From the NCBI GenBank assembly GCA_018004935.1, contig JAGNBF010000013.1, positions 1 to 64,000 of the forward strand: 64,000 nt of DNA, given 5' to 3'. The notes beneath the pieces are model-generated. The model was not told the DNA's origin. It saw only the letters and a program-made list of their open reading frames with translations, and made no database searches. Position 1 is the stretch's first letter; each line of letters begins with the position of its first letter. This document shows, in pieces, positions 1 to 64,000 of this stretch. The position numbers and the translations under genes are program-made. The DNA is from Chloroflexota bacterium (GTDB taxonomy: Bacteria > Chloroflexota > Anaerolineae > Promineifilales > Promineifilaceae).

Positions 1-105
1 GTTTTTTAAGGCGGGTAAAATCGGGGCTTCGCCCCGATTTTACCCGCCGAGTGGGTTCCCCCTTCCCGATTTCGGGAAGGGGGGTAGGGGGATGGGTTCA
101 TTCTG
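1..105. repeat. Variable-arm hairpin element (family F), copy 1
   Basis: A near-perfect hairpin has arms at 10-27 and 31-48, followed by the pyrimidine/G-rich right flank (TTCCCCCTTCCCG, then GGGGGATGGGTTCATTCT) seen at the other copies near 29.2, 32.4 and 39.0 kb. The left edge is cut by the window. There is no T-run directly after the stem, so it is not a classic terminator on the plus strand. Confidence 0.7.
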
Positions 106-135
106 GTGAGTATGCAATCGCCCTAGGATTTGTGG

Positions 136-165
136 TTGCCCTATTCCCTCAGCGGGGCGTATAAT
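136..165 (+). promoter_or_regulatory. Putative sigma-70-type promoter for the site-2 protease gene
   Basis: TTGCCC at 136-141 and TATAAT at 160-165 are separated by 18 bases. The pair lies 43 bases before the start codon at 209. The -10 is a perfect consensus and the -35 is weak. Inferred from sequence alone. Confidence 0.5.
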
Positions 166-208
166 GCCCAACAAAACATTTGGAACTTGTTTCTAAAGGA
201 ATACTCCC

Positions 209-1291
209 ATGTCTTTTGGTTGGATGTTTGGCGCCTTTGTTGTTGTTTTAACACCCATTATTCTAGCGCATGAATTGGGCCACTTTGTGGCCGCCCGGTT
301 ATCCGGTATCAAAGTTGAGGAGTTTGGGCTGGGTTTTCCCCCGCGTGCCGCTAAACTGTTTGAATGGAAAGGCACAATTTTCTCCTTGAACTGGATTCCT
401 ATAGGTGGCTTTGTGCGCCCAGCCGGAGAAGATGATCCGAATGTACCTGGTGGTCTGGCTTCGGCTTCAAAGAAGGCACGCTTTTTTGTGTTGATCGCGG
501 GCGCGGCCGCGAACTTTCTCATGGCTCTTGCTGTCTACTGGCTCACTTATGCTGTCATTGGTTTACCCCACTATGACGAATCCATCATCGTTGTCGCCGA
601 AGTGGTAGCGGAATCCCCTGCCAGTGAAGCCGGATTAGCCGAAGGCGACCGGCTTCGCCAGGCCGATGGCCAGGTGATTGATAATGTGGATGACCTGTAT
701 GCGGCTATTGATAATTCTAATGGTGAACCCATTACCTTTGCCGTAGAACGGGGTGAGGACATGATAACCGTTGTGGTTACACCCCGCATGATGGAGTTAA
801 CCGGCGGAGTACGGATGGGTGTGGGTTTGCGGCCCGGATATGCGGCAACGGGCGAACGCGACCGTGCGAATCCGATTACCGCTATTGGACTGGCGGCACA
901 GGAGATTTGGAATGTTATTTACACGACCATGCGTACCCCCTTTATGCTGATTCGGGGCGAGGTTAGTTATAGTGACGCCCGGCTGGTAGGGCCGGTAGGT
1001 ATCAGCCAGATTGCTGGCAGTACCGCCCAAACGACGGTAGAAACAGGTGAATGGTCGCCCTTTTTGCGGCTGGTGGGGCTGATTAACGTGGCCCTGGGGT
1101 TTACTAATTTGTTGCCCATTCCGGCGCTAGATGGTGGACGCCTCTTGTTTGTGATTGTGGAAGCCATTCGCGGCCGCAGAATCGAACCGGAACGTGAAGG
1201 GCTGGTACATATGGTGGGTATGATGATCTTGTTGGCCCTGGTTGTCCTTATCTTCATTCAGGACATTGTTAATCCCATTATTCCTTACTAA
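209..1291 (+). CDS. rseP: RseP-like site-2 metalloprotease (M50)
   Basis: Intramembrane zinc protease of the RseP/SpoIVFB-related family, which cuts membrane proteins such as anti-sigma factors within the bilayer. HELGH is at residues 21-25 in the first membrane segment (zinc ligands His21 and His25, catalytic Glu22). A PDZ-like region lies around residues 125-190. LDGG is at about 307-310 in a C-terminal membrane segment and supplies the third zinc ligand (Asp). The length of 360 residues is usual for the one-PDZ form. The start is preceded by AAAGGA. It stands alone after a good promoter, and no sigma/anti-sigma pair is nearby, so the substrate cannot be named. The octamer GCGGCCGC occurs twice in the gene. 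Confidence 0.9.
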   Translation: MSFGWMFGAFVVVLTPIILAHELGHFVAARLSGIKVEEFGLGFPPRAAKLFEWKGTIFSLNWIPIGGFVRPAGEDDPNVPGGLASASKKARFFVLIAGAAANFLMALAVYWLTYAVIGLPHYDESIIVVAEVVAESPASEAGLAEGDRLRQADGQVIDNVDDLYAAIDNSNGEPITFAVERGEDMITVVVTPRMMELTGGVRMGVGLRPGYAATGERDRANPITAIGLAAQEIWNVIYTTMRTPFMLIRGEVSYSDARLVGPVGISQIAGSTAQTTVETGEWSPFLRLVGLINVALGFTNLLPIPALDGGRLLFVIVEAIRGRRIEPEREGLVHMVGMMILLALVVLIFIQDIVNPIIPY

Positions 1292-1615
1292 GGAATGAGA
1301 ACTAAATAACCTGGTTCTTGGGGGTTTCGTGGGGTGCGGGCAACCCTTGTGGTTGCCCCACACAGGGCAGGCACAAGGCCAGCCCCTACATCTGGTGTCT
1401 ACCTCCTGAATTCCCCAAAGAACCAATAACTTGTTTGCGGGGAGTGGCACGGTCTGGAGACCGGCCACAGCAAATTGGGTTACAGTAACAACAGTGAATG
1501 AGAGAAGACGTGAGGCTATGGCTTCACGTCTTCTTTTGTGCCAGCTCATAGAGTTTAACCCGCGTCACCCTCCTTTATTGAGAAGATACCCTTTTCCCTT
1601 ATTACGGAGTTCAAT
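1292..1615. repeat. Repeat-filled intergenic region
   Basis: No gene. About 1317-1422 is a family A repeat (complementary GGGCAACCC and GGGTTGCC blocks, shared with 3824, 34217, 48441 and 59421). About 1443-1475 is a family B repeat (GTGGC..GGTC..GACC..GCCAC core). A terminator-like stem follows at 1502-1537. Confidence 0.8.
1502..1537 (+). terminator. Intrinsic terminator-like hairpin
   Basis: GAAGACGTGAGGC pairs with GGCTTCACGTCTTC across a short loop, with one G-T pair, and is followed by TTTT. It could end the protease transcript, or a transcript entering from upstream, before the HEAT-repeat gene. Confidence 0.6.
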
Positions 1616-2569
1616 ATGAGTCAAAGTAAACGACCCATTCGTTCCCTACTGACAGAACTGGCCGGAGATGAACCGCTTGCTGTGGCTTCTCTGTACCGTC
1701 TGTCTGATTTAACGCGTCAGGAATTTGATCAGGTGAAAGAAGTCTGGTCTACGCTTACGGCTGAGCGCCGCTACAGCATTGTGCAACACATGGCGGATAT
1801 CAGCGAAGAGAATTTTCAGGTAGATTTTGTGCCCTTTTTTGGGTTTTGTTTGCAGGACGCGGCCGCATGGGTGCGCCGCGCCGCTTTAGAAGGGTTATGG
1901 GATACGGATGATGCTCATCTTATCAAGCCGATCCTGGCCCTGTTACAAAATGACCCAGATATAGATGTACGTGCGGCCGCGGCCGCGACGCTCGGTCATT
2001 ATGTTTTGCTGGCTGAATGGGGCCAATTTCCTAAAAACCACGCCCGCCCCGTCATCGAAGCGCTGTTGGCCTTACTTAACCAGGATCGCACCCCCAATTT
2101 AGTACGCCGGGCGGCGCTGGAGGCCGTATCCAGTGCCAGTGATGAGCGGATAATAGCCCATATTGAGGCGGCTTATCACGATAATAGTGTGGATCTGCAA
2201 GCGGCCGCGTTGTACGCTATGGGCAACAGTGCTGATAAACGCTGGATCAAGATAGTGCAACAAGAAATCCAAAACGAAGATCCCATCCTCTGTGAAGAAG
2301 CCATCCGCGCCGCGGGCAATATTGGTGCCAGTGATCTGGTAGAAGACATTATTGACCGACTGCACGAGCATGAGGATCTCGCTATTCGCCTGGCCGCAGT
2401 CACAGCATTGGGGCAACTTGGTAGTGAGCAGGCACGAGAAGCCCTGGAAGCCCGGCTCGAAGATAAAGAGGCCGAAGATTTATACGAAGCAATTGAAGAA
2501 GCCCTGGACGAAATTGATACCTTTGCCAATCTAGAGTTATTGCGCTATTCGGGGGACGAGGAAGAGTAA
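1616..2569 (+). CDS. HEAT-repeat protein
   Basis: A 317-residue soluble, strongly acidic protein made of helical HEAT/PBS-lyase-like repeats. Units such as WVRRAALEGLWD, VRAAAAATLGHY, VRRAALEAVS, LQAAALYAMGN and AIRLAAVTALGQLG recur about every 30 residues through most of the chain. Such repeats form a solenoid used for protein-protein binding. There is no catalytic motif, signal peptide or membrane segment. The start ATG is preceded by CGGAGT. It is a single-gene unit; the partner is unknown. Four GCGGCCGC octamers fall in the gene, mostly read as Ala-Ala-Ala inside repeat helices, two of them overlapping at 1973 and 1979. Confidence 0.85.
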   Translation: MSQSKRPIRSLLTELAGDEPLAVASLYRLSDLTRQEFDQVKEVWSTLTAERRYSIVQHMADISEENFQVDFVPFFGFCLQDAAAWVRRAALEGLWDTDDAHLIKPILALLQNDPDIDVRAAAAATLGHYVLLAEWGQFPKNHARPVIEALLALLNQDRTPNLVRRAALEAVSSASDERIIAHIEAAYHDNSVDLQAAALYAMGNSADKRWIKIVQQEIQNEDPILCEEAIRAAGNIGASDLVEDIIDRLHEHEDLAIRLAAVTALGQLGSEQAREALEARLEDKEAEDLYEAIEEALDEIDTFANLELLRYSGDEEE

Positions 2570-2893
2570 TGAGTTGGTGTAGGGGCTGGCCTTGTGCCCG
2601 CTCCGTCCAGGACAACCACAAGGATCAGCCCTACAGGTGGTGTCAACCCCCGGAAATACGGGCACAATCTGCGGTTTTTTTGTCCTGTCGCTTTATCGCC
2701 GTGTCGGGTATATTCGAGGCTCCCCACCCTTAGGGTTTGTAAAAATATAACTTCCCGGTTTAGACCTGACAGGTTTCCGAAAACCTGTCAGGTCTCGACG
2801 GAACTTAATCTTTTACCGGCACTAAGGACAAACCTGCGGAAGGCTGAACGGTTCCCCATTTCTAAGAGCGAGAGTTTCCTGAGTCCCCCCCCC
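2570..2893. repeat. Repeat-filled intergenic region that extends the downstream frame
   Basis: A family A repeat in inverted orientation covers about 2575-2655, and a family C palindrome (ACCTGACAGGTTT..AAACCTGTCAGGT) covers 2764-2797. The reading frame of the next gene stays open through both, which creates a false 100-residue N-terminal extension. Confidence 0.75.
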
Positions 2894-3805
2894 GTGACTG
2901 AAATCATTGACGTTCTCCTCAACAATATATTGCCCATTTTTCTGGTGGCAGGGATTGGTTTTGCCTTGCGTCGTGCGGCGGGGGTAGATGTACGGACTGT
3001 GGCCCGTGTCACCTTCTATGGCTTGAGTCCCTGCCTGGTTTTTTATTCCCTGGTCACAGCGCAACTTCAAAGTAGTGAGCTGTTGCTTTTGGGTGGCTAC
3101 TCCTTCATTAACATCCTGCTCATGGGTGGTGTTGGCTGGGTGGTGGGGTGGTTGTTACGCCTGGCCCATCTGGATACCGTCGCGCTGATATTGGCTTTGA
3201 TGTTTGTTAATAGTGGTAATTATGGGCTGACTTTGTTGGAGTTACGGTATGGGGAAACTGGGGTGGCCCGGGGAATCGCTTATTTCATTGTTAGCACAAT
3301 TCTGGCCTATTCGTTGGGGGTGCTGGTGGCCTCTTCTGGTAAAAGTTCGCCACAACAGGCACTCCGCCAACTACTGCGCGTTCCGGCGGTGTATGCGGTT
3401 ATCCTGGCGATTCTGGTTTATGCCCTGGACATACACCTGCCAACGCCCATTCTTAGTGGTCTTGAGATTGCCGCACAGGGGGCTATTCCGGTAATGCTTT
3501 TGGTTTTGGGGATGCAATTGGCGGATTTGCGCGTGATGGAAGGCATTGGTATTGCGACTGTGGCCGTATTCCTGCGCCTGGGGGTGGCTCCGCTGTTGGC
3601 GTTATGGCTGGCTGATAGGATGGATCTGGAAGGGATAAGCCGGGCCGCTATGTTGTTAGAGGCGAGTATGCCGACCGCGGTTTTGGTGATTGTGTTAGCG
3701 ACGGAATTTGACGTGCGGCCGCGACTCATCACCACCATCGTTGTCCTCTCTACCCTCCTCAGCCCCCTCACCTTAGCCATCCTCATCTCCTGGGCCGGAT
3801 TATAA
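2894..3805 (+). CDS. AEC-family (auxin efflux carrier-like) membrane transporter
   Basis: A 303-residue integral membrane protein with about ten hydrophobic segments arranged as two five-helix halves, as in the AEC/bile-acid-sodium-symporter fold group. Bacterial members carry small carboxylates such as malate or malonate. The substrate cannot be read here. GTG at 2894 was chosen because the family normally begins directly with the first helix (VTEIIDVLLNNILPIFLVAG here) and because the open frame upstream is repeat DNA. The ribosome-binding site is weak. A single GCGGCCGC lies near the 3' end. The gene converges with rlmN across a family A repeat. Confidence 0.8.
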   Translation: MTEIIDVLLNNILPIFLVAGIGFALRRAAGVDVRTVARVTFYGLSPCLVFYSLVTAQLQSSELLLLGGYSFINILLMGGVGWVVGWLLRLAHLDTVALILALMFVNSGNYGLTLLELRYGETGVARGIAYFIVSTILAYSLGVLVASSGKSSPQQALRQLLRVPAVYAVILAILVYALDIHLPTPILSGLEIAAQGAIPVMLLVLGMQLADLRVMEGIGIATVAVFLRLGVAPLLALWLADRMDLEGISRAAMLLEASMPTAVLVIVLATEFDVRPRLITTIVVLSTLLSPLTLAILISWAGL

Positions 3806-3823
3806 GAGTAACTGTTCAGCATT

Positions 3824-3931
3824 TTGGGTCTTCGGGGTTTCGTGGGGTATGGGCAACCCTTGTGGTTGCCCACACGGGGCAGGCACAAGGCCAGCCCCTA
3901 CATCGGGTGTCACCCCCCTGAATTCTCAAAC
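3824..3931. repeat. Family A repeat overlapping the 3' end of rlmN
   Basis: It shares the GTATGGGCAACCCTTGTGG and GGCACAAGGCCAGCCCCTAC blocks with the copies at 1317, 34217, 48441 and 59421. Its right end provides the last five codons (ENSGG) and the stop of rlmN. Confidence 0.8.
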
Positions 3932-4998
3932 CCCCCACTAACGATCCGGTCCCGCAACTGCCCACATCCTGCCTGAATATCAATTCCCCGCCGCACGCGC
4001 ACCGTACTGGTGACGCCGTAACGGGTCAATTCTTCCTGGAACGCCTGTACCCGCATGGGGTCTGAAGGGCGGCCGCGATACCCTTTGGTCGGGTTCAGAG
4101 GAATCAGGTTAACATGGCATAACATGCCCCGTACCAGATTGCCCAGTGCCCGTGCCTGCTCCACCGTGTCATTTTCTCCAGCGATCAACGCCCATTCAAA
4201 GGTCAGGCGGCGCCCTGTTTTGGTGACATAGTAACGGCACACTTCCATCAGGTCGGCGATGGGCCATTTGCGGTTGATGGGAATCAGCCGGTTGCGCTCC
4301 TCATCAGTGGCCGCATGGAGAGAGATAGCCAGCGGCGTTTGTCGTTGTTCATCGGCATAGCGGCGAATGGCGGGAATCAGCCCCACGGTGGAGATGGTAA
4401 TTTTGCGTGCCCCCAGGTTGTACGCATCGGGCGCAATAAGCCGATCCACGGCTGTCAGGGTGTGATCATAGTTGTGGAGTGGCTCACCCATACCCATCAT
4501 AACGATATTGGTAACGTGTTCTCCGGTTTGTGCCAGCTCACGGGCGAAGTACATGACCTGTTGAATGATTTCACCGCTGGTCAGGTTGCGTAAGAAACCC
4601 ATCTGCCCGGTGGCACAGAAAACACAACCCATGGCGCATCCGGCCTGGGTGCTGATACAGAGGGTGCGCCGTTTGTCGTAACGCATCAGCACCGTTTCAA
4701 TGTATTTGCCGTCGGGCAAGTGGAGCAGAACTTTGGTGGTTTGCCCATCGCGGGAATATTCGCGGGCGGCGATGGTGTAATCATGCAGGGTAACGCGTTC
4801 GGCCAGGGCGTCACGCAGACTTTGTGACAGGTTGGTCATTTCGGCCAGGGTGGCGGGGAATTTTTGGTAAAGCCATTGCCAGATTTGTTTGGCGCGGAAG
4901 GCGGGCTGACCTAGTTCGGTCAGGAGTTCGGTCAGAGCGTATTGGTCGAGGTCGTATAGGTTCATCATAAAAGCATTTGGGGTTATGGATGACTCCAT
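3910..4998 (-). CDS. rlmN: 23S rRNA (adenine-2503-C2)-methyltransferase / tRNA m2A37 methyltransferase
   Basis: Radical-SAM enzyme that methylates C2 of A2503 in 23S rRNA and A37 in some tRNAs. The CxxxCxxC cluster motif is at Cys121, Cys125 and Cys128 (CAMGCVFC). Cys345 in QAGCGQL corresponds to the methyl-carrying Cys, and Cys114 in RTLCIS to the resolving Cys, of E. coli RlmN. The length of 362 residues is typical. The first ATG has GAGGGG in front, whereas Met11/Met12 has no such site, so 4998 is kept. The last five residues (ENSGG) and the stop lie in a family A repeat, so the native C-terminus was probably slightly different. Confidence 0.95.
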   Translation of the reverse strand: MESSITPNAFMMNLYDLDQYALTELLTELGQPAFRAKQIWQWLYQKFPATLAEMTNLSQSLRDALAERVTLHDYTIAAREYSRDGQTTKVLLHLPDGKYIETVLMRYDKRRTLCISTQAGCAMGCVFCATGQMGFLRNLTSGEIIQQVMYFARELAQTGEHVTNIVMMGMGEPLHNYDHTLTAVDRLIAPDAYNLGARKITISTVGLIPAIRRYADEQRQTPLAISLHAATDEERNRLIPINRKWPIADLMEVCRYYVTKTGRRLTFEWALIAGENDTVEQARALGNLVRGMLCHVNLIPLNPTKGYRGRPSDPMRVQAFQEELTRYGVTSTVRVRRGIDIQAGCGQLRDRIVSGGFENSGG

Positions 4999-5342
4999 GA
5001 CAGCCCCTCACCCTAACCCTCTCCCCAGGGAGAGGGAACTAAGTAATCGTCCAAGAATAAGTTCCGCGCAGACCTGACAGGTTTCCGAAAACCTGTCAGG
5101 TCTAAACCGGGAAGTTATTTTTAGATGTTCACTAAGAATTAAATAACCTGTTTACTGAAAGTGGCACGGTCAGGAGATCGGCCACAGCAGTTTCGTAAGT
5201 TATGTAATTCGCGTTCCTTAGGAATGAGAACTAAATAACTTGTTCGCTAGGAGTGGCACGGTCAGGAGACCGGCCACAGCAAATGTTCAAGTTATTTAAT
5301 CGCCAATCCTTAGCGTCTTGGCGGTTCCTTTTTTCAGTAGAC
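4999..5342. repeat. Intergenic repeat cluster (families C, B, B)
   Basis: A family C palindrome lies at 5071-5104. Two family B copies at about 5158-5190 and 5250-5283 are separated by related A/T-rich spacer (AATTAAATAACCTGTTT, then AACTAAATAACTTGTTC). No gene was found. The spacing and the divergence of the copies exclude a CRISPR. Confidence 0.8.
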
Positions 5343-6155
5343 TCATCCCTGTAGAAGAGTTTTCCGGAGGGCGGTGATGTCGTCAAAGATTAGATCAGGA
5401 TGGATGTGAGTGCGGGTGATGTCAGCGCGGCCGCTAATGCCTGACAGCACCAGTATTGTTTTTAGCCCCAGGGCTTGCGCTCCGACAATATCTGTTTCCA
5501 GGCGATCCCCAACCATGGCGGTGGTGTCTGGGGTGGCGTGGAGACGGCGAAGGGCTTCCTGGAAGAGGATGGGGCCGGGTTTGCCGATGAGGGTAGGCGG
5601 GATGCCGGTCGCGGCCGCGACGAAGGCAATCACCGCTCCGGCTCCCGGCAAATGTCCTACCTCACTGGGGTAAGTTACATCCGGGTTGGTGCCAATGAAA
5701 GTAGCCCCCCGTTGGATGAGCAGGGTGGCACAGGCCAGTTCGTTGTAGGTGACTTGCCGCGCCAGGCCGACGATGACCGCCGGGATGTTGTCGTTGAGCC
5801 GTGTGTAGTCGGGGTCGGTAATGACCGTAAAACCCTGGTTGGCAACGGCCTGTTGTAACCCCACCTCCCCAATGACGTAGATGGATGTGCCGGGGGGGAA
5901 AAGGGAACGTAGATGGGACGCGGCCGCTTCGGATGAGGTGACTATTTGCTCTGGGGTAACAGTGACCCCAAAGCGGGCCAGTTTTTGGACATAGAGGGCC
6001 GCGTTGCGGGTGGCGTTGTTGGTAGCCAGGGCAAAACCGATCCCCTGCTGGTGTAAGGTGGCAAAAAAATCGGCCAGGCCAGGCAAGGGGGTTTCGCCCT
6101 GCCAGAGCACGCCGTCCATGTCAAGAATAAGATTAGAAATAGGAAAGGAACTCAT
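5343..6155 (-). CDS. HAD-IIA family phosphatase (NagD/PNPase-like)
   Basis: A 270-residue haloacid-dehalogenase phosphatase with a class IIA cap. Motif I LDMDGVLW carries the Asp nucleophile and acid (Asp12, Asp14). ATNNATR is motif II, GKPGP supplies the motif III Lys, and GDRLETDI is motif IV. NagD-like enzymes remove phosphate from nucleoside monophosphates and small phosphosugars; the true substrate is not readable. ATG at 6155 was chosen because GAGAG precedes it, the protein then has the family length, and motif I falls at the expected place. An open frame continues 49 codons upstream without family similarity. Three GCGGCCGC octamers occur in the gene. Confidence 0.85.
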   Translation of the reverse strand: MSSFPISNLILDMDGVLWQGETPLPGLADFFATLHQQGIGFALATNNATRNAALYVQKLARFGVTVTPEQIVTSSEAAASHLRSLFPPGTSIYVIGEVGLQQAVANQGFTVITDPDYTRLNDNIPAVIVGLARQVTYNELACATLLIQRGATFIGTNPDVTYPSEVGHLPGAGAVIAFVAAATGIPPTLIGKPGPILFQEALRRLHATPDTTAMVGDRLETDIVGAQALGLKTILVLSGISGRADITRTHIHPDLIFDDITALRKTLLQG

Positions 6156-6645
6156 GGAAACTCTCATCAGACTGCTTAGGATCGTTGGCTTTACCCCTTC
6201 TCTCTGGAAATTATCAGACAGGTGGATTGAAAATCTGGGGGAGTTGTGGACAACGGGATAGAGTTTACCACAAACCCGTTGAACGTTGCGTAGGTTTGCC
6301 AATGGTCATCGCTATTTTCAGTGAGGGTGAACAGCCTGATTGTTCATTAAATTTTTAATCGGGTAACGCATTCATTCATCTCCCCTGCCGATTCCCGAGG
6401 GAAGGGGGGAATTCCCATGGGGTATTTTTCGGGGCGAATGCCCCGAAAAATGCCCCTTAGAAAAGTTCCCCGCCCCTGGAGGCGGGGTTAGGGGTGGGGG
6501 GATTCCATTACCTGATTAATTTTTTAAACGACAAAAAGGCTGTTCTACCCCGGGATGGGGGATGGGTATTCAGCCCAAATCTACCCAGGCTGTGGCCACA
6601 AACAAAATGTCACTTTATGACCGTGGTAAGTATAATCACGCTCCC
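6156..6645. repeat. Intergenic region with family F hairpin and family G repeat
   Basis: Family F copy: arms at 6419-6435 and 6440-6456, with C/G-rich flanks (about 6380-6510). Family G repeat: about 6574-6640 (AACAAAATGTCACTTTATGA, then GTGGTAAGTATAA), shared with 29.0, 39.2 and 42.3 kb. The G copy ends in TATAAT at 6631-6636, ten bases before the next start codon. No good -35 was seen. Confidence 0.75.
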
Positions 6646-8253
6646 ATGTTCAACCGTCAATTGTCAACCATTAATCGTTCCTCGTTTTGGGTGTTGGTAG
6701 GGTTGGTGGGAATCGCGGCCGCGGTGCGGTTCCCCTCTCTCTTTACCCATAGTTTCCATGCCGATGAAGCCCTATACGCCAGTTATGCCCGGCTGATTGG
6801 CACAGGGCAAGATATGTTGCTCCGCTCTACCTGGGTGGACAAACCCCCCCTTCTCTTTTACCTGCAATCCCTTTTCTACCCCCTCATGCGCCAGCCCGAT
6901 CCTTTTGTGGCTCGTCTGCCTGATTTCATTGCGTCTATTCTGCTGGTGCCGCTGGTAGCCCGGCTGGTGAGACAGTTATACGGCGAGGGCACGGGCAGGC
7001 GAGCCGCCCCTAGCCTGATGAATGAGGGGGAATGGGTGGGCTGGCTCGCGGCCGCGTTCGTGGCCCTTTCGCCTTACACCATCCAGTTTAGTAGCACAGC
7101 CTTCCTTGATCCCCTGTTGACATTTTGGCTGGTAGCGGCCCTGGTCGCAATGAGCCGGGAAAATACGCTTATAAGCTATGAGCCGTCGCCCCATCTGAGA
7201 CGGGCACTCTCTCGGGCCACCTATTGGGCTGGTTTCTTGTTTGGTCTGGCCGTGGTGACAAAGTTCCAGGCCGGGCTGTTTTTACCGTTGGTGGTGGGGA
7301 TAGGGGCACTGAATGGGTGGCGCGGCCGCGAATGGCGACAGTGGTTCATAGGCTTTGTGCCGGTGATTCTGGCCTTGTTGGCCTGGGAACTGGCCCATCG
7401 TGGCACCTTGACACTGTGGCAGGGGCAGATGTTTAGTTATGGTGGCCTGCGGCTGAGTTGGTCCTGGGAATTATGGTCACGTCTGGAGCAGTGGGGGACA
7501 CTGTGGCAATACACGGTGGGATCCCCGCTATTAGGTTTTGGTCTACTCTTATTGTTGCCCTTGTTTCTGGCGTTTCTTATACAAGAAGAGGATCGCCCCA
7601 CCTATACGGATCAACTTTTTGTTCTTTTTACCATTGCCTATTTCCTACTCCATTGGTTTGTGGCCATCCCTGTGTGGGATCGGTATTTACTTCCGTTGGT
7701 GCCCATTATCGGCATTATTTTGGGAAGGTTTACGGGGCGGATTGTTGGCTTTTTTGGCCCAATTCTGTTGCCGGTTCTTTATACACTGACCTATTTTCGC
7801 CTGAGACAACAGGCTTTGCGCCACACAATTTTTGTTTTGCTGTTTCTGGCCCAGTTGCCGATTGCGGCCGCGGCCGCACGTTCTACCTATCCCATCGGCG
7901 GTCATCCTAACCAGGACGACGGCACCGCGCAGATTGCCGGGTGGCTGGCTGATGAGCCGTATGGCACGGTTCTGTATGACCATTGGTATGGCTGGCACTG
8001 GCGCTATTACCTGTATGGGCAGACCGTATATCCCCATTGGTTCCCTGACACCGAAGCCCTGCTGGAAGATTTACAGGTTTTTGGGCGGCAACCAGAGGCT
8101 CGTTACCTGGTTCTACCCCCTGATCCGGCGGTGGGTCAGCCGGTTTATCGTACCCTGACGGAGGCCGGTTATACGTTGACCTTGGTAGGTACGGCGGTTT
8201 TACCAGATGGTCAGGCGGGGGCCTCACTTTATCGCATTATGACAGGGCAATAG
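6646..8253 (+). CDS. GT39-type membrane glycosyltransferase (ArnT/PMT-like)
   Basis: A 535-residue polytopic membrane enzyme of the GT-C fold, which moves a sugar from a polyprenyl-phosphate donor to an acceptor on the outer face of the membrane. The acidic motif ADEA (Asp40-Glu41) in the first external loop, after the first membrane helix, is the catalytic signature of the family. About ten more hydrophobic segments follow. ATG 6646 was chosen because the 28 codons before it are a family G repeat. It forms a likely operon with the YfhO-like gene, which begins 13 bases later. Five GCGGCCGC copies occur, two of them overlapping (7864/7870). Confidence 0.8.
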   Translation: MFNRQLSTINRSSFWVLVGLVGIAAAVRFPSLFTHSFHADEALYASYARLIGTGQDMLLRSTWVDKPPLLFYLQSLFYPLMRQPDPFVARLPDFIASILLVPLVARLVRQLYGEGTGRRAAPSLMNEGEWVGWLAAAFVALSPYTIQFSSTAFLDPLLTFWLVAALVAMSRENTLISYEPSPHLRRALSRATYWAGFLFGLAVVTKFQAGLFLPLVVGIGALNGWRGREWRQWFIGFVPVILALLAWELAHRGTLTLWQGQMFSYGGLRLSWSWELWSRLEQWGTLWQYTVGSPLLGFGLLLLLPLFLAFLIQEEDRPTYTDQLFVLFTIAYFLLHWFVAIPVWDRYLLPLVPIIGIILGRFTGRIVGFFGPILLPVLYTLTYFRLRQQALRHTIFVLLFLAQLPIAAAAARSTYPIGGHPNQDDGTAQIAGWLADEPYGTVLYDHWYGWHWRYYLYGQTVYPHWFPDTEALLEDLQVFGRQPEARYLVLPPDPAVGQPVYRTLTEAGYTLTLVGTAVLPDGQAGASLYRIMTGQ

Positions 8254-8266
8254 TAGGTCAATAACC

Positions 8267-11134
8267 ATGCCTGACGCACCACGCCCCACCCGAAACGGCT
8301 TTTCTCTCCCGCCTGAGGTAATTCGTTTTGCTCCTTATGCCTTGATAGCAGGTATTATCCTGCTTTTTTTGCATAAATTGGCCTTTAGTAACCTGATTTT
8401 GGGGCGTGGGGATACGTTTCTCTATTTTTACCCCTATTGGCACGCGGCCGCGGAACGTTTACGCGCCGGTTCTATTCCCCTGTGGAATCCGGCCCTCTTT
8501 ATGGGCGCACCCTTCCTGGCTAACAGCCAGACCGGGGTGTTGTATCCTCTTAACTGGCCTCTCTGGTTACTTTTGCCCACCCCTTATGCTGTCAGTGCCA
8601 CGATTTTACTCCACCTGATGATTGCCGGGTGGGGGACGTACCGGCTGGGTAAAAGAATGTTGGGGTTGGGGAACGCGGCCGCGTTTTTGGCCGCCGTTCT
8701 TTTCGCCCTGGGCGGCTACCTGACAGCCCAAGTGGAGCATGTGAATCAGGTGCAAGGGTTGGCCTGGTTGCCGTGGGTGTTATGGGCAGGTAGCTGTCTT
8801 GAATTTCGCCCGTCGCATGGGGCGATGGGGCGTAACCACACATCATTTATCCGGCGTGTTCTGTTGTTGGCACTCTTTTGGGCGTTGCAACTGCTGGCCG
8901 GACATACGCAAACGGCCTTTATTACCGGGGTGGCCGTGGCCTCGATGGCCGGGGTGGCTTATTTACAATTGACCATTGACGATTGGCGATTAACGATTGG
9001 GGACGGGCGATTGACAGCCTCACGCATTATTCAACAGGTCGCCCCGTTCATCCTGGGGGCGTTACTGGCGGTGGGGCTTGCGGCCGCGCAACTGCTTCCC
9101 ACCCTGGAACTCATCCGCCTCTCCAGCCGCCAGGGGGGATTACCCTTCAATGAGGCTGTCTCTTTTTCCCTGCACCCGCTGTTGCTGGCACGCGCCTTAC
9201 TTCCCGCTTATGGGCAAGGTCTGTTTACGGAGTATGTGGCCTTCCTACCACTTACCGCCTTATTGCTCGCCTTCATCGGGGCCTGGTCGTGGCGGCGGGA
9301 TCGAGCCGTGTGGCCGGTATTGTTTTTAACCGGGTTGGGTTTATTTTTGGCCTTGGGGCGCTTCAATCCTGCCTACTGGCTCATTGCCCGCGTACCCGGC
9401 TTCGATTTGTTCCGTGTTCCCGCCCGGTGGCTGGTGCTGTATGGCCTGGGGATGGCGTTGTTGGCGGGTGTGGGATGGGAGAGGGTGAGTAGTGAACAGT
9501 GGCGCATAAAAAGCGACCGGTGGCGGAAGGTGTTATGGTCGTGGGGGATTGTTTTGGTGGGGTTGATGGTGTGGGGGATGGTCTCTGTGCCTTTGGCCCG
9601 CTTCCTACCCATCGGCCCGGAAGCTCCTGCCGCCTACCCTTCCTGGCTGACGTGGAGTGGCTGGCTGGTGGAAGGGGTGGTTGGTTCTGGGTTGTTGGTC
9701 GCTGGCCGTAGACTTACTGAGTACTACTTACGGGTTGCGGTTTACTGTTTATTGTTCAGCTCCCTATTCCTGGCTTCACGGACCTTGCCCTACCATGCCC
9801 ATGTCACTACCCCAGAAGCATTTTTTGATTTGCGGCCGCCGATAACACGTCTGCTGGCGGAAAATAGCCCTGAATTGGGTGACGCCTCCGTTTATCCCCC
9901 CCGTTTTCTTAGCCTCTCTGATATTTTCTTTGATGTGGGGGATCAGGCGGAGATTGATTCTGTTTATGCCGGACGGTTGTCGGAGTTAGCCCGGTTTGAT
10001 TACACCGTTGCCATCAAACAAAAAGAAGTGGTGGCACCGAATTTGCCTCTGGTGGTTGGCCTTGCGGCCGCGGATGGGTTCGATGGGGGTATTTTGCCCT
10101 TGCAGAGCTATAGCCAGCTTACCACCCTCATCCTGCCCGCAGGGGTAGTCACCACTGATGGCCGCCTACGCGAGAATCTAGACCATGTTCCCCCGGCCCG
10201 CTGGCTGAATTTATTCAACATTGGTTATGTGATTACTGACAAGGTAGGCGATGCCTGGCACGAAGGGGTCTTTTTTGATTTACAGCACCCGGTGATGCTG
10301 ACGGCCGCGGCCGCGGTCGGTTATATTCCCCCGTATGAGGCCACTGAACTCTGGCTTGTTGCTTCGTCCGGCGACTTTTGGGTTGACATAACCACTCTTT
10401 CTGGTCGGCAATGGCAACTCTCGCCCCAACCGTTGTCTGCTGATCTGTGGCAGGTCGTTTTCCCTGAACCTGCCACCGCCACGGCCATTAGCGTGCGGCC
10501 CACAGCGATACTTGCAGACTCACCCCCGTACCTCAATGGTCTGAGCCTGGTAGATAGCCGTGATCATAGTTTTCAACCGCTGGTTCTGGGGGCATACCGG
10601 CTTATTCATTCTGGGGATGTGAAGATTTATGAGAATCTGGAGGTGTTGCCGCGTGCTTTTTTGGTGTATGAATGGGATATAGCCTCAGACGCGGCCGCGA
10701 CGCTTGACCTCATGCGTGATCCTTTGTTTGATCCGGCACGGCGGGGGGTTGTGGAGGGTGAACCGTTGCGTGTAAACCGTGAACCGGTATCTGTAGGGGC
10801 AGATGTCACTGTTGAGGCGGATGTTGTGATGACATCTTATGCTCCGGAACGGGTAGAGATGCGGCTGGATGCGGCCGCGCCTGCCTTGCTTATTCTTACA
10901 GATAGTTATTATCCTGGCTGGCAGGCCACATTGGATGGGGAAGCGGTAACAATCTACGAGGCAGATCTATTGTTTCGTGGGGTATTTGTGCCGGAGGGGG
11001 AACACCAATTGGTGCTGAGTTATGAACCGGTGAGTTGGGCACGCGGCCGCGTTGTGTCCCTCATAACCCTCATTTTCTGGCTCAGTTTGGTAAGCGTTCA
11101 GTTATTCCGCCCGGCGGTCAAACCGCCGGGCTAA
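8267..11134 (+). CDS. YfhO-family giant membrane protein
   Basis: A 955-residue protein with about a dozen membrane helices in the N-terminal 500 residues and a large external C-terminal region. The closing block (DSYYPGWQATLDGE, then VFVPEGEHQLVLSYEP, then a last helix) is characteristic of YfhO proteins. These resemble GT-C glycosyltransferases and are linked to cell-surface polymer glycosylation. It is probably cotranscribed with the GT39 gene in front. The final codons (RPAVKPPG) lie in a GC-rich hairpin (11109-11131) whose degenerate copy sits at 39674-39708, so the C-terminus appears repeat-derived. It holds nine GCGGCCGC octamers. Confidence 0.8.
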   Translation: MPDAPRPTRNGFSLPPEVIRFAPYALIAGIILLFLHKLAFSNLILGRGDTFLYFYPYWHAAAERLRAGSIPLWNPALFMGAPFLANSQTGVLYPLNWPLWLLLPTPYAVSATILLHLMIAGWGTYRLGKRMLGLGNAAAFLAAVLFALGGYLTAQVEHVNQVQGLAWLPWVLWAGSCLEFRPSHGAMGRNHTSFIRRVLLLALFWALQLLAGHTQTAFITGVAVASMAGVAYLQLTIDDWRLTIGDGRLTASRIIQQVAPFILGALLAVGLAAAQLLPTLELIRLSSRQGGLPFNEAVSFSLHPLLLARALLPAYGQGLFTEYVAFLPLTALLLAFIGAWSWRRDRAVWPVLFLTGLGLFLALGRFNPAYWLIARVPGFDLFRVPARWLVLYGLGMALLAGVGWERVSSEQWRIKSDRWRKVLWSWGIVLVGLMVWGMVSVPLARFLPIGPEAPAAYPSWLTWSGWLVEGVVGSGLLVAGRRLTEYYLRVAVYCLLFSSLFLASRTLPYHAHVTTPEAFFDLRPPITRLLAENSPELGDASVYPPRFLSLSDIFFDVGDQAEIDSVYAGRLSELARFDYTVAIKQKEVVAPNLPLVVGLAAADGFDGGILPLQSYSQLTTLILPAGVVTTDGRLRENLDHVPPARWLNLFNIGYVITDKVGDAWHEGVFFDLQHPVMLTAAAAVGYIPPYEATELWLVASSGDFWVDITTLSGRQWQLSPQPLSADLWQVVFPEPATATAISVRPTAILADSPPYLNGLSLVDSRDHSFQPLVLGAYRLIHSGDVKIYENLEVLPRAFLVYEWDIASDAAATLDLMRDPLFDPARRGVVEGEPLRVNREPVSVGADVTVEADVVMTSYAPERVEMRLDAAAPALLILTDSYYPGWQATLDGEAVTIYEADLLFRGVFVPEGEHQLVLSYEPVSWARGRVVSLITLIFWLSLVSVQLFRPAVKPPG
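11109..11131 (+). repeat. Hairpin at the end of the YfhO gene
   Basis: GCCCGGCGGT pairs with ACCGCCGGGC around CAA, immediately before the stop codon. No T-run follows, so termination by it alone is doubtful. A related sequence is at 39674-39708. Confidence 0.6.
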
Positions 11135-11184
11135 GCCGCCAGGCCAACGGCCTTTGTCGCTGTTCTATGGTTGGTGGTTGCTCC

Positions 11185-13917
11185 CTATTCGTCCAATAAT
11201 ACAACTGGCTCCTGATAATAACGGAACCGGCTCCGCGCTAACTTTTCTTTCAGAAACTCATTAAACCAGGCCCGTTTGGCGGCCATTGGTTCATCCTGCA
11301 TCAGCCGTTGCAAATCCGCATTCAGGCGTAATATTCGCCCTGGAATGACAAACCGTGTCAGCCCGGCGGGGAGTAAATCGCCCCGACTGGCAACGTCAAA
11401 CACGGTTTCTGGGGTGAATTGGGGGAAGACGGCAACCGCTACCATTTGGGGGAACTGCACTAACAGGCGGCCCGCATCGGTCAGGAGTGTCCGTTCTACC
11501 TGCCCCCAGGCGGTATAACGGGCCACCAGCTCATTCATAACAGCCAGTTTGTTGCCGCCGGGTTCTACCTGGGCCAATGTGGCCTGCCCCTGCCGATCCA
11601 AAAAGTAGCACAAGACATCTTCTTGTTTGAAGGTGTTGGGAATGGCTTCGGTGGGTAAGGAGGTGAGCCGCAGATACTCAATCTGGCGCAGGTGGGCAAA
11701 AAGAGCCGCAACCGGTTGGGGCGCAGAAATGGCATGGTACCAGGTGTGTAAGGCGAATCCTTCGCGGCTGGTGTCGGCAATTTGAATGATGACGGCGGGG
11801 AAACCGAGCCGTTTCATGGCGGTGAAACGGGTAGCCCCATCCAATATGATGTACCGCCCTTGCCAGAGAACGGTGATGGGTGGGTTTACCAGCCGATCAT
11901 CTTGTTCCAGGCTTTGCATGAGGCGGGCTACTCGTTTGTCGTCAATTTGTTCGTGGGGCATTACCTGATCAGTGGGCACGATTTCCAGAGAGAGGGCTTC
12001 GCTGGGGGGACGAACTTTGAAGGTGGCGGCGAGTTGGTGGATGACGGTTGCGGCCGCGTCCTGGCGATTGCCCTTCATAAATTCTGTCACATGCCGGGCA
12101 ACGATTACTTTGGGGTGGTGTTTCAGGGGGGCAATAGGCCGTTGTTCGGCCTGGCCAATGCGTGAGGCAAAAGAGGCCAACGCGGCTCCTGCCAACCGGT
12201 TACTGTTGAGTGCCTGTAACAATGCCTCATCATCAATCAGGTCTGTGTGTGCTGTATTGATGAAGTAGGCGGTTTGTTTCATCAGGGCCAGCTCTTTTTC
12301 ACCGATGAGGGTTTGCGTTTCCAGTTTAAAGGGCACATGCAGACTGACAAAATCCGCTTCGCGTAGCAAATCTACCAGGTCCGTAGCGGTGACACCCGCT
12401 TCTAGCGCCAGTTCTGGGGTGAGACGGGGCTGGTTGACAATGACCCGCATCTCAAAGGCCAGAGCGCGTTGAGCTACTTGCCGCCCAATCCGACCAAAAC
12501 CGATGATACCCAGGGTTTTACCGGCCAGACCACCCCCTAATTCATCATCCCGGCTGGCCAGGGTAAGCATCCGCCCAAGGGTGTGTTCGGCGACGGCGAT
12601 GGCGTTACTGCTGGGATGATAACAGAGGGTGAGGCCGAAGGCGCGGGCGGCACTGACATCTACATTGTCCAGGCTGGTACCCGTACAGCCGATAGCCCGT
12701 AGTTTATATCCTTGTTCAATATCGCGGCCGCTGATGTGCGTTTTTTCATCTACTATCACCGCTTCATAATCACCGATGATATTTTGCAAAGTCTCCTCAT
12801 TGGGTTCCAGGACCACATCTACCTGGGCAAATTGGCGTAAGGTATTGAGGGCCTCGGGGGCGAGCTGTTCGCAGACGAGGATACGAGGTTGGGTGGGGGT
12901 AGCCGATGGTTGGCTGGTGGTGACTGGCTGGGCGGGTGTGGGCGTAGGGGTAGGCTGGGGCCGACTGAGGCTAAAGGGGAGTTGGGTTACATCTACATTG
13001 CCCCCGCTTAGCAAAATACCTACCCGCTGGCCGGGAGCCTGATAGGTTCCGGTAAAGAGGGGAGCCAGGGCCACAGCGGAACTGGGTTCGACAATAATTT
13101 TTAAGCGTGTCCAGAGGAAGTACATTGTTTCAATGATGGCTTCTTCGGTGACGGTGGTCATGTCATGTACGTATTGGCGCATGATAGCCAGATTGCGCTG
13201 ACCGATGAAGCGGGTACGCAGGCCATCGGCGAGGGTTGTCGGCACATGGGGCAGGGTGTGGATGTGGCCTGCCCGCCAGGAGAGGTTGGCATCACCACCG
13301 CTGGCCGGTTCGACACCAATGACGCGACAGGCAGGGGCTAACTGCGCGGCCGCGAGGGCGCTACCACTGATTAGCCCACCACCACCCACTGGCACAAAGA
13401 GCATGTCGAGCGCCTTTACCTGGGTAAACAACTCCCAGGCCGCGGTTCCGGCTCCGGCAATGATGTGGTCATGATCATAAGGGTGGATGAGGGTGTAGCC
13501 ATGTTCCTCGGCCAGTTGGGCGGAGATTTTTTCCCGGTCTGCGGCCGCGCAGGTGACAATTTTTGCGCCATACCCGGCGGTGGCGTCCCGTTTGACGGTG
13601 GGGGCATCATCTGGCATGACGATAACGGCTGGTATATTTAGGAGTTTGGCGGCCAGGGCCAATCCCTGAGCATGGTTGCCACTGGAGTGGGTGATGACAC
13701 CGCGCTTTTGGGCAGTTTCATCGAGTTGGCTAACGGCGTTATAAGCCCCCCGGAATTTGAAGGCCCCGACGCGTTGGAGATTTTCACACTTGAGAAAAAC
13801 CTCGCGGCCGCAGGCCAGATTGAGGCTGTGGGAGGTGAGAACAGGGGTATGATGGGCAATGCCATAGAGACGTTGGCTTGCGGCCGCGACATCCTCAGGG
13901 GTAACAGATAGGCTCAT
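11185..13917 (-). CDS. Three-module fusion: serine/threonine dehydratase-like + D-2-hydroxyacid dehydrogenase-like + SbnI/SerK-like serine kinase
   Basis: A 910-residue fusion. Module 1 (about 1-317) is a fold-type II PLP enzyme like threonine dehydratase or serine racemase: Lys54 in GAFKFRGA binds PLP, with SSGNHAQ at 78-84 and GGGG at 178-181. A Pro/Thr linker spans about 318-344. Module 2 (345-635) is a D-2-hydroxyacid/phosphoglycerate dehydrogenase fold with GxGxxG at 473-478. The catalytic Arg of the usual ARG motif is His557 (NTAHTD) and the usual Glu region is replaced (ASFASR), while His609 remains, so it may be non-catalytic. Module 3 (about 643-910) matches SbnI/SerK ParB-fold free-serine kinases: PHE (Glu656), LDGATRF at 692-698, and TRFVIPGR near 854. 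The start at 13917 follows AGGAG. No serine-pathway neighbours are present. Confidence 0.85.
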   Translation of the reverse strand: MSLSVTPEDVAAASQRLYGIAHHTPVLTSHSLNLACGREVFLKCENLQRVGAFKFRGAYNAVSQLDETAQKRGVITHSSGNHAQGLALAAKLLNIPAVIVMPDDAPTVKRDATAGYGAKIVTCAAADREKISAQLAEEHGYTLIHPYDHDHIIAGAGTAAWELFTQVKALDMLFVPVGGGGLISGSALAAAQLAPACRVIGVEPASGGDANLSWRAGHIHTLPHVPTTLADGLRTRFIGQRNLAIMRQYVHDMTTVTEEAIIETMYFLWTRLKIIVEPSSAVALAPLFTGTYQAPGQRVGILLSGGNVDVTQLPFSLSRPQPTPTPTPAQPVTTSQPSATPTQPRILVCEQLAPEALNTLRQFAQVDVVLEPNEETLQNIIGDYEAVIVDEKTHISGRDIEQGYKLRAIGCTGTSLDNVDVSAARAFGLTLCYHPSSNAIAVAEHTLGRMLTLASRDDELGGGLAGKTLGIIGFGRIGRQVAQRALAFEMRVIVNQPRLTPELALEAGVTATDLVDLLREADFVSLHVPFKLETQTLIGEKELALMKQTAYFINTAHTDLIDDEALLQALNSNRLAGAALASFASRIGQAEQRPIAPLKHHPKVIVARHVTEFMKGNRQDAAATVIHQLAATFKVRPPSEALSLEIVPTDQVMPHEQIDDKRVARLMQSLEQDDRLVNPPITVLWQGRYIILDGATRFTAMKRLGFPAVIIQIADTSREGFALHTWYHAISAPQPVAALFAHLRQIEYLRLTSLPTEAIPNTFKQEDVLCYFLDRQGQATLAQVEPGGNKLAVMNELVARYTAWGQVERTLLTDAGRLLVQFPQMVAVAVFPQFTPETVFDVASRGDLLPAGLTRFVIPGRILRLNADLQRLMQDEPMAAKRAWFNEFLKEKLARSRFRYYQEPVVLLDE

Positions 13918-14160
13918 GGGGTGGGGATCTCCTAAACAGGTTACTTTTCCGGTCAAGTGAGGTAGCTTCTCAATAAAGTGCGGTGACGTTGGTTGAGCTT
14001 GTCACAACCAACGGCCTTCGACAAGCTCAGGCCACGTTTCCCCCGAAACATTGAGAAAATACCAAGTGAACATCTAAATATAACTTTCCGACTTGACCTG
14101 ACAGGTTTCCGAAAATCTGTCAGGTTTGGGTGGAACTTATTTTGGGATGATTACCTGGGG
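13918..14160. repeat. Intergenic region with family E and family C repeats
   Basis: Family E (GAGCTTGTC..CTTCGACAAGCTCAG) covers about 13992-14035. A family C palindrome with one mismatch is at 14096-14128. No gene. Confidence 0.75.
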
Positions 14161-15006
14161 TTAAAAATGTTTCACCATCTCAATCCGCCGGAAGGTTTCA
14201 AAATAGCCCATCTTCTGAAATCCCGACCATTTGGGATCATCGGCGGCGATATTTTCGGCCAGGGCGTCCTGGGTGGGGTGCAGGCGATGGAGCGTATGTA
14301 AAACGGCAGTGGTGATTTCGACTGGATCCCCTACCAATACATCCACAATGATACGGGTCAGACGCAACAGACTGGCATGATACGCCACCCAACCCATACT
14401 GCCATCTTTCAATTGTATCTCGATCAAAGCGATATTAGGCACGTTCGCCATTGATTCAGTCTGGTTGGTCCAGGCAGGCCACTCCTGGCGCAGGCGTAAA
14501 AATTCCAGAGCTACATCTTGATTATGGGTACGTAGATGTAAAAGGTCTTGAGGATTAAAAACCGCGTTATCCTGACGGCGGGTAGGCGGGCGGCGGGTAA
14601 CCAATAATTCTCGTGTTTCGGTAAAACCATTGCGAAGAAACAGGCGGTGGGCTGGCTCATTCCCTTTGATAACCTCGAGCCAGCAGGTGGGTACACACTG
14701 TCGCTCTGATTCAGTAAACATATAGGTCATGAGGGCCTGGCCTACTCCGTGTTTGCGCCCTACTGGCAAAACGCCCAAGCGGGTAATCCAGCTTCGTTGC
14801 TCTCTTAAACCTAATAGCCCCAGGCCCAATACTTCATTCTCATGTACAGCCACACATGATCCATGCATATCAATATCATACACCTGGATATACTCGCGGA
14901 GCGTATCTACATTCATCGGCATAGGCACGATGTAATCTACGCGTGTCTGGTTATACGCTTCGGTGAGTTGCTGTAAAGTGAATTGGTCGGCGGGTAAGAT
15001 TTCCAT
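14161..15006 (-). CDS. GNAT-family N-acetyltransferase
   Basis: A 281-residue protein. The first 150 residues form a GNAT fold, with ITRLGVLPVGRKHGVGQALM as the acetyl-CoA-binding strand and loop (RxxGxG/A type) and GNEPAHRLFLRNGF as the following motif B. The second half (about 155-281) is unlike the first in sequence but ends in a GNAT-like DPKWSGFQKMGYFETFRRIEM block, so this is probably a double-GNAT protein with a degenerate C-terminal domain. The acceptor substrate is unknown. The gene has no GCGGCCGC copy, part of a 2.45 kb octamer-free stretch (13887-16341). Confidence 0.75.
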   Translation of the reverse strand: MEILPADQFTLQQLTEAYNQTRVDYIVPMPMNVDTLREYIQVYDIDMHGSCVAVHENEVLGLGLLGLREQRSWITRLGVLPVGRKHGVGQALMTYMFTESERQCVPTCWLEVIKGNEPAHRLFLRNGFTETRELLVTRRPPTRRQDNAVFNPQDLLHLRTHNQDVALEFLRLRQEWPAWTNQTESMANVPNIALIEIQLKDGSMGWVAYHASLLRLTRIIVDVLVGDPVEITTAVLHTLHRLHPTQDALAENIAADDPKWSGFQKMGYFETFRRIEMVKHF

Positions 15007-15113
15007 GAACCGGATAAGAGTCGGTTTGGGGGATTCATGGGGCTATCAAGAGCAGGAGCAGGAATGGGCCAACCGGACCGCTCCCGGGTACACCCCTGCT
15101 CCTGTTTGACGAA

Positions 15114-15515
15114 TTATTCCCCGAAATCCTGGTGAATCAGTTCGTCTTTCTTGAGTTGGAGAAAATCATGGATGAGTGCGGGGAATGTTTTAACATCAAT
15201 TGGTTTGGTGATGCACCCATCATAACCATAACGTTCACATATTTCTCTGGCCTTATCGGCTGGCCAGGCGGTGATAGCCACGAAAGGCACGTGAGCCAGA
15301 TCGGAGATTTGTTGTAATAAACTGAGTACGGTGTGCCCGTCAAAATCCGGTAGACCGATGTCTATTAAGATAAGATCGGGACGGCGTTTAATAGCAAGCT
15401 GAATACCACCCTCACCGGTATCTGCCTGAATGAGTTCGTACCCATGGGGTGCGAGAACCCGTTCAATGAGAACACGGTTGGCCAGGTTATCTTCAATTTG
15501 CAGGATAGTAGTCAT
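15114..15515 (-). CDS. Stand-alone response regulator receiver (CheY-like)
   Basis: A 133-residue single receiver domain. The acidic pocket is Glu8-Asp9, the phosphoacceptor is Asp52 (LILIDIGLPD), the conserved Thr lies in AITAW and the Lys in TKPID. There is no output domain, so it acts through protein contacts in a phosphorelay. Its kinase is not adjacent; the GAF histidine kinase at 43 kb is the only kinase in the window and no link is shown. The ORF ends in a short charged tail (KKDELIHQDFGE). Confidence 0.85.
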   Translation of the reverse strand: MTTILQIEDNLANRVLIERVLAPHGYELIQADTGEGGIQLAIKRRPDLILIDIGLPDFDGHTVLSLLQQISDLAHVPFVAITAWPADKAREICERYGYDGCITKPIDVKTFPALIHDFLQLKKDELIHQDFGE

Positions 15516-15591
15516 AGGATAAATCCTGCTATCGGGACGAGATGAACGAGGTGAAAGGAATGTTCACGCGTCATGGTATTGCCAGATTATT

Positions 15592-15846
15592 TCAGGCGGC
15601 TGGCGGTGGTACAGGTAGATCGGCTTCGGCGGTGTTCTGCCATTTCTGGCCTTCTTCAATTAACATAACGGGGATGCCGTCACGGATTGGGTATTTGAGG
15701 CCGCTATCGTCGCAAACGAGCCAGCTATTTTTGACCAGGCGGAGTTTACCAGGATCGTCACCATATTCTTTGGATTGTACGGCCTGGGGACAGCGTAAGA
15801 TTTCCAGTAATTCGGGGCTGATGGGCATGTCGTTGGTGTTGCTCAT
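15592..15846 (-). CDS. Trm112-family small protein
   Basis: An 84-residue protein with SPELLEILRCPQ, then LRLVKNSWLVCDDSGLKYPI and RDGIPVML, the layout of Trm112/UPF0434 proteins. In eukaryotes and archaea these activate SAM methyltransferases; the bacterial role is not established. Only two Cys remain (RCPQ and LVCD), so a full four-Cys zinc site is absent. The start is preceded by AAGGAG in the minus-strand direction. Confidence 0.8.
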   Translation of the reverse strand: MSNTNDMPISPELLEILRCPQAVQSKEYGDDPGKLRLVKNSWLVCDDSGLKYPIRDGIPVMLIEEGQKWQNTAEADLPVPPPAA

Positions 15847-16306
15847 GCGGGTTCTCCTTGAAACTAAGACTGAAAGATGAGCGCTAAGTCATCGTTTGGG
15901 AATAACGTGGTGGCGCGGTCAGCAGACGGGCCACAGCAAATCGTTAAGGGTCTTTGGGATTTTGCGGGTATAGACACCAAATTTTTTCTTAAAAGCTACA
16001 TCTGATGGATTGACTGGGATCATACGTGTAATGGGGGGGATGGGCAAGTTGGCTCAAGAGTTTGCTCGCACTTCTCATTTTGAATGGTAAGGATGAAGGA
16101 TGCAATAACCTACGGAACTGAAACGAGTGCGTCGTACCGCTTTACCTGGTGCTCTCTTAACAAGGTTGTTGTTCTTACAAACCTGACAGGTTTCTGAAAA
16201 CCTGTCAGGTTTATTACAAGCTCTTTGTTACTAGGCTCCACGTAGATTTAGTGGGCAGGCCCATCCCCTACGATCTCAGCGGGAAGGGGGAACCCTGACG
16301 GCGCGG
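15847..16306. repeat. Intergenic region, families B and C
   Basis: A degenerate family B copy lies at about 15911-15942 and a family C palindrome at 16179-16212. The remaining sequence shows no coding signature. About 16270-16306 again resembles the left part of family B. Confidence 0.65.
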
Positions 16307-17023
16307 TTACTCAGCTGGGATAGGTGTGACAAGGACACACGCGGCCGCGGCCTGACCAATGGCCCGCTTTTCACCTTGAATAATAAAAGTGATGAGATCT
16401 GCCAGGGGGGAGATTTCAGCAATCGTAATTTTGGCACCAGGGATAAGCCCCAGGGCCGCCAGGTGGCGTAACATTTCTTTGTTGTCGTCGTGGAGTATAC
16501 GGCTAACACGGGCAACCATACCGGTTGTCAATGTGGTTAATGGCCGCCAATCGGCTTGCACAAAGTTTCCCTCTTTACTGGGGATAGGGTCGCCGTGGGG
16601 ATCAAAGGTGGGATAACCCAACGCGGCCGCGATTCGTTCTTCTAACTTTTCGCTGATCACGTGTTCGAGAATATCGGCTTGTTCATGGACTTCATCCCAG
16701 GTGAAACCCAGGGCTTCAATCAGGTAGAGTTCAATCAGGCGGTGGTGGCGGATGACTTCGAGGGCAATTTTGTGCCCGGTTTCGGTGAGGGTGACGCCAT
16801 AATGTTTTTCATAATTAACCAGTTGCAGATTTTCTAACCGTTGCAACATACCGGTTACGGAGGCGGGTTTGACATTGCGTGCGGCCGCGATGCGGGAAGT
16901 GCTAACCGGACTTTCTTCTTCCGCCAACATAAAAATTGTTTTGAGATAATCTTCAATTGCCTGGTGGTTCAGACCACCCCGTTGTGTTGAAGAGCCAGGG
17001 GGAAGGGACGTAATTTCGGGCAT
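16307..17023 (-). CDS. DtxR/MntR-family metal-dependent repressor
   Basis: A 238-residue iron- or manganese-sensing repressor. Winged helix at about 20-85 (SRIAAARNVKPASVTGMLQRL is the recognition region). A dimerisation/metal domain follows at about 90-160 with RHHRLIELYL and DEVHEQADILEHVISE carrying the expected His/Glu/Asp ligands. A FeoA/SH3-like C-terminal domain occupies about 165-235 (GMVARVSRI, LGLIPGAKITI). Whether iron or manganese is the co-repressor cannot be told. No feo or mnt transporter is adjacent. Three GCGGCCGC copies are present. Confidence 0.88.
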   Translation of the reverse strand: MPEITSLPPGSSTQRGGLNHQAIEDYLKTIFMLAEEESPVSTSRIAAARNVKPASVTGMLQRLENLQLVNYEKHYGVTLTETGHKIALEVIRHHRLIELYLIEALGFTWDEVHEQADILEHVISEKLEERIAAALGYPTFDPHGDPIPSKEGNFVQADWRPLTTLTTGMVARVSRILHDDNKEMLRHLAALGLIPGAKITIAEISPLADLITFIIQGEKRAIGQAAAACVLVTPIPAE

Positions 17024-17378
17024 CTTAGTACCTGACGAGCGTAACTACTAAGCCGTTGCCTGAGCTTGTCGAAGGCAACACGCGGCTTCGACAAGCTCAG
17101 CCTCGAGGGCTTTAGTAATCGTTTGTATTTAACTTAGCGGTTTGCTGTGACCGGTCTCCTGACCGCGCCACCCATCTTATTTCCGACGGCCCGTGTCCCG
17201 TTTCGGGAGAGGGGCCGGGTGAGGGGCTGAATAGTTCCATTTAATCTTCGATCCTTAAGGACAATGTAGCCGATGGGCTGTGGATTGTCAAATGCCTGTA
17301 TCCCTGGGGTATGCGTCACTTTTAGGGTTCATTTTGCCGGGTATGCAATCGCCTTATCACAAGGTATGATTAACTTAT
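17024..17378. repeat. Divergent intergenic region with families E and B
   Basis: Family E covers about 17053-17106 (GAGCTTGTCGAAGGC..GGCTTCGACAAGCTC hairpin) and family B in reverse covers 17141-17172. Both promoters for the divergent dtxR-like and oxidoreductase genes must lie here, but no clear -35/-10 pair was identified. Confidence 0.65.
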
Positions 17379-18395
17379 ATGAAACAAGTATGGATCAGCA
17401 AAGCGGGACCACCAGAAGTTTTGGTGGTGCATGAAGGGCCGGAGCCACCCATTCATAGTGGTGAAGTAAAGATTAAGGTTGAAGCCAGCGGCGTCAATTT
17501 TGCCGATGTAATAGGTCGCCTGGGAATTTACCCTGATGCGCCCGGTATGCCGTATGTGCCGGGTTATGAGGTGTCTGGGGTGGTGACGGATGTGGGACAA
17601 GGGGTAACGGATTTGAAAGAAGGGGACAAGGTTTTGGCTGTCACCCGGTTTAATGGTTACAGTGAGGTGGTATGTGTACCCTATAAACAGGTTTTTAAGC
17701 GGTTGGAATGGATGAGTGTGGAGCACGCGGCCGCGTTGCCTATCAACTATCTTACTGCTTACCAATGCCTGGTGGTTATGGGTTCACTTAAACCAGGGGA
17801 AAAGGTATTGATCCATAATGCTTCTGGAGGAGTGGGGCTGGCCGCATTGGATATTTGCAAAATCATTGGGGCTGAGATATTTGGTACAGCTTCACCGGGT
17901 AAACATGAGTTTTTGCGTCAGCGTGGGATGCATCATGTTTTGGATTATCGCCATGAAGATTATGAACGTCTTGTTCGTGATTTAACTGGGGGCAAAGGGG
18001 TTCATCTGATCTTAGATCCATTGGGGGGGAATCATTGGCAGAAGAATTACCGGTTACTCATGCCCACGGGGCGGTTGGTGGAGTTTGGTGCGAGCGCGGC
18101 CGCGCCCGGGAAACGTCGCTCTTGGTTGCGGGTGTTGGGATGGCTGGGCCACCTGCGTCTCTATAACCCGATTAAACTGATGAATGACAACAAAGCTATT
18201 GTTGGGGTGAATATTGTACATTTGTGGGAACAGGCAGAAATCATGCGTCCCTGGATGGCGCAGATCATTGATTGGTATGATGAAGCCCTGTTTCGCCCGC
18301 ATGTTGATAAGGTGTTTAAATTTGCGGATGCGGCCGCGGCACACCATTATCTGCAAGACCGGCAAAACAGGGGCAAGCTTCTCCTCATACCTTAA
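17379..18395 (+). CDS. Medium-chain dehydrogenase/reductase, quinone-oxidoreductase or VAT-1-like
   Basis: A 338-residue zinc-independent MDR enzyme, predicted to reduce quinones or enals with NADPH. An N-terminal GroES-like domain (GVNFADVIGRLG, GYEVSGVV) is followed by a Rossmann domain with HNASGGVGLAALDIC and ILDPLGG. The Cys/His catalytic zinc ligands of alcohol dehydrogenases are missing. GSLKPGEKVLIHNASGGVG is typical of the quinone-oxidoreductase group. The stop codon shares four bases with the stop of the convergent gene (TTAA at 18392-18395). Three GCGGCCGC copies are present. Confidence 0.85.
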   Translation: MKQVWISKAGPPEVLVVHEGPEPPIHSGEVKIKVEASGVNFADVIGRLGIYPDAPGMPYVPGYEVSGVVTDVGQGVTDLKEGDKVLAVTRFNGYSEVVCVPYKQVFKRLEWMSVEHAAALPINYLTAYQCLVVMGSLKPGEKVLIHNASGGVGLAALDICKIIGAEIFGTASPGKHEFLRQRGMHHVLDYRHEDYERLVRDLTGGKGVHLILDPLGGNHWQKNYRLLMPTGRLVEFGASAAAPGKRRSWLRVLGWLGHLRLYNPIKLMNDNKAIVGVNIVHLWEQAEIMRPWMAQIIDWYDEALFRPHVDKVFKFADAAAAHHYLQDRQNRGKLLLIP

Positions 18396-18907
18396 CTCTG
18401 AAAGCGCCGACGCCCTTCCAGTACTACCCCTACACCCACCAATGCCACCCCTGTGGTCAGACCGAACATAATACCCGTCGGTAGGGCCGAACCAGACTGA
18501 GGCAGAACGGTAGTGCCTGTGCCTACAGAAGCGGCTTTACGGATGCAGAAGTTCACATTCAAAACCACCGGGTTTTCATCCCCCACAAACGGTTTCAGGG
18601 ATTTTGTTGATGTGACAACCCACTCTGCCGCTGGCTTTGCTGTGACAGTCCATGTGCCATTATTGACCGCCACTAATCCATAAGAGCCGTCATCCCCTGT
18701 GTAAAGCACATGGGACCATTGGCCGTCATTGCTGATAAACTCAATGGGAACCCCCACAATCGCCGCCCCATCGGCGCACTTGCCATCCCCATCTTTATCC
18801 TCACGCACGGATCCCCTGATGGAGCCAGCCTGGGCCAGAACAAAGGGAGCCATCAGGGTCAATACAATACCGGCCAACAAAACTGCTTGAAACCACTTTT
18901 TTCTCAT
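18392..18907 (-). CDS. Secreted sortase substrate with LPQSG anchor
   Basis: A 171-residue exported protein. The N-terminus MRKKWFQAVLLAGIVLTLMA..VLAQA is a Sec signal peptide. The middle (SIRGSVREDKDGDGKCADGA, then DDGSYGLVAVNNGTWTV) resembles a single SpaA/Cna-B-like beta-sandwich. The C-terminus is a sorting signal: LPQSG at 135-139, a hydrophobic helix, then GRRRFQS. The sortase gene follows upstream on the same strand, so this is its likely substrate. The start at 18907 has a full AGGAGG seven bases before it, lying at the end of a family I repeat. No GCGGCCGC copy. Confidence 0.8.
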   Translation of the reverse strand: MRKKWFQAVLLAGIVLTLMAPFVLAQAGSIRGSVREDKDGDGKCADGAAIVGVPIEFISNDGQWSHVLYTGDDGSYGLVAVNNGTWTVTAKPAAEWVVTSTKSLKPFVGDENPVVLNVNFCIRKAASVGTGTTVLPQSGSALPTGIMFGLTTGVALVGVGVVLEGRRRFQS

Positions 18908-19071
18908 GCAAAACCTCCTCTGGAAATAGCCATGGATTGAAGAAACACGGATAGGAATGAAAAATGGTGGCGTTATTTTCATTCATCTTGGTGCGCGTCC
19001 CACTCATGGGGAACTTCTGCGAAAATGTAGGGTGATTTTTTTCTCGACGGAACTTAATCTTTTATGAACCT
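18908..19071. repeat. Family I repeat providing the leader of the sortase substrate
   Basis: On the minus strand it reads TACATTTTCGCAGAAGTTCC, then ATGAAAATAACGCCACCATT, then ATCCGTGTTTCTTC, then CCATGGCTATTTCCAGAGGAGG directly before the start codon. Related copies are at 19885-20005, 25441-25540 and 29675-29795. Confidence 0.8.
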
Positions 19072-19866
19072 TTAGGGCATTGGACGCGCTACCACAACAA
19101 TGCGATGAGTGTTTCCTACATAAGGCCAGCAACTTACCAGGGTGATGCGTTCATCCGTCGTAGGTTCAATCCACTTGGCGTTTTCTAACCGTAATTCGAT
19201 AGGTTGCCCTTGTTCGGGCAGTAATTCAATACGGTCTATCTGGTACTGATATTCTCGTTCAATATCGTACAACATAATCGTATCCCCGATCTCTAGATCG
19301 GCCAGATCGCGAAAAATTTCTCCCAGGGTGTTATTGTGACCGTTAATGACGGTGTTACCTGGTTCACCTAGCATCGCTGATGAGCCGTGCCAGCCTGCTT
19401 CATAACCGGCGGGTACTTCCCATTGGTAAAAGGTCTCATCGTTGTAAGCCAACATCTGCAAACTGACGGGTTGTACCTGGGCATCAATGTTGAGTGCGGG
19501 AATCATCAAGCGAACCGGTTGACCGGGTTTAGGTTCGTAGTAAATGATTTGAGGCGCTTCATCCACAGAGGCAAATGAAGGGAATTTGGCACTATCAAGA
19601 GGTGTTTCTGGCATTAAGATGGGTATTTCATTGCTGTTGTCAGGTGTGGGCGCGATGTCTAGTGAGGCATTGCGTGTGCTAACAATGATGCTGGCATACT
19701 CACGGGTGGGAAAGATATCCAGAACGGATGGTTCATTTGGTTTTTGACTGTAAGAGAGGAGAACGATAGCACCTACGGTGAGCAAAACCAGTATGCCAAT
19801 GGCGATGAAGACAATGCCCCAGGGAACGATAGTTTCCTGAGAGGAAGGATCATGGCGATCAGACAC
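19072..19866 (-). CDS. Sortase (transpeptidase anchoring surface proteins)
   Basis: A 264-residue membrane-anchored sortase that cuts LPxxG signals and joins the protein to the cell envelope. One N-terminal membrane helix (about 15-38), a Pro-rich stalk to about 110, then the eight-strand sortase fold. The catalytic triad is His177 (INGHNN), Cys246 (TLVSCWPY) and Arg255 (NTHRIVVVA). The sequence type resembles the class E/F-like sortases of monoderm bacteria. The start is GTG at 19866 with AGGAG seven bases before it, delivered by a family I repeat. Together with the LPQSG protein it forms a minimal sortase-substrate pair. No GCGGCCGC between 18338 and 20407. Confidence 0.9.
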   Translation of the reverse strand: MSDRHDPSSQETIVPWGIVFIAIGILVLLTVGAIVLLSYSQKPNEPSVLDIFPTREYASIIVSTRNASLDIAPTPDNSNEIPILMPETPLDSAKFPSFASVDEAPQIIYYEPKPGQPVRLMIPALNIDAQVQPVSLQMLAYNDETFYQWEVPAGYEAGWHGSSAMLGEPGNTVINGHNNTLGEIFRDLADLEIGDTIMLYDIEREYQYQIDRIELLPEQGQPIELRLENAKWIEPTTDERITLVSCWPYVGNTHRIVVVARPMP

Positions 19867-20361
19867 GGATTATCTCCTGCGAAAATAACCACGGATAGTG
19901 GAAACACGGATAGGAAGAAACACGAATGGGAATGAAAATGATGGCGTTATTTTCATTCATCTTGGTGTGCGTTCCGTCCATGTGAAACTCCTGCGAAAAT
20001 GTAGGGCGATTTTGTAAATCGCCCGGTGGACGATTTACAAAATCGTCCTACAGATTTTCATCCCTCTTGATAAGCCGTAGACCCAGAGGAACTCCCATAA
20101 AACAAGGGGACTAAGGGTAGGGAGCTGAACCCTATGGGTTCGGTCAAAATTAAGTTGGGTGGCGCGGTTAGGAGACCGGCTCCAGCAAACTTAAAAGTTG
20201 TTTGCGGGCGAACCTTATGGAAAGTAGTATAAACGACAAAATGCTTTATGGAAAGCAGATTGTATCTATACAGGTGGTGTACGGCTCTGCTTGAGTTTGT
20301 CGAAGGCGATGCCGGGCTTCGACAAACTCAGCCCTTAAGGATGTGTATCGTTACAGCAGAT
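19867..20361. repeat. Repeat cluster I-D-B-E
   Basis: Family I at about 19868-20000 (minus orientation, supplying the sortase ribosome-binding site). Family D at about 20007-20060 (TGTAGGGCGATTTTGTAAAT, then GATTTACAAAATCGTCCTAC). Family B at 20158-20190. Family E at 20286-20335. No gene. Confidence 0.8.
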
Positions 20362-21135
20362 TTATGGTAAGTCTGGAGTGGAGGGTGGGTTTTGGGAGTG
20401 GGGCCACGCGGCCGCGATCAGCGCTGGTAATATCTCTCCCGCTGGGCCAGACAGGTGATAATCCATCTGTGGAGTTAAGGGAGTGTGTTGAGGGTTGATC
20501 TCCACCGTGGTAGCGCCTATCTGCCGGGCCATGAGGGGGATGGAAGCGGCGGGTTGCACCAGGCCTGATGTGCCAACCGTGAAGAGGAGATCACACTCGG
20601 TTGCGGCCGCGATGGCCCCATCCAAAATTGCTCCAGGCAAATTCTCGCCAAACCAGACCACGTCGGGCCGCAAGAGCGCCCCACAGTGCGGGCATAGGGG
20701 GGGAACATGGGTGGTATCCGGCCATTGGGTCACTACCACATTCTCGCGAGAACATTTAGTGCGCCGGATGTTGCCGTGTAGTTCTAAAACCCCTTGACTG
20801 CCTGCCTGCTGGTGCAGATTATCTATATTCTGTGTTACCAGGGTGAAGTGCGGGACGTACCGGGCCAGGGCTACCAGAGCGTAATGACCGGGGTTAGGGC
20901 GTGCCTGACTTACCAGGTCGCGCCGCCAGGTATACCATTCCCACACCAGTTGGGGCTGGCGGCGGAATGCTTCGGGAGTGGCTAGTTCCATTGGGTCATA
21001 TTGTGCCCATAGACCGGTTTGGGCTTCACGGAAGGTAGGGATGCCACTTTCGGCAGAAATACCCGCACCGGTCAAAACGACTATTTTGCGTGCCTGACGC
21101 AGTTTATCTATGAGGTGAGAGGGAATGGTAAACAT
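20362..21135 (-). CDS. cobB: NAD-dependent protein deacylase (sirtuin, Sir2/CobB family)
   Basis: A 257-residue sirtuin that removes acyl groups from lysines using NAD. GAGISAESGIPTFR is at 23-36 and TQNIDNLH at 101-108; His120 (LHGN) is catalytic. Tyr68 and Arg71 (WYTWR) form the Y-x-x-R pair typical of desuccinylating/demalonylating sirtuins such as CobB and SIRT5. Of the four zinc Cys only three are present: Cys128, Cys148 and Cys151. The position expected for the second (131) is Glu. It is a single gene between repeat-rich spacers, with two GCGGCCGC copies. Confidence 0.9.
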   Translation of the reverse strand: MFTIPSHLIDKLRQARKIVVLTGAGISAESGIPTFREAQTGLWAQYDPMELATPEAFRRQPQLVWEWYTWRRDLVSQARPNPGHYALVALARYVPHFTLVTQNIDNLHQQAGSQGVLELHGNIRRTKCSRENVVVTQWPDTTHVPPLCPHCGALLRPDVVWFGENLPGAILDGAIAAATECDLLFTVGTSGLVQPAASIPLMARQIGATTVEINPQHTPLTPQMDYHLSGPAGEILPALIAAAWPHSQNPPSTPDLP

Positions 21136-21623
21136 AGTGAAAGAGGGAAAGAAGGTACTGGGTTTGGGAATAACGTGAGTGGCGCGGTCAGGAGACCGGC
21201 CACAGCAAACTCAAAAGTTATTTGCAAGCGATCCCTAAGTAATCGTCCAAAAATAAGTTCCGCACAGACCTGACAGGTTTTCGGAAACCTGTCAGGTCTA
21301 AATTGGGAAGTTATTTTTAGATGTTCACTAAGTAAAAAACGAACGATTGCTAATCCATTTTCTCTCATTTTTTCGGGAATTGGAACTCCACCCATAGGGC
21401 AATTGCCTACTCGGATTTGCCCTACCCCCAATCCCGCCCCAGGGGCGGGGAATTTTCTCCTGTGCCGGTTATGGAGCGCGACCGCGCTCCATAACCGGCA
21501 CGTCTGGTGTTTCCCTTTTCCCGCCGGAAGTCGCCGGGGGATGGGCGAATCAACTCAGTACCCGATTAATTATTTGATCAACAAGGGGGTGGAGTTTCGC
21601 GCCGGGTAAGATTCTGACGGATA
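21136..21623. repeat. Repeat cluster B-C-F
   Basis: Family B at 21178-21210 and a family C palindrome at 21267-21300. A complete family F element covers about 21420-21555, with arms at 21462-21480 and 21483-21501 (19 paired bases around AC). The left flank GGGGCGGGGAATTTTCTCCT and right flank GTCTGGTGTTTCCC nearly equal those of the 32.4 kb copy. Confidence 0.8.
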
Positions 21624-22865
21624 ATGAAGGGTATGTCTGCACGCACGATTTTGTTGCTAACCCCGCAACTGCCTTATCCTCCACACCAGGGGACGAGTTT
21701 ACGCAACTGGCATATTTTGCGGGGGCTGGCGCAAACACACCGGGTTAGTTTGTTGAGTTTTGTAGAGCCGGAACAAACGTTGGCCGCGGCCGCACTCCAA
21801 CCCCTTCTGGCCGTCTGTCAGGAATTGCGTACTGTGCCCGTGCCGCAACGCTCTACCGCCATCCGTTTGCGCCAGTTACTCACCTCCTCCTTACCAGACA
21901 TGGCCCACCGCCTGCATCACCCGGCTTTTGTTCTGGCACTGCGCCAATGGCTCACCGAAACCCCCTTTGATATTGTCCAGGTGGAAGGTATTGAATTGGC
22001 CCGCACGATCCCCGTTATCCGTCAGATCAGCCCAGACAGCCGGGTTTTATTTGATGATCACAACGCGGAGACGGAGTTGCAGAGGCGTAATTTGTTGACG
22101 GATGTACGAAAACCAACCCGTTGGTTCGCGGCCGCGTACTCCTTCATTCAGACCTACCGGTTGCGCCGCTATGAGCAGTGGGCTATGCAACAGTCTGATT
22201 GGGTGGTGGCAGTTAGTGAACAAGATGCCCATCTGCTTCGCCTTCTGGCCCCAGATAATCCCATTACGGTGATTCCCAACAGCCTGGATACAGCCCACGG
22301 GTATCTGGCTTTGACCGGGCGACCGGCGCTTCCCTTTGACCTGCTGTTTACGGGAAAGATGGACTACCGGCCTAATGTGGATGCGGTGTTGTGGTTCGCC
22401 GAAGCAGTGTGGCCGCAAATCCGGGCGGCGCGGCCGCAGACGACCTGGGCAATTGTGGGACAAAAGCCCCATGAGCGGCTCAATAAATTGGCTCAGGAAC
22501 CGGGGATTACCGTGACTGGTTGGGTAGAGAGTGTGCAACCCTATCTGGCGGGGGCACAGCTATTTTTGATGCCCTTTCGGGTGGGCAGTGGCACCCGGCT
22601 CAAACTAATCGAGGCAATGGCGGCAGGCAAGGCGATTGTCAGTACCACTGTGGGGGCAGAAGGATTCCCGCTTCAGTCGGGGCGGGAGCTGATATTGGCA
22701 GATGGGGCCACGGCGTTGGCACAAGCGGTGCTCCGTCTGTTGGCGGATGAGGGAGAAAGGGGACGTTTGGGCGCGGCCGCGTACCAATTTGCACAACAGT
22801 ATGATTGGCGGGTCGTTGTACCCCGGTTTAATGCGCTTTATGAACAATACCCCAAAGCTACATAG
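21624..22865 (+). CDS. GT4-family glycosyltransferase
   Basis: A 413-residue GT-B-fold cytosolic glycosyltransferase. The N-terminal domain begins TILLLTPQLPYPPHQGTSLR, the C-terminal domain has the UDP/GDP-sugar site with VTGWVESVQPYLAGAQLFLMP and GSGTRLKLIEAMAAGKAIV (the conserved E-x7-E region). DDHNAE near 140 is common in sugar transferases of exopolysaccharide and EpsH-type loci. Donor and acceptor are unknown. The start may be ATG 21633 instead of 21624. A membrane GT39 enzyme and an ABC ATPase follow, suggesting a surface-glycan theme. Four GCGGCCGC copies. Confidence 0.85.
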   Translation: MKGMSARTILLLTPQLPYPPHQGTSLRNWHILRGLAQTHRVSLLSFVEPEQTLAAAALQPLLAVCQELRTVPVPQRSTAIRLRQLLTSSLPDMAHRLHHPAFVLALRQWLTETPFDIVQVEGIELARTIPVIRQISPDSRVLFDDHNAETELQRRNLLTDVRKPTRWFAAAYSFIQTYRLRRYEQWAMQQSDWVVAVSEQDAHLLRLLAPDNPITVIPNSLDTAHGYLALTGRPALPFDLLFTGKMDYRPNVDAVLWFAEAVWPQIRAARPQTTWAIVGQKPHERLNKLAQEPGITVTGWVESVQPYLAGAQLFLMPFRVGSGTRLKLIEAMAAGKAIVSTTVGAEGFPLQSGRELILADGATALAQAVLRLLADEGERGRLGAAAYQFAQQYDWRVVVPRFNALYEQYPKAT

Positions 22866-23004
22866 TTTTTATCGCGGTGAAACACCTTCTCTTTTTCCCC
22901 CTCTTGGGGCATTTAGAGGATTGACACTCTACCATACCGATCCCCCGCGAAATCCTCAAGATCTATTTTCCTGGGGGAACACCCAGTCATTTTAAGGCGG
23001 TCAT

Positions 23005-24423
23005 ATGCAAAAGTGGTGGTTTTTCGGTAGACGGAGTCAGGGGTGGATGGTTTTGGTGTTGCTTCTGGCGACATTGCTCCGTTTGCCCACTCTGGGTGGG
23101 AATAGCATCTGGTTGGATGAGGCACATTTGGTCTGGCAAGGGGAAAAAAGCCTGACGGCTATCTGGTTGACGGATCCAGATATGGGTCATCCCCCCTTGT
23201 ATTATGCCCTTTTCCACTTTTGGCTGGCACTGGGTCAGGCAGAATGGTTGGTGCGTTTGCCCTCGGCCCTGTGTTCTATTTTAGGGGTAGCTCTGGTCTG
23301 GCAGGTGGGGCGCAAATTGGGTGGAGAGAAGGTGGGTGTGGCCGCGGCCGCGTTGTTGGCAGTAGCACCTCTCGATGTGTGGTACGCCCAGGAAGGGCGT
23401 ATGTATGCCGCCGTCCTCACCGCCTCATTAGCCCTGGCCTTTTTTCTCGCCGATTGGTCTACCTCTGATTCTCTCCCTTCTCCCCTCTCCTCTCTCCTCT
23501 TTGGGCTGGTTCTGGCTACCGGGTTATACCTGGACTTTCCCATGATTGTGATGTGGGGCGGTTTGAGTGGTTTGTGGCTGGGCTGGTGGTGGCATGGCGG
23601 CCGCGGCCGCACCCCTTTACGCGCCTGGTTGATTGGTTCACTGAGCGGTTGGGGCTTGTTTCTGCCCGGTCTTTGGTATGTACAAAAACTGACTCAGGCT
23701 CTCAATAGTATGGTGCCTTTACCGGCATCCCTGGCAACCCCGTTGTGGTTACTGCTCATCCTGGGATTGCCGCTGGCCATAAGCACTAGTACAGTTATCC
23801 TTTTGTGGCCCTATGTCTTGGCCACAAAGGCAGGGCAAAGGCACGCCGGAGGGCGGGGCACGCAATTCCGGCTTCTCCTTGCGGCCGCGTTTGTCACCGT
23901 AGTTGTTGGTAATCTCTTGCTCCTATGGCCCCGACTTTATCTGGTGAAGCGGCTGACGATGATTCTCTGGCCTTACCTGCTGTTGTTGGTGGGGTGGGGA
24001 TTGGTCTATTACCGGCAGAAACGCCTGCTGGCAGGTTTAGGGCTGTTTTCACTGGTGATAACGGTTATCATGTTAGCCACCATCCCCAAAGATGATTGGC
24101 GAAGTGTGGTGGTTTATGTGAACGATGCGGCCGCGCCCGGTGATGTTATCTGGTTATCTTCAGGGGGTGATGGGCTACCCTACAACTATTATCAGCCCCG
24201 ATACCCGGCTTATGTGGGGTCCTTCGCTGAGTTACAGAACGCGGCCGCGCATACCTCATCCGTCTGGCTCATTGCTGGTGTGGGGGCAGGCAACCCGCTC
24301 TTCCAGCCCTGGCTCGAAGACCAGGCCCAGACCATCACCATAACCTCTTTTTACCGACTCTCGGTCATTCATTATCAACTGCGCCATGCTACTCCAACTG
24401 CAAAACCTGACGAAGACCTTTGA
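23005..24423 (+). CDS. GT39-type membrane glycosyltransferase
   Basis: A 472-residue polytopic GT-C enzyme. The family motif LDEAHLV places Asp38-Glu39 in the first external loop, and GHPPLYYALFHFW is the second conserved motif. About eleven hydrophobic helices follow. It is a paralogue of the proteins at 6646 and 46027 and carries no long C-terminal domain, unlike the 46 kb copy. The start has AAGGCGG before it. The 3' end overlaps the next gene by 38 bases in another frame, so translation is probably coupled. Six GCGGCCGC copies, with an overlapping pair at 23597/23603. Confidence 0.85.
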   Translation: MQKWWFFGRRSQGWMVLVLLLATLLRLPTLGGNSIWLDEAHLVWQGEKSLTAIWLTDPDMGHPPLYYALFHFWLALGQAEWLVRLPSALCSILGVALVWQVGRKLGGEKVGVAAAALLAVAPLDVWYAQEGRMYAAVLTASLALAFFLADWSTSDSLPSPLSSLLFGLVLATGLYLDFPMIVMWGGLSGLWLGWWWHGGRGRTPLRAWLIGSLSGWGLFLPGLWYVQKLTQALNSMVPLPASLATPLWLLLILGLPLAISTSTVILLWPYVLATKAGQRHAGGRGTQFRLLLAAAFVTVVVGNLLLLWPRLYLVKRLTMILWPYLLLLVGWGLVYYRQKRLLAGLGLFSLVITVIMLATIPKDDWRSVVVYVNDAAAPGDVIWLSSGGDGLPYNYYQPRYPAYVGSFAELQNAAAHTSSVWLIAGVGAGNPLFQPWLEDQAQTITITSFYRLSVIHYQLRHATPTAKPDEDL

Positions 24424-25459
24424 TCGCCATGTGGCACTGGATGATTTTTCCCTCGTTATTGCCGAGGGGCAGACAGTTGTTTTGCTGGGGCCAAGCGGGT
24501 GTGGCAAAACAACTCTGTTGCGTCTGGTGGCCGGACTGGAAATGGCTGATCGCGGCCGCATTCTCTTTGCCGGACAAGATTTGAGCCAGACACCGGTACA
24601 TCAACGGGGTTTTGGCTACGTATTCCAGGATTACGCCCTCTTTCCCCACAAAAACGTGGCCGATAATGTCGTTTTTGGCCTGCGGATGCTGAATTGGTCG
24701 CCTGACAGGCGAGAAAAACGGGTGGCCGAAGTTCTGGAATTGGTAGGGCTGACCGGTTTTGCCCGGCGAACTATTCACGAACTCTCGGGGGGGGAACAAC
24801 AGCGGGTGGCTTTGGCCCGTGCCCTGGCCCCAGCGCCCCGGTTACTGTTGTTGGATGAACCATTGGGGGCATTGGATCGGGCACTACGAGAGCGGTTGAT
24901 GGATGAGTTGCGTATCATCCTCAAACAAGCCAGCTCGGCGCTGGGGCAGGTGGTCACAGCCATTTATGTGACCCATGATCAGGGTGAGGCCTTTGCCTTG
25001 GGGGATGAACTCGTGGTGATGAATCGCGGCCGCATTGAGCAACAAGGTGATCCCCGACAGGTGCATCAGCGGCCGCAAACCCCCTTTGTGGCCCGTTTTT
25101 TAGGCATGAATAATTTATTACCAGCCACCCGCCTGGCCGATGGGCGGATGGAAACCCCGCTCGGTTCCCTGGTTGTGGCAACTGCTGGCCCCTCAGGCGA
25201 GGCGACGACGTTACTCATCCGCCCGGAAGCGGGGCAACTGCTGGTTGAGGGAACAAACGAGGATAATCAAATTCGCGGCCGCGTGGTGGATGTCTCTTTT
25301 CGCGGCCGCATGCAACAGCTTACCCTGGCCGTCCCAGCATGGGCGACACCCCTGATGTTTGAAATGGAGGCTACCGCTTCTCTTCCCCCGGTGAATCAGC
25401 CCCTTTCCCTGTGGCTGGATCCTCGCGCCTGTTGGCCCTTGGCACACCAAGAGGGATGA
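24386..25459 (+). CDS. ABC transporter ATP-binding subunit (iron/polyamine/molybdate-type), no permease nearby
   Basis: A 357-residue ATPase of the FbpC/PotA/ModC-like group that energises import. Walker A GPSGCGKTT (35-43), Q-loop VFQDYALFPH, signature LSGGEQQRVALARAL, Walker B LLLLDEPLGALD and His switch VTHDQGEA are all intact. The last 110 residues form a TOBE regulatory domain (LLIRPEAGQLL). Permease and binding-protein genes would normally flank it, but the neighbours are a glycosyltransferase and a lipoprotein, so it is an orphan in this window. It contains five GCGGCCGC copies, several read as Arg-Gly-Arg (NRGRIEQ, IRGRVVD, FRGRMQ). Confidence 0.88.
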   Translation: MLLQLQNLTKTFDRHVALDDFSLVIAEGQTVVLLGPSGCGKTTLLRLVAGLEMADRGRILFAGQDLSQTPVHQRGFGYVFQDYALFPHKNVADNVVFGLRMLNWSPDRREKRVAEVLELVGLTGFARRTIHELSGGEQQRVALARALAPAPRLLLLDEPLGALDRALRERLMDELRIILKQASSALGQVVTAIYVTHDQGEAFALGDELVVMNRGRIEQQGDPRQVHQRPQTPFVARFLGMNNLLPATRLADGRMETPLGSLVVATAGPSGEATTLLIRPEAGQLLVEGTNEDNQIRGRVVDVSFRGRMQQLTLAVPAWATPLMFEMEATASLPPVNQPLSLWLDPRACWPLAHQEG

Positions 25460-25645
25460 AAATAACGCCACCATTTTCATCATCATCCGTGTTTCTTCCT
25501 ATCCGTGTTTCCACTATCCGTGGCTATTTTCGTAGGAGTTCCCCATAGGCCTGCGGCACACCAAGAGGGATGAAAATCTGTAGGACGATTTGGTAAATCG
25601 TCCAGCGGGCGATTTGCCAAATCGCCCTACATTTTCACAGGAGAA
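25441..25645. repeat. Composite repeat I-D that supplies the lipoprotein ribosome-binding site
   Basis: Family I lies at 25441-25540, ending GGCTATTTTCGTAGGAG. Family D follows at about 25577-25637 (GTAGGACGATTTGGTAAATC, then GCGATTTGCCAAATCGCCCT). The sequence after D is TACATTTTCACAGGAGAAAA, leading into the start codon at 25650. Confidence 0.85.
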
Positions 25646-25649
25646 AACA

Positions 25650-26228
25650 ATGAAACAGCACCACATTTTCTTGATACTGTTGCTTGTAGGATTGATGGCC
25701 TGTTCCCCGGCTCCAAGCGCGGCCGCGACTCTTACTCCCACTTCCCCAGCCAGCCTCACCCCTACCCCCGCCCCCTCTGTTACGCCAACGGTGACAATAG
25801 CCCTTACTGTTACGCCAACGGTGACAGTAACACCTACCGTTACCCCCACAGTGGTCTGTAGTAGTGGCTGGAATTGGGCCTATGGCTCAGCCTCACCAGA
25901 ATTTGTGCAATCGGTGCAGGTAGCGCTGGATCTGGTGCCGATCACTGGCACGGTGACCGCCTCTACTTTTGGCGAGAATGATGGTTGTGGCGTTTATCAT
26001 CCCATGAGCACGGATTTTCAATTTATGCTTCCGGTGGCGGATGTGGCCGATACGGCGACTCTGACGGTGTTAGCAGAGCAGATACGGGAAATTGCGCTTG
26101 CGGCCGCGCAACAAGAAAATCGGCCTGCCCCCAACCTTGGGCAAATTACCATTCAGTTTGAAGCCGGAGAACAAATTTGCACCTGGCGCAGTGAACCGCA
26201 AGGGATGTGGGACTCTTCCTGTGAATAG
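25650..26228 (+). CDS. Exported lipoprotein, unknown function
   Basis: A 192-residue protein with signal peptide MKQHHIFLILLLVGLMAC. The lipobox LMAC marks the lipidated Cys, so it sits on the outer face of the membrane. A Thr/Pro-rich linker with repeated VTPT units follows to about residue 70. The remaining 120 residues (four to five Cys, WNWAYGSASPEFVQ, GQITIQFEAGEQICTW) match no family I recognise. The start at 25650 follows AGGAG from a family D repeat. An in-frame extension upstream is repeat DNA. Two GCGGCCGC copies. Confidence 0.75.
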   Translation: MKQHHIFLILLLVGLMACSPAPSAAATLTPTSPASLTPTPAPSVTPTVTIALTVTPTVTVTPTVTPTVVCSSGWNWAYGSASPEFVQSVQVALDLVPITGTVTASTFGENDGCGVYHPMSTDFQFMLPVADVADTATLTVLAEQIREIALAAAQQENRPAPNLGQITIQFEAGEQICTWRSEPQGMWDSSCE

Positions 26229-26349
26229 GGTGGTAAATTGGGGTTTCGGGATTTCGGGGGGTGTGCGGGGCTGGCCAGAGGTGGGGAACTTTTTCTCGTG
26301 TCATTTTTCGCGGGCGGACGCCCGCGAAAAATGACACAGATGAGGGGGT
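26229..26349. repeat. Partial family A and family F hairpin
   Basis: A truncated family A piece lies at about 26240-26275. A family F hairpin has arms at 26298-26315 and 26320-26337 (GTGTCATTTTTCGCGGGC with its complement around GGAC). It is placed between two converging genes and could act as a bidirectional transcription barrier. Confidence 0.75.
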
Positions 26350-27102
26350 TTATTCACTCAGCATGAGGTATCCTACCCCACGAACTGTTTCGATATAACC
26401 AGGTTCCCCTTCAGGAACAGTGAGTTTTTGGCGTAGGGCACGAACCAGCGGCCGCAAAATCAAACCGGGCTGTGAACTGGTTGCCTTAGGCTTCTTATTT
26501 TTGTGGCCGTGCGTTGCTTCTACCAGATCTTCAGCCATAACCGCAGTGTTTGGCCGTTGTGCCAGATGGAGCATCAGGCGATATTCATTGCCGGTCAGGT
26601 GAATGTGTTCGCCATTATAACTTACCGACCGCCGATTCAGGTCAATCACCAGATCCCCAATAATTATCTGGGTGGAAGGCACTTCTGTCTGGGGGCCTAA
26701 CACACTGAAAGCATGAGCCAGCATTTGCATCCGCTTCATGCGTCCCTGGATAGTAGCCACCAGATCGGCCACCGTAAATGGTTTGACCAGATAGTCATCT
26801 ACGCCCAATTCTTTGCCATACCGCACATCGCTATCAAAACCACGAGCGGTGATCAGGACAAAAGGAATAATGGCCCATTCGGGTTTTTCCTGCATTGACT
26901 GGAATAACTGATAGCCATTCATCTCCGGCATACTAATATCGGCCAGGACTACATCTACTTCATTTTTGCCCAGTAATTCCAGAGCATCTTTGCCGGTACC
27001 GGCCGGCAAAACATTATAACCTTGCTTACGTAACTGCGTTGTCAGCAGTTCAGAAAGGGTTTTATCATCATCTACCAGTAAGATTGTCGGTTGGTTGTTC
27101 AT
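26350..27102 (-). CDS. OmpR-family response regulator
   Basis: A 250-residue two-component regulator. The receiver domain spans about 5-125, with Asp11-Asp12, phosphoacceptor Asp55 (VVLADISMPE), Thr in LITARG and Lys in YLVKPF. The winged-helix DNA-binding domain spans about 145-250 (LTGNEYRLMLHLAQRP, LRQKLTVPEG, ETVRGVGYLM). An unusual lysine-rich insertion (HGHKNKKPKATSSQPGLI) interrupts the region before the recognition helix. No kinase gene is adjacent. A promoter candidate lies at 27220-27247. Confidence 0.9.
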   Translation of the reverse strand: MNNQPTILLVDDDKTLSELLTTQLRKQGYNVLPAGTGKDALELLGKNEVDVVLADISMPEMNGYQLFQSMQEKPEWAIIPFVLITARGFDSDVRYGKELGVDDYLVKPFTVADLVATIQGRMKRMQMLAHAFSVLGPQTEVPSTQIIIGDLVIDLNRRSVSYNGEHIHLTGNEYRLMLHLAQRPNTAVMAEDLVEATHGHKNKKPKATSSQPGLILRPLVRALRQKLTVPEGEPGYIETVRGVGYLMLSE

Positions 27103-27219
27103 AAGGCTTTGTTCCGTGAAAAAAGTGTTTGTCCACTTAAGTTCTGAGGAAAGGCATCAGCGTTTCTAAAATATCACTGTTTCCGTTCTCTCTAAACTTC
27201 AGATTGTAATAATGACCTG

Positions 27220-27247
27220 ATTATACCATTTCAGTACGCAATAACAA
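27220..27247 (-). promoter_or_regulatory. Putative promoter of the OmpR-family regulator
   Basis: On the minus strand TTGTTA (27247-27242) and TATAAT (27225-27220) are 16 bases apart, about 118 bases before the start codon at 27102. Confidence 0.5.
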
Positions 27248-27481
27248 CGAATTGGGGTAGGGAATTTATCATAGTCAGAGAGTCTGTGGGGTTATGCAAT
27301 CATTTGAGGAGGAAAATAGGCCATTTAAGGAGGAAATTGGGCCAGAATGCCTGGTTGTAGAAATAACAACAGTCCCGAAGATCTATCTCTTGGCCTGTTG
27401 TTGTTTCATGAATGATGCGGAATTAAATGGAGATTAGTTCTATCCCCCTACGATCTCATAGGGGAAGGGGGGAAATACCAG

Positions 27482-27529
27482 AAGAGCCGGTTTTTGTACA
27501 CGCGGCCGCGTGTACAAAAACCGGCTCTT
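27482..27529. repeat. Perfect 48-bp palindrome centred on GCGGCCGC
   Basis: Every base from 27482 pairs with its partner to 27529, with no loop. The octamer GCGGCCGC occupies the exact centre (27502-27509). The left flank (GGGGAAGGGGGG) resembles family F flanks. Only 32408-32447 shares this arrangement. Confidence 0.9.
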
Positions 27530-27635
27530 TAGCATGTAAGGGCAACCCTTGTAGTTGCCCTTGTCTGGCAGGTACGAGGCCTATGGTACCGAACATCCAC
27601 AAAATCCCATAGACCCGTTGTTTTTAGATGTTCAT

Positions 27636-28574
27636 TTAACGACGAGATTTGGCTTGCATACCAGCCGGGTTTAACCCACTATTGCCGATGGTGGGCGGGC
27701 GTTGGCGTACACGATTCTGGGGAGCCTGCGGCCGCATGGGGCGAACCAACTCACTTTCCCCCAAAACGGAATCTTCATCCGCTTCAGCCATCATGGGTTG
27801 AACGGGGCGATTTGGTCGCAAGAACTCGGGAACATCATCGGTAATGGGTAGATTGCCGGGGGTGGGGCGTGGCGGCCATGCGGTAGCCTGGGTAGGTTGG
27901 CTGGCAGGGTGAGACCGAATGGGCTGAGGGGTGCGAAAAGGGGCAGTGGGTTGGGGATGCGGCCGCGTTTCTTTGGGGTTGGTGTTGGTCGAAGCCGGGT
28001 TTGTTTTCGGTACACTATCCCATTTGCCCAATAATTTTTCCCCTGCGACGGAGAGAGAACCGATGAAGAGAATGCGGGTCAGCCAGACTAGAACGGCCAC
28101 AAAGATGGGGACGTATTGTAATAACTGATCACGGCTGAGAACCTCATTACCAAAGTTGTGATTGAGTAAAGCCAGATTGACTGCCCACCACGTCATAATA
28201 GCGTTTAGTGTAGCCCCCAGGAGCCAGGCCCCCATCAAATACCACACTTCTTTCGGTTCGTCTTTACCGGTTTCAGGCGTAAAAACACGGACCAGACCGG
28301 CAAAATCTATGGCGCAGAAGGCAATGGCCAAAATTGTGGCCCAGCCAATGCTCAAGAAACGAATTTCACCGAGAAAACTGGTCAACGCATACCGGGTGGT
28401 GTCAAAGTTGAAAATTTCAAACGCCAGTAGAGCCAGGGCTAATAACCCGGTAATGACGGCCCGGCGTGGCACCACTTTCCACACATCTTCTAACCAGTTT
28501 GGTTCATCCGGCGACTGTTTTCGCGGCCGCAAGGGAGCCTGATTCGATCCTTCAAAATAATTGACGTAACTCAT
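27636..28574 (-). CDS. Membrane protein with Pro-rich cytoplasmic tail, unknown function
   Basis: A 312-residue protein with about four hydrophobic helices between residues 38 and 190 (AVITGLLALALLAFEIFNF, IGWATILAIAFCAIDFAGLV, YLMGAWLLGATLNAIMTWWA, YVPIFVAVLVWLTRILFIGS), then a basic, Pro/Thr/Asn-rich tail of about 120 residues ending KSRR. No family recognised. The start at 28574 was chosen because GAGAGG precedes it by seven bases; the open frame continues upstream 52 codons without such support. The tail is rich in RP and PRP motifs, some generated by GCGGCCGC copies. Confidence 0.65.
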   Translation of the reverse strand: MSYVNYFEGSNQAPLRPRKQSPDEPNWLEDVWKVVPRRAVITGLLALALLAFEIFNFDTTRYALTSFLGEIRFLSIGWATILAIAFCAIDFAGLVRVFTPETGKDEPKEVWYLMGAWLLGATLNAIMTWWAVNLALLNHNFGNEVLSRDQLLQYVPIFVAVLVWLTRILFIGSLSVAGEKLLGKWDSVPKTNPASTNTNPKETRPHPQPTAPFRTPQPIRSHPASQPTQATAWPPRPTPGNLPITDDVPEFLRPNRPVQPMMAEADEDSVLGESELVRPMRPQAPQNRVRQRPPTIGNSGLNPAGMQAKSRR

Positions 28575-29803
28575 TGCCCATCCTCTCTCTTGCCTGATGG
28601 CGTGCCTCGCGCTCAGGACCTCCATAACCAACCCAATGCCCCTTTCTGCTGGGGCATCCATCCTCTCTGTTCTATTAAAGAACGTTTGTTCTAATTCTGT
28701 AAGAATAGCTGAATTTAAGGAGAAAGTCAAGCAAACAATGGCTCTTTTGTTCTAATTTTACTCGAGGGCGAATTTAAGCACAGTTTGCCGACTTTGGAAT
28801 TAGGCTGGTTTTTGTTTTCAGGAGAGGGCGAACAGCCTGAAAGGCCGTTCTACGTCATGTGCCGTTTTTGGGTCTTTGGGATTTCAGGGGGTTGCCCTCG
28901 GCGGGGCAGGCACAAGGCCCGCCCTACATCTAGCCGCACCCCACGAATTCCGAAAGATCCCCGTTTTTCAAGGGTGGTTGTTCCCGGTTCACTCCAGGGT
29001 GTACCGGTTTTATACTTACCACAGTCATAAAGTGACATTTTGTTGGCGGTAACAGCCTGGGTAGGTTTGGGTGGGTCTTCCGACCGTGCCACCCAACCTG
29101 ATTGTGAGCGAACCCTTTATTTGTTGCCGGAAACCCTCACCCCTAACTCTGTCTCCAGGGGCGGGGAACTTTTTTGGGCGCGGTTTTTCGGGGCGAAGGC
29201 CCTGAAAAACCGCGCCATTGCGTTCCCCCTTCCCCCCGGGAAGGGGGCAGGGGGATGGGTCTTCCGACCGTGCCACCCAACCTGATTGTGAATGAATCTT
29301 TAGCCGGGGTTACTCTTGGAGTTAACCGCGATAGGCAGGTACAAGGCCAAAATGACCCGCGTTATCGCCAAGAGCTTCTCTAGATTTTTTCTATCGTAAC
29401 CGGGTCGTGGCCGCTTCGCTACTGGTCACAGACCATGAAGCCGTTATAATGCTGGCGCTCAATTGGTAAAGGGTGTGTTTCATTTCAGTTGAGAGGAAGA
29501 AAATAATGAATCGGTGAATTTGTGAATGGTTGAATGATTAACGAGGAAAGCGTCTACCGCTTCATTAACCATTCAACAATTCAACTGTTCAACAATTAAT
29601 TATTCAACTCATTTGAAACGCACCCATTAGTAAATTGTCCACCGGGCGATTTACAAAATCGCCCTACATTTTCGCAGGAGTTCCCCATGGGTCTATGGCG
29701 CACCAAGATGGATGAAAATAACGCCACCATTTTTCATTCCTATCCGTGTTTTTTCCTATCCGTGTTTTCACCATCAGTGGCTATTTTCTCAGGAGCATGA
29801 TCT
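28575..29803. repeat. Long intergenic region made of repeat elements
   Basis: In order: family A (about 28868-28965), family G in reverse (about 29006-29065), a B-like GACCGTGCCACCCAACCTGA tract (29083-29110 and again 29265-29300), and family F (about 29135-29262, arms 29177-29194 and 29199-29216). An inverted-repeat element with GGGTGTGTTTCATTTCAGTT ends follows (29471-29625), then family D (29634-29680) and family I (29685-29790). No coding sequence, tRNA or ncRNA was recognised. The region also lacks GCGGCCGC. Confidence 0.8.
29471..29625. repeat. MITE-like inverted-repeat element (family K)
   Basis: The ends GGGTGTGTTTCATT and AATGAAACGCACCC-like (ATTTGAAACGCACCC) are inverted copies, and the interior forms a long imperfect hairpin (GAATGGTTGAATGATTAA with TTAACCATTCAAC). 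Single ends of the same type occur after family A at about 34327-34355 and 48527-48560. Confidence 0.6.
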
Positions 29804-30571
29804 ATGTATGAACAGATAGCCAGTTATTATGATTTAACTCATGCCCAACTGGTGAGCGATGTGGGTTTTGTCCTGGCGTTGGCGGGGGAAACCCGCGGCC
29901 GCGTTCTGGAATTAGGTTGTGGTACGGGGCGACTACTTTTACCCCTGGCTCGCGCCGGTTATGAGGTGACGGGTGTGGATAGTTCCCCCGCCATGCTGGC
30001 CCTGGCGCGGGAAAAGATAAACCGGGAGACGGAAGCGGTACGCGGCCGCGTTCATCTGCACCAAACCGATATGACCGAACTGGGAGAATGCGGCCGCGAT
30101 TATGCTCTGATCCTCATCCCCTACAACACCTTCATGCACCTCTCTCCCCGTCAGGCAGACCTCACTCTGCGCCAGATACGGCGCTGTTTACGCCCTGGCG
30201 GCCGCCTCTTCATTGACCTGATCAACCCCTTTGCCGTAGCCCAAACCCCCAATGATCATCTTGTCACGTTAGAACACCTCTTTACGGATCCCGCCACTGG
30301 TCATACGGTGCTCCAATTTGCCCGAAATCACCTGGATGAAGCGCAACAGGTCTTGCAGATTACCTGGATCTATGATGCGACACCCCCCCAGGGCGGCCCG
30401 GTACAACGCCAGATTGTACCCGTAGCCTATCATTACTACTTTCCCCATGAAATCGAACTCCTATTAAACGACGCCGGTTTGCAGATAACCGCCTGGTATG
30501 GTCATTACAACCACACTCCCTTTGCCGAGGAGAGCGAACGCTTAATGGTGGTAGCGGTATTGGCTGATTGA
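29804..30571 (+). CDS. Class I SAM-dependent methyltransferase
   Basis: A 255-residue Rossmann-fold methyltransferase. Motif I is VLELGCGTGRL, motif II VTGVDSSPAML, and the motif III/IV region LILIPYNTFMHL; LRPGGRLFIDLINP follows. The acceptor is not identifiable; small-molecule methyltransferases of this type are common. The ATG at 29804 is preceded by CAGGAG nine bases upstream, again the end of a family I repeat. Four GCGGCCGC copies, mostly read as Arg-Gly-Arg or Cys-Gly-Arg. Confidence 0.85.
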   Translation: MYEQIASYYDLTHAQLVSDVGFVLALAGETRGRVLELGCGTGRLLLPLARAGYEVTGVDSSPAMLALAREKINRETEAVRGRVHLHQTDMTELGECGRDYALILIPYNTFMHLSPRQADLTLRQIRRCLRPGGRLFIDLINPFAVAQTPNDHLVTLEHLFTDPATGHTVLQFARNHLDEAQQVLQITWIYDATPPQGGPVQRQIVPVAYHYYFPHEIELLLNDAGLQITAWYGHYNHTPFAEESERLMVVAVLAD

Positions 30572-30760
30572 TGCCGGGACATTTATCGCCACCTCTTTGG
30601 TGGTTATATGGGAGTCTATTGGTAATTACTTAGGGTTCGCTCGCAAATAACTTTTGAGTTTGTTGTGGCCGGTCTCCCGACCGAGCCACCCAACTTAATT
30701 TCGAGTGAACCCTTAGTAATGGGTCTACTGCAAAAAGCCCGGTTTCTGATTTACAAATTT
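30572..30760. repeat. Family B repeat, then start of family D
   Basis: Family B in reverse lies at 30658-30690. A family D copy (about 30758-30800) overlaps the 3' end of the next gene on the minus strand. Confidence 0.7.
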
Positions 30761-32292
30761 GTAGGACGATTTGGAAAATCGCCCTCCAGATTGTTAAGCA
30801 CCGTGTGCCGACTTTTGCACCATGCCCTGTTTTGACCTTTTTTCAGGGGAGTTATATGTGCCAGAGGATAATGCAAATGCGCCAGAAACAGACCATAAAG
30901 AATGGCGGTTTGCCAATGGGTTGTGAGCCAGAGAGTCACATCAAAAAGACCAATTACGAACATTGCGGCCCACGGTGCCAGCAGAGACAGCGTGAAACCG
31001 TCCTCGGATTCGTGGTCTAGGCGGGTGGCAGGTGAGCGTACCCGCCGGTACAAGAGATACAAAAAGGGAGCCAGAGCCAGCCAGAGCCAGAGAAAACCCC
31101 CGGGAAGGCCCAATTCGGCTACCATCAGCAAGGGGATATTGTGTACGGTGAAGGCATCCAGACTAATAGCCGACCGTGCATAATCAGCATAATTGCCCAA
31201 CCCCACACCCTTCAGCCAGTTTAACTCAATCACTTCCTGGGCCACTTCAATGGCAACTACCCGGTCGTTAATGGATGTGGCTTCTAACGGTTGCTCCAGG
31301 TGAAACAGGCGACTTAAGGCCAGGTCTCCATAAGCCAAAAGGACAAAGATTGGGGGCAACAGAATCAGGCACAGGTGTAGAACTGTTTGGCTATAGGGCC
31401 AAAAGCCAGGAGAAGATACCGTATTGGCCGGAAGGCGGCGACGGGTAAAGTCCCCACTGGCGGCGAGAAGGAACAGGCCAACCAGAAATCCTAAGATGGC
31501 GGCACGGGAAAAAGTGACATACAACGCGGCCGCGCCCAGCCCAATCGTGAGCGAAAAAAGGAAGGTAATGGCCTGCGGCCGCTGTTGTCGCCAATGAACA
31601 TACCAGGCCGGGATAAGGATGAGCAGGAGACCAGCCAATAGCGCCCCCAGTTGATTGGGGTGGGTGGTCAAACCGTAGGCGCGAAGCCAGTTGACATCAC
31701 GAGCGTTTAGAACTGTGATGCCGGTAAAATGGGGGTTAAGTGGTAATTCCCCCAGATACACCAGGCCCAAATCCTGTTGGCGAAAGAACTGGCCCAGGGC
31801 GATGAGGCTTTGGATGAAGACAATGAGAAGTAGCGGCCGCGACCAATCCCGTGGATGTTGCAAGGTGTACAGGAAAATCAACCAGGCCAAAGCCAACCCT
31901 ATCCCCTGAATCAGCGTGCGCCGGGTGGGAGCCTCATCCAGGCTGAGCAAACCCCACCAAGTAAATAGCATGAGAGGCAGGGTAATTCCCCACCAACCCC
32001 AAACTGGGCGAGATGTCTGATGATACCAATGCCATAGTAACTGCGTGCCCCATCCCCCCACAATCAGCACAGGCAAAAGGTTAAAGAGACCCAACTGTAC
32101 CGGCGCTCCGGCCCATTCTTCTATCGTAACCAGGGAAAACCAGGCAAATGGCCCATAGCGCCAGGAAGGGGTAGTAAGATTCAGTAAAATGTAGACAGCA
32201 AAAGCCAGATTGGTGAGGGTTGTAAGCCTGGGAATGGCACGTTGCCAGAAGGAGGGGGGGGTGAAGACGGGAGGGGAAAGAGAATGAGTCAT
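30751..32292 (-). CDS. O-antigen ligase/polymerase-like membrane protein
   Basis: A polytopic protein of about 513 residues with 11-12 hydrophobic helices. The motif region LRAYGLTTHPNQLGALLAGLLL, and VTFSRAAILGFLVGLFLL with WLKGVGLGNYADY, are the hallmarks of the Wzy/WaaL (O-antigen ligase) family, which joins or polymerises surface polysaccharides. Start is uncertain: TTG 32316, ATG 32313 and ATG 32292 are all possible and none has a clear ribosome-binding site. The last dozen residues (LEGDFPNRPTNL) are translated family D repeat, so the original C-terminus has been replaced. Three GCGGCCGC copies. Confidence 0.8.
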   Translation of the reverse strand: MTHSLSPPVFTPPSFWQRAIPRLTTLTNLAFAVYILLNLTTPSWRYGPFAWFSLVTIEEWAGAPVQLGLFNLLPVLIVGGWGTQLLWHWYHQTSRPVWGWWGITLPLMLFTWWGLLSLDEAPTRRTLIQGIGLALAWLIFLYTLQHPRDWSRPLLLIVFIQSLIALGQFFRQQDLGLVYLGELPLNPHFTGITVLNARDVNWLRAYGLTTHPNQLGALLAGLLLILIPAWYVHWRQQRPQAITFLFSLTIGLGAAALYVTFSRAAILGFLVGLFLLAASGDFTRRRLPANTVSSPGFWPYSQTVLHLCLILLPPIFVLLAYGDLALSRLFHLEQPLEATSINDRVVAIEVAQEVIELNWLKGVGLGNYADYARSAISLDAFTVHNIPLLMVAELGLPGGFLWLWLALAPFLYLLYRRVRSPATRLDHESEDGFTLSLLAPWAAMFVIGLFDVTLWLTTHWQTAILYGLFLAHLHYPLAHITPLKKGQNRAWCKSRHTVLNNLEGDFPNRPTNL

Positions 32293-32316
32293 AGTTTGAT
32301 GAGATGCACACATCAA

Positions 32317-32722
32317 AAGATCGTAGCGTATGGTGAATGGCTGTCAAGAAACGTTAGAGAAGTTCGGAGTTCCCCCCCCCGTTCCCAGGGGTGGGGAACT
32401 TTCTCCTGTGCGGGTTATCGAACGCGGCCGCGTTCGATAACCCGCACGCCTGGTGTTTCCCCCTTCCCGCCGGAAAGCGCCGGGTGATGGGTTCATTCTG
32501 ATGGGGCATTTTTCGGGGCATTCGCCCCGAAAAATGTCCCTTAGAAAAGTAGGGGTGGGGGGGATTCCATTACCTGATTAATTTTTTAAACGACAAACGG
32601 CCTGCGTAACCATAGCCCGGCCCGTGTTAGGGCCGGGCGGCCTCGGCATTTTTAGACGTTCAGGTCAAATTGAGAATTGCTGTGGTTGTTCTGTGCTTAT
32701 AGGAAAGAGTACAATAAAGCCA
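32317..32722. repeat. Two family F elements back to back
   Basis: First element: about 32370-32498, with a perfect 40-bp palindrome at 32408-32447 centred on GCGGCCGC. Second: hairpin arms 32504-32519 and 32524-32540, with the right flank TTAGAAAAGT as at 6457. Another inverted repeat follows (GCCCGGCCCGTGTTAGGGCC, about 32613-32635). No gene. Confidence 0.8.
32408..32447. repeat. Perfect 40-bp palindrome centred on GCGGCCGC
   Basis: GTGCGGGTTATCGAACGC pairs with its complement, and the octamer at 32424-32431 is the exact centre. Compared with the 21462-21501 hairpin, at least three arm positions differ and each change is matched in the opposite arm. Confidence 0.9.
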
Positions 32723-33034
32723 ATGAATGGCGCGGCCGCGGGACTTATTCTGGCTTTTCTTCTGGCGACAGCTTATGGCGCTGGTTTCCACCTGCTCATG
32801 GGGGGACCGGCACGACGTATTCCGGTCTACCTGCTTGCTTCCTGGTTAGGTTTCACCCTGGGGCATTTTGTCGGAGCCATATTAGCTTTTAGCTGGTTCA
32901 AATTAGGCACAGTTTATCTGTTTACGGCCAGCCTGGGTGCGTGGGTTTCCCTCGTTCTGGCGCGTTGGCTCAGTCGCCCGGAAAACACCCTGGAAGATAC
33001 GAGCTATAGACCTCAAGATAATGATGTGGGGTAA
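32723..33034 (+). CDS. Small three-helix membrane protein, unknown function
   Basis: A 103-residue protein with three hydrophobic segments (AAAGLILAFLLATAYGAGFH, VYLLASWLGFTLGHFVGAIL, and YLFTASLGAWVSLVLARWL) and a polar C-terminus. No family recognised. ATG 32723 was chosen because it begins directly before the first helix; the open frame upstream is intergenic. The ribosome-binding site is weak. It may belong with the following two membrane-associated genes. Confidence 0.55.
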   Translation: MNGAAAGLILAFLLATAYGAGFHLLMGGPARRIPVYLLASWLGFTLGHFVGAILAFSWFKLGTVYLFTASLGAWVSLVLARWLSRPENTLEDTSYRPQDNDVG

Positions 33035-33155
33035 GGGCAGGTCAGAGGAAAATCAAACACATGATTACCCCTGAAACCTGAAACCAGTCTTGTCCCACCC
33101 CTCAAGAGTGGTATACTCAATTTGCTGATTTCAAAGTGAAGTAATCCATTAAAAC

Positions 33156-33608
33156 ATGACAGTAACAACACAACCTACGGTATCATCGTCCGAACCAGAA
33201 CAGGAAAAACTCGTTCCTACTCTGTACGTCGTCCTGGGGGTTCTCGGCGTCGTGCTGGTGATAGGGTTATTGATTGCTCTGGTAATCTGGTTGGCGAGTA
33301 GTTTCCCCGACGAATTAGAAGCCATCCGTGATATTTTCATTATCATGTTGGCCCTTTCTTCCTGTGGGGTATTGATTGTGGGCATTTTGGCCGTCCTGAT
33401 GCTGGTTCGTCTGATTAACATGCTGGAATTTGAGATCAAACCAATTCTGGAAAAGACGAATGAGACGATTAGCACAGTTCAGGGGACAACCCGTTTTGTC
33501 AGCCAGAATGTCGTGAAACCAACAATTACGATTAGCGGCTACGCGGCCGCACTGTCGCGTGGGCTACGGACTTTGTTGGGCAATCCTAAACGGAATTTAC
33601 CTGATTGA
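33156..33608 (+). CDS. Membrane protein with DUF948-like C-terminal segment
   Basis: A 150-residue protein with two hydrophobic helices (about 22-48 and 60-88), then an amphipathic stretch IKPILEKTNETISTVQGTTR and FVSQNVVKPTITISGYAAAL. This resembles DUF948/YoxC-like proteins often found beside YtxH genes. It is followed closely by the YtxH gene, so the two may form an envelope-stress-type unit. The function is unknown. One GCGGCCGC copy, encoding the Ala-Ala of GYAAAL. Confidence 0.6.
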   Translation: MTVTTQPTVSSSEPEQEKLVPTLYVVLGVLGVVLVIGLLIALVIWLASSFPDELEAIRDIFIIMLALSSCGVLIVGILAVLMLVRLINMLEFEIKPILEKTNETISTVQGTTRFVSQNVVKPTITISGYAAALSRGLRTLLGNPKRNLPD

Positions 33609-33712
33609 CGGGCTTCACCACGCTCAGCCCTCGTAAGGGTAGTTGTTACGAAACTAGACGCAATAGAGAACCTGCTTTCTCTGGTTCGTGCCTTAAAAGG
33701 AGTAAAAAGACA

Positions 33713-34081
33713 ATGAGTGATAATAACAGTGGCGGCGATATAGGCGCCTTTTTGGCAGGCTTTGTCATTGGGGGGTTGGTCGGCGCGGCCGCGGCCCTCA
33801 TTTTAGCTCCCCAGTCAGGGGAAGAAACACGTCATCAAATTGCTGACCGCGGCCGCGAGTTACGCCAGGTTAGCTCCGAACGGCTCAATGAATACCGGTC
33901 CAAAACAGGCGATTATTTGTCTGAAACCCGCGGCCGCTTGCAAGATGCCACCAGTCAGGCCCAAGAACGTACTCGCATTATCCTTGACCAGGGCAAGGAG
34001 CGCGTCACACAGCTTCGTCAGGACATTACCGGCCTTGTACGCAAAGAAGAAAGCGAAGGAGACACCTCTGCGGCCGCGTAA
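33713..34081 (+). CDS. YtxH-domain protein
   Basis: A 122-residue protein. The N-terminus has the YtxH signature: GAFLAGFVIGGLVGAAAALI as a Gly-rich membrane segment, followed by LAPQSGEETR. The rest is a long charged helix (apolipoprotein-like) with RGRELRQ and RGRLQDA. YtxH proteins are general-stress-linked in Bacillus; the molecular function is unknown. The ATG at 33713 has AGGAG eleven bases before it. Four GCGGCCGC copies lie in only 370 bases, encoding Ala-Ala-Ala twice and Arg-Gly-Arg twice. A terminator follows. Confidence 0.8.
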   Translation: MSDNNSGGDIGAFLAGFVIGGLVGAAAALILAPQSGEETRHQIADRGRELRQVSSERLNEYRSKTGDYLSETRGRLQDATSQAQERTRIILDQGKERVTQLRQDITGLVRKEESEGDTSAAA

Positions 34082-34399
34082 GACAAGCATCTTTTCCACA
34101 ACCTTACCAACCACAAAGAGGCGTCTCCCCCCGGGATACGCCTTTTTTTTGGTGGCTACCAAGAGGCTCAGCGATAAATTGCCAATGGGTGAGTTGCAAA
34201 TGAGTTGAATAAGGAGTCTTTGGGAATTCAGAGGGTTGACAGCCGATGTACGGGCTGGCCTTGTGCCTGCCCCGTGTGGGGCAACCACAAGGGTTGCCCG
34301 TACCCCATGAAACCTCAAAGACCTTATTTTCTTCCTCTCAACCGAAATGAAACACCCCCATTGCCAATCCCCTGAGTCGCCAATCAGTTACATACTCCC
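34082..34399. repeat. Intergenic region with terminator and family A repeat
   Basis: A terminator lies at 34119-34150 and family A in reverse at about 34217-34323. A family K end follows (CCTCTCAACCGAAATGAAAC, about 34332-34360), in the same order as at 48441-48560. No gene. Confidence 0.8.
34119..34150 (+). terminator. Intrinsic terminator after the YtxH gene
   Basis: AGGCGT (34119-34124) pairs with ACGCCT (34138-34143) and is followed by a run of seven T. Confidence 0.75.
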
Positions 34400-36640
34400 A
34401 TGACGTTACACCCTACACCCACTTTTGCGAACTTTCTTTTGAGTCTGCCCGGTGGGGCCGACAGCAAACTCGCCGATGAGTGCCGTCGTGCTTATGAGTT
34501 CGCCCAACTCGCCCATGCCCAACAATATCGAATCACCGGCGAGTTATACAGCGAACATGATGTGGCAGTTGCCAAAACCCTATCCGAACTGGGGTTGGAT
34601 GCACCTTCTATCGTTGCCGGTTTCTTACACGATATTCTGCTCCCCCACACAAAAATTACCCTGGAAAAAGTACAAAACCTCTTTGGTGCCGAGGTGGCTA
34701 ACCTTGTCAAAGGCTTAGATAGCCTGGACTCCTTTGCCGAACGGGATAAATACCAGGAATTTAAGGGTAATGATAACTCCCATACCGCCGAAGAAATTCG
34801 TAAAGCCATCCTGATCATCATTCAAGGTGATATACGTATCATTCTTATTCGCATGGCTGATTACCTGCAAGATCTGCGCAAAGCTAAAACTTTGCCCACA
34901 GATAGCCAACTTACCCTGGCCAAAGAAGCCATGAACATTTATGCCCCCCTGGCTAACCGCCTCGGCGTCTGGCATCTGAAATGGGAACTGGAAGATTTGG
35001 CCTTTCGGTATCTGGAGCCAGATCGGTTTAAAGAGATTGCCCGGCGACTCAATCAGCGGCGCGATGAACGTAAACGGAAAATCACCCTGGCTTTGGAGAA
35101 TTTGGAAAAAGCCATTCAACAACGAGGCATTCGGGCGCATGTTTCTGGCCGACCCAAACATATTTACTCCATTTATCGCAAAATGGAGCGTAAAAAAGTA
35201 GATTTTGACCATATCCACGATATTCATGCGTTGCGGGTCATTATTCAAACGGAAAAATTGGCGCAGGAGCGGGGTGAGCGCAAGCGGCAAGAGTTGGAAG
35301 AAACCAGCCTCTGTTATCAGCTATTGGGGATTGTCCATAGTCTGTGGTCGCCTATTCCCCAGGAGTTTGATGATTATATTGCCAATCCGAAACCCAATGG
35401 CTACCAATCATTGCATACGGCTGTCATAGATGACCTGGGACAGACGCTCGAGGTGCAAATTCGTACGGATAAGATGGACGAATTTGCCGAACGTGGGGTG
35501 GCGGCCCATTGGGCTTACAAAGAGGGCATGGGCAAACAGGGCATCGCCCTTAATAAACGGATTCAGGAGTTACGCCAGACTCTGTTAAGCCTGCGTGATA
35601 GTGAAGATACACTAACCGATAGTGAACTCTTTAAGAGTGAAGTCCTCTCTGAACGTATCTATATTTTTACCCCCAAGGGGGACGTGGTAGACCTGCCTTT
35701 GGGGGCTACCCCCATTGATTTTGCTTATCACATCCACACCGAATTGGGCCATCGTTGCCGTGGGGCCAAGGTAAATGGCAAAATGGTCAGTCTGGATCAC
35801 AAGCTTTCTTCTGGAGATAAGGTTGAGATTATCAAAGCCAGTAAGGGGGGGCCAAGTCGGGACTGGATGAATGAGAGTTTGGGGTATACCGGTGATCCCC
35901 GGTCGCGGTCTAAGGTGCGCCAATGGTTTCGCCAGCAGGAGCGGGAGCAAAATATTGAATATGGCCGAGATGTGGTAGAACGGGAGTTAAAACGGCTCAA
36001 TGTGAATGCCCAACTGGCTGTGGCTGATATTGCGCGTGGGATGCATTATGAGGATGTGGATTTGTTTCTGGCGCGGGTGGGGTTTGGTGATATTCAAAGT
36101 AATCAGATCTCTGGGGCTATTGCCTTATTACAGCGGGAGATCAAGCCGGATGATGAACTGGCGCAGTTGCTTAAGCCGCCACCTATGCCGACCCCCAGCA
36201 AAGGGCTGACAGTAAAGGGGTTGTCGGGTTTGCACACGCGACTGGCGGGATGTTGTTCGCCTATTGCCCCGGAACCGGTGGTGGGGTATATCACACGGGG
36301 GAAGGGGATTACTATTCACCGGGCGGATTGCCCTACTGTGGTGAATATATCGGAGAAGGAGCGACTGATTGAGGTGGATTGGGGGCAGGAAGAGGAGAAA
36401 TATCCTATTCCCCTGGTGTTGAGGGCGTATCAGCGGTCAGGGTTGGCAGAAGAGATTGCTACAGCGGTCCGCGGCCGCAATATTCGTATTCCCAAAGCCA
36501 AAACTACTACCGGTAACTCTATCACCACCGTCTTTCTGGTTGCGGAAGTCGCCAGTCTGGCCGAACTGGACTGGCTCATCCATCGTTTTGAAAATATCTC
36601 TAATGTGTTTGAGGTGCGCCGTCAGCGGTGGACGGAGTGA
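34400..36640 (+). CDS. relA: (p)ppGpp synthetase, RelA-type with degenerate hydrolase domain
   Basis: A 746-residue long RSH protein: HD-hydrolase region about 25-200, synthetase about 245-380, TGS about 395-455, helical/CC region, ACT domain about 670-746. In the hydrolase, His53, His77, Asp78 and Asp154 persist, but the essential Glu-Asp pair of HDxxED is Leu81-Pro82 (HDILLPH) and the conserved Asn is Asp158 (ADYLQDLR). The synthetase has EFDD (322-325), the EXDD motif of monofunctional RelA, rather than the RXKD of bifunctional enzymes. NPKPNGYQSLHT and EVQIRT are intact. It therefore probably makes but does not degrade alarmone. Only one GCGGCCGC, at the 3' end. Confidence 0.9.
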   Translation: MTLHPTPTFANFLLSLPGGADSKLADECRRAYEFAQLAHAQQYRITGELYSEHDVAVAKTLSELGLDAPSIVAGFLHDILLPHTKITLEKVQNLFGAEVANLVKGLDSLDSFAERDKYQEFKGNDNSHTAEEIRKAILIIIQGDIRIILIRMADYLQDLRKAKTLPTDSQLTLAKEAMNIYAPLANRLGVWHLKWELEDLAFRYLEPDRFKEIARRLNQRRDERKRKITLALENLEKAIQQRGIRAHVSGRPKHIYSIYRKMERKKVDFDHIHDIHALRVIIQTEKLAQERGERKRQELEETSLCYQLLGIVHSLWSPIPQEFDDYIANPKPNGYQSLHTAVIDDLGQTLEVQIRTDKMDEFAERGVAAHWAYKEGMGKQGIALNKRIQELRQTLLSLRDSEDTLTDSELFKSEVLSERIYIFTPKGDVVDLPLGATPIDFAYHIHTELGHRCRGAKVNGKMVSLDHKLSSGDKVEIIKASKGGPSRDWMNESLGYTGDPRSRSKVRQWFRQQEREQNIEYGRDVVERELKRLNVNAQLAVADIARGMHYEDVDLFLARVGFGDIQSNQISGAIALLQREIKPDDELAQLLKPPPMPTPSKGLTVKGLSGLHTRLAGCCSPIAPEPVVGYITRGKGITIHRADCPTVVNISEKERLIEVDWGQEEEKYPIPLVLRAYQRSGLAEEIATAVRGRNIRIPKAKTTTGNSITTVFLVAEVASLAELDWLIHRFENISNVFEVRRQRWTE

Positions 36641-36675
36641 GAGGCGCTGAATAGACGATAAACTGGGACGTACGA

Positions 36676-36891
36676 TCAATCAATGTTTTTTTGGGCTATC
36701 CCCATTTCGTCCAGAGTAATTTGTTGTGTTTGTTCCCCTTCGCCCTGGGTGAGTACCTGGTTTTTCAATGTGTAACGGAAGGGTTCCGTGTGATCGGCAA
36801 ATACTAGTTCACCCCAAATGGCCTGGGAATCGCGGCCGCGTAAGCGCAACGTAGCCCCATGCCAGCGACACCAGTAGACAAGTGGTTTCAT
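36676..36891 (-). CDS. Small protein downstream of ABC exporter, unknown
   Basis: A 71-residue basic-to-acidic soluble protein (MKPLVYWCRWHGATLRLRGR, then a polar C-terminus). No family recognised. ATG 36891 was chosen because GAGGCG precedes it. It begins 11 bases after the stop of the ABC exporter gene on the same strand, so it is almost certainly cotranscribed. The DHTEPFRYTL stretch suggests a small beta-rich fold. One GCGGCCGC copy. Confidence 0.55.
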   Translation of the reverse strand: MKPLVYWCRWHGATLRLRGRDSQAIWGELVFADHTEPFRYTLKNQVLTQGEGEQTQQITLDEMGIAQKNID

Positions 36892-36901
36892 AAAACACGC
36901 C

Positions 36902-38692
36902 TCATGTTTCTTGCTCCCCATACTGGGCGAAGATGCGCCGATAGGCGGGATAAGAGGCCATTAAGGAATCATGGTTGCCTGTGGCGACTAAATGGCCCTG
37001 ACGTAACAGAATGACCTTATCCGCCCAGCGGATTTGGGAGAGGCGATGGGTGATGAGAATGGTGGTTTGACGTGCGGCCGCGTGCGCAATTGCTTGTTGT
37101 ATCTTGTCTTCGGTAGCACTGTCTACGGCACTTGTAGAATCGTCGAGGATGAGGATACGCGGCCGCGTTAGAAATGCCCGCGCCAAAGCCAGCCGTTGCC
37201 GTTGCCCCCCGGAGAGTGTGACCCCCCGTTCCCCCACAATCGTTTCATACCCATCTTTAAAATTGAGAATAAATTCATGAGCCTGGGCGGCTCTAGCCGC
37301 TTCTTCGACCATTTCCCGTGTCGCCCCAGGCGAACCGAAGGCGATATTCTCAGCGATTGTGCGTGAAAAGAGAAAAATATCCTGTTCAATAATGGAAATC
37401 TGCTGGCGCAAGGAAGCCAATTGCCATGTCCGCACATCTAGCCCATCTATCAACACCTGACCCTGGCTGACATCATAAGTGCGGTTTATAAGTTTGGCCA
37501 GGGTGCTTTTGCCCGCGCCGGTTTGCCCCACAATAGCCACCGTTTCCCCCGGGGCGACGGTAAAAGAAATATTGTGCAGGACTGCGTTTGCGGCCGCGTA
37601 CCCAAACGACACCCCTTCAAAGGTAATCGCCCCTGTCATCGCCCCCTGATGCCCAGCCTGATTTTCCCCCAGTTCCGTCTCCATCTTCATCAACTCCAGG
37701 ATCCGTCGCGCCCCAGCCATCCCCCGCGATACCTGAGAATAAGCCGTCAATGAAACAAAGGTAGGAAAACCAAACAAAGATAGCAACCCCATATAGGCGA
37801 TCACATCCCCTACTGTCAATTGTCCGGCCTGATACAGCCACAAAGCATGGGTAAACCCTATCGCTGTTGTAATACCCTGGAACAAGAGAGGCAAGAAACG
37901 GGCCTCAACCTGTCCTTGTTCCACCACTGCATTACGAAAAGATTGGGCATTAACCGCAAAACGGGCTATTTCCTGCTCTTCCTGAGCCGTTCCTTTAACC
38001 GTTTCAATACCATCCATAGCCTCTGCCAGACGGCTGTTCAACCGGCCAAACGATTGCCGCACCCGGTCAGAAATGGGAGATAAAACACCCAGATAACGAA
38101 TCAGGGCAAAGATATAACTGATCGTAAAAAAGGCAGGGGCCAATAGCAATTGGGGATGATAATTTGGGGCGGTGAGCAGAGGCATGAGGATGAAATTCGC
38201 CGAGCCGATAACCAGATTCACACCCGGGTAAATCATCAGATTCATCTCTCGCACATCGTTGGTCGCACGGGCCATCGTATCCCCCACGGGCTGTAAGCCA
38301 TGAAAGGTCATGCTTTTGCCCAGCAGGCTCAGATACAATTCTTCACGGGCGTCCCGTTCTAGCCGTTCACCCATCACCGAGGCGGAGAAGTTCCGCCCCA
38401 ACTGTAACACCGCCCGCACGGCCTGCCCTACGATGATCCATACGGCCGCCAGGCCAATCACCTGAAGGTCGGCAGGGGTTTTCTGCGCGGCATTAAATGC
38501 CCGCCCAATGAGAATGGGTATCTGTGCGGCCAGGGCGGCATTACCGAATGCCCCAATAAACAAGATGAGGATGAGCCATTTTTGTCTGCCTACATGAGAC
38601 CAGACCCAGCGGCGTGGGGTACTTTGGTCGGTTTGATAGTTTGTGTCAATGGCAAATTCGAGATTATTCATGAGGCATGAGACATCAATCAT
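36902..38692 (-). CDS. ABC exporter (fused permease and ATPase half-transporter)
   Basis: A 596-residue type IV ABC exporter of the MsbA/LmrA/BmrA group; it would work as a homodimer to export lipids, peptides or drugs. Six hydrophobic helices occupy about 35-320, then the nucleotide-binding domain: Walker A GQTGAGKST, Q-loop SIIEQDIFLFS, signature LSGGQRQRLALARAF, Walker B LILDDSTSAVD and His switch ITHRLSQ are intact. The start could be ATG 38692 or 38671 (MNNLEF); neither has a strong ribosome-binding site. GCGGCCGC copies occur only in the ATPase half (three), with none in the membrane half. Confidence 0.88.
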   Translation of the reverse strand: MIDVSCLMNNLEFAIDTNYQTDQSTPRRWVWSHVGRQKWLILILFIGAFGNAALAAQIPILIGRAFNAAQKTPADLQVIGLAAVWIIVGQAVRAVLQLGRNFSASVMGERLERDAREELYLSLLGKSMTFHGLQPVGDTMARATNDVREMNLMIYPGVNLVIGSANFILMPLLTAPNYHPQLLLAPAFFTISYIFALIRYLGVLSPISDRVRQSFGRLNSRLAEAMDGIETVKGTAQEEQEIARFAVNAQSFRNAVVEQGQVEARFLPLLFQGITTAIGFTHALWLYQAGQLTVGDVIAYMGLLSLFGFPTFVSLTAYSQVSRGMAGARRILELMKMETELGENQAGHQGAMTGAITFEGVSFGYAAANAVLHNISFTVAPGETVAIVGQTGAGKSTLAKLINRTYDVSQGQVLIDGLDVRTWQLASLRQQISIIEQDIFLFSRTIAENIAFGSPGATREMVEEAARAAQAHEFILNFKDGYETIVGERGVTLSGGQRQRLALARAFLTRPRILILDDSTSAVDSATEDKIQQAIAHAAARQTTILITHRLSQIRWADKVILLRQGHLVATGNHDSLMASYPAYRRIFAQYGEQET

Positions 38693-39277
38693 TATCTATT
38701 GTAACTACTCGTAATCGTCCAAAAATAACCTGGGTGGCGCGGTCAGGAGACCGGCCATAGCAAATCGCTAAGTTAATTGCCAACGATTACTAAGGCTCTT
38801 GAGGGCTGAGCTTGTCGAAGTCTTGTGTTGCCTTTGACAAGCTCAGGCGACGGCCTGGTAGTTACTATTCATTAGATAATTATCTCATAGTTGCAGAGAT
38901 GAAGCGAGGGGTAGGGCGATTGTATACTCGGATTTCCCCCACCCCTAACCCCGTCCCCGGGGGTGGGGAACTTTTAAGAGCCGTTTTTCGTGGGCATTCG
39001 CCCACGAAAAACGGCTCAAATTGTTTTTTCCCTTCTTGCCGGGAATCGTTAGGGAGGTGGGTTCATTCTTCCCGATTTCGGGAATTGTCAGGGGGGGGTG
39101 CTTCTGGTGTCCTATAGTTTGCCCGGCGTGAGTACGCATTTCCTCAGGAATACGCTAATATATCTTTCGTGATATTGAGCATCGGCATAAAGTGACATTT
39201 TGTTTGGTGATGACAGGGTGGCGGCACAAAGCAAATGGTTGCAGAAGCCCTATTGTCAAAGTCAGGGGTAAGAAGAG
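38693..39277. repeat. Repeat cluster B-E-F-G
   Basis: Family B at 38732-38763, family E at 38804-38850, and family F at about 38935-39070 (arms 38978-38995 and 39000-39017). A partial family G covers 39185-39215. No gene was found in this 585-base stretch. Confidence 0.8.
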
Positions 39278-39631
39278 ATGACAATTCCGATTTATCGTTC
39301 TGATGGGGATTGGGTAGGTATATTTCATCAGGGTCATTTATTTAACACGGATGGTGAGTGGTTAGGTTTTATCGTGGGCCGAGAAGTATTTGATCCGAAT
39401 GGTAACTATCTGGCGTTTTTGAGTGATGATCAGCGAATGTTGCGTAAACGGTCGCTGATGGGTGAACAACGTTATATTGTGCCACCGCCGCGGCCGCAAC
39501 GTCCTAATATTCCCTCTGGTGCTCCCTTACCCCCTATGTTCCGTGCCTTGCCTTATAGTATCATTGATATGTTTGAAGAGTTTCCGGAACGCTTCTCTTA
39601 CATTTCCGAAACCAGACCGGATATGGATTAG
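39278..39631 (+). CDS. Small protein with repeated beta motif (4-fold beta flower-like)
   Basis: A 117-residue soluble protein. The N-terminal half has repeated short beta units: YRSDGDWVGIFHQGHLFNTD, then GEWLGFIVGREVFDPNG, then NYLAFLSDDQRMLRKR. This is reminiscent of the 4-fold beta flower domain. A Pro-rich linker (VPPPRPQRPNIPSGAPLPP) and a short acidic tail follow. The assignment is tentative and no function is known. One GCGGCCGC copy creates the RPQ in the linker. Confidence 0.5.
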   Translation: MTIPIYRSDGDWVGIFHQGHLFNTDGEWLGFIVGREVFDPNGNYLAFLSDDQRMLRKRSLMGEQRYIVPPPRPQRPNIPSGAPLPPMFRALPYSIIDMFEEFPERFSYISETRPDMD

Positions 39632-39761
39632 TAGAGCCTGATGTCGCTTTAACGAACCCGGGTACTTTCGTAAGCGTTCCGTTATTCTGTCCGGCGGTCA
39701 AACCGCCAAGCTTAATGAGGGTTGCCCGTACCCTACGAAATCCCCAAGACCTACTTATTCT
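39632..39761. repeat. Fragments of hairpin and family A repeats
   Basis: 39674-39708 is a degenerate copy of the YfhO-end hairpin (CCGGCGGTCAAACCGCC). 39715-39755 is the end of a family A repeat (GGGTTGCCCGTACCCTACG). Confidence 0.6.
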
Positions 39762-40238
39762 ATGGATGCTAAACCTGTTCGTGATTCTCGTATTACTCTA
39801 ACCGTTTTAATGGGTGTAGGTGATGCCAATAACCTGGGCAATATCCATGGCGGTTTGATCATGAAATTGTGTGACGAAGCCGCCGGAATGGCCGCGACGA
39901 AACATGCCCGCCGCCCCTCGGTTACGGTCGCTGTAGATTCCATGTTTTTTCATTCGCCAGTGCACATTGGTGACCTGGTGACAGTGCAGGCAGAAGTGAC
40001 CTGGGTAGGGCGCAGTTCAATGGAAACCAGAGTGGTGGTAACGGCCGAGAATGTTATTGGGGGTGAAACAACACATACCAATACGGCTTATTTTGTCTAT
40101 GTGGCCCTGGGCGAAAATGGCCGCCCCATTCCTGTGCCCCCGCTCATTTGCGAGACAGAAGCTGAAAAAGAGAATTTTGCGCGTGCGGCCGCACGCCAGG
40201 CATATCGTTTGGATCAACGCCGACAGGGAAATTTGTAG
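39762..40238 (+). CDS. Acyl-CoA thioesterase (hot-dog fold, YciA/BfiT-like)
   Basis: A 158-residue hot-dog thioesterase that hydrolyses acyl-CoA. ANNLGNIHGGLIMKLCDEAA contains the conserved GNxHGG..D catalytic block (Asn and Asp), followed by VAVDSMFFHSPVHIGD and ETRVVV strands. The C-terminus is long, polar and helical (ETEAEKENFARAAARQAYRL), as in YciA-like enzymes. It starts a three-gene plus-strand group with the ChlI-like AAA protein and a membrane protein. One GCGGCCGC near the end. Confidence 0.85.
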   Translation: MDAKPVRDSRITLTVLMGVGDANNLGNIHGGLIMKLCDEAAGMAATKHARRPSVTVAVDSMFFHSPVHIGDLVTVQAEVTWVGRSSMETRVVVTAENVIGGETTHTNTAYFVYVALGENGRPIPVPPLICETEAEKENFARAAARQAYRLDQRRQGNL

Positions 40239-40288
40239 TGTGAGTGTTATGTATATCCTTACCGTTTTTCTCCTTCTGGAGTTCTCTC

Positions 40289-41428
40289 ATGCCCCAAGCA
40301 CGCTCCAAACTCCTTGAACTGCTCCTTAATAGTCCGGCACATCAGATTATCAGTGGGCCTGATGTTGATTTAGGTATTGCTGAGGTAGAGCCGTTTCCCT
40401 TTGCCGCCATTGTCGGGCAGACGGAAATGAAACTGGCCCTTTTGCTGGCAATCATCAACCCCCGGGTAGGAGGCGTTTTGCTGGTAGGGCCACGCGGCAC
40501 GGCCAAAACCACAGCTGTTCGTTCTCTGGTGGATATTTTGCCCCACACCCACCAGAGTAAATGTGCTAATGGTTGTACTGAAGCGATGCTGGAAGCGGGG
40601 GGGATGACCGCTATCTGCAAAGATTGTGCCCAAAAGGTGGGCTATGGCGAACCCCTGACGGAGAAGATGCAGGTTCGTATTGTGGAGTTGCCCCTAAATG
40701 CCCGGTTAGAAGATGTTGTGGGGGGAATTGATGAACGGCACGCCCTGGAAAAACAACGAATCCGCTTTGAACGGGGGTTGTTAGCACACGCGGACAACAA
40801 TTTGCTCTATATTGATGAAGTCAATTTGTTAGAAGGAACAATTGCGGATGCGATTTTAGACGCGGCCGCACAGGGGCATTATACGGTGCGACGGGGGCCA
40901 CTCAAACTTACTTACCGCTCCCGTTTTTTGCTGGTTGGCTCCATGAATCCGGAAGAAGGTCGCCTGCGGCCGCAACTGATGGATCGTTTTGGCCTGCGGG
41001 CCGTGGTGCGAGGCCTCACGGACAAAGATGAACGTTTTCTGGTGTATGAACAGGCCAGCCGTTACCGCCAGAATCCAGATGCCTTTGCGGCCGCGTATGC
41101 TGATATTACCCTCACCCTGGCTGAAGAAATTCAATCTGCCCGTGACCGTTTACCCCAGGTGGTGCTGGATGATGCGGCCCGTAATCTGGGCTTGAATCTG
41201 GTGCAACAGTTGAGCATTGACTCCAACCGGGCAGAGATTACCTTGTTTGAAGCGGCACGAGCACACGCGGCCGCGGATAACCGTACCCTCGTTACTTCGG
41301 ATGACATCCGCGCCGTAGTACCCCTCTCCCTGCGCTTGCGCCAAAGCCCAACGTTAGACCAATTTTTTGTTGAACAAGAAAAGGAAGATGTCCACCTGCG
41401 CCAATTATTAAGCGAGGGCTATGGTTAA
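40289..41428 (+). CDS. ChlI/MoxR-like AAA+ ATPase with Cys cluster
   Basis: A 379-residue AAA+ ATPase of the magnesium-chelatase subunit I type. Walker A GPRGTAKT is at 67-74, Walker B LLYIDEVNLL at about 170, sensor 1 VGSMNPEEG, arginine-finger region LMDRFGLR. Between Walker A and the pore region lie CxxxC (92, 96) and CxxC (110, 113), a probable zinc site. The start at 40289 follows TGGAG. ChlD and ChlH partners are absent, so it probably works with a von Willebrand-type protein elsewhere as a chaperone rather than in chlorophyll synthesis. Four GCGGCCGC copies. The 3' end overlaps the next gene by eight bases. Confidence 0.82.
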   Translation: MPQARSKLLELLLNSPAHQIISGPDVDLGIAEVEPFPFAAIVGQTEMKLALLLAIINPRVGGVLLVGPRGTAKTTAVRSLVDILPHTHQSKCANGCTEAMLEAGGMTAICKDCAQKVGYGEPLTEKMQVRIVELPLNARLEDVVGGIDERHALEKQRIRFERGLLAHADNNLLYIDEVNLLEGTIADAILDAAAQGHYTVRRGPLKLTYRSRFLLVGSMNPEEGRLRPQLMDRFGLRAVVRGLTDKDERFLVYEQASRYRQNPDAFAAAYADITLTLAEEIQSARDRLPQVVLDDAARNLGLNLVQQLSIDSNRAEITLFEAARAHAAADNRTLVTSDDIRAVVPLSLRLRQSPTLDQFFVEQEKEDVHLRQLLSEGYG

Positions 41429-42101
41429 TGCGAGTTTCCCCATGCTTCATCTCACCCCCCGCCAACAAACCCTTCTTCATGTCAGCCTGACCGCCATTTT
41501 GGCGGCATATTGGCTTGTCTGGATGCCAGGGCCGGGGGCTGGTTTACAGCTTATCGGGTTAGAAATGGGGGAATGGGTGAAATTTTTGCCTGAGGTGCGG
41601 GCCGGGCAGATAAGCGCCGGGCGTGATTTATTCTATTTGCCCCCGATAACAGCGGGGCTTCTGCTGGCTCTTAGCACAGTGGGGTGGCCGCACCGCTGGC
41701 CCACCTGGCTGGTACGGGGCCTGGCGGTATTGGTCAGTCTGTTGGCCTTCCCTTCATTGGATGCGATTCGTTTTGAGCCACGTTCAGAATGGTTGTGGCG
41801 ATTGGGGCTGGTGGGATTGGTGGTGATGGGGGTGGGGGTGACACCCTGGCTTAACGGTAGGCGGGGCAAAGCCGCGGCCGCGTTTACTATCCTTCTCAGC
41901 TTGATTGCCATAGCCGGAGCCGTTCTTCCTGTTTGGGCTTATCTGGTCATGCGCCCGGCCATCAGCCATGCCCTGACGCGACCGGTGGGTTTTGGTCCGG
42001 GTTTTTGGCTTAATATGGGTGGACATGGGGTTGCGGCCGCGGTGCTTTTGGCTTCATTGGTTTACACCCGAGAGCCGCGAGAAGTCAGCCCTAACTCCTA
42101 A
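41421..42101 (+). CDS. Integral membrane protein, unknown
   Basis: A 226-residue protein with about six hydrophobic helices and short loops. No family recognised. It overlaps the ChlI-like gene by eight bases (start codon inside its last codons), so it is translationally coupled. An alternative start is ATG 41442 (MLHLTPRQQ), which places the first helix at the N-terminus. Two GCGGCCGC copies. Confidence 0.6.
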   Translation: MVNASFPMLHLTPRQQTLLHVSLTAILAAYWLVWMPGPGAGLQLIGLEMGEWVKFLPEVRAGQISAGRDLFYLPPITAGLLLALSTVGWPHRWPTWLVRGLAVLVSLLAFPSLDAIRFEPRSEWLWRLGLVGLVVMGVGVTPWLNGRRGKAAAAFTILLSLIAIAGAVLPVWAYLVMRPAISHALTRPVGFGPGFWLNMGGHGVAAAVLLASLVYTREPREVSPNS

Positions 42102-42310
42102 GTAATCGGCCAAAAACAACTTGGGTGGCGCGGTCAGGAGACCGGCCACAGCAAATGGTTAAGTTATTTAATCGTCAATCCTAAACAGCTATGTTGGGTT
42201 TCCCCCCTTCCCTCTGGGATCGAAGGGGGATGGGTCTTTAGTCCAAACCTACCAATCTGTTGCCGCTAACAAAATGTCACTTTATGACTGTGGTAAGTAT
42301 AAACAAAAAG
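42102..42310. repeat. Families B and G
   Basis: Family B lies at 42123-42155. A remnant of F right-flank sequence covers about 42200-42235. Family G covers 42245-42303, ending directly at the acpP terminator. Confidence 0.7.
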
Positions 42311-42329
42311 ACGATGCACCGCATCGTCT
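42304..42329 (-). terminator. Intrinsic terminator of acpP
   Basis: On the minus strand AGACGATGC-GGT-GCATCGTCT is a perfect nine-pair stem followed by TTTTTG. It lies about 70 bases after the acpP stop. Confidence 0.85.
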
Positions 42330-42396
42330 CATTGTCATGTTGCTCCGTTACGTTACGGAGTAGTTGTAACTGTCTACGGGTTATTCTCGCCGGTTC

Positions 42397-42633
42397 TCAG
42401 TCCATCTGGGCTTGAATATAGGTAATCGCTTCACCTACCGTGGTGATCTTTTGGGCTTCTTCATCTGAGATTTCGCTTTCAAACTCCTCTTCAAAAGCCA
42501 TAATCAATTCCACCAGGTCCAGGGAATCAGCTTCCAATTCCTCACGGAAACGAGCATTTAGCACAACTTTGCTCTCATCCACGCCCAATAAGTCCACGAT
42601 TATTTTAGTGATACGCTCTTGTACATCGCTCAT
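42397..42633 (-). CDS. acpP: Acyl carrier protein
   Basis: A 78-residue acidic helical protein that carries fatty-acyl chains on 4'-phosphopantetheine. The attachment Ser37 sits in ADSLDLVEL; the rest ([29 protein letters not shown]) follows the usual fatty-acid AcpP layout. GGAGG is seven bases before the ATG. It is monocistronic here, with its own promoter (42702-42729) and terminator, rather than in a fab cluster. No GCGGCCGC. Confidence 0.95.
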
Positions 42634-42701
42634 CGAAAATCCTCCAGGGATATTGTTAATTTCTTGCCATGCTTGAATGGTTCAGGCAGTTGGGCAGGGC
42701 A

Positions 42702-42729
42702 ATTTTAAGAGGAATACCTTGTTTGTCAA
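42702..42729 (-). promoter_or_regulatory. Promoter of acpP
   Basis: On the minus strand a perfect TTGACA (42729-42724) and TAAAAT (42707-42702) are 16 bases apart, 69 bases before the start codon. Confidence 0.75.
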
Positions 42730-42798
42730 GGACAACTGCAGGCTAAAACACCAGTCTGGCCCATAAGTTGCGTCTGTGTTCATTTCACGCTGGGATTA

Positions 42799-42827
42799 CT
42801 GACGAGATGGTGCGGAGAGATTATAAT
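42799..42827 (+). promoter_or_regulatory. Possible promoter of the histidine kinase gene
   Basis: CTGACG and TATAAT are separated by 17 bases, about 230 bases before the kinase start. Confidence 0.35.
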
Positions 42828-43058
42828 CTTATTTACCAAATGGTCCTACGCCTCATTTGAGTATGGCGTGGTACAATGGGGGTTTACCATCCTGGTGTAT
42901 TCTGTTTTGTAACTATACACGTCAGAAACCGGGTTTTTCTCTTGTGGGGCCTGAGTTAGCCTGAGCAAAAAACCGGTTTCTCTAGCGAGGCTATATAGTT
43001 ACTCTGTTTTTAATCACGGCTTTATACCCAGATCAGTTGTGCCCTTAGAGATATAACG

Positions 43059-44816
43059 ATGGAAAAACAGGCAACCCTTACCCAACAAGATCGCCTCGCG
43101 GCGTTGTATGAATTAAGTGCTCGATTGGGCACAACGTTGGATTTGCAGGAACTGCTCACCCAGATTATGGATTCGATTATCCAATTAACGCGGGCGGAGC
43201 GGGGTTTTATGATGCTCTATGATGAGTTTACCGGGGAGTTACGCCCGGTAGCGGCGCGTAATGTGGATCAAAAGACGCTGGATGGTAGTTCGATGGAAAT
43301 TAGTCGCACGGTGATCACACGGGCGGCTACCACGGGCAACCCCATTTTGACGAATAACGCGCAAGAAGATGATCGGTTTGCCGGGAATCAAAGTGTTGTG
43401 GGCTACCAGTTACGCTCTATTATGTGTGCACCTTTGCGGGCACGCGGCCGCGTCATCGGGGCTGTTTATGTGGATAATCGCCTTTTTACAGGGGTGTTTG
43501 CCCAACCCGACCTGGATTTGCTGGTTGCCTTTACCAATCAGGCCGCCATGGCCATAGATAATGCTCGCCTCTTCCAACGGACTGATCAGGCTTTGGCCCG
43601 GCGTGTGGAAGAGTTAAGCCTTTTCCAACTTATTGACCAGGAACTCAATAAATCTCTAGAGTTAAACCGGGTACTAATCCAGGCGTTGGATTGGGCTATT
43701 CAGTTAACCCAGGCGGATGCCGGTTCGATTGGCCTGATCACGGAAGACAAAGAGACGAAGGAGCGCTATTTACGCCTGCTGGCTCATCGTGGTGTAGATG
43801 AGCATCAACCCCACGAACGGGTGTCGCTCCATCATCCGGTGTTGGCCCAGGTTTTGGCTTTGGGGCAGGCAGTCTCTCTGAATAATACGACACCGGAAGA
43901 GAGTATAGATGGCTCTGCGGCCGCGACACAACTGGCCGTTCCCATTCGTCGTGAAGGCAAAGTTACTGGCCTTATTACTCTGGAAAACCAAAGCACCAGT
44001 AATGTCTTCAATGAAGAAGATACTGCTTTTGTGGCCCGTCTGGCCGACCGGGCGGCTGTCGCTATCAACAATTCCAGCCTTTACGAAGAAATCCACCGCA
44101 TCAACAATGCTAAAAGTCAATTTGTTTCTCTGGTGGCTCATGAATTACGTGTGCCCATGACTTCTATCAAAGGGTATGCAGACCTCCTAAGCAAAGGATT
44201 GGCCGGGCCACTCAATGATCAACAGCAAAGTTTTATGGCTGTTATCTTACGTAACCTGGATCGCATGAGTGTGCTCATTCGTGATTTGTCTGATATTAAC
44301 CAGATTGAAAGCGGCCGCATGAAATTTGAACTGGCTCCCTTCGATCTGCACCTCATCGTCAAAGATGTGGTGGGCAGTTTACGTGAGGCCATGGAATCCC
44401 GTAAACAAACGTATCACATTCAGGTTGCCCCTGATATGCCCCCCGTCTATGCGGACCGCACCCGCATTGGCCAGGTGCTGACCAACCTGGTGAGCAACGC
44501 CCACAAATATACTCCCGATGGTGGTGCTATTACTGTGCGCCTCAATTGGCAGGATGGTTTTGCCCAGGTAGAGGTGGTAGATACCGGCATTGGTATTAAA
44601 CCGGAAGAGCAAGCCAAATTGTTTAGCCAGTTCTTCCGTTCTGATGATAGTGCCGTGCGAGCACAGGTTGGGTGGGGGTTGGGGCTTTCGATTGTTAAGA
44701 TGATGGTAGAAGCCCAGGGTGGACAAATCAATTTTCAGAGTGAGTATGGCAAGGGAAGTACTTTCAGCTTTACGATGCTTCTGGCAACCGCGCAACCATC
44801 CACCAATCGGGTGTGA
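43059..44816 (+). CDS. Soluble sensor histidine kinase with two GAF domains
   Basis: A 585-residue cytosolic kinase: GAF domain 1 about 20-170, GAF domain 2 about 195-345, dimerisation/phosphoacceptor domain with His361 (AHELRVPMTSIKGY), then the ATPase domain with N box (LVSNAHKYTPDG), G1 VVDTGIGI and G2 GWGLGLSIVK. The GAF domains probably sense a small ligand or redox state. There is no membrane segment and no receiver domain. No response regulator is adjacent; two free regulators lie at 15 and 26 kb. Three GCGGCCGC copies. Confidence 0.9.
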   Translation: MEKQATLTQQDRLAALYELSARLGTTLDLQELLTQIMDSIIQLTRAERGFMMLYDEFTGELRPVAARNVDQKTLDGSSMEISRTVITRAATTGNPILTNNAQEDDRFAGNQSVVGYQLRSIMCAPLRARGRVIGAVYVDNRLFTGVFAQPDLDLLVAFTNQAAMAIDNARLFQRTDQALARRVEELSLFQLIDQELNKSLELNRVLIQALDWAIQLTQADAGSIGLITEDKETKERYLRLLAHRGVDEHQPHERVSLHHPVLAQVLALGQAVSLNNTTPEESIDGSAAATQLAVPIRREGKVTGLITLENQSTSNVFNEEDTAFVARLADRAAVAINNSSLYEEIHRINNAKSQFVSLVAHELRVPMTSIKGYADLLSKGLAGPLNDQQQSFMAVILRNLDRMSVLIRDLSDINQIESGRMKFELAPFDLHLIVKDVVGSLREAMESRKQTYHIQVAPDMPPVYADRTRIGQVLTNLVSNAHKYTPDGGAITVRLNWQDGFAQVEVVDTGIGIKPEEQAKLFSQFFRSDDSAVRAQVGWGLGLSIVKMMVEAQGGQINFQSEYGKGSTFSFTMLLATAQPSTNRV

Positions 44817-45005
44817 ACCGGAATAGGGAATTTATCTGCCGTTTTTTCTTTCCTTTGCATTTGCTGTGTCTCTGCGGCGAAATATTTTCAGAGGCGTTTC
44901 CCCTGAGCGGGGTGCTCACCAAGCCTGCCCTGAGCTTGCCGAAGGGAGGAAGAAAAACCTGTAGGGCGATTTGCCAAATCGCCCTACATTTTCAGAGGAG
45001 TTGTT
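44817..45005. repeat. Partial family E and family D with ribosome-binding site
   Basis: A family E fragment lies at about 44921-44950. Family D at 44958-44990 is a near-perfect palindrome (GTAGGGCGATTTGCCAAATC, then GCCCTAC), followed by ATTTTCAGAGGAGTTGTT and the next start codon. Confidence 0.75.
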
Positions 45006-45320
45006 ATGTATGAGAATGGTCCGGTCAAATTACTATTGACCTACAACGTTTTGCCGGAAACCATCCAGGAATATTGGCAGTTTGTCATGGGGCGTTATGT
45101 ACCCACGATGCAAACAATGGGTTTACAGATGTTTGATGCTTATCAAACTACCTACGGTGATATACCGAATCGTCTGGTTATGTTTGTCGCCGCCGATAAA
45201 GATACTGCCATCCGTGCGATGGACACGGACACCTGGGAAACACTCAATGATCAGCTTTTGGAGTTTGTGACTGATTTCAGTTATAAGATGGTCCCCTTCC
45301 GCGAGAAATTCCAATTTTAA
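45006..45320 (+). CDS. Small protein, possible dimeric alpha-beta barrel
   Basis: A 104-residue soluble protein. The pattern of strand (VKLLLTYNVLPE), helix (YWQFVMGRYVPTMQTMG), strand (LQMFDAYQTTYG), strand (NRLVMFVAADKDT) and helix (WETLNDQLLEFVTD) suggests a ferredoxin-like dimeric alpha-beta barrel. No function can be given. AGAGGAG is seven bases before the start and belongs to a family D repeat. Confidence 0.6.
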   Translation: MYENGPVKLLLTYNVLPETIQEYWQFVMGRYVPTMQTMGLQMFDAYQTTYGDIPNRLVMFVAADKDTAIRAMDTDTWETLNDQLLEFVTDFSYKMVPFREKFQF

Positions 45321-45410
45321 ATAGGCTCTCTATCCGATAGAGGTTAACCCATTTTTGGAAGAAGGGTTTGCTAACCTGATTGTTTTGGTCACGGTTCCTG
45401 TTTTTGTCGT

Positions 45411-46010
45411 ATGAAAAAGCACAAATTATTATTGTTTGAATTGATCAGCCGCCGGTTACGCGGCAAGTTACTCCTGTTGTTAGTGTTGGTGGTCGCGGCC
45501 GCGATTTATGACATCTATACCCAATTTTTGGGCGACTACTGGTACGTTGCCTGGGTTGTGGCTGGTCTGCTTATACCCCTCTGGTTTTACTACGCCATTT
45601 TATTTCGCCGGGGAGCCATCCACATCCGTGCCGATGTCTTACGTTTGCAAGGCCCCATCTGGCGGATGAATATCCCGTATGAAGACATTTATTCGGTGAC
45701 AGCGGGGCAGATGGAACAGCATTACCCATTCTCGTCGTTAAGCTGGGCGAAAAGAGGGTTGTTATCCCCATTGTATGGCGCTTCCGGTGTCTTTGTGGAA
45801 TTAAAAACCCAGCCTAAAGGGTATGACTGGCGGCATCTATGGTTTCCCCCTTATCTCTTTGGCAAAAACCGTGGTGGTTTACTGTTATATGGGGGAGATT
45901 GGATGATAACCAGTGGGGATATTGAAGCCGCCCGTGCTCAGTGGTTAGCGAAACATGGCCAACATGCCCGACGTGGACAAACTTCTGCTGAACGTCTGGG
46001 TCGGGAATAA
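45411..46010 (+). CDS. Membrane protein, PH-like tail, unknown
   Basis: A 199-residue protein with two membrane helices (about 18-40 and 45-68), then a cytosolic region that looks like a bacterial PH-type domain (IHIRADVLRLQGPIWRMNIP, YEDIYSVTAGQ), ending in a basic tail. The role is unknown. The GT39 gene starts 17 bases after its stop, so the two form an operon. One GCGGCCGC encodes Ala-Ala-Ala in helix 1. Confidence 0.6.
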   Translation: MKKHKLLLFELISRRLRGKLLLLLVLVVAAAIYDIYTQFLGDYWYVAWVVAGLLIPLWFYYAILFRRGAIHIRADVLRLQGPIWRMNIPYEDIYSVTAGQMEQHYPFSSLSWAKRGLLSPLYGASGVFVELKTQPKGYDWRHLWFPPYLFGKNRGGLLLYGGDWMITSGDIEAARAQWLAKHGQHARRGQTSAERLGRE

Positions 46011-46026
46011 GGGGTAACAATAACGA

Positions 46027-48429
46027 ATGACGGCTTCTTTAACCCGTGTCCGGCGTTGGCTAGAAAATGGTTGGCTGATACCCATCTTATTATTAAGTTT
46101 TGCTCTTCGTGTGGGGCGGTTGGGGGATCGGAGTGTGTGGTGGGATGAAGGGGCGTCAGTGTGGGCCGCCCGGCAATCCTTGACCGCCCTGACTCAGTGG
46201 ACCGCCCATGATGTTCACCCCCCTTTGTATTATTGGTTGCTCCACTTTTGGCGGTTAGCCAGTGGCGATAGTGAATGGGGCTTGCGCCTGCTTTCAGCCC
46301 TGTTTGGCACGATGATGGTCGCGGCCGCGTTTCTTCTCGGTCGCCGTGCGGGTGGCACCCTTGTGGGCTTATTGAGCGCTTTATTCCTTACCGTAGCCCG
46401 CTTCGCAATCGACTGGTCCCAGGAAATGCGGATGTATACCCTCACCGCTACCCTGGCTACCCTGGCCTGGTGGGCAACCCTACGTCTATGGCAACACCTG
46501 CAACAAGATAGACCGCTGTGGACATCGGCAACCCGTTGGGATGTTTTCGCTTACAGCCTCTTTATGGTCGCCGGTCTATACACCCTCTATCTGTCTGTCC
46601 TCGTTTTGGTCGTGACTAATCTGGTCTGGTTATTCTGGATTTTGCCCCTTTCTGCCCATCGTGCCCGAATGTTCTGGCGTTGGTCGGTGGTGCAACTTCT
46701 TGTCATTGTGTTGTACCTGCCCTGGCTCCTTTACATCCTGAGCCGACTGCCTACCTGGTCCATCTCGGCTACATCCATGCCCCTCACTGATTTCCTGCAA
46801 ATCTATGGCACGGTTTTAACCATTGGTATTCCTCTGAATGTCTCCCTTTATGCTCGCTGGACAGTGCCTGTTTTTGTTGTTTTCTTTTTGGGCTTATTCG
46901 TCTTGATTGTTCAGGGAGTGCGCTTGTGGCGCCAACAAAACCCCCGGCAACTGTCGGCTGTCTGGTTATTACTGGTGGGGTTGTTTTTTCCCGCGTTGGT
47001 GGTGTATGTGGGGTCATTACCGCGTAACTTTTTCTTTTATGCGCCGCCCATGGCCCCGCGTTATCTGCTCATCTTTTTACCCGCTTATGTCATTTTGTTA
47101 GCCTGGGGCATTCGTCAATTGAGCCACTTGTGGACCCCTAAACCCTGGCTCGCTCCCCTACAGATGGGACTTTTGACGGCGTTGGTGTTATGGGTATCTG
47201 CCGTGGGAATGCGGGGTTATTATGCTACCCGTGTGCGGAGCGATGATTTTGCTTCCTTAGCGGCCACAATTCAGGCTTATCAACAAGCTGAAGATGAGGT
47301 TATTTTACATAACGACGTAGATTGGCCTATTTTTGCCTATCATTACCCCGATCACTGGCGGGGTGTGCCCAATAGCTGGCAAATGACACCAGAGAGCGCA
47401 GAGACATTCTTAGCACCCATCTGGCAAACGCATGAGGGAGTATGGTTGGTATTGGTGCCTTATGCCATGGAGAATGATCCACAAGGGGAATTAGCGCAAT
47501 GGTTAGCTGACCGTGCCCAGGTTGTTGTGGAATATCCGTATGAGGATCGAACGCTTCGTTTTTATGCCCGCACCCCAGAACGAGCGGCGGAGATAAACCA
47601 GATAAGGGAGGAAACGCGGCCGCGTTTTCCCCTTACCCTTTCTCTACCCCAGGCACAAATCACCGGGTTCGATCTATTTGCCCAGGATTTTCATAGTGGC
47701 GATACCATTCACCTCTTTTTGTATGGACAGGGCCAGCAGGCGGTTATCGCACAGATTGGTTTAATTGATGACGCAGGAAAAATTTGGCAGATGCAAGAAG
47801 TAACACTCCTGGAAGCGAACGAAGATTCTCCTGAGGTTCGGATACGCCAGCAGGTAGATTTATTGGTTGCACCAGATATACCCTCTGGGCATTATCAATT
47901 TCAGCTACTGACCGCAGAAGCTACACCATTTACTTTTGGCTCGGTGATGATTCGCCAGGAAGGGGATGCTGTGTTAACGCTGGCTGATGTGACCATTGCT
48001 GTACCCCTGGCCGTGCGTTTTGGGGAGAAGATCCAACTGTTGGGGTATGACGTGAATACAGAGCGCGTGGAAACAGAACGTGTGGTGGATTTAACCCTTT
48101 ACTGGCAGACGGCAGAGGCTATCACCGAACAGCAAAAGGTATTTACCCACCTCATCGGCACAGTTTACAATGCGGAATGGGACAATTTCCTTTGGGGCCA
48201 GCAGGATAATGAGCCGGTTAGTAACACCCGGCCTACGACGACCTGGCGCTCTAATGAGGTGATTGTAGATCATTATGCTATTCCCCTTCAGCCCCAAACC
48301 CCTGCTGGTGCTTATCAGGTGGAAATAGGCCTTTATGATCCTATTACCGGGGTGCGGCTTTGGGTGACGGAAGGATCTGAACCACTGGATCATCTGATTT
48401 TGACGACCATTATCCTGGAAACAGAATAG
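46027..48429 (+). CDS. Large GT39-type membrane glycosyltransferase with C-terminal beta region
   Basis: An 800-residue enzyme. Residues 1-530 are a GT-C membrane glycosyltransferase: WWDEGASV gives Asp40-Glu41 in the first external loop, HDVHPPLYYWLLHFW is the second motif, and about twelve helices follow. The last 270 residues are a soluble extracellular beta-sandwich region with repeated PAGAYQVEIGLYDP and IPSGHYQFQLL motifs, seen in such Chloroflexota proteins and possibly glycan binding. AAGGGG precedes the ATG. Only two GCGGCCGC copies in 2.4 kb. Confidence 0.82.
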   Translation: MTASLTRVRRWLENGWLIPILLLSFALRVGRLGDRSVWWDEGASVWAARQSLTALTQWTAHDVHPPLYYWLLHFWRLASGDSEWGLRLLSALFGTMMVAAAFLLGRRAGGTLVGLLSALFLTVARFAIDWSQEMRMYTLTATLATLAWWATLRLWQHLQQDRPLWTSATRWDVFAYSLFMVAGLYTLYLSVLVLVVTNLVWLFWILPLSAHRARMFWRWSVVQLLVIVLYLPWLLYILSRLPTWSISATSMPLTDFLQIYGTVLTIGIPLNVSLYARWTVPVFVVFFLGLFVLIVQGVRLWRQQNPRQLSAVWLLLVGLFFPALVVYVGSLPRNFFFYAPPMAPRYLLIFLPAYVILLAWGIRQLSHLWTPKPWLAPLQMGLLTALVLWVSAVGMRGYYATRVRSDDFASLAATIQAYQQAEDEVILHNDVDWPIFAYHYPDHWRGVPNSWQMTPESAETFLAPIWQTHEGVWLVLVPYAMENDPQGELAQWLADRAQVVVEYPYEDRTLRFYARTPERAAEINQIREETRPRFPLTLSLPQAQITGFDLFAQDFHSGDTIHLFLYGQGQQAVIAQIGLIDDAGKIWQMQEVTLLEANEDSPEVRIRQQVDLLVAPDIPSGHYQFQLLTAEATPFTFGSVMIRQEGDAVLTLADVTIAVPLAVRFGEKIQLLGYDVNTERVETERVVDLTLYWQTAEAITEQQKVFTHLIGTVYNAEWDNFLWGQQDNEPVSNTRPTTTWRSNEVIVDHYAIPLQPQTPAGAYQVEIGLYDPITGVRLWVTEGSEPLDHLILTTIILETE

Positions 48430-48612
48430 GCATTAAGTAGTGGTTGCCCTACCCTGGGCTGGCCTTGTGCCTGCCCCGTGTGGGGCAACCACAAGGGTTG
48501 CCCGTACCCCACGAAACCCCAAAAAACTTGTTTTCTTCCTCTCAACCGAAATGAAACACACCCATTGCTAATTTCCGAACGCTAACACCCCTCCCGGGTT
48601 ATTACTGAGGGG
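48430..48612. repeat. Family A plus family K end
   Basis: Family A in reverse covers about 48441-48529, followed by CCTCTCAACCGAAATGAAAC (about 48538-48560). This is the same A-K order as at 34217-34360. Confidence 0.75.
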
Positions 48613-49917
48613 TTACTGTGGATTGAGATGTTTGGTCAGATGGTGGGCCAGGGCGATGATGGTCAGAACGGTGGGGCGAGCCAGGGAGCGGGGGAAGACG
48701 CTGGCATCACAGACGTAGAGGTTTTTGATTTGGGTTTCTAGTTGAGGGGAGAGCAGTTCACCCACGCGCACCGTGCCGGAAGGGTGCGTGCCACGAGCAG
48801 GGGTGGCAAAAATGGTGTCGGGGTGGCAACCAGCCTTCAGGAGCAGGCGGCGGGCATAGGCGGTGGCTTGGGTCAGTTTGTGCTGATCGGCAGGGGTGAG
48901 ACCTTTATGAATGCGGCCGCGTCCCTCCACCTTTCCACTCACTTCATCATGTAACTTAATCATCACCCCATAGGTGTGCCCCCAGCGATACCACGTCAGC
49001 GGGTAGGCTGGCCCTTTCAGCAGGGTGATGATGGGGTACATGAGCCAGGGATCAACCAGGGTTGAGTACATCACGCCCAGTTCGTCATCGGCGTAGCTCC
49101 AGGTCATGGGGGGTTCCAGGCCATTCCCTTTTTCCTTTCCGGCGTGCCCATAGACGATGACGGTAGTATCCAGGGTCATGCCCTGTCCGGCCTGGCTCAG
49201 CCCACTGTTTTGGAGTAGAACCGGCGAACCGATACCGCCCGCGGCCGCGATGACCACCTTCGCATTCACTTGAAACGGCTTCCCCTGCCGTGTGCCGGTC
49301 ACACCACAAGCCACACCCCGTTCGCTCAACACCCGATCCACTCTGGCCTGGGTCCACACCTCACATCCGGCAGAAACGGCGTCGTCTACGTAAGCGGCCG
49401 CGTTCCATTTCACGCCACAGCGGCAACCGAGCATACATTTGGCCCCGCAGTCCAGATCACACCCCTGATCCAGCCGGAAAAACTTGTCTTGCGCCTGCCA
49501 TTCTCCGCCCAATTCAGAGCCACATTCGGCCAGGCGGGTGGAGGCGCGGCCGCGTTGCTCCGGCGGCAAGGGGGCAATACCCAACTCCGCGATGGTCTGT
49601 TCGGCGTAGGTGTCCAGGTTGAGGCCAAAGTCGTGCCAGAAGGGTTGCGGCCGCGTAGCACAGCCACAATACATACTCGTCGCCCCCCCCAGCATCATGG
49701 GGCGAATAATGTTGATACCTTCGCGGGAGTAGAGGAAGGATGCCCCGTTGGTGTAGAGCATGGCCCCCGGGTATGTGCCGTAGAGAGGGTGGGTGCGCCA
49801 GTCGCGGCCGCGTTCCAGCAACAACACCTTACGCCCGGCCCGCGCCAACTGCCGCGCCACCGTCGCTCCCCCCGGCCCCGAGCCAATGACAACAAATTCG
49901 GTTTCTGTTTGTAACAT
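48613..49917 (-). CDS. GMC-family FAD oxidoreductase
   Basis: A 434-residue flavin enzyme. VVIGSGPGGATVARQL is the FAD-binding GxGxxG near the N-terminus. THPSGTVRVG and CDASVFPRSLARPTVLTIIALA are the C-terminal GMC motifs. The Cys-rich stretch CDLDCGAKCMLGCRCGVKW in the middle is typical of the subgroup with a possible metal or Fe-S site. The substrate is probably an alcohol or sterol/polyprenol-like compound, but not determinable. Six GCGGCCGC copies. Confidence 0.82.
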   Translation of the reverse strand: MLQTETEFVVIGSGPGGATVARQLARAGRKVLLLERGRDWRTHPLYGTYPGAMLYTNGASFLYSREGINIIRPMMLGGATSMYCGCATRPQPFWHDFGLNLDTYAEQTIAELGIAPLPPEQRGRASTRLAECGSELGGEWQAQDKFFRLDQGCDLDCGAKCMLGCRCGVKWNAAAYVDDAVSAGCEVWTQARVDRVLSERGVACGVTGTRQGKPFQVNAKVVIAAAGGIGSPVLLQNSGLSQAGQGMTLDTTVIVYGHAGKEKGNGLEPPMTWSYADDELGVMYSTLVDPWLMYPIITLLKGPAYPLTWYRWGHTYGVMIKLHDEVSGKVEGRGRIHKGLTPADQHKLTQATAYARRLLLKAGCHPDTIFATPARGTHPSGTVRVGELLSPQLETQIKNLYVCDASVFPRSLARPTVLTIIALAHHLTKHLNPQ

Positions 49918-49925
49918 GAGAGGGT

Positions 49926-50021
49926 TTAGTCCGTTGCTACCGGTAAATCAAGCCGTTCATCAATCCACTCACGAATGAGAGATGACATACTTACCCCGCG
50001 TTCATTGGCTATCTGGGGCAT
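49926..50021 (-). pseudogene. Remnant of a ribbon-helix-helix antitoxin
   Basis: A 31-codon frame (MPQIANERGVSMSSLIREWI, then DERL..) matches the second half of CopG/RHH antitoxins (IAEERGVSxSxLIREWIxERL). An in-frame TGA lies just upstream and the rest of the N-terminal strand is missing: family D element DNA begins directly at 50022. The element appears to have cut the gene. Confidence 0.6.
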
Positions 50022-50131
50022 GATTCAAAAGTTGGCAAACGGTGCTTAACATTTTGTAGGGCGATTTTGTAAATCGCCCAGTGGACGATTTGCAAAATCG
50101 TCCTACAAATTTGTAAAGTTGGCCTGAACCA
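50022..50131. repeat. Full-length family D element with inverted ends
   Basis: Ends TGATTCAAAAGTTGGCAAA and TTTGTAAAGTTGGCCTGAAC form imperfect inverted repeats (TGGTTCA-type termini). Between them is TGTAGGGCGATTTTGTAAAT, then the complementary ATTTGCAAAATCGTCCTACA. The copy at about 57698-57813 has the same ends and length, which defines the element as about 110-115 bases. Confidence 0.75.
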
Positions 50132-50139
50132 TGCCCGGT

Positions 50140-50217
50140 TTAGCTACTGTAAATCTTGATGGCCATCGTTTCAATATTTGTGATGTCACTGAGAATATCG
50201 AACTGTTCAGGTTGCAT
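50140..50217 (-). pseudogene. Short frame coupled to Uma2 gene, probable gene remnant
   Basis: A 25-codon frame (MQPEQFDILSDITNIETMAI, then KIYSS) whose ATG overlaps the stop of the Uma2 gene (TGATG). The pattern LSDITNIETMAI looks like the start of a family of small proteins of roughly 80 residues. The rest is absent, and a family D element follows. Confidence 0.4.
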
Positions 50218-50924
50218 CAGGGGTTGCCGTAGAGATGAACTGTTTGTTGATAATAGGCCCGTTTTGCTTCAGCGAGTGTGGGGATGGTGAGCATGATTGT
50301 TGCCAGACAGGAGCGATAATCGGGCAACACGTTTTGCCAGAGCCACTCGGGATCAAGCCAAAATCCGGGCAAGACAGCGGAATGGAAACGCCCGGCTTCG
50401 TCTAAGGGCATTTCTTCCAGCATATGGGAGATCGGATTCCGTCCATAAACATCCACCCGCTGGCGACGTGATCGGGGATCAATAATCCAATATTCTTTTA
50501 CCCCGGCCTGCTCATATTCCATAAACTTATCTACACGATCATCCCGTACACTGCTCGGCGAAACAATTTCAACAATCAAATCGGGTGCGCCATCAAACCG
50601 TTTGCTCTTGCGTTTGAGTTGAGTCTGGTGGCTGTGATGAATAAAGGCCAGGTCAGGTTCGCGTGAAGGACCTTCCGGCCATAGTTTCACCTCAAAAGGA
50701 GCAACTACCAGTTCTCCCAAGTCAAAATCCAGAATAAAAGCGAAAAGTAAGGCTTGAAAAAATCCGGCCAGGTATTGATGTTCGTAGATCGGTGGCATAT
50801 GGATAATGACTTCTCCATCAACCCATTCGGTGATCTGGTTTTCTGAGGCAACGTTGAGGTATTCCTCATAACTCATTTTGAGGCGTTGGGGGATGGAGAT
50901 GGGGGATGTTGCGAGGGTACTCAT
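50217..50924 (-). CDS. Uma2-family putative endonuclease, copy 1
   Basis: A 235-residue PD-(D/E)XK-fold protein of the Uma2/DUF820 family. MSYEEYLNVASENQITEWVDGEVI, REPDLAFI, DLIVEIVSPSS and GVKEYWIIDP mark the family; EPD and EIVSPSS carry the catalytic Asp and Glu. The natural function is unknown and copies are often mobile or multiplied. It is a paralogue of the next gene (50940-51638), 15 bases away. Neither contains GCGGCCGC. Confidence 0.85.
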   Translation of the reverse strand: MSTLATSPISIPQRLKMSYEEYLNVASENQITEWVDGEVIIHMPPIYEHQYLAGFFQALLFAFILDFDLGELVVAPFEVKLWPEGPSREPDLAFIHHSHQTQLKRKSKRFDGAPDLIVEIVSPSSVRDDRVDKFMEYEQAGVKEYWIIDPRSRRQRVDVYGRNPISHMLEEMPLDEAGRFHSAVLPGFWLDPEWLWQNVLPDYRSCLATIMLTIPTLAEAKRAYYQQTVHLYGNP

Positions 50925-50939
50925 ACAACGGTTTACCGT

Positions 50940-51638
50940 TTAGTCGAATAGATCCAGCGTCTGTTGATAATAAGCCTGTTTCTCTGGCGAGAGAGTGGGC
51001 ATGCTCAACATGATGTGAGCCAGGCAAATCTGGTGATCGGGTAAGTCATCTTCCCATAACCAATCGGAATCAAGCCAGAATCCGGGCAAAACAGTTGAAT
51101 GAAACCGTCCTTTGGCGTCGGCAGGTGTTTCCTGGTACTCATTTTCCTGCCCCAGTGCGTATATGTCTACCTGATGCTGACGATTGCGGGGATCAATGAG
51201 CCAATACTCGCGTACACCTGCTTGCTCATACTCACTGAACTTACGCACTCGATCCTCTCTGGCACTGCCCGGTGAGACAATTTCAATCACTAAATCAGGT
51301 GTTCCCTCAACTCGTTTACTCTTGCGTGCCAACGTCACCGGATTGTCATGGCTGACAAAAATCAAATCGGGTTCACGCGAAGGGCCACCCGGCCATAATT
51401 TGATCTCCAATGGAGCAACCAACAGTTTACCCAGACCAAAAACTTTGACGAAAGAGCGCAAAAGGGCCGCCAGAAAGGTTACGATGTCTTGATGTTCAAT
51501 GATGGGTGGCATATAGGTAATGATTTCTCCATCAACCCATTCGGTGATGTGGGTTTCTGAGGCAACGTTGAGGTATTCCTCATAACTCATTTTGAGGCGT
51601 TGGGGGGTGGAGATGGGGGGGATGAGGATGTTGGACAT
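50940..51638 (-). CDS. Uma2-family putative endonuclease, copy 2
   Basis: A 232-residue protein with the same motifs (MSYEEYLNVASETHITEWVD, EPDLIFV, DLVIEIVSPGS, GVREYWLIDP). It is first in the pair on the minus strand, and the tandem arose by duplication followed by strong divergence in the middle. The region 49811-51860 is free of GCGGCCGC, consistent with recent arrival. Confidence 0.85.
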   Translation of the reverse strand: MSNILIPPISTPQRLKMSYEEYLNVASETHITEWVDGEIITYMPPIIEHQDIVTFLAALLRSFVKVFGLGKLLVAPLEIKLWPGGPSREPDLIFVSHDNPVTLARKSKRVEGTPDLVIEIVSPGSAREDRVRKFSEYEQAGVREYWLIDPRNRQHQVDIYALGQENEYQETPADAKGRFHSTVLPGFWLDSDWLWEDDLPDHQICLAHIMLSMPTLSPEKQAYYQQTLDLFD

Positions 51639-51712
51639 GGTAGTGATTGGTGTATTGGTGTATTAGTGTAATTGGTTATTTGCTTTCCAATATACCAATA
51701 CACTAATAACTT
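51639..51712. repeat. Imperfect inverted repeat between mnmA and Uma2 genes
   Basis: TTGGTGTATTGGTGTATTAG and the complementary CTAATACACCAATAT-like tract (CCAATATACCAATACACTAA) can form a long A/T-rich hairpin that could act as a terminator after mnmA. Confidence 0.5.
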
Positions 51713-52858
<1,146 letters not shown>

Positions 52859-52871
52859 TTACCTGCATCAA

Positions 52872-53114
52872 CTAACGGTGTGATGCCTCAAGAATGGTCA
52901 TACCGACAACTTCCTCTTCATTGAAATCGAGAATAATGCCCTCCTCTGTCACCTGACTGTGAGTAGAGGTTGGCTGATCGGTAAAATGAAGATACAACAC
53001 ATCTACTTCAGCGTCATAATCAAGCCACATCTTTTTAGTAGGTAACTTGATAAGATTCGCTACCGCTCGGAGTAAATGACTCAAATTAGGTTGTTCTAGG
53101 AGTTCTGTGACCAT
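52872..53114 (-). CDS. DUF2283 protein, probable antitoxin
   Basis: An 80-residue protein with WLDYDAEVDVLYLHFTD and GIILDFNEEEVVGMTILEAS, the DUF2283 pattern (YDxExDvLY, then GivLDy..divGieil). The N-terminal extension TELLEQPNLSHLLRAVANLI may bind DNA or the partner. It overlaps the toxin-like gene before it by 19 bases and follows AAGAGG. DUF2283 proteins often lie beside small nuclease-like toxins, hence the antitoxin call (inference). No GCGGCCGC. Confidence 0.65.
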   Translation of the reverse strand: MVTELLEQPNLSHLLRAVANLIKLPTKKMWLDYDAEVDVLYLHFTDQPTSTHSQVTEEGIILDFNEEEVVGMTILEASHR

Positions 53115-53398
53115 ATGACTTGCCTCTTGTTATACTCAGGTGCAATGTAAGCGGTAATGACGAATCCATCATCTTGACTGACTTCCTTGTAAATGACGTG
53201 CAAAAATCGTTGCTTGCCTACCGGAATAACGGCGATTTGCGACCCTGCATAACCACGTAGAAGCCATTCCGGTTCTTCAATTGCCTCAAGTACTCGATCA
53301 AAATAGGCTTCCATGTATGGTTTGTTTTCCGTGATATGTTCCCATCGTTCATCAGGCAAACGAATCGGAACACCATGAATCGAATAAACCATTTCCAT
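53096..53398 (-). CDS. Small nuclease-like protein, probable toxin
   Basis: A 100-residue protein: VPIRLPDERWEHITENKPYM, VLEAIEEPEWLLRGYAG, AVIPVGKQRFLHVIYKEVS and DDGFVITAYIAP follow the layout of phage-barnase/EndoU/ColE5/RelE-like (PBECR-type) nuclease-fold proteins, including the conserved WxHI near the N-terminus and the TAY strand. It is followed by the overlapping DUF2283 gene. This resembles a toxin-antitoxin pair, but toxicity is inferred only. Base use is more AT-rich than in the flanking iscS and mnmA genes. Confidence 0.6.
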   Translation of the reverse strand: MEMVYSIHGVPIRLPDERWEHITENKPYMEAYFDRVLEAIEEPEWLLRGYAGSQIAVIPVGKQRFLHVIYKEVSQDDGFVITAYIAPEYNKRQVIWSQNS

Positions 53399-53410
53399 TG
53401 TTTGACTCGC

Positions 53411-54589
53411 TTAGGCATATTGTAAACTGAGTTGGCGCAGTTTGTGAACCGCTTCTAATAGTTTGCTGACGACATAATCAATGTCATCGGCGCTGTTTTG
53501 ACTGCCGACGGTGAAGCGCATTCCCCCTTTTTGCCATTCTTCCGCCAGCCCCAGGGCGATGAGCGTATCGCTGGGCTGGGGATCGCCGCTGGTGCAGGCG
53601 GAGCCACTGCTGGCCGAAATACCGGCCAAATCCAGGTGCATGAGCAGTTCATTCCCCTTCAGGCCGCGAAAAGCAAAGCTGACATGGTGCGGCAGGCGGT
53701 CGGTGGGGTGGCCGGTCAGAATGGCTTCTTCTGCCGGTAGCTGGCTGAGGACACCGTTGATAAGCCGTTGGCTGAGGTGGCGATAGTGGGCGGTGCGGCT
53801 TTCCCGTTCCTGCATAGCCAGACGGAGCGCCGCGGCCGCGCCCACCGCAAACGGCACATTCACCGTCCCCGCCCGGATGCCGAACTCCTGTCCACCTCCC
53901 GTCTGGCTGGAGAGCAAATCCACCCCTTCGCGTAGATACAGAATGCCGATTCCCTTCGGGCCATAAAATTTGTGCGGGGCAATGCTCAGCAGGTCAATGG
54001 GCATTTCGCGCAAGTTCCAGGCGGTATACGCGGCCGCTTGCACCGCATCCGTGTGGAACAGCACCTTATGGTCATGGGCGATGGCCCCGATTTCCAGGAA
54101 CGGCTGGAACGAGCCGATTTCGTTGTTGGCGGCCATGATGCTGATGAGGGCGGTGTGGGGACGGATCGCGGCCGCGACATCCGCCGGATTCACCTGTCCA
54201 TACTCATTCACGGGGAGAACCGTCAGTTCGTAGCCGTCGTAATCGCGCAGTTGTTTGGCTGTGCCCAGGATGGCTTTGTGCTCAATGACCGAGGTGATGA
54301 GGTGGTTGCCGCGCCCTTTGGCCTTCGCGGCCGCCATGACCCCCCGAATGGCCAGGTTATCACTTTCCGAGCCACAACCGGTGAAGATGATGGATTGCGG
54401 CCGCGTGCCCAGCAGTTGGGCAATCTCGATCCGTGCCTTTTCCAGCCCCCGTTCCGCCATCCGGCCAAAGTGGTGGCTGGAAGCCGGGTTGCCGTAATCT
54501 TGCGTCCAATAGGGCAACATCTCTTCCAGCACCGCCGGGTGCAACGGCGTCGTCGCGCCGTGGTCTATATAAATTTGCCGTCCCAACAT
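53411..54589 (-). CDS. iscS: Cysteine desulfurase
   Basis: A 392-residue PLP enzyme that takes sulfur from cysteine for thio-tRNA and Fe-S clusters. PLP Lys207 is in SIAPHKFYG, catalytic Cys332 in SSGSACTSG (short-loop NifS/IscS type), with His104 in IEHKAI and the HTDAVQ site also present. ATG 54589 was chosen because GGAGGT precedes it by five bases. It is probably the sulfur donor for MnmA downstream. Five GCGGCCGC copies. Confidence 0.93.
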   Translation of the reverse strand: MLGRQIYIDHGATTPLHPAVLEEMLPYWTQDYGNPASSHHFGRMAERGLEKARIEIAQLLGTRPQSIIFTGCGSESDNLAIRGVMAAAKAKGRGNHLITSVIEHKAILGTAKQLRDYDGYELTVLPVNEYGQVNPADVAAAIRPHTALISIMAANNEIGSFQPFLEIGAIAHDHKVLFHTDAVQAAAYTAWNLREMPIDLLSIAPHKFYGPKGIGILYLREGVDLLSSQTGGGQEFGIRAGTVNVPFAVGAAAALRLAMQERESRTAHYRHLSQRLINGVLSQLPAEEAILTGHPTDRLPHHVSFAFRGLKGNELLMHLDLAGISASSGSACTSGDPQPSDTLIALGLAEEWQKGGMRFTVGSQNSADDIDYVVSKLLEAVHKLRQLSLQYA

Positions 54590-54706
54590 AGCCACCTCCA
54601 TTTGCTTGAGCCTGCCACCATTCTAACCGATTCGATGGGTGGTATACCACCATTGCCTGGAAAATAAGGGAGATAAATGGGCGGAAAGCTACTGAACTGT
54701 AAAATG

Positions 54707-54736
54707 TAGACCTAAACGGCTAAAACACGTTATACT
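54707..54736 (+). promoter_or_regulatory. Putative promoter of the ATPase/TOPRIM-like pair
   Basis: TAGACC (54707-54712) and TATACT (54731-54736), 18 bases apart, 37 bases before the start codon. The surroundings are AT-rich. Confidence 0.4.
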
Positions 54737-54773
54737 CGTGGTGAAGAGATGCAATACGAGTCGAGGGATACAA

Positions 54774-56066
54774 ATGGCTAAAATAGAAGGTTTCAGAGTA
54801 AGAAACTATAGAGTACTTCATGATGTTACTTTGGGAAAACTCTGGAATACACAGAATGCAGAACCGTTAACACCTATGACAGCTGTGATAGGTAAGAATG
54901 GTGTGGGGAAGAGCACACTTTTTGATGCCTTTGGTTTTCTTTCAGATTGCTTGAAAGTAGGAGTGGAAGAAGCCTGTGATTTACGTGGGCGCGGGGGATT
55001 TGAAAGAATTCGGTCACAAGGTGAGACCGATGGGATCGAATTCCAGGTTTATTACAAAGAAGATGGTAATGCCCGGCCTATTACCTATGAATTAATGATT
55101 GATACTGACACAACAGGTAGACCTTATGTAAAACGCGAACGATTACGTCAACGCCGTCGCGGACAGAGTAAAGGTTGGCCCTTTTCATTTCTTATATTAA
55201 ATGGAGGGAAAGGTGTTGCCTGGAAGGGTGATGAAGAAGGAAAACTTGTAGAAGAAGATGAAAATGAGTTTGATTTGCTACGCCTGATGGAGAAAATTCA
55301 GAGAGGCGAAATCATTGAAGAGAGCAAAGAAACAGAGTTAGTTGAGCTTGATGACAAACGCAAATTGGGAATTGCTACCTTAGGATCTCTCAAACAACAC
55401 CCTCGGATTTCTGCGTTTCGGAGATTCATAGAGGGTTGGTATCTTAGCTATTTTACCCCTGATGCTGCACGTAGTTTACCTCTGGCTGGTCCTCAGAAGC
55501 ACCTAAATGTACATGGGGATAATTTAGGTAATGTTGTTCAATTTATGGAAAGAGAACATTCCAGAAGATTTCAAGCTATTTTGGATAGGATTGCCAACAA
55601 AATTCCTGGTGTGTATAAAATCAGCACAGAAAGAAGCCCTGATGGCAGGTTGTTGCTTAAGTTTAATGATAGAGGATTTTATGATCCGTTCTACGCTCAA
55701 CAAATGTCTGATGGTACCCTGAAAATATTTGCTTATCTTCTTCTGTTGGAAGATCCTTCACCCCCTCCATTTTTATGTATTGAAGAGCCTGAGAACGGTC
55801 TTTATCACAAGCTTTTAGAGACTTTAGCCCAAGAATTTCGGGGACATGCCACAGGTCGTAAAGGAGGGGCACAACTGTTTGTAACGACTCACCAACCTTA
55901 TTTTGTAGATGCACTTGAGCCAGAAGAAGTATGGGTTCTAGAAAAAGGCCAGGATGGATTTTCTACCATCAAACGTGCCAGCGAAGATGATATTGTTAAG
56001 AATCTTGTAGCTGAAGGATTGCCTTTAGGGGGGTTATGGTATAGCGATTATTTTGATGGGAGATAA
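54774..56066 (+). CDS. AAA/ABC-type ATPase of a probable two-gene defence module
   Basis: A 430-residue SMC/OLD-like ATPase. Walker A GKNGVGKST is at 40-48, the signature region QQMSDGTLKIFAYLLLLEDP near 318, Walker B FLCIEEPENGL, and H-loop VTTHQPYF. An insert of about 150 charged residues lies between the halves (KGDEEGKLVEEDENEFDLL). The architecture matches AAA_21/RecF-like ATPases paired with TOPRIM-like nucleases in anti-phage systems (established for related pairs; inferred here). The start at 54774 has GAGGG before it. It is more AT-rich than neighbours and has no GCGGCCGC, in the longest octamer-free stretch of the window (54405-57158). Confidence 0.75.
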   Translation: MAKIEGFRVRNYRVLHDVTLGKLWNTQNAEPLTPMTAVIGKNGVGKSTLFDAFGFLSDCLKVGVEEACDLRGRGGFERIRSQGETDGIEFQVYYKEDGNARPITYELMIDTDTTGRPYVKRERLRQRRRGQSKGWPFSFLILNGGKGVAWKGDEEGKLVEEDENEFDLLRLMEKIQRGEIIEESKETELVELDDKRKLGIATLGSLKQHPRISAFRRFIEGWYLSYFTPDAARSLPLAGPQKHLNVHGDNLGNVVQFMEREHSRRFQAILDRIANKIPGVYKISTERSPDGRLLLKFNDRGFYDPFYAQQMSDGTLKIFAYLLLLEDPSPPPFLCIEEPENGLYHKLLETLAQEFRGHATGRKGGAQLFVTTHQPYFVDALEPEEVWVLEKGQDGFSTIKRASEDDIVKNLVAEGLPLGGLWYSDYFDGR

Positions 56067-56070
56067 GAAA

Positions 56071-56742
56071 ATGCACTTTGAGATACTCACTGAAGATATG
56101 TCTGGTAAAACTGCGCTTGAGATTCTAATTCCTAAAATTATAGATACTCAACAACATACCTTCCGGGTGAAATCATATAAAGGAGTAGGGCATCTTCCTG
56201 GGGGATTAAAACCAAAATCTGATCCACAGAAGCGCATTCTGCTTGATCAACTTCCTCGACTGATTCAAGGGTATGGTCGAACATTTGCAGGCATGCCTGG
56301 TTTTACAGCCGTTTTGATAATTGTTTTCGATCTGGATGATCGTTGCTTAAAGAATTTTCGCCGCGAACTGCTTGGTCTGTTAAACAACTGCCATCCTAAA
56401 CCTGGAACGTATTTTTGCCTGGCAGTAGAAGAAGGAGAAGCCTGGTACTTGGGTGATTTTGCAGCAGTGAAATCGGCTTACCCAAATGCCAAAGATGTAA
56501 TCTTAGACGCCTATATCAATGATTCGATTTGTGACACGTGGGAAAAACTGGCTGATGCTGTTTATAGTGGTGGTGCTCATAAGCTAAAACAATTAGGTTG
56601 GCAGTCTGTGGGCAGAGAAAAAGCGATTTGGGCTGAACGAATATCACCTTTTATGATCGTGGATAACAATTTATCACCTAGTTTTTGCTATTTTCGGGAC
56701 AAATTGCGTCACTTGAGTAACTATAAAGCGGAAACAGAGTAA
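56071..56742 (+). CDS. DUF4276/TOPRIM-like partner protein
   Basis: A 223-residue protein that starts four bases after the ATPase stop with GGGAG before ATG 56071. A TOPRIM-like acidic set can be seen: Glu8 (LTED), Asp87 and Asp89 (VFDLDDR), and Glu120-Glu123 (VEEGEAWYLGD). This fits DUF4276, which pairs with RecF/OLD-like ATPases. The likely role is nucleic-acid cleavage triggered by the ATPase (inference). AT-rich, no GCGGCCGC; the two genes look horizontally acquired. Confidence 0.65.
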   Translation: MHFEILTEDMSGKTALEILIPKIIDTQQHTFRVKSYKGVGHLPGGLKPKSDPQKRILLDQLPRLIQGYGRTFAGMPGFTAVLIIVFDLDDRCLKNFRRELLGLLNNCHPKPGTYFCLAVEEGEAWYLGDFAAVKSAYPNAKDVILDAYINDSICDTWEKLADAVYSGGAHKLKQLGWQSVGREKAIWAERISPFMIVDNNLSPSFCYFRDKLRHLSNYKAETE

Positions 56743-56861
56743 GGTCTCAGGACATACGATTACCGTGTGGGGTTGTTCCGTCTTGCCATTACGGGGAAGT
56801 AGAATGAGTAAGCATTTGTGAACGTCAATTTAGCGAGACTGATCATCCCCAATGCTTATGG

Positions 56862-57590
56862 TTGAAGTCCATTCTTATGCCTCAAATGATTATCGGCGAT
56901 TTGGTTGTGGATGTGGTGCGGAAGAAGGTCAAAAACTTCAATCTGGGGCTGTATCCGCCAGATGGGCAGGTACGGCTGTCTGTGCCCTGGCGGGCCGATA
57001 AGGAAACGATCCGGCTGTTTGTCCTGTCAAAAATGGACTGGATCAAGAAGCATCAGGCTAAATTTCAGCAACGGGAAAAGCCCCGCCCACTGGAATTTGT
57101 GACCGGGGAAACGCATTACTTTCAGGGTAAACCGTATTTGTTGCAGGTGGTTGAGCACGCGGCCGCGCCCCGCATCACCCTCAAAGATCAGACCACGCTA
57201 GAGTTGAAAGTGCCGATAGGCAGTACCGCCGACCAACGGGAGCACCTGCTGTTGGCCTGGTATCGCCAGCAGTTAAAGCAGGCCATCCCGCCCCTCATCG
57301 AAAAATGGTCGGCGGTGATGGGGGTGCAGGTCAACGAGTGGGGGGTGAAGCAGATGAAGACACGCTGGGGGAGTTGTAACATCAAAGCCAGACGCATCTG
57401 GCTCAACCTGGAACTGGCCCGAAAATCACCCCCATGCCTGGAATACATCATCGTCCATGAACTGGTACATTTGTTAGAGCGCGGCCACAATCAGCGGTTC
57501 TACGCCTTTATGGATCAATTTTTGCCCCACTGGCGGTTGTTGAAAGAGGAGTTGAACCGGTCAACCACGGGGATATTGTCTGAAGATTGA
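56862..57590 (+). CDS. YgjP-family (SprT-like) zinc metallopeptidase
   Basis: A 242-residue M48-type metallopeptidase fold protein (YgjP/DUF45). The zinc motif is His199-Glu200 and His203 in HELVHLL, with a third ligand at His209 in ERGHN. QMKTRWGSCN is the conserved signature before it. Homologues often accompany type I restriction-modification loci; none is seen here. The start may be 56862 or 56877 (MPQMIIGD). One GCGGCCGC returns here, marking the end of the foreign-looking stretch. Confidence 0.82.
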   Translation: MKSILMPQMIIGDLVVDVVRKKVKNFNLGLYPPDGQVRLSVPWRADKETIRLFVLSKMDWIKKHQAKFQQREKPRPLEFVTGETHYFQGKPYLLQVVEHAAAPRITLKDQTTLELKVPIGSTADQREHLLLAWYRQQLKQAIPPLIEKWSAVMGVQVNEWGVKQMKTRWGSCNIKARRIWLNLELARKSPPCLEYIIVHELVHLLERGHNQRFYAFMDQFLPHWRLLKEELNRSTTGILSED

Positions 57591-57843
57591 CAGAAGTTTA
57601 GAGCTAGAGGCGAGAGCCAGAGGTAATTACTCTGGGAAACCCGCTTGCTCTGAACGCTAAACTCAAGCAGATTGCGGCCGCGTTTCCCCTTTACTGGCAT
57701 GGTTCAAAAGTTGGCAAATGGTGCTTAACATTTTGTAGGGCGATTTTGTAAATCGCCCACGAGATGATTTGCCGAATCGTCCTACAGATTTGTAAAACTG
57801 ACCTGAACCATCCCGCTTTGTTCATTACGCAAAGGATTACCCC
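57591..57843. repeat. Full-length family D element
   Basis: 57698-57813 has inverted ends (TGGTTCAAAAGTTGGCAAA and the complement of TGGTTCAGGTCAGTTTTACA) around the GTAGGGCGATTTTGTAAATC arm. It is directly comparable with 50022-50131. One of the three intergenic GCGGCCGC copies is at 57674. Confidence 0.75.
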
Positions 57844-58314
57844 ATGACGCTAGAAATCATCACCGCAACCATAACTGATTTAGACGAAGTGTGTGAGTTG
57901 TTTACCCTGTACCTGGCGTTCTATCAACGTCCGGCTTCGGCTGAGGATGTGCGGGCTTATCTTCAGGAGCGACTCACACAAGGGGATGCGGTCATCTTCC
58001 TGGCCCGGTGGGAAGGGCAGGCGGTCGGGTTGGCCCAGCTTTACCCTTCGTTTAGTTCTCTGGCCCTGGCAAAATCGTGGATTCTTTACGACCTTTATGT
58101 GTCTGCTTCGGCCCGCCGCCAGGGGGTGGCCGAGGCGTTGCTGGAGCGGTGCCGCGTGTTGGCGCAGGAGACGGGGGCGTGTGAGCTATTTTTACAAACG
58201 GCGAAAGATAATCTACCGGCTCAGGCGTTGTACGAAAAACATGGCTATCAGCGAGACACGGAGTTTTACAATTATTACCTGACAGTTACCCCCCCAACAC
58301 CCCACCATGACTGA
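57844..58314 (+). CDS. GNAT-family N-acetyltransferase
   Basis: A 156-residue single-domain GNAT enzyme. LYDLYVSASARRQGVAEALL is motif A for acetyl-CoA (R-x-x-G-x-A), and FLQTAKDNLPAQALYEKHGY is motif B. The acceptor is unknown. It overlaps the following gene by eight bases, so the two are coupled. No GCGGCCGC. Confidence 0.88.
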   Translation: MTLEIITATITDLDEVCELFTLYLAFYQRPASAEDVRAYLQERLTQGDAVIFLARWEGQAVGLAQLYPSFSSLALAKSWILYDLYVSASARRQGVAEALLERCRVLAQETGACELFLQTAKDNLPAQALYEKHGYQRDTEFYNYYLTVTPPTPHHD

Positions 58315-59413
58315 AAATAGCGTTTATCGCCAACAGATTGAAGCCTGTTTCACACCGGAGCGGGTCATACACCAGGCAGAATCGTTTTCCCCGTCGGGTC
58401 GTTTCCGCTTGCTCACGCGTATTTACTCGACCAAACCCTCAGGCTGGAATTATTCACGGGGCACAGTTTACCGGGTGGCCGATGGGTATGAGGTCTGCGA
58501 CATCAAACGGAATCTCTCCGGTTTTCACCATACGTTCTTCAACCGGCACGGCCAGGAATGGTTACTGGCAGGCCGTTCTTACATGAGCCAGACCTTTGTT
58601 AATCTGGATACGGGTGAGGAGTTTGAACCATCCGGTGATCAATACAACGGTTCCGCCTTTTGTTGGCAACATGGTTATATTAGCCCAGATGGTAATGTGT
58701 TGGCGGTGATGGGTTGTTATTGGGCCTGCCCTGATGAGATTAAGTTTTTTGACTTCAGCCATCCCGCGCAAGGGTGGCCTGAGTTGCCGGTTGTGCCGGG
58801 TGGTTTTGTGGATGCCGGAGAGAATCTGAAACTGGCCTGGACGGATGAAAAAGAGATAACCATCCAGTATGGGGAGTCAGTGTATGAGCCATCGGGTCAG
58901 CGGTGGGCAGAAATGGTAAGTGTGGATAAGGAGAAGGCGCAGATAACCTGGCAGGATAAAACGAATTGGCAACCAGTGGTGGACGTGGCTCTGGTTTTGC
59001 AACGGGTGGATAACCAGATGATGATTGTTTCTGAATGGCTCTCTGAGGCGGAGATACAACAGCGCGAGAAGGCTGAGGTGGCGCGGCAGGAATTTCTTCG
59101 CTGGCGGGAAACGTATACCAGTACCAATGAGATTTATTTGATGATGAAGCAGTGCGCGGCCGCGTACCAATTGCCGCCCACAGATGATGGGGTACGGGGT
59201 TCATCCCCTAACCGCATCATCTCGCGCTGGTTTCGGCGCAAACAACCCAAAGCCTCGGCTGATGTGGAGTGGTATGAACAGAGTGGCAACATTACCGTTC
59301 AGCTTTATGATGCCCAGGGCAAACGGCGGGAACAGTTGACATTCCCCCTGACGGTGGCTGGAATGGAAGAAGCAATGGGGCGTGTGCGCGATGAATTTAT
59401 GATAGTCGGGTAA
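58307..59413 (+). CDS. Soluble protein of unknown function
   Basis: A 368-residue protein without signal peptide or membrane segment. It is rich in beta strands with recurring aromatic-Gly turns (GTVYRVADGYEVCDI, GQEWLLAGRSYMSQTFVNLD, GYISPDGNVLAVMGCYW, DEIKFFDFSHPAQGWPEL), suggesting a propeller-like N-terminal domain. A charged helical segment (EIQQREKAEVARQEFLRWRE) and a short C-terminal beta domain follow. No family recognised. Coupled to the GNAT gene; one GCGGCCGC. Confidence 0.6.
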   Translation: MTENSVYRQQIEACFTPERVIHQAESFSPSGRFRLLTRIYSTKPSGWNYSRGTVYRVADGYEVCDIKRNLSGFHHTFFNRHGQEWLLAGRSYMSQTFVNLDTGEEFEPSGDQYNGSAFCWQHGYISPDGNVLAVMGCYWACPDEIKFFDFSHPAQGWPELPVVPGGFVDAGENLKLAWTDEKEITIQYGESVYEPSGQRWAEMVSVDKEKAQITWQDKTNWQPVVDVALVLQRVDNQMMIVSEWLSEAEIQQREKAEVARQEFLRWRETYTSTNEIYLMMKQCAAAYQLPPTDDGVRGSSPNRIISRWFRRKQPKASADVEWYEQSGNITVQLYDAQGKRREQLTFPLTVAGMEEAMGRVRDEFMIVG

Positions 59414-59420
59414 AGGTGGC

Positions 59421-59528
59421 TCTTTGGGAATTCAGGGGGTTGACACCAGATGTACGGGCTGGCCTTGTGCCTGCCCCGTGTGGGGCAACCACAAGGGTTG
59501 CCCGTACCCCACGAAATCCTGAAGACCC
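59421..59528. repeat. Family A repeat
   Basis: A full copy in reverse orientation, nearly identical to 34217-34323 (GTACGGGCTGGCCTTGTGCC, then GGGTTGCCCGTACCCCACG). It separates two converging genes. Confidence 0.85.
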
Positions 59529-59535
59529 GTAAAGG

Positions 59536-61215
59536 TTACGGCTCCTCATAATGCCAATCTTCGGTGCTGGTTTTGTGTAGGAGCGGCCGCACCAAGCCAA
59601 ACTGCGCCACCGTTTTCTCCGCCAACTCACTGTACGACCCCCGCGCCACAAATCGATCTACTTCGGCCAAAGCCTTGTCCCTCTTGGCTGTGTTGTCTTT
59701 GTACTTCTCCCGGATGCTGGCCTTCAACGCTTCTAACGCTTTGGGGTCTTTGACCTCACCCGCATCACGCCAGGGGAAAACCGCATCAATCGCCAGCCCT
59801 GTGGCATGACGGGTGACACCGGAATAGTTGTTCGGTTCCTTCCGTTGATCACCGCTGGGATAACCCTCGGCGGCCTGGGCACCACTCCAGGCGTTGGTGG
59901 CGTTGGATTGTGCCTGGCCCATCGTCCATCCTTCTTGATACCACGCGTTCCCGTCTTCATCTTTGCCCTTTTCCCCTTTGCTGTTTTCCAATGTTTGTAG
60001 CTTACTCAGCCCGATTTTACCTTCGCGGATAGACCAGGCGGTGCTCCATTTGTGGGCCACACCGGGCGAGCGCATCCCGTAGGTGAAGTAAATGTCCCCC
60101 GTCACCAGATCATTCTCCAGGGCGTGATTGGCCATGTTGTGCATCTTGTCCAACAAACTCTGTTTGAGGTTGATGTCGTTCATCGTGACCTGGAACCCTT
60201 CACTTTTTTCCGTCGCCGGGTTGTATTTGATGGTGTATTTGGTTTTGGTGGGTGGTGGTGGCAGAACGGAGCCTTCTTCGGTGGGTGGTTCCGTAGCCGG
60301 GGTTTCTGCGGTAGGTGTTTCACCGGGGACGGTTGTGGGTGCTTCCGGTTCAGATGGGGTTTCGCCCAAAAGAGGGAAGAGGACGTGCTCTTGCAAAAAA
60401 TGGCCGATCTCCTGGAGATCGGGTAGCAGACCGAGCAGAGAATCTTCCTCGGCGTTTTCCGGGGTGAGTGTTTCCGGAGTTTCGGGCGCGGCCGCGTCCT
60501 TCCCCTCTTCTTCCCCCGTTGTTGGCACAGGGGGTGGAGCCGCCAGGGCCGGTTTCACCTCGTTGTCCCGGATCGCCTTCCACTCCTTCACGGCATCCGG
60601 CTCGGTAGCCGGGTCAATGGGGCTGTTCTGCCGGTCAGGGTGGCGGGCGTAGAAGACGACATTGGTGAGGGTGTTGGCATCCCGTTCCCCCTGCGCTATG
60701 GCCGAAGCTAACGCGGCCGCGCCCGGTTCTACCGTTTCTTGGGGCGTGGGCGTCGTTGCGGTGGTTGTTTCTTCACTGAAAAAGCCGGTCACAAACGTAC
60801 CAAACTCGTCTACCAGACCGCCCAAGGTGTCAGGCACGCTTGTTACCAGGGTGACGACTTCGGCCAGAGCCGCGGGACCGGCGGTGAAAATGGCACTCAG
60901 GCCGGTGTCATCGCTGGTGGGCGTCGCGGCCGCGTCCCCGGTGGGGGTCGTGGTGTCCTCACGTTGCAGGGTGGGCCGGGCCTCGCGTAGGAGCCGTTGC
61001 ACCTGGGCGTTGCCGTGTTGCCGCTGGAGGTGCAGGATGGCGGCCTGACGTTGCGGCCGCGTATTGCTCACCGCCGGAATCCCCAACAGACCAGTGTTGC
61101 CTGAGCCGGTCCACTCGGCCGCCGAAGCCTGTCCGAGGGTGCTGGGATTTGTTTTGGGTCGTTCTGGGATGCGGATGTTGATCTTGCCCGGATTGACACT
61201 CTGTTTTTCGCTCAT
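59536..61215 (-). CDS. Probable contractile-injection-system cargo with M15/VanY peptidase domain
   Basis: A 559-residue protein. Residues 61-76 (LHLQRQHGNAQVQRLL) match the LQRxxGNxxVxRL motif of proteins carried by extracellular contractile injection systems. The middle (80-340) is a low-complexity Thr/Pro/Glu linker. The C-terminal domain (about 345-559) has the M15/VanY peptidase pattern: His470 and Asp477 in TRHATGLAID, and His555 in DWHYEEP. It would cleave D-Ala-containing cell-wall peptides. No signal peptide. No sheath or tube genes lie in the window, but the operon continues toward the right edge. Five GCGGCCGC copies. Confidence 0.65.
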   Translation of the reverse strand: MSEKQSVNPGKINIRIPERPKTNPSTLGQASAAEWTGSGNTGLLGIPAVSNTRPQRQAAILHLQRQHGNAQVQRLLREARPTLQREDTTTPTGDAAATPTSDDTGLSAIFTAGPAALAEVVTLVTSVPDTLGGLVDEFGTFVTGFFSEETTTATTPTPQETVEPGAAALASAIAQGERDANTLTNVVFYARHPDRQNSPIDPATEPDAVKEWKAIRDNEVKPALAAPPPVPTTGEEEGKDAAAPETPETLTPENAEEDSLLGLLPDLQEIGHFLQEHVLFPLLGETPSEPEAPTTVPGETPTAETPATEPPTEEGSVLPPPPTKTKYTIKYNPATEKSEGFQVTMNDINLKQSLLDKMHNMANHALENDLVTGDIYFTYGMRSPGVAHKWSTAWSIREGKIGLSKLQTLENSKGEKGKDEDGNAWYQEGWTMGQAQSNATNAWSGAQAAEGYPSGDQRKEPNNYSGVTRHATGLAIDAVFPWRDAGEVKDPKALEALKASIREKYKDNTAKRDKALAEVDRFVARGSYSELAEKTVAQFGLVRPLLHKTSTEDWHYEEP

Positions 61216-61224
61216 AGAAACGAC

Positions 61225-61446
61225 CTATTCGGCCAAATCGCGCACAATTTTAGTTTCCATCAGTGGGGCCACATCCCCGGCCGGAGCAAACAACCCGGCT
61301 AACCCTTGCACAATCCATTCACCCCAACCCATCTCCTGCTGGGCTTCCGCTTCAGCCACAGCGTCTTGCCACTCTGGGCGGTCACTAAAATCTTCACCTT
61401 GATTTTTCTGTTGTAGATGATTCATCAATAACCAATATTTGTTCAT
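61225..61446 (-). CDS. Small protein upstream of the cargo gene, unknown
   Basis: A 73-residue protein (MNKYWLLMNHLQQKNQGEDF, then a helix with WGEWIVQGLAGLFAPAGD). ATG 61446 was chosen because AGGAG lies seven bases upstream. It ends nine bases before the cargo gene start and is likely cotranscribed. It could be an immunity, chaperone or loading factor, but nothing in the sequence decides. No GCGGCCGC. Confidence 0.55.
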   Translation of the reverse strand: MNKYWLLMNHLQQKNQGEDFSDRPEWQDAVAEAEAQQEMGWGEWIVQGLAGLFAPAGDVAPLMETKIVRDLAE

Positions 61447-61686
61447 GGGGTGACTCCTGAAAGGGAACTCAGAGGAACTCGTAGGAACTCTGGGAACTCG
61501 ATAACGGTAAATGACGTAGGCAACATCATAGAACCGAACTGGTCTCGGCACATGGGGGGGAGCTACCTAATTTGGGTGAGGGGATTGCCTATTTTGGGGG
61601 AATAGCGAGTCAGCCGCTGGCGGTTAGCCGTTGGCCGCTGGCTGACAAGCTGAAATGCTGAAATGCTGAAATGCTGATGGCTGTTT
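61447..61686. repeat. Intergenic short tandem repeats
   Basis: About 61651-61678 carries three copies of GCTGAAAT plus a partial. 61612-61645 is an imperfect CCGCTGG-rich inverted repeat. No gene. Confidence 0.6.
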
Positions 61687-64000
61687 TTAGACCAGGTTGT
61701 GCTGTTGAGCCACCGCGGCCGCGGCCGTGCGCGTGTGTACATCCAGTTTGGCTAGAATGGCGGAGACGTGGTGATCGACTGTTTTGGGGGAGAGATGGAG
61801 CCGGGCGGCGATCTCGCTGTTGGTCAGCTCTTGGGCCAGCAGGGTGAGGATGTCCCGCTGGCGGCTGGTCAGGCCAAACGGGTTTTCGCGGGTAGAGGGG
61901 CGGGGGCCACGGGGCACATTGGGGACACCCGCCTGGCGCAGTTTTTGCCGTAGGGCTTCGGCTGAGGGTTTGGCTCCCAGGTGGTCGAAGATGTCCAGGG
62001 CCTGGAGTTGAGCCGGGGTGTCACCATCGGCCAGGGCGCGGGCTTGTTCGTAGGGACAACCCATTTCTGCCCACGCGGCCGCGGCCGCAGACCAATCACC
62101 CTGGATTTGCAGAGCATACGGTGGGGCCGCCCAGTCAGGTAACATAACCATCTCCCCAGCCCGCCATTGCCAGAAAGCCAGTTCGCCAACGGCCCAGGGG
62201 TGTTTTTGGCGGATTGCCCGGTCATACACCAACCGTGCTTCCGCCAAGGTGCGCCCTTTGTCACCCGCCAGCCAGGCCGCCTCGGCCCGTGCCGCCCGGA
62301 TGCACCATTCTCGCTGGCGGTAGCCCAGCTTGAATAACAAATCTAGCGACTCATCCAGGGCTACATCCGCATCTGCTTCCCCCCGCCGCGCCCGTAGCCG
62401 TCCCAAAACGATGAGCGCCGGGCCGCGACTGCCGATAGAGGTGCCGGGTAGTTCCAACACCGCCTTGACATCATCCATCGCCGCCGCCCATCGCCCCATA
62501 TCCAGATGCCACTGGGCACGCCAGGCCAGGGCAAACAGGCGGGTCGAGGCTAAATCTCGCGCCCCCATATAAGCTAAGCCCTTTTCAAAACAGGCTTCGG
62601 CCTGGGGGAAGAGGTGAAATTCTACATAGGCGGAACCGAGATTAGAGTAGGTGTTGGCTGAACGGATAGATTGATCCAGGCGGAGGGCCAGAGCCAGACT
62701 TTCTTCCAGATAGGCGAGGCCTTTAACGTGATCCAGATGTAGCCAGCACAAGCCTAAGGTCTCATACAGGCGAGGGAACAGGGTCTCATCTTCCAGATGT
62801 TGGGCCAGGGCCAGGTTTTTCTCGGCCATTTGGGTGCCACGAGCATTATCGAGCGTTGCCAGATGGAGCAGGGCCTGGGAATTGTAAACAATAGCCAGTT
62901 CCCGGTTAGGGGGTAACGCTTCTAGCAGGGCGATGGCCTCGTTGTTGACCTGTTCCGCCTGCTCATTTTCGCCTGTCAGATGGAGCAAAAGGGCGAGGTG
63001 GCCCAGACTCTCGCCACATTTGAGCCAATTACCCGCCTCGCGCCACAGATCAGCGGCCTGGCGGCGCAAATTGATGGCCTGCGGCCGCCTATCCAGGGCA
63101 TCACATACCACTGAGTAGTCGGTGAGGATGGGGGCTTGTTCGGCGGGGGGGAGTTGGGGTAGATAGCGGTAGAGCAGGCCATAGAGCGCGGCCGCGGAGC
63201 GGATAGCTCCTCCGGCGCGGGCTTGTTGGGCGGCGGTGGGGGTGTAGGTGAGAACGGCGGTGGCTTCGTTTGCGGCCGCCGCGTGGTGGGCCAGTCGAGC
63301 CAGATCGTGTTGGGTAGCCGGGTGGGTTTGCAACCCGGCCAATACCTGACGATGCCAGGCCGTTTTTTGGTGGGTGGGTACAAAGGCCAGAACGGCCTGC
63401 CAGATCAGTTCGTGGCGGAAGGCGAACAATGTCCCTTGCTCCAGCAACAGCCCTTGCGCCAGGAGTTCGTCTGCGGCCGCGTGGTCGTTGCCCGTCAATT
63501 GGCCCCACAACCAGGGTTCCAGGCGTGGGCCGATGATCGCGGCCGCGGAGAGTGCCGTTTGGGCCGCCGGGGAAAGCCGGGTTAAGCGGGCTAATACTGC
63601 ATCCTGCACCGTTGGTGGCAGGGCGTTGCCTTCGTTGGCTAACACCTCGGTCACAAAAAACGGGTTGCCACCGGTCTGGTGGTGGAGCGCGGCCGCGTCC
63701 AGCCCCCGGTCGCCAATAAGGTGATGAACAGCTTTTTCGCTGATGGGGGCGAGGGGCAAGCGACGGGTGATGGGTAAAGGAGACAGGTCGCCCAGAACGG
63801 AGCGCAAGGGGTGACGTTGACCCAACTCATCATCCCGGTAGGTCAATATCAGCAGGGCATGGGTGCGGTTAAGGCGTCGGCCCAGGTAAAGAATCAGGTC
63901 AAGGGTGGCTTCATCGGCCCAGTGGACATCTTCAAAAACGGCGATGACGGGGTGGCCTTGTAGTTCGGCCAGGAAGGTAGAAAATAGGATGGCGTTGGTC
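61687..64000 (-). CDS. LuxR-family ATP-dependent transcriptional regulator (5' part outside the window)
   Basis: At least 770 residues; the frame stays open to the window end, so the N-terminus and Walker A are missing. The visible start contains Walker B (VIAVFEDVHWADEATLDLIL) of an AAA_16/MalT-like ATPase. A long TPR-like helical region follows. The last 65 residues form a LuxR-type helix-turn-helix (LTSRQRDILTLLAQELTNSE, then AARLHLSPKTVDHHVSAILA). These MalT/LAL-type regulators activate genes in response to a ligand. It may control the cargo gene downstream. The GCGGCCGC octamer occurs nine times. Confidence 0.85.
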   Translation of the reverse strand, partial: TNAILFSTFLAELQGHPVIAVFEDVHWADEATLDLILYLGRRLNRTHALLILTYRDDELGQRHPLRSVLGDLSPLPITRRLPLAPISEKAVHHLIGDRGLDAAALHHQTGGNPFFVTEVLANEGNALPPTVQDAVLARLTRLSPAAQTALSAAAIIGPRLEPWLWGQLTGNDHAAADELLAQGLLLEQGTLFAFRHELIWQAVLAFVPTHQKTAWHRQVLAGLQTHPATQHDLARLAHHAAAANEATAVLTYTPTAAQQARAGGAIRSAAALYGLLYRYLPQLPPAEQAPILTDYSVVCDALDRRPQAINLRRQAADLWREAGNWLKCGESLGHLALLLHLTGENEQAEQVNNEAIALLEALPPNRELAIVYNSQALLHLATLDNARGTQMAEKNLALAQHLEDETLFPRLYETLGLCWLHLDHVKGLAYLEESLALALRLDQSIRSANTYSNLGSAYVEFHLFPQAEACFEKGLAYMGARDLASTRLFALAWRAQWHLDMGRWAAAMDDVKAVLELPGTSIGSRGPALIVLGRLRARRGEADADVALDESLDLLFKLGYRQREWCIRAARAEAAWLAGDKGRTLAEARLVYDRAIRQKHPWAVGELAFWQWRAGEMVMLPDWAAPPYALQIQGDWSAAAAAWAEMGCPYEQARALADGDTPAQLQALDIFDHLGAKPSAEALRQKLRQAGVPNVPRGPRPSTRENPFGLTSRQRDILTLLAQELTNSEIAARLHLSPKTVDHHVSAILAKLDVHTRTAAAAVAQQHNLV

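What the first reader, a model, noticed from the sequence alone, without database searches (positions are those of the whole stretch)
59536..61446. Likely injection-system cargo with a cell-wall peptidase head
LHLQRQHGN..VQRLL at 61-76 is the cargo-type motif of extracellular contractile injection systems, and a VanY-like active site (His470, Asp477, His555) sits at the other end of a 260-residue low-complexity linker. A 73-residue gene precedes it and a LuxR regulator sits upstream. This suggests an antibacterial or lysis-related effector whose apparatus genes lie outside the window.
Basis: partly seen in the sequence, partly recalled or inferred. Interest (0 to 1): 0.6.

Follow-up and report, generated by a model that had tools for sequence, protein, structure and literature searches.

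The report
Orphan cargo of a bacterial nanosyringe
This gene most likely encodes a protein that a phage-tail-like bacterial syringe carries and injects: it bears the same address-like front end as genes sitting beside a complete syringe operon elsewhere in the same genome, joined to a probable, but not proven, cell-wall-cutting enzyme.

Summary
The ORF (59536-61215, minus strand, 559 aa) and the 73-aa ORF before it are real. Three genes directly behind the C151 baseplate gene carry the window protein's N-terminal motif (46-63% identity), found by a search with the window protein alone. A 35-residue motif profile (TRPxRQAxxLxLQRxxGNxxVQRxL, near residues 45-80) finds nine copies in the genome; five, including this one, lie on contigs without a detected sheath or CIS_tube gene. 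In 298 genomes of the class, 22 of 24 motif-positive genomes have CIS_tube, against 72 of 298 overall (Fisher p 3e-13). Payloads behind the motif are mutually unrelated. The motif also precedes the eCIS_core domain (DUF4157), which this protein lacks. So: unlinked eCIS cargo, confidence about 0.8. The M15 (VanY-like) payload is likely but unproven: both catalytic motifs are present in order (1 in 10^6 shuffles), yet no profile match is significant, no homologue was found and AF2 models are poor. A paper read here says no conserved eCIS loading sequence was detected; this motif is a candidate for one.

The parts
59536..61215 (-). 559-aa putative eCIS cargo: polar N-terminus (1-44), conserved leader motif (45-78), low-complexity linker (about 79-340), M15-like C-terminal part (about 345-559)
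60982..61083 (-). conserved eCIS-cargo leader motif GIPAVSNTRPQRQAAILHLQRQHGNAQVQRLLRE (residues 45-78)
   Evidence: profile A1 hit E 1.1e-16; shared with three genes behind the C151 eCIS baseplate gene
60181..60987 (-). acidic Pro/Thr/Glu/Ala-rich linker, residues 77-345
   Evidence: 52% P+T+E+A, net charge -31
59539..60183 (-). probable M15 (VanY/VanX-like) metallopeptidase domain, residues 345-559
   Evidence: motifs TRHATGLAID 468-477 and EDWH 552-555; VanY profile E 0.08 on a fragment at the matching profile positions; AF2 single-sequence models poor, mean pLDDT 46 and 49
59785..59814 (-). first catalytic/zinc motif T-R-H-A-T-G-L-A-I-D (His470, Asp477)
59551..59562 (-). second catalytic/zinc motif E-D-W-H (Glu552, His555)
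61225..61446 (-). 73-aa ORF immediately upstream, probably co-transcribed; no relative found; chaperone, immunity factor or unrelated
   Evidence: Shine-Dalgarno AGGAG, 9-base gap; no homologue in 39 genomes; no family

Best explanation
The gene encodes an orphan (operon-unlinked) cargo of the producer's own extracellular-type contractile injection system. Steps shown here: the genome has a complete CIS; the protein shares its N-terminal leader with genes directly behind that CIS; the leader co-occurs with CIS genes across the class and fronts mutually unrelated payloads. Steps inferred: the leader (polar N-terminus plus conserved segment) is what the CIS loading machinery, either the AAA ATPase or the tube/spike, recognises; the protein is packed into the tube, extended along its low-complexity linker; and on firing the C-terminal M15-type zinc peptidase cuts peptidoglycan stem peptides or cross-links in the target cell.
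For: A genome search with the window protein alone finds C151:22713, 24137 and 25351 among six non-self hits. C151 carries, in order, a WHD+AAA ATPase, an eCIS_core protein, sheath, two gp19 tubes, CIS_tube, GPD/gpV spike, a DUF4280 PAAR-like protein, a gp25-like protein (by position and sequence, not profile-tested) and Baseplate_J, then three motif genes. Two other CIS loci are on C207 and C91. Motif versus CIS_tube over 298 genomes: 22 of 24 against 72 of 298 (Fisher p 3e-13); all six genomes with a strong motif are CIS-positive; 22 motif hits lie within 25 kb of a CIS_tube gene. The eight G000 cargo compared share no similarity after residue 95. Payloads beside the CIS of relative G021 include Aspzincin_M35 (E 2e-13 and 3e-12) and Het-C (E 7e-15). 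M15 signature in 1 of 10^6 shuffles. Published eCIS toxins often have long linkers, AlgoCIS cargo have disordered N-termini, and one validated eCIS toxin was predicted to hydrolyse peptidoglycan (PMC8213781, PMC8894135).
Against: No physical linkage: no sheath or CIS_tube match on the window's contig. It lacks the eCIS_core (DUF4157) domain. The profile was built partly from these proteins, and related genomes are not independent observations. The M15 assignment lacks a significant profile match, a homologue or a confident model. The genome is a draft in 229 contigs with 3% contamination, although the tetranucleotide correlation of the window with C151 is 0.97. Loading and delivery are untested. 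Hydrophilicity of the first 50 residues is unremarkable (31st percentile of session ORFs) and no aromatics occur in the first eight residues, unlike the published eCIS signal-peptide description (PMC11297309).
Confidence: 0.6

Rival explanations
1. It is an eCIS cargo, but the payload is not a peptidoglycan peptidase: the M15-like motifs are coincidental or belong to another zinc hydrolase acting on other targets.
For: No significant M15 profile hit on the whole protein; with a profile of nine VanY proteins from related genomes, 2293 of 20,000 shuffles score as well as the query; no homologue. Several other cargo carry HExxH or M35 proteases rather than wall enzymes.
Against: Both M15 motifs occur in order and at plausible spacing, with an upstream YGMRS resembling the conserved M15 arginine (1 in 10^6 shuffles for the two motifs).
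Confidence: 0.2
2. The system is a cytoplasmic or self-acting CIS, as in Streptomyces, and the payload lyses or remodels the producer's own wall rather than a competitor's. (This differs from the best explanation only in the target.)
For: Cytoplasmic CIS that trigger producer cell death are documented (PMC10066040, PMC10020575); no recognisable immunity gene beside the cargo, only an unidentifiable 73-aa ORF; the genome encodes a VanY-type enzyme of its own.
Against: No data here on where the particles act; tail fibres and membrane-anchor genes of C151 were not examined.
Confidence: 0.25
3. The motif is a structural, tape-measure-like or tube-lining segment, and the protein is a non-injected CIS component.
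For: Published CIS effectors include tape-measure-related proteins (PMC11126660, PMC13277306); the motif is a short segment near the N-terminus.
Against: Nine copies in one genome with unrelated C-termini, and toxin-like domains in several family members, fit variable cargo better than a structural part.
Confidence: 0.08
4. A housekeeping wall carboxypeptidase unrelated to CIS.
For: M15-like signature only.
Against: No signal peptide or hydrophobic N-terminus (the most hydrophobic 19-residue stretch starts at residue 106); the 35-residue leader matches CIS-operon genes; co-occurrence with CIS.
Confidence: 0.04

Closest known systems
eCIS-associated toxins with eCIS_core/DUF4157 (PF13699), e.g. 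Cgo1/Cgo2 of Algoriphagus (PMC8894135) and the EATs of PMC8213781
   Same: N-terminal low-complexity region, variable C-terminal payload, same genome as an eCIS; a short form of the motif (LQRxxGNxxVQR) lies N-terminal to eCIS_core in this genome and relatives
   Different: No eCIS_core domain, longer conserved leader, encoded away from the operon
Photorhabdus PVC effectors with N-terminal signal peptides (Pdp1; PMC11297309, PMC11495950)
   Same: N-terminal leader presumed to direct loading
   Different: No conserved sequence is reported for PVC/Afp leaders; here a 35-residue motif with six invariant positions in 12 sequences
EAT10, predicted peptidoglycan hydrolase linked to an eCIS (PMC8213781)
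   Same: Predicted cell-wall-degrading payload of an eCIS
   Different: Different organism; operon-associated; no sequence comparison made here
VanY/M15 metallopeptidases (PF02557, PF13539)
   Same: S/T-x-H-x2-G-x-A-x-D and E-x-W-H motifs in order
   Different: About 85 residues between the YGMRS segment and the His motif; no significant profile match
MIX and prePAAR marker motifs of T6SS effectors
   Same: Short conserved element with unrelated payloads, usable to find effectors
   Different: Other machine; no sequence comparison made here (prePAAR: PMC7773334; MIX: PMC10673891, abstracts only)

Membership tests
eCIS cargo/effector | A CIS apparatus in the same genome | tested here: met
   Complete operon on C151, further loci on C207 and C91
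eCIS cargo/effector | Gene within or next to the CIS operon (usual, not strictly defining: cargo need not be linked) | tested here: not met
   No sheath or CIS_tube match on the window's 103-kb contig; three leader relatives are adjacent to the C151 operon
eCIS cargo/effector | Leader shared with operon-encoded cargo candidates | tested here: met
   46-63% identity over 35 residues to three C151 genes
eCIS cargo/effector | Physically loaded in particles and delivered | not testable with these tools
   Needs particle proteomics or cryo-ET
eCIS_core (DUF4157, PF13699) proteins | eCIS_core domain with HExxH | tested here: not met
   No Pfam hit; PF13699 finds five other places in the genome, not this one
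Peptidase M15 (VanY/VanX) | Zinc/catalytic motifs SxHxxGxAxD and ExWH in order | tested here: met
   468-477 and 552-555; 1 of 10^6 shuffles
Peptidase M15 (VanY/VanX) | Significant profile or fold match | tested here: inconclusive
   VanY E 0.08 on a fragment only; none on the whole protein; local VanY profile negative; AF2 models too poor to compare
Peptidase M15 (VanY/VanX) | Peptidoglycan peptidase activity | not testable with these tools
   Needs an enzyme assay

The most novel reading that the evidence does not exclude
The motif T-R-P-x-R-Q-A-x2-L-x-L-Q-R-x2-G-N-x2-V-Q-R-x-L is a sequence-conserved loading or docking signal of a contractile injection system, of a kind reported as not detected so far. 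It defines a scattered cargo repertoire (nine genes here, five on contigs without a detected CIS gene) and is related to the segment in front of eCIS_core proteins.
Probability: 0.4. Interest if true: 0.75.

Novelty: new variant of a known kind. Interest (0 to 1): 0.58.

Why it matters
eCIS cargo are mostly recognised by sitting next to structural genes or by carrying DUF4157, and the literature read here reports no conserved loading sequence (PMC11297309). A short motif that marks cargo anywhere in a genome would enlarge the known repertoire, and it makes the open question of how an eCIS recognises its cargo directly testable by changing a handful of invariant residues.

Tried and rejected
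Homologues of the whole protein or its C-terminal part in genome, viral, phage and plasmid collections: none. Weak hits in other genomes of the phylum and class were inspected and are unrelated ORFs. PDB sequence search: chance hits. hhalign and a local VanY profile: no support. AF2 without an alignment: pLDDT 46 and 49, so no fold search was run. A shared upstream regulatory element among cargo genes: none seen. A small gene equivalent to the 73-aa ORF before other cargo: none convincing. The motif strings tried were not in the paper library. A housekeeping carboxypeptidase: rejected on the leader and the missing signal peptide.

Full report
What is there. The window is the first 64 kb of contig C83 (103 kb) of a draft genome of 7.98 Mb in 229 contigs. 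At 59536-61215 on the minus strand an ORF of 559 codons starts with ATG. Its parts are a polar N-terminus, a conserved segment GIPAVSNTRPQRQAAILHLQRQHGNAQVQRLL ending at residue 76, an acidic Pro/Thr/Glu/Ala-rich linker and a C-terminal part with TRHATGLAID (468-477) and EDWHYE (552-557). A 73-aa ORF with a good Shine-Dalgarno sequence ends 9 bases before it. No Pfam, NCBIfam, PHROG or PADLOC family matches the whole protein at a meaningful level.

The apparatus exists. The sheath profile matches on C151, C207 and C91. C151 holds an ordered operon: WHD/AAA ATPase, eCIS_core protein, sheath, two gp19 tubes, a large 1299-aa protein, CIS_tube, spike, DUF4280 PAAR-like protein, a gp25-like protein (assigned from sequence and position) and Baseplate_J. 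Directly behind Baseplate_J come three closely spaced genes of 472, 397 and 468 aa.

The link. A search of the genome with the window protein alone returned six other places; three are those three C151 genes, and the match is confined to the leader region. By chance three of six in one 40-kb stretch has probability about 2e-6. The leader of the first C151 gene is 63% identical over 35 residues. A profile of 12 leaders (A1) finds nine copies in the genome: four on C151 (including the eCIS_core protein, in the short form) and one each on C50, C83, C167, C175 and C221. None of the latter contigs has a sheath or CIS_tube match.

Generality. In 298 genomes of the class, 24 have the motif and 72 have CIS_tube; 22 have both (Fisher p 3e-13). 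These genomes are related, so p is only indicative, and the weak motif hits are mostly the short form in proteins with a downstream HExxH, as in eCIS_core. All six genomes with a strong motif (G000, G013, G021, G034, G035, G049) are CIS-positive. Twenty-two motif hits lie within 25 kb of CIS_tube. In G021 and G013 motif genes follow Baseplate_J as in C151, in G021 after some intervening genes. In G049 one motif gene lies on a 72-kb contig separate from its CIS_tube loci, so unlinked cargo is not unique to this genome.

Payloads. Beyond residue 95 the eight G000 motif proteins compared share no similarity. In G021 the payloads include Aspzincin_M35 and Het-C; the second C151 cargo gene and its relatives have HExxH. 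This is the architecture of variable cargo with a constant leader.

The C-terminal domain. Against chance the two M15 motifs in order are strong (1 of 10^6 shuffles; each alone 4e-4 and 1.4e-2). Against profiles the case is weak: VanY E 0.08 on a 104-aa fragment, aligned over the His motif, nothing on the whole protein, and no support from a profile of nine VanY from related genomes. No homologue was found in any collection searched. AF2 without an alignment is uninformative. I therefore hold 'M15 peptidase' at about 0.75 and 'cell-wall target' somewhat lower. Equating these motifs with M15 rests on established knowledge of the VanX/VanY family.

How it probably works. The leader is recognised by the CIS loading machinery, the protein is packed in the tube with its linker extended, and firing delivers the zinc peptidase to a target where it cuts peptidoglycan. 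Sharing of the leader, co-occurrence and payload variety are shown; recognition, packing, delivery and enzyme activity are inferred. Whether the target is a competitor or the producer itself cannot be told: both extracellular and producer-killing CIS are documented (PMC8894135, PMC10066040).

Known or new. eCIS effectors, long linkers and the DUF4157 marker are known, and a predicted peptidoglycan hydrolase has been validated as an eCIS-associated toxin (PMC8213781). A conserved loading sequence is stated not to have been detected (PMC11297309), and the motif strings I tried were absent from the paper library, which lacks most subscription journals and all bioRxiv preprints. The find is thus a new variant: cargo marked by a conserved leader without eCIS_core, often encoded away from the operon.

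Limits. The taxon was not identified by tool. Draft assembly and binning could hide linkage or bring in foreign contigs; composition argues against the latter (tetranucleotide correlation of the window with C151 0.97). The apparent lack of CIS genes on the unlinked contigs rests on two profiles (PF04984, PF19266). The published eCIS signal-peptide features are only partly matched: residues 6-21 are positive (+3), but there are no early aromatics and hydrophilicity is ordinary. Confidence: cargo of a CIS about 0.8; the full statement including a peptidoglycan-cutting M15 payload about 0.6.

Noticed in passing
window 54738-56066 and 56053-56742 (+): Overlapping gene pair, AAA_21 ATPase plus DUF4276-like protein, matching PADLOC candidate defence system HEC-01A/B at E 5e-196 and 3.5e-92.
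   Followed up: partly
window 56862-57590 (+): YgjP-like metallopeptidase (E 4e-62) directly behind the defence-like pair.
   Followed up: no
L061 (G021:C42) 1-11517: Five leader-bearing genes beside a CIS in a relative, with Aspzincin_M35 and Het-C payloads among them.
   Followed up: partly
G000:C151 27311-34123; G021:C42 12835-14754; G013:C228 1-7461: Ser/Thr-kinase-like genes lie next to the cargo genes of all three CIS loci, with FHA-like genes at C151 and G013; possible regulators (by inspection).
   Followed up: no
window protein and C151 cargo, just after the motif: A second short element LQR[ET][DE] recurs shortly after the leader (window PTLQRED, C151 genes GSLQREE and AHLQRTD).
   Followed up: no
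L087 (G000:C159:18838): A 533-codon frame with eCIS_core on a contig with no detected sheath or CIS_tube gene and without the long leader.
   Followed up: no
G000:C207 and G000:C91: Two further CIS loci in the same genome, one cut by the contig end: three systems in one genome.
   Followed up: partly
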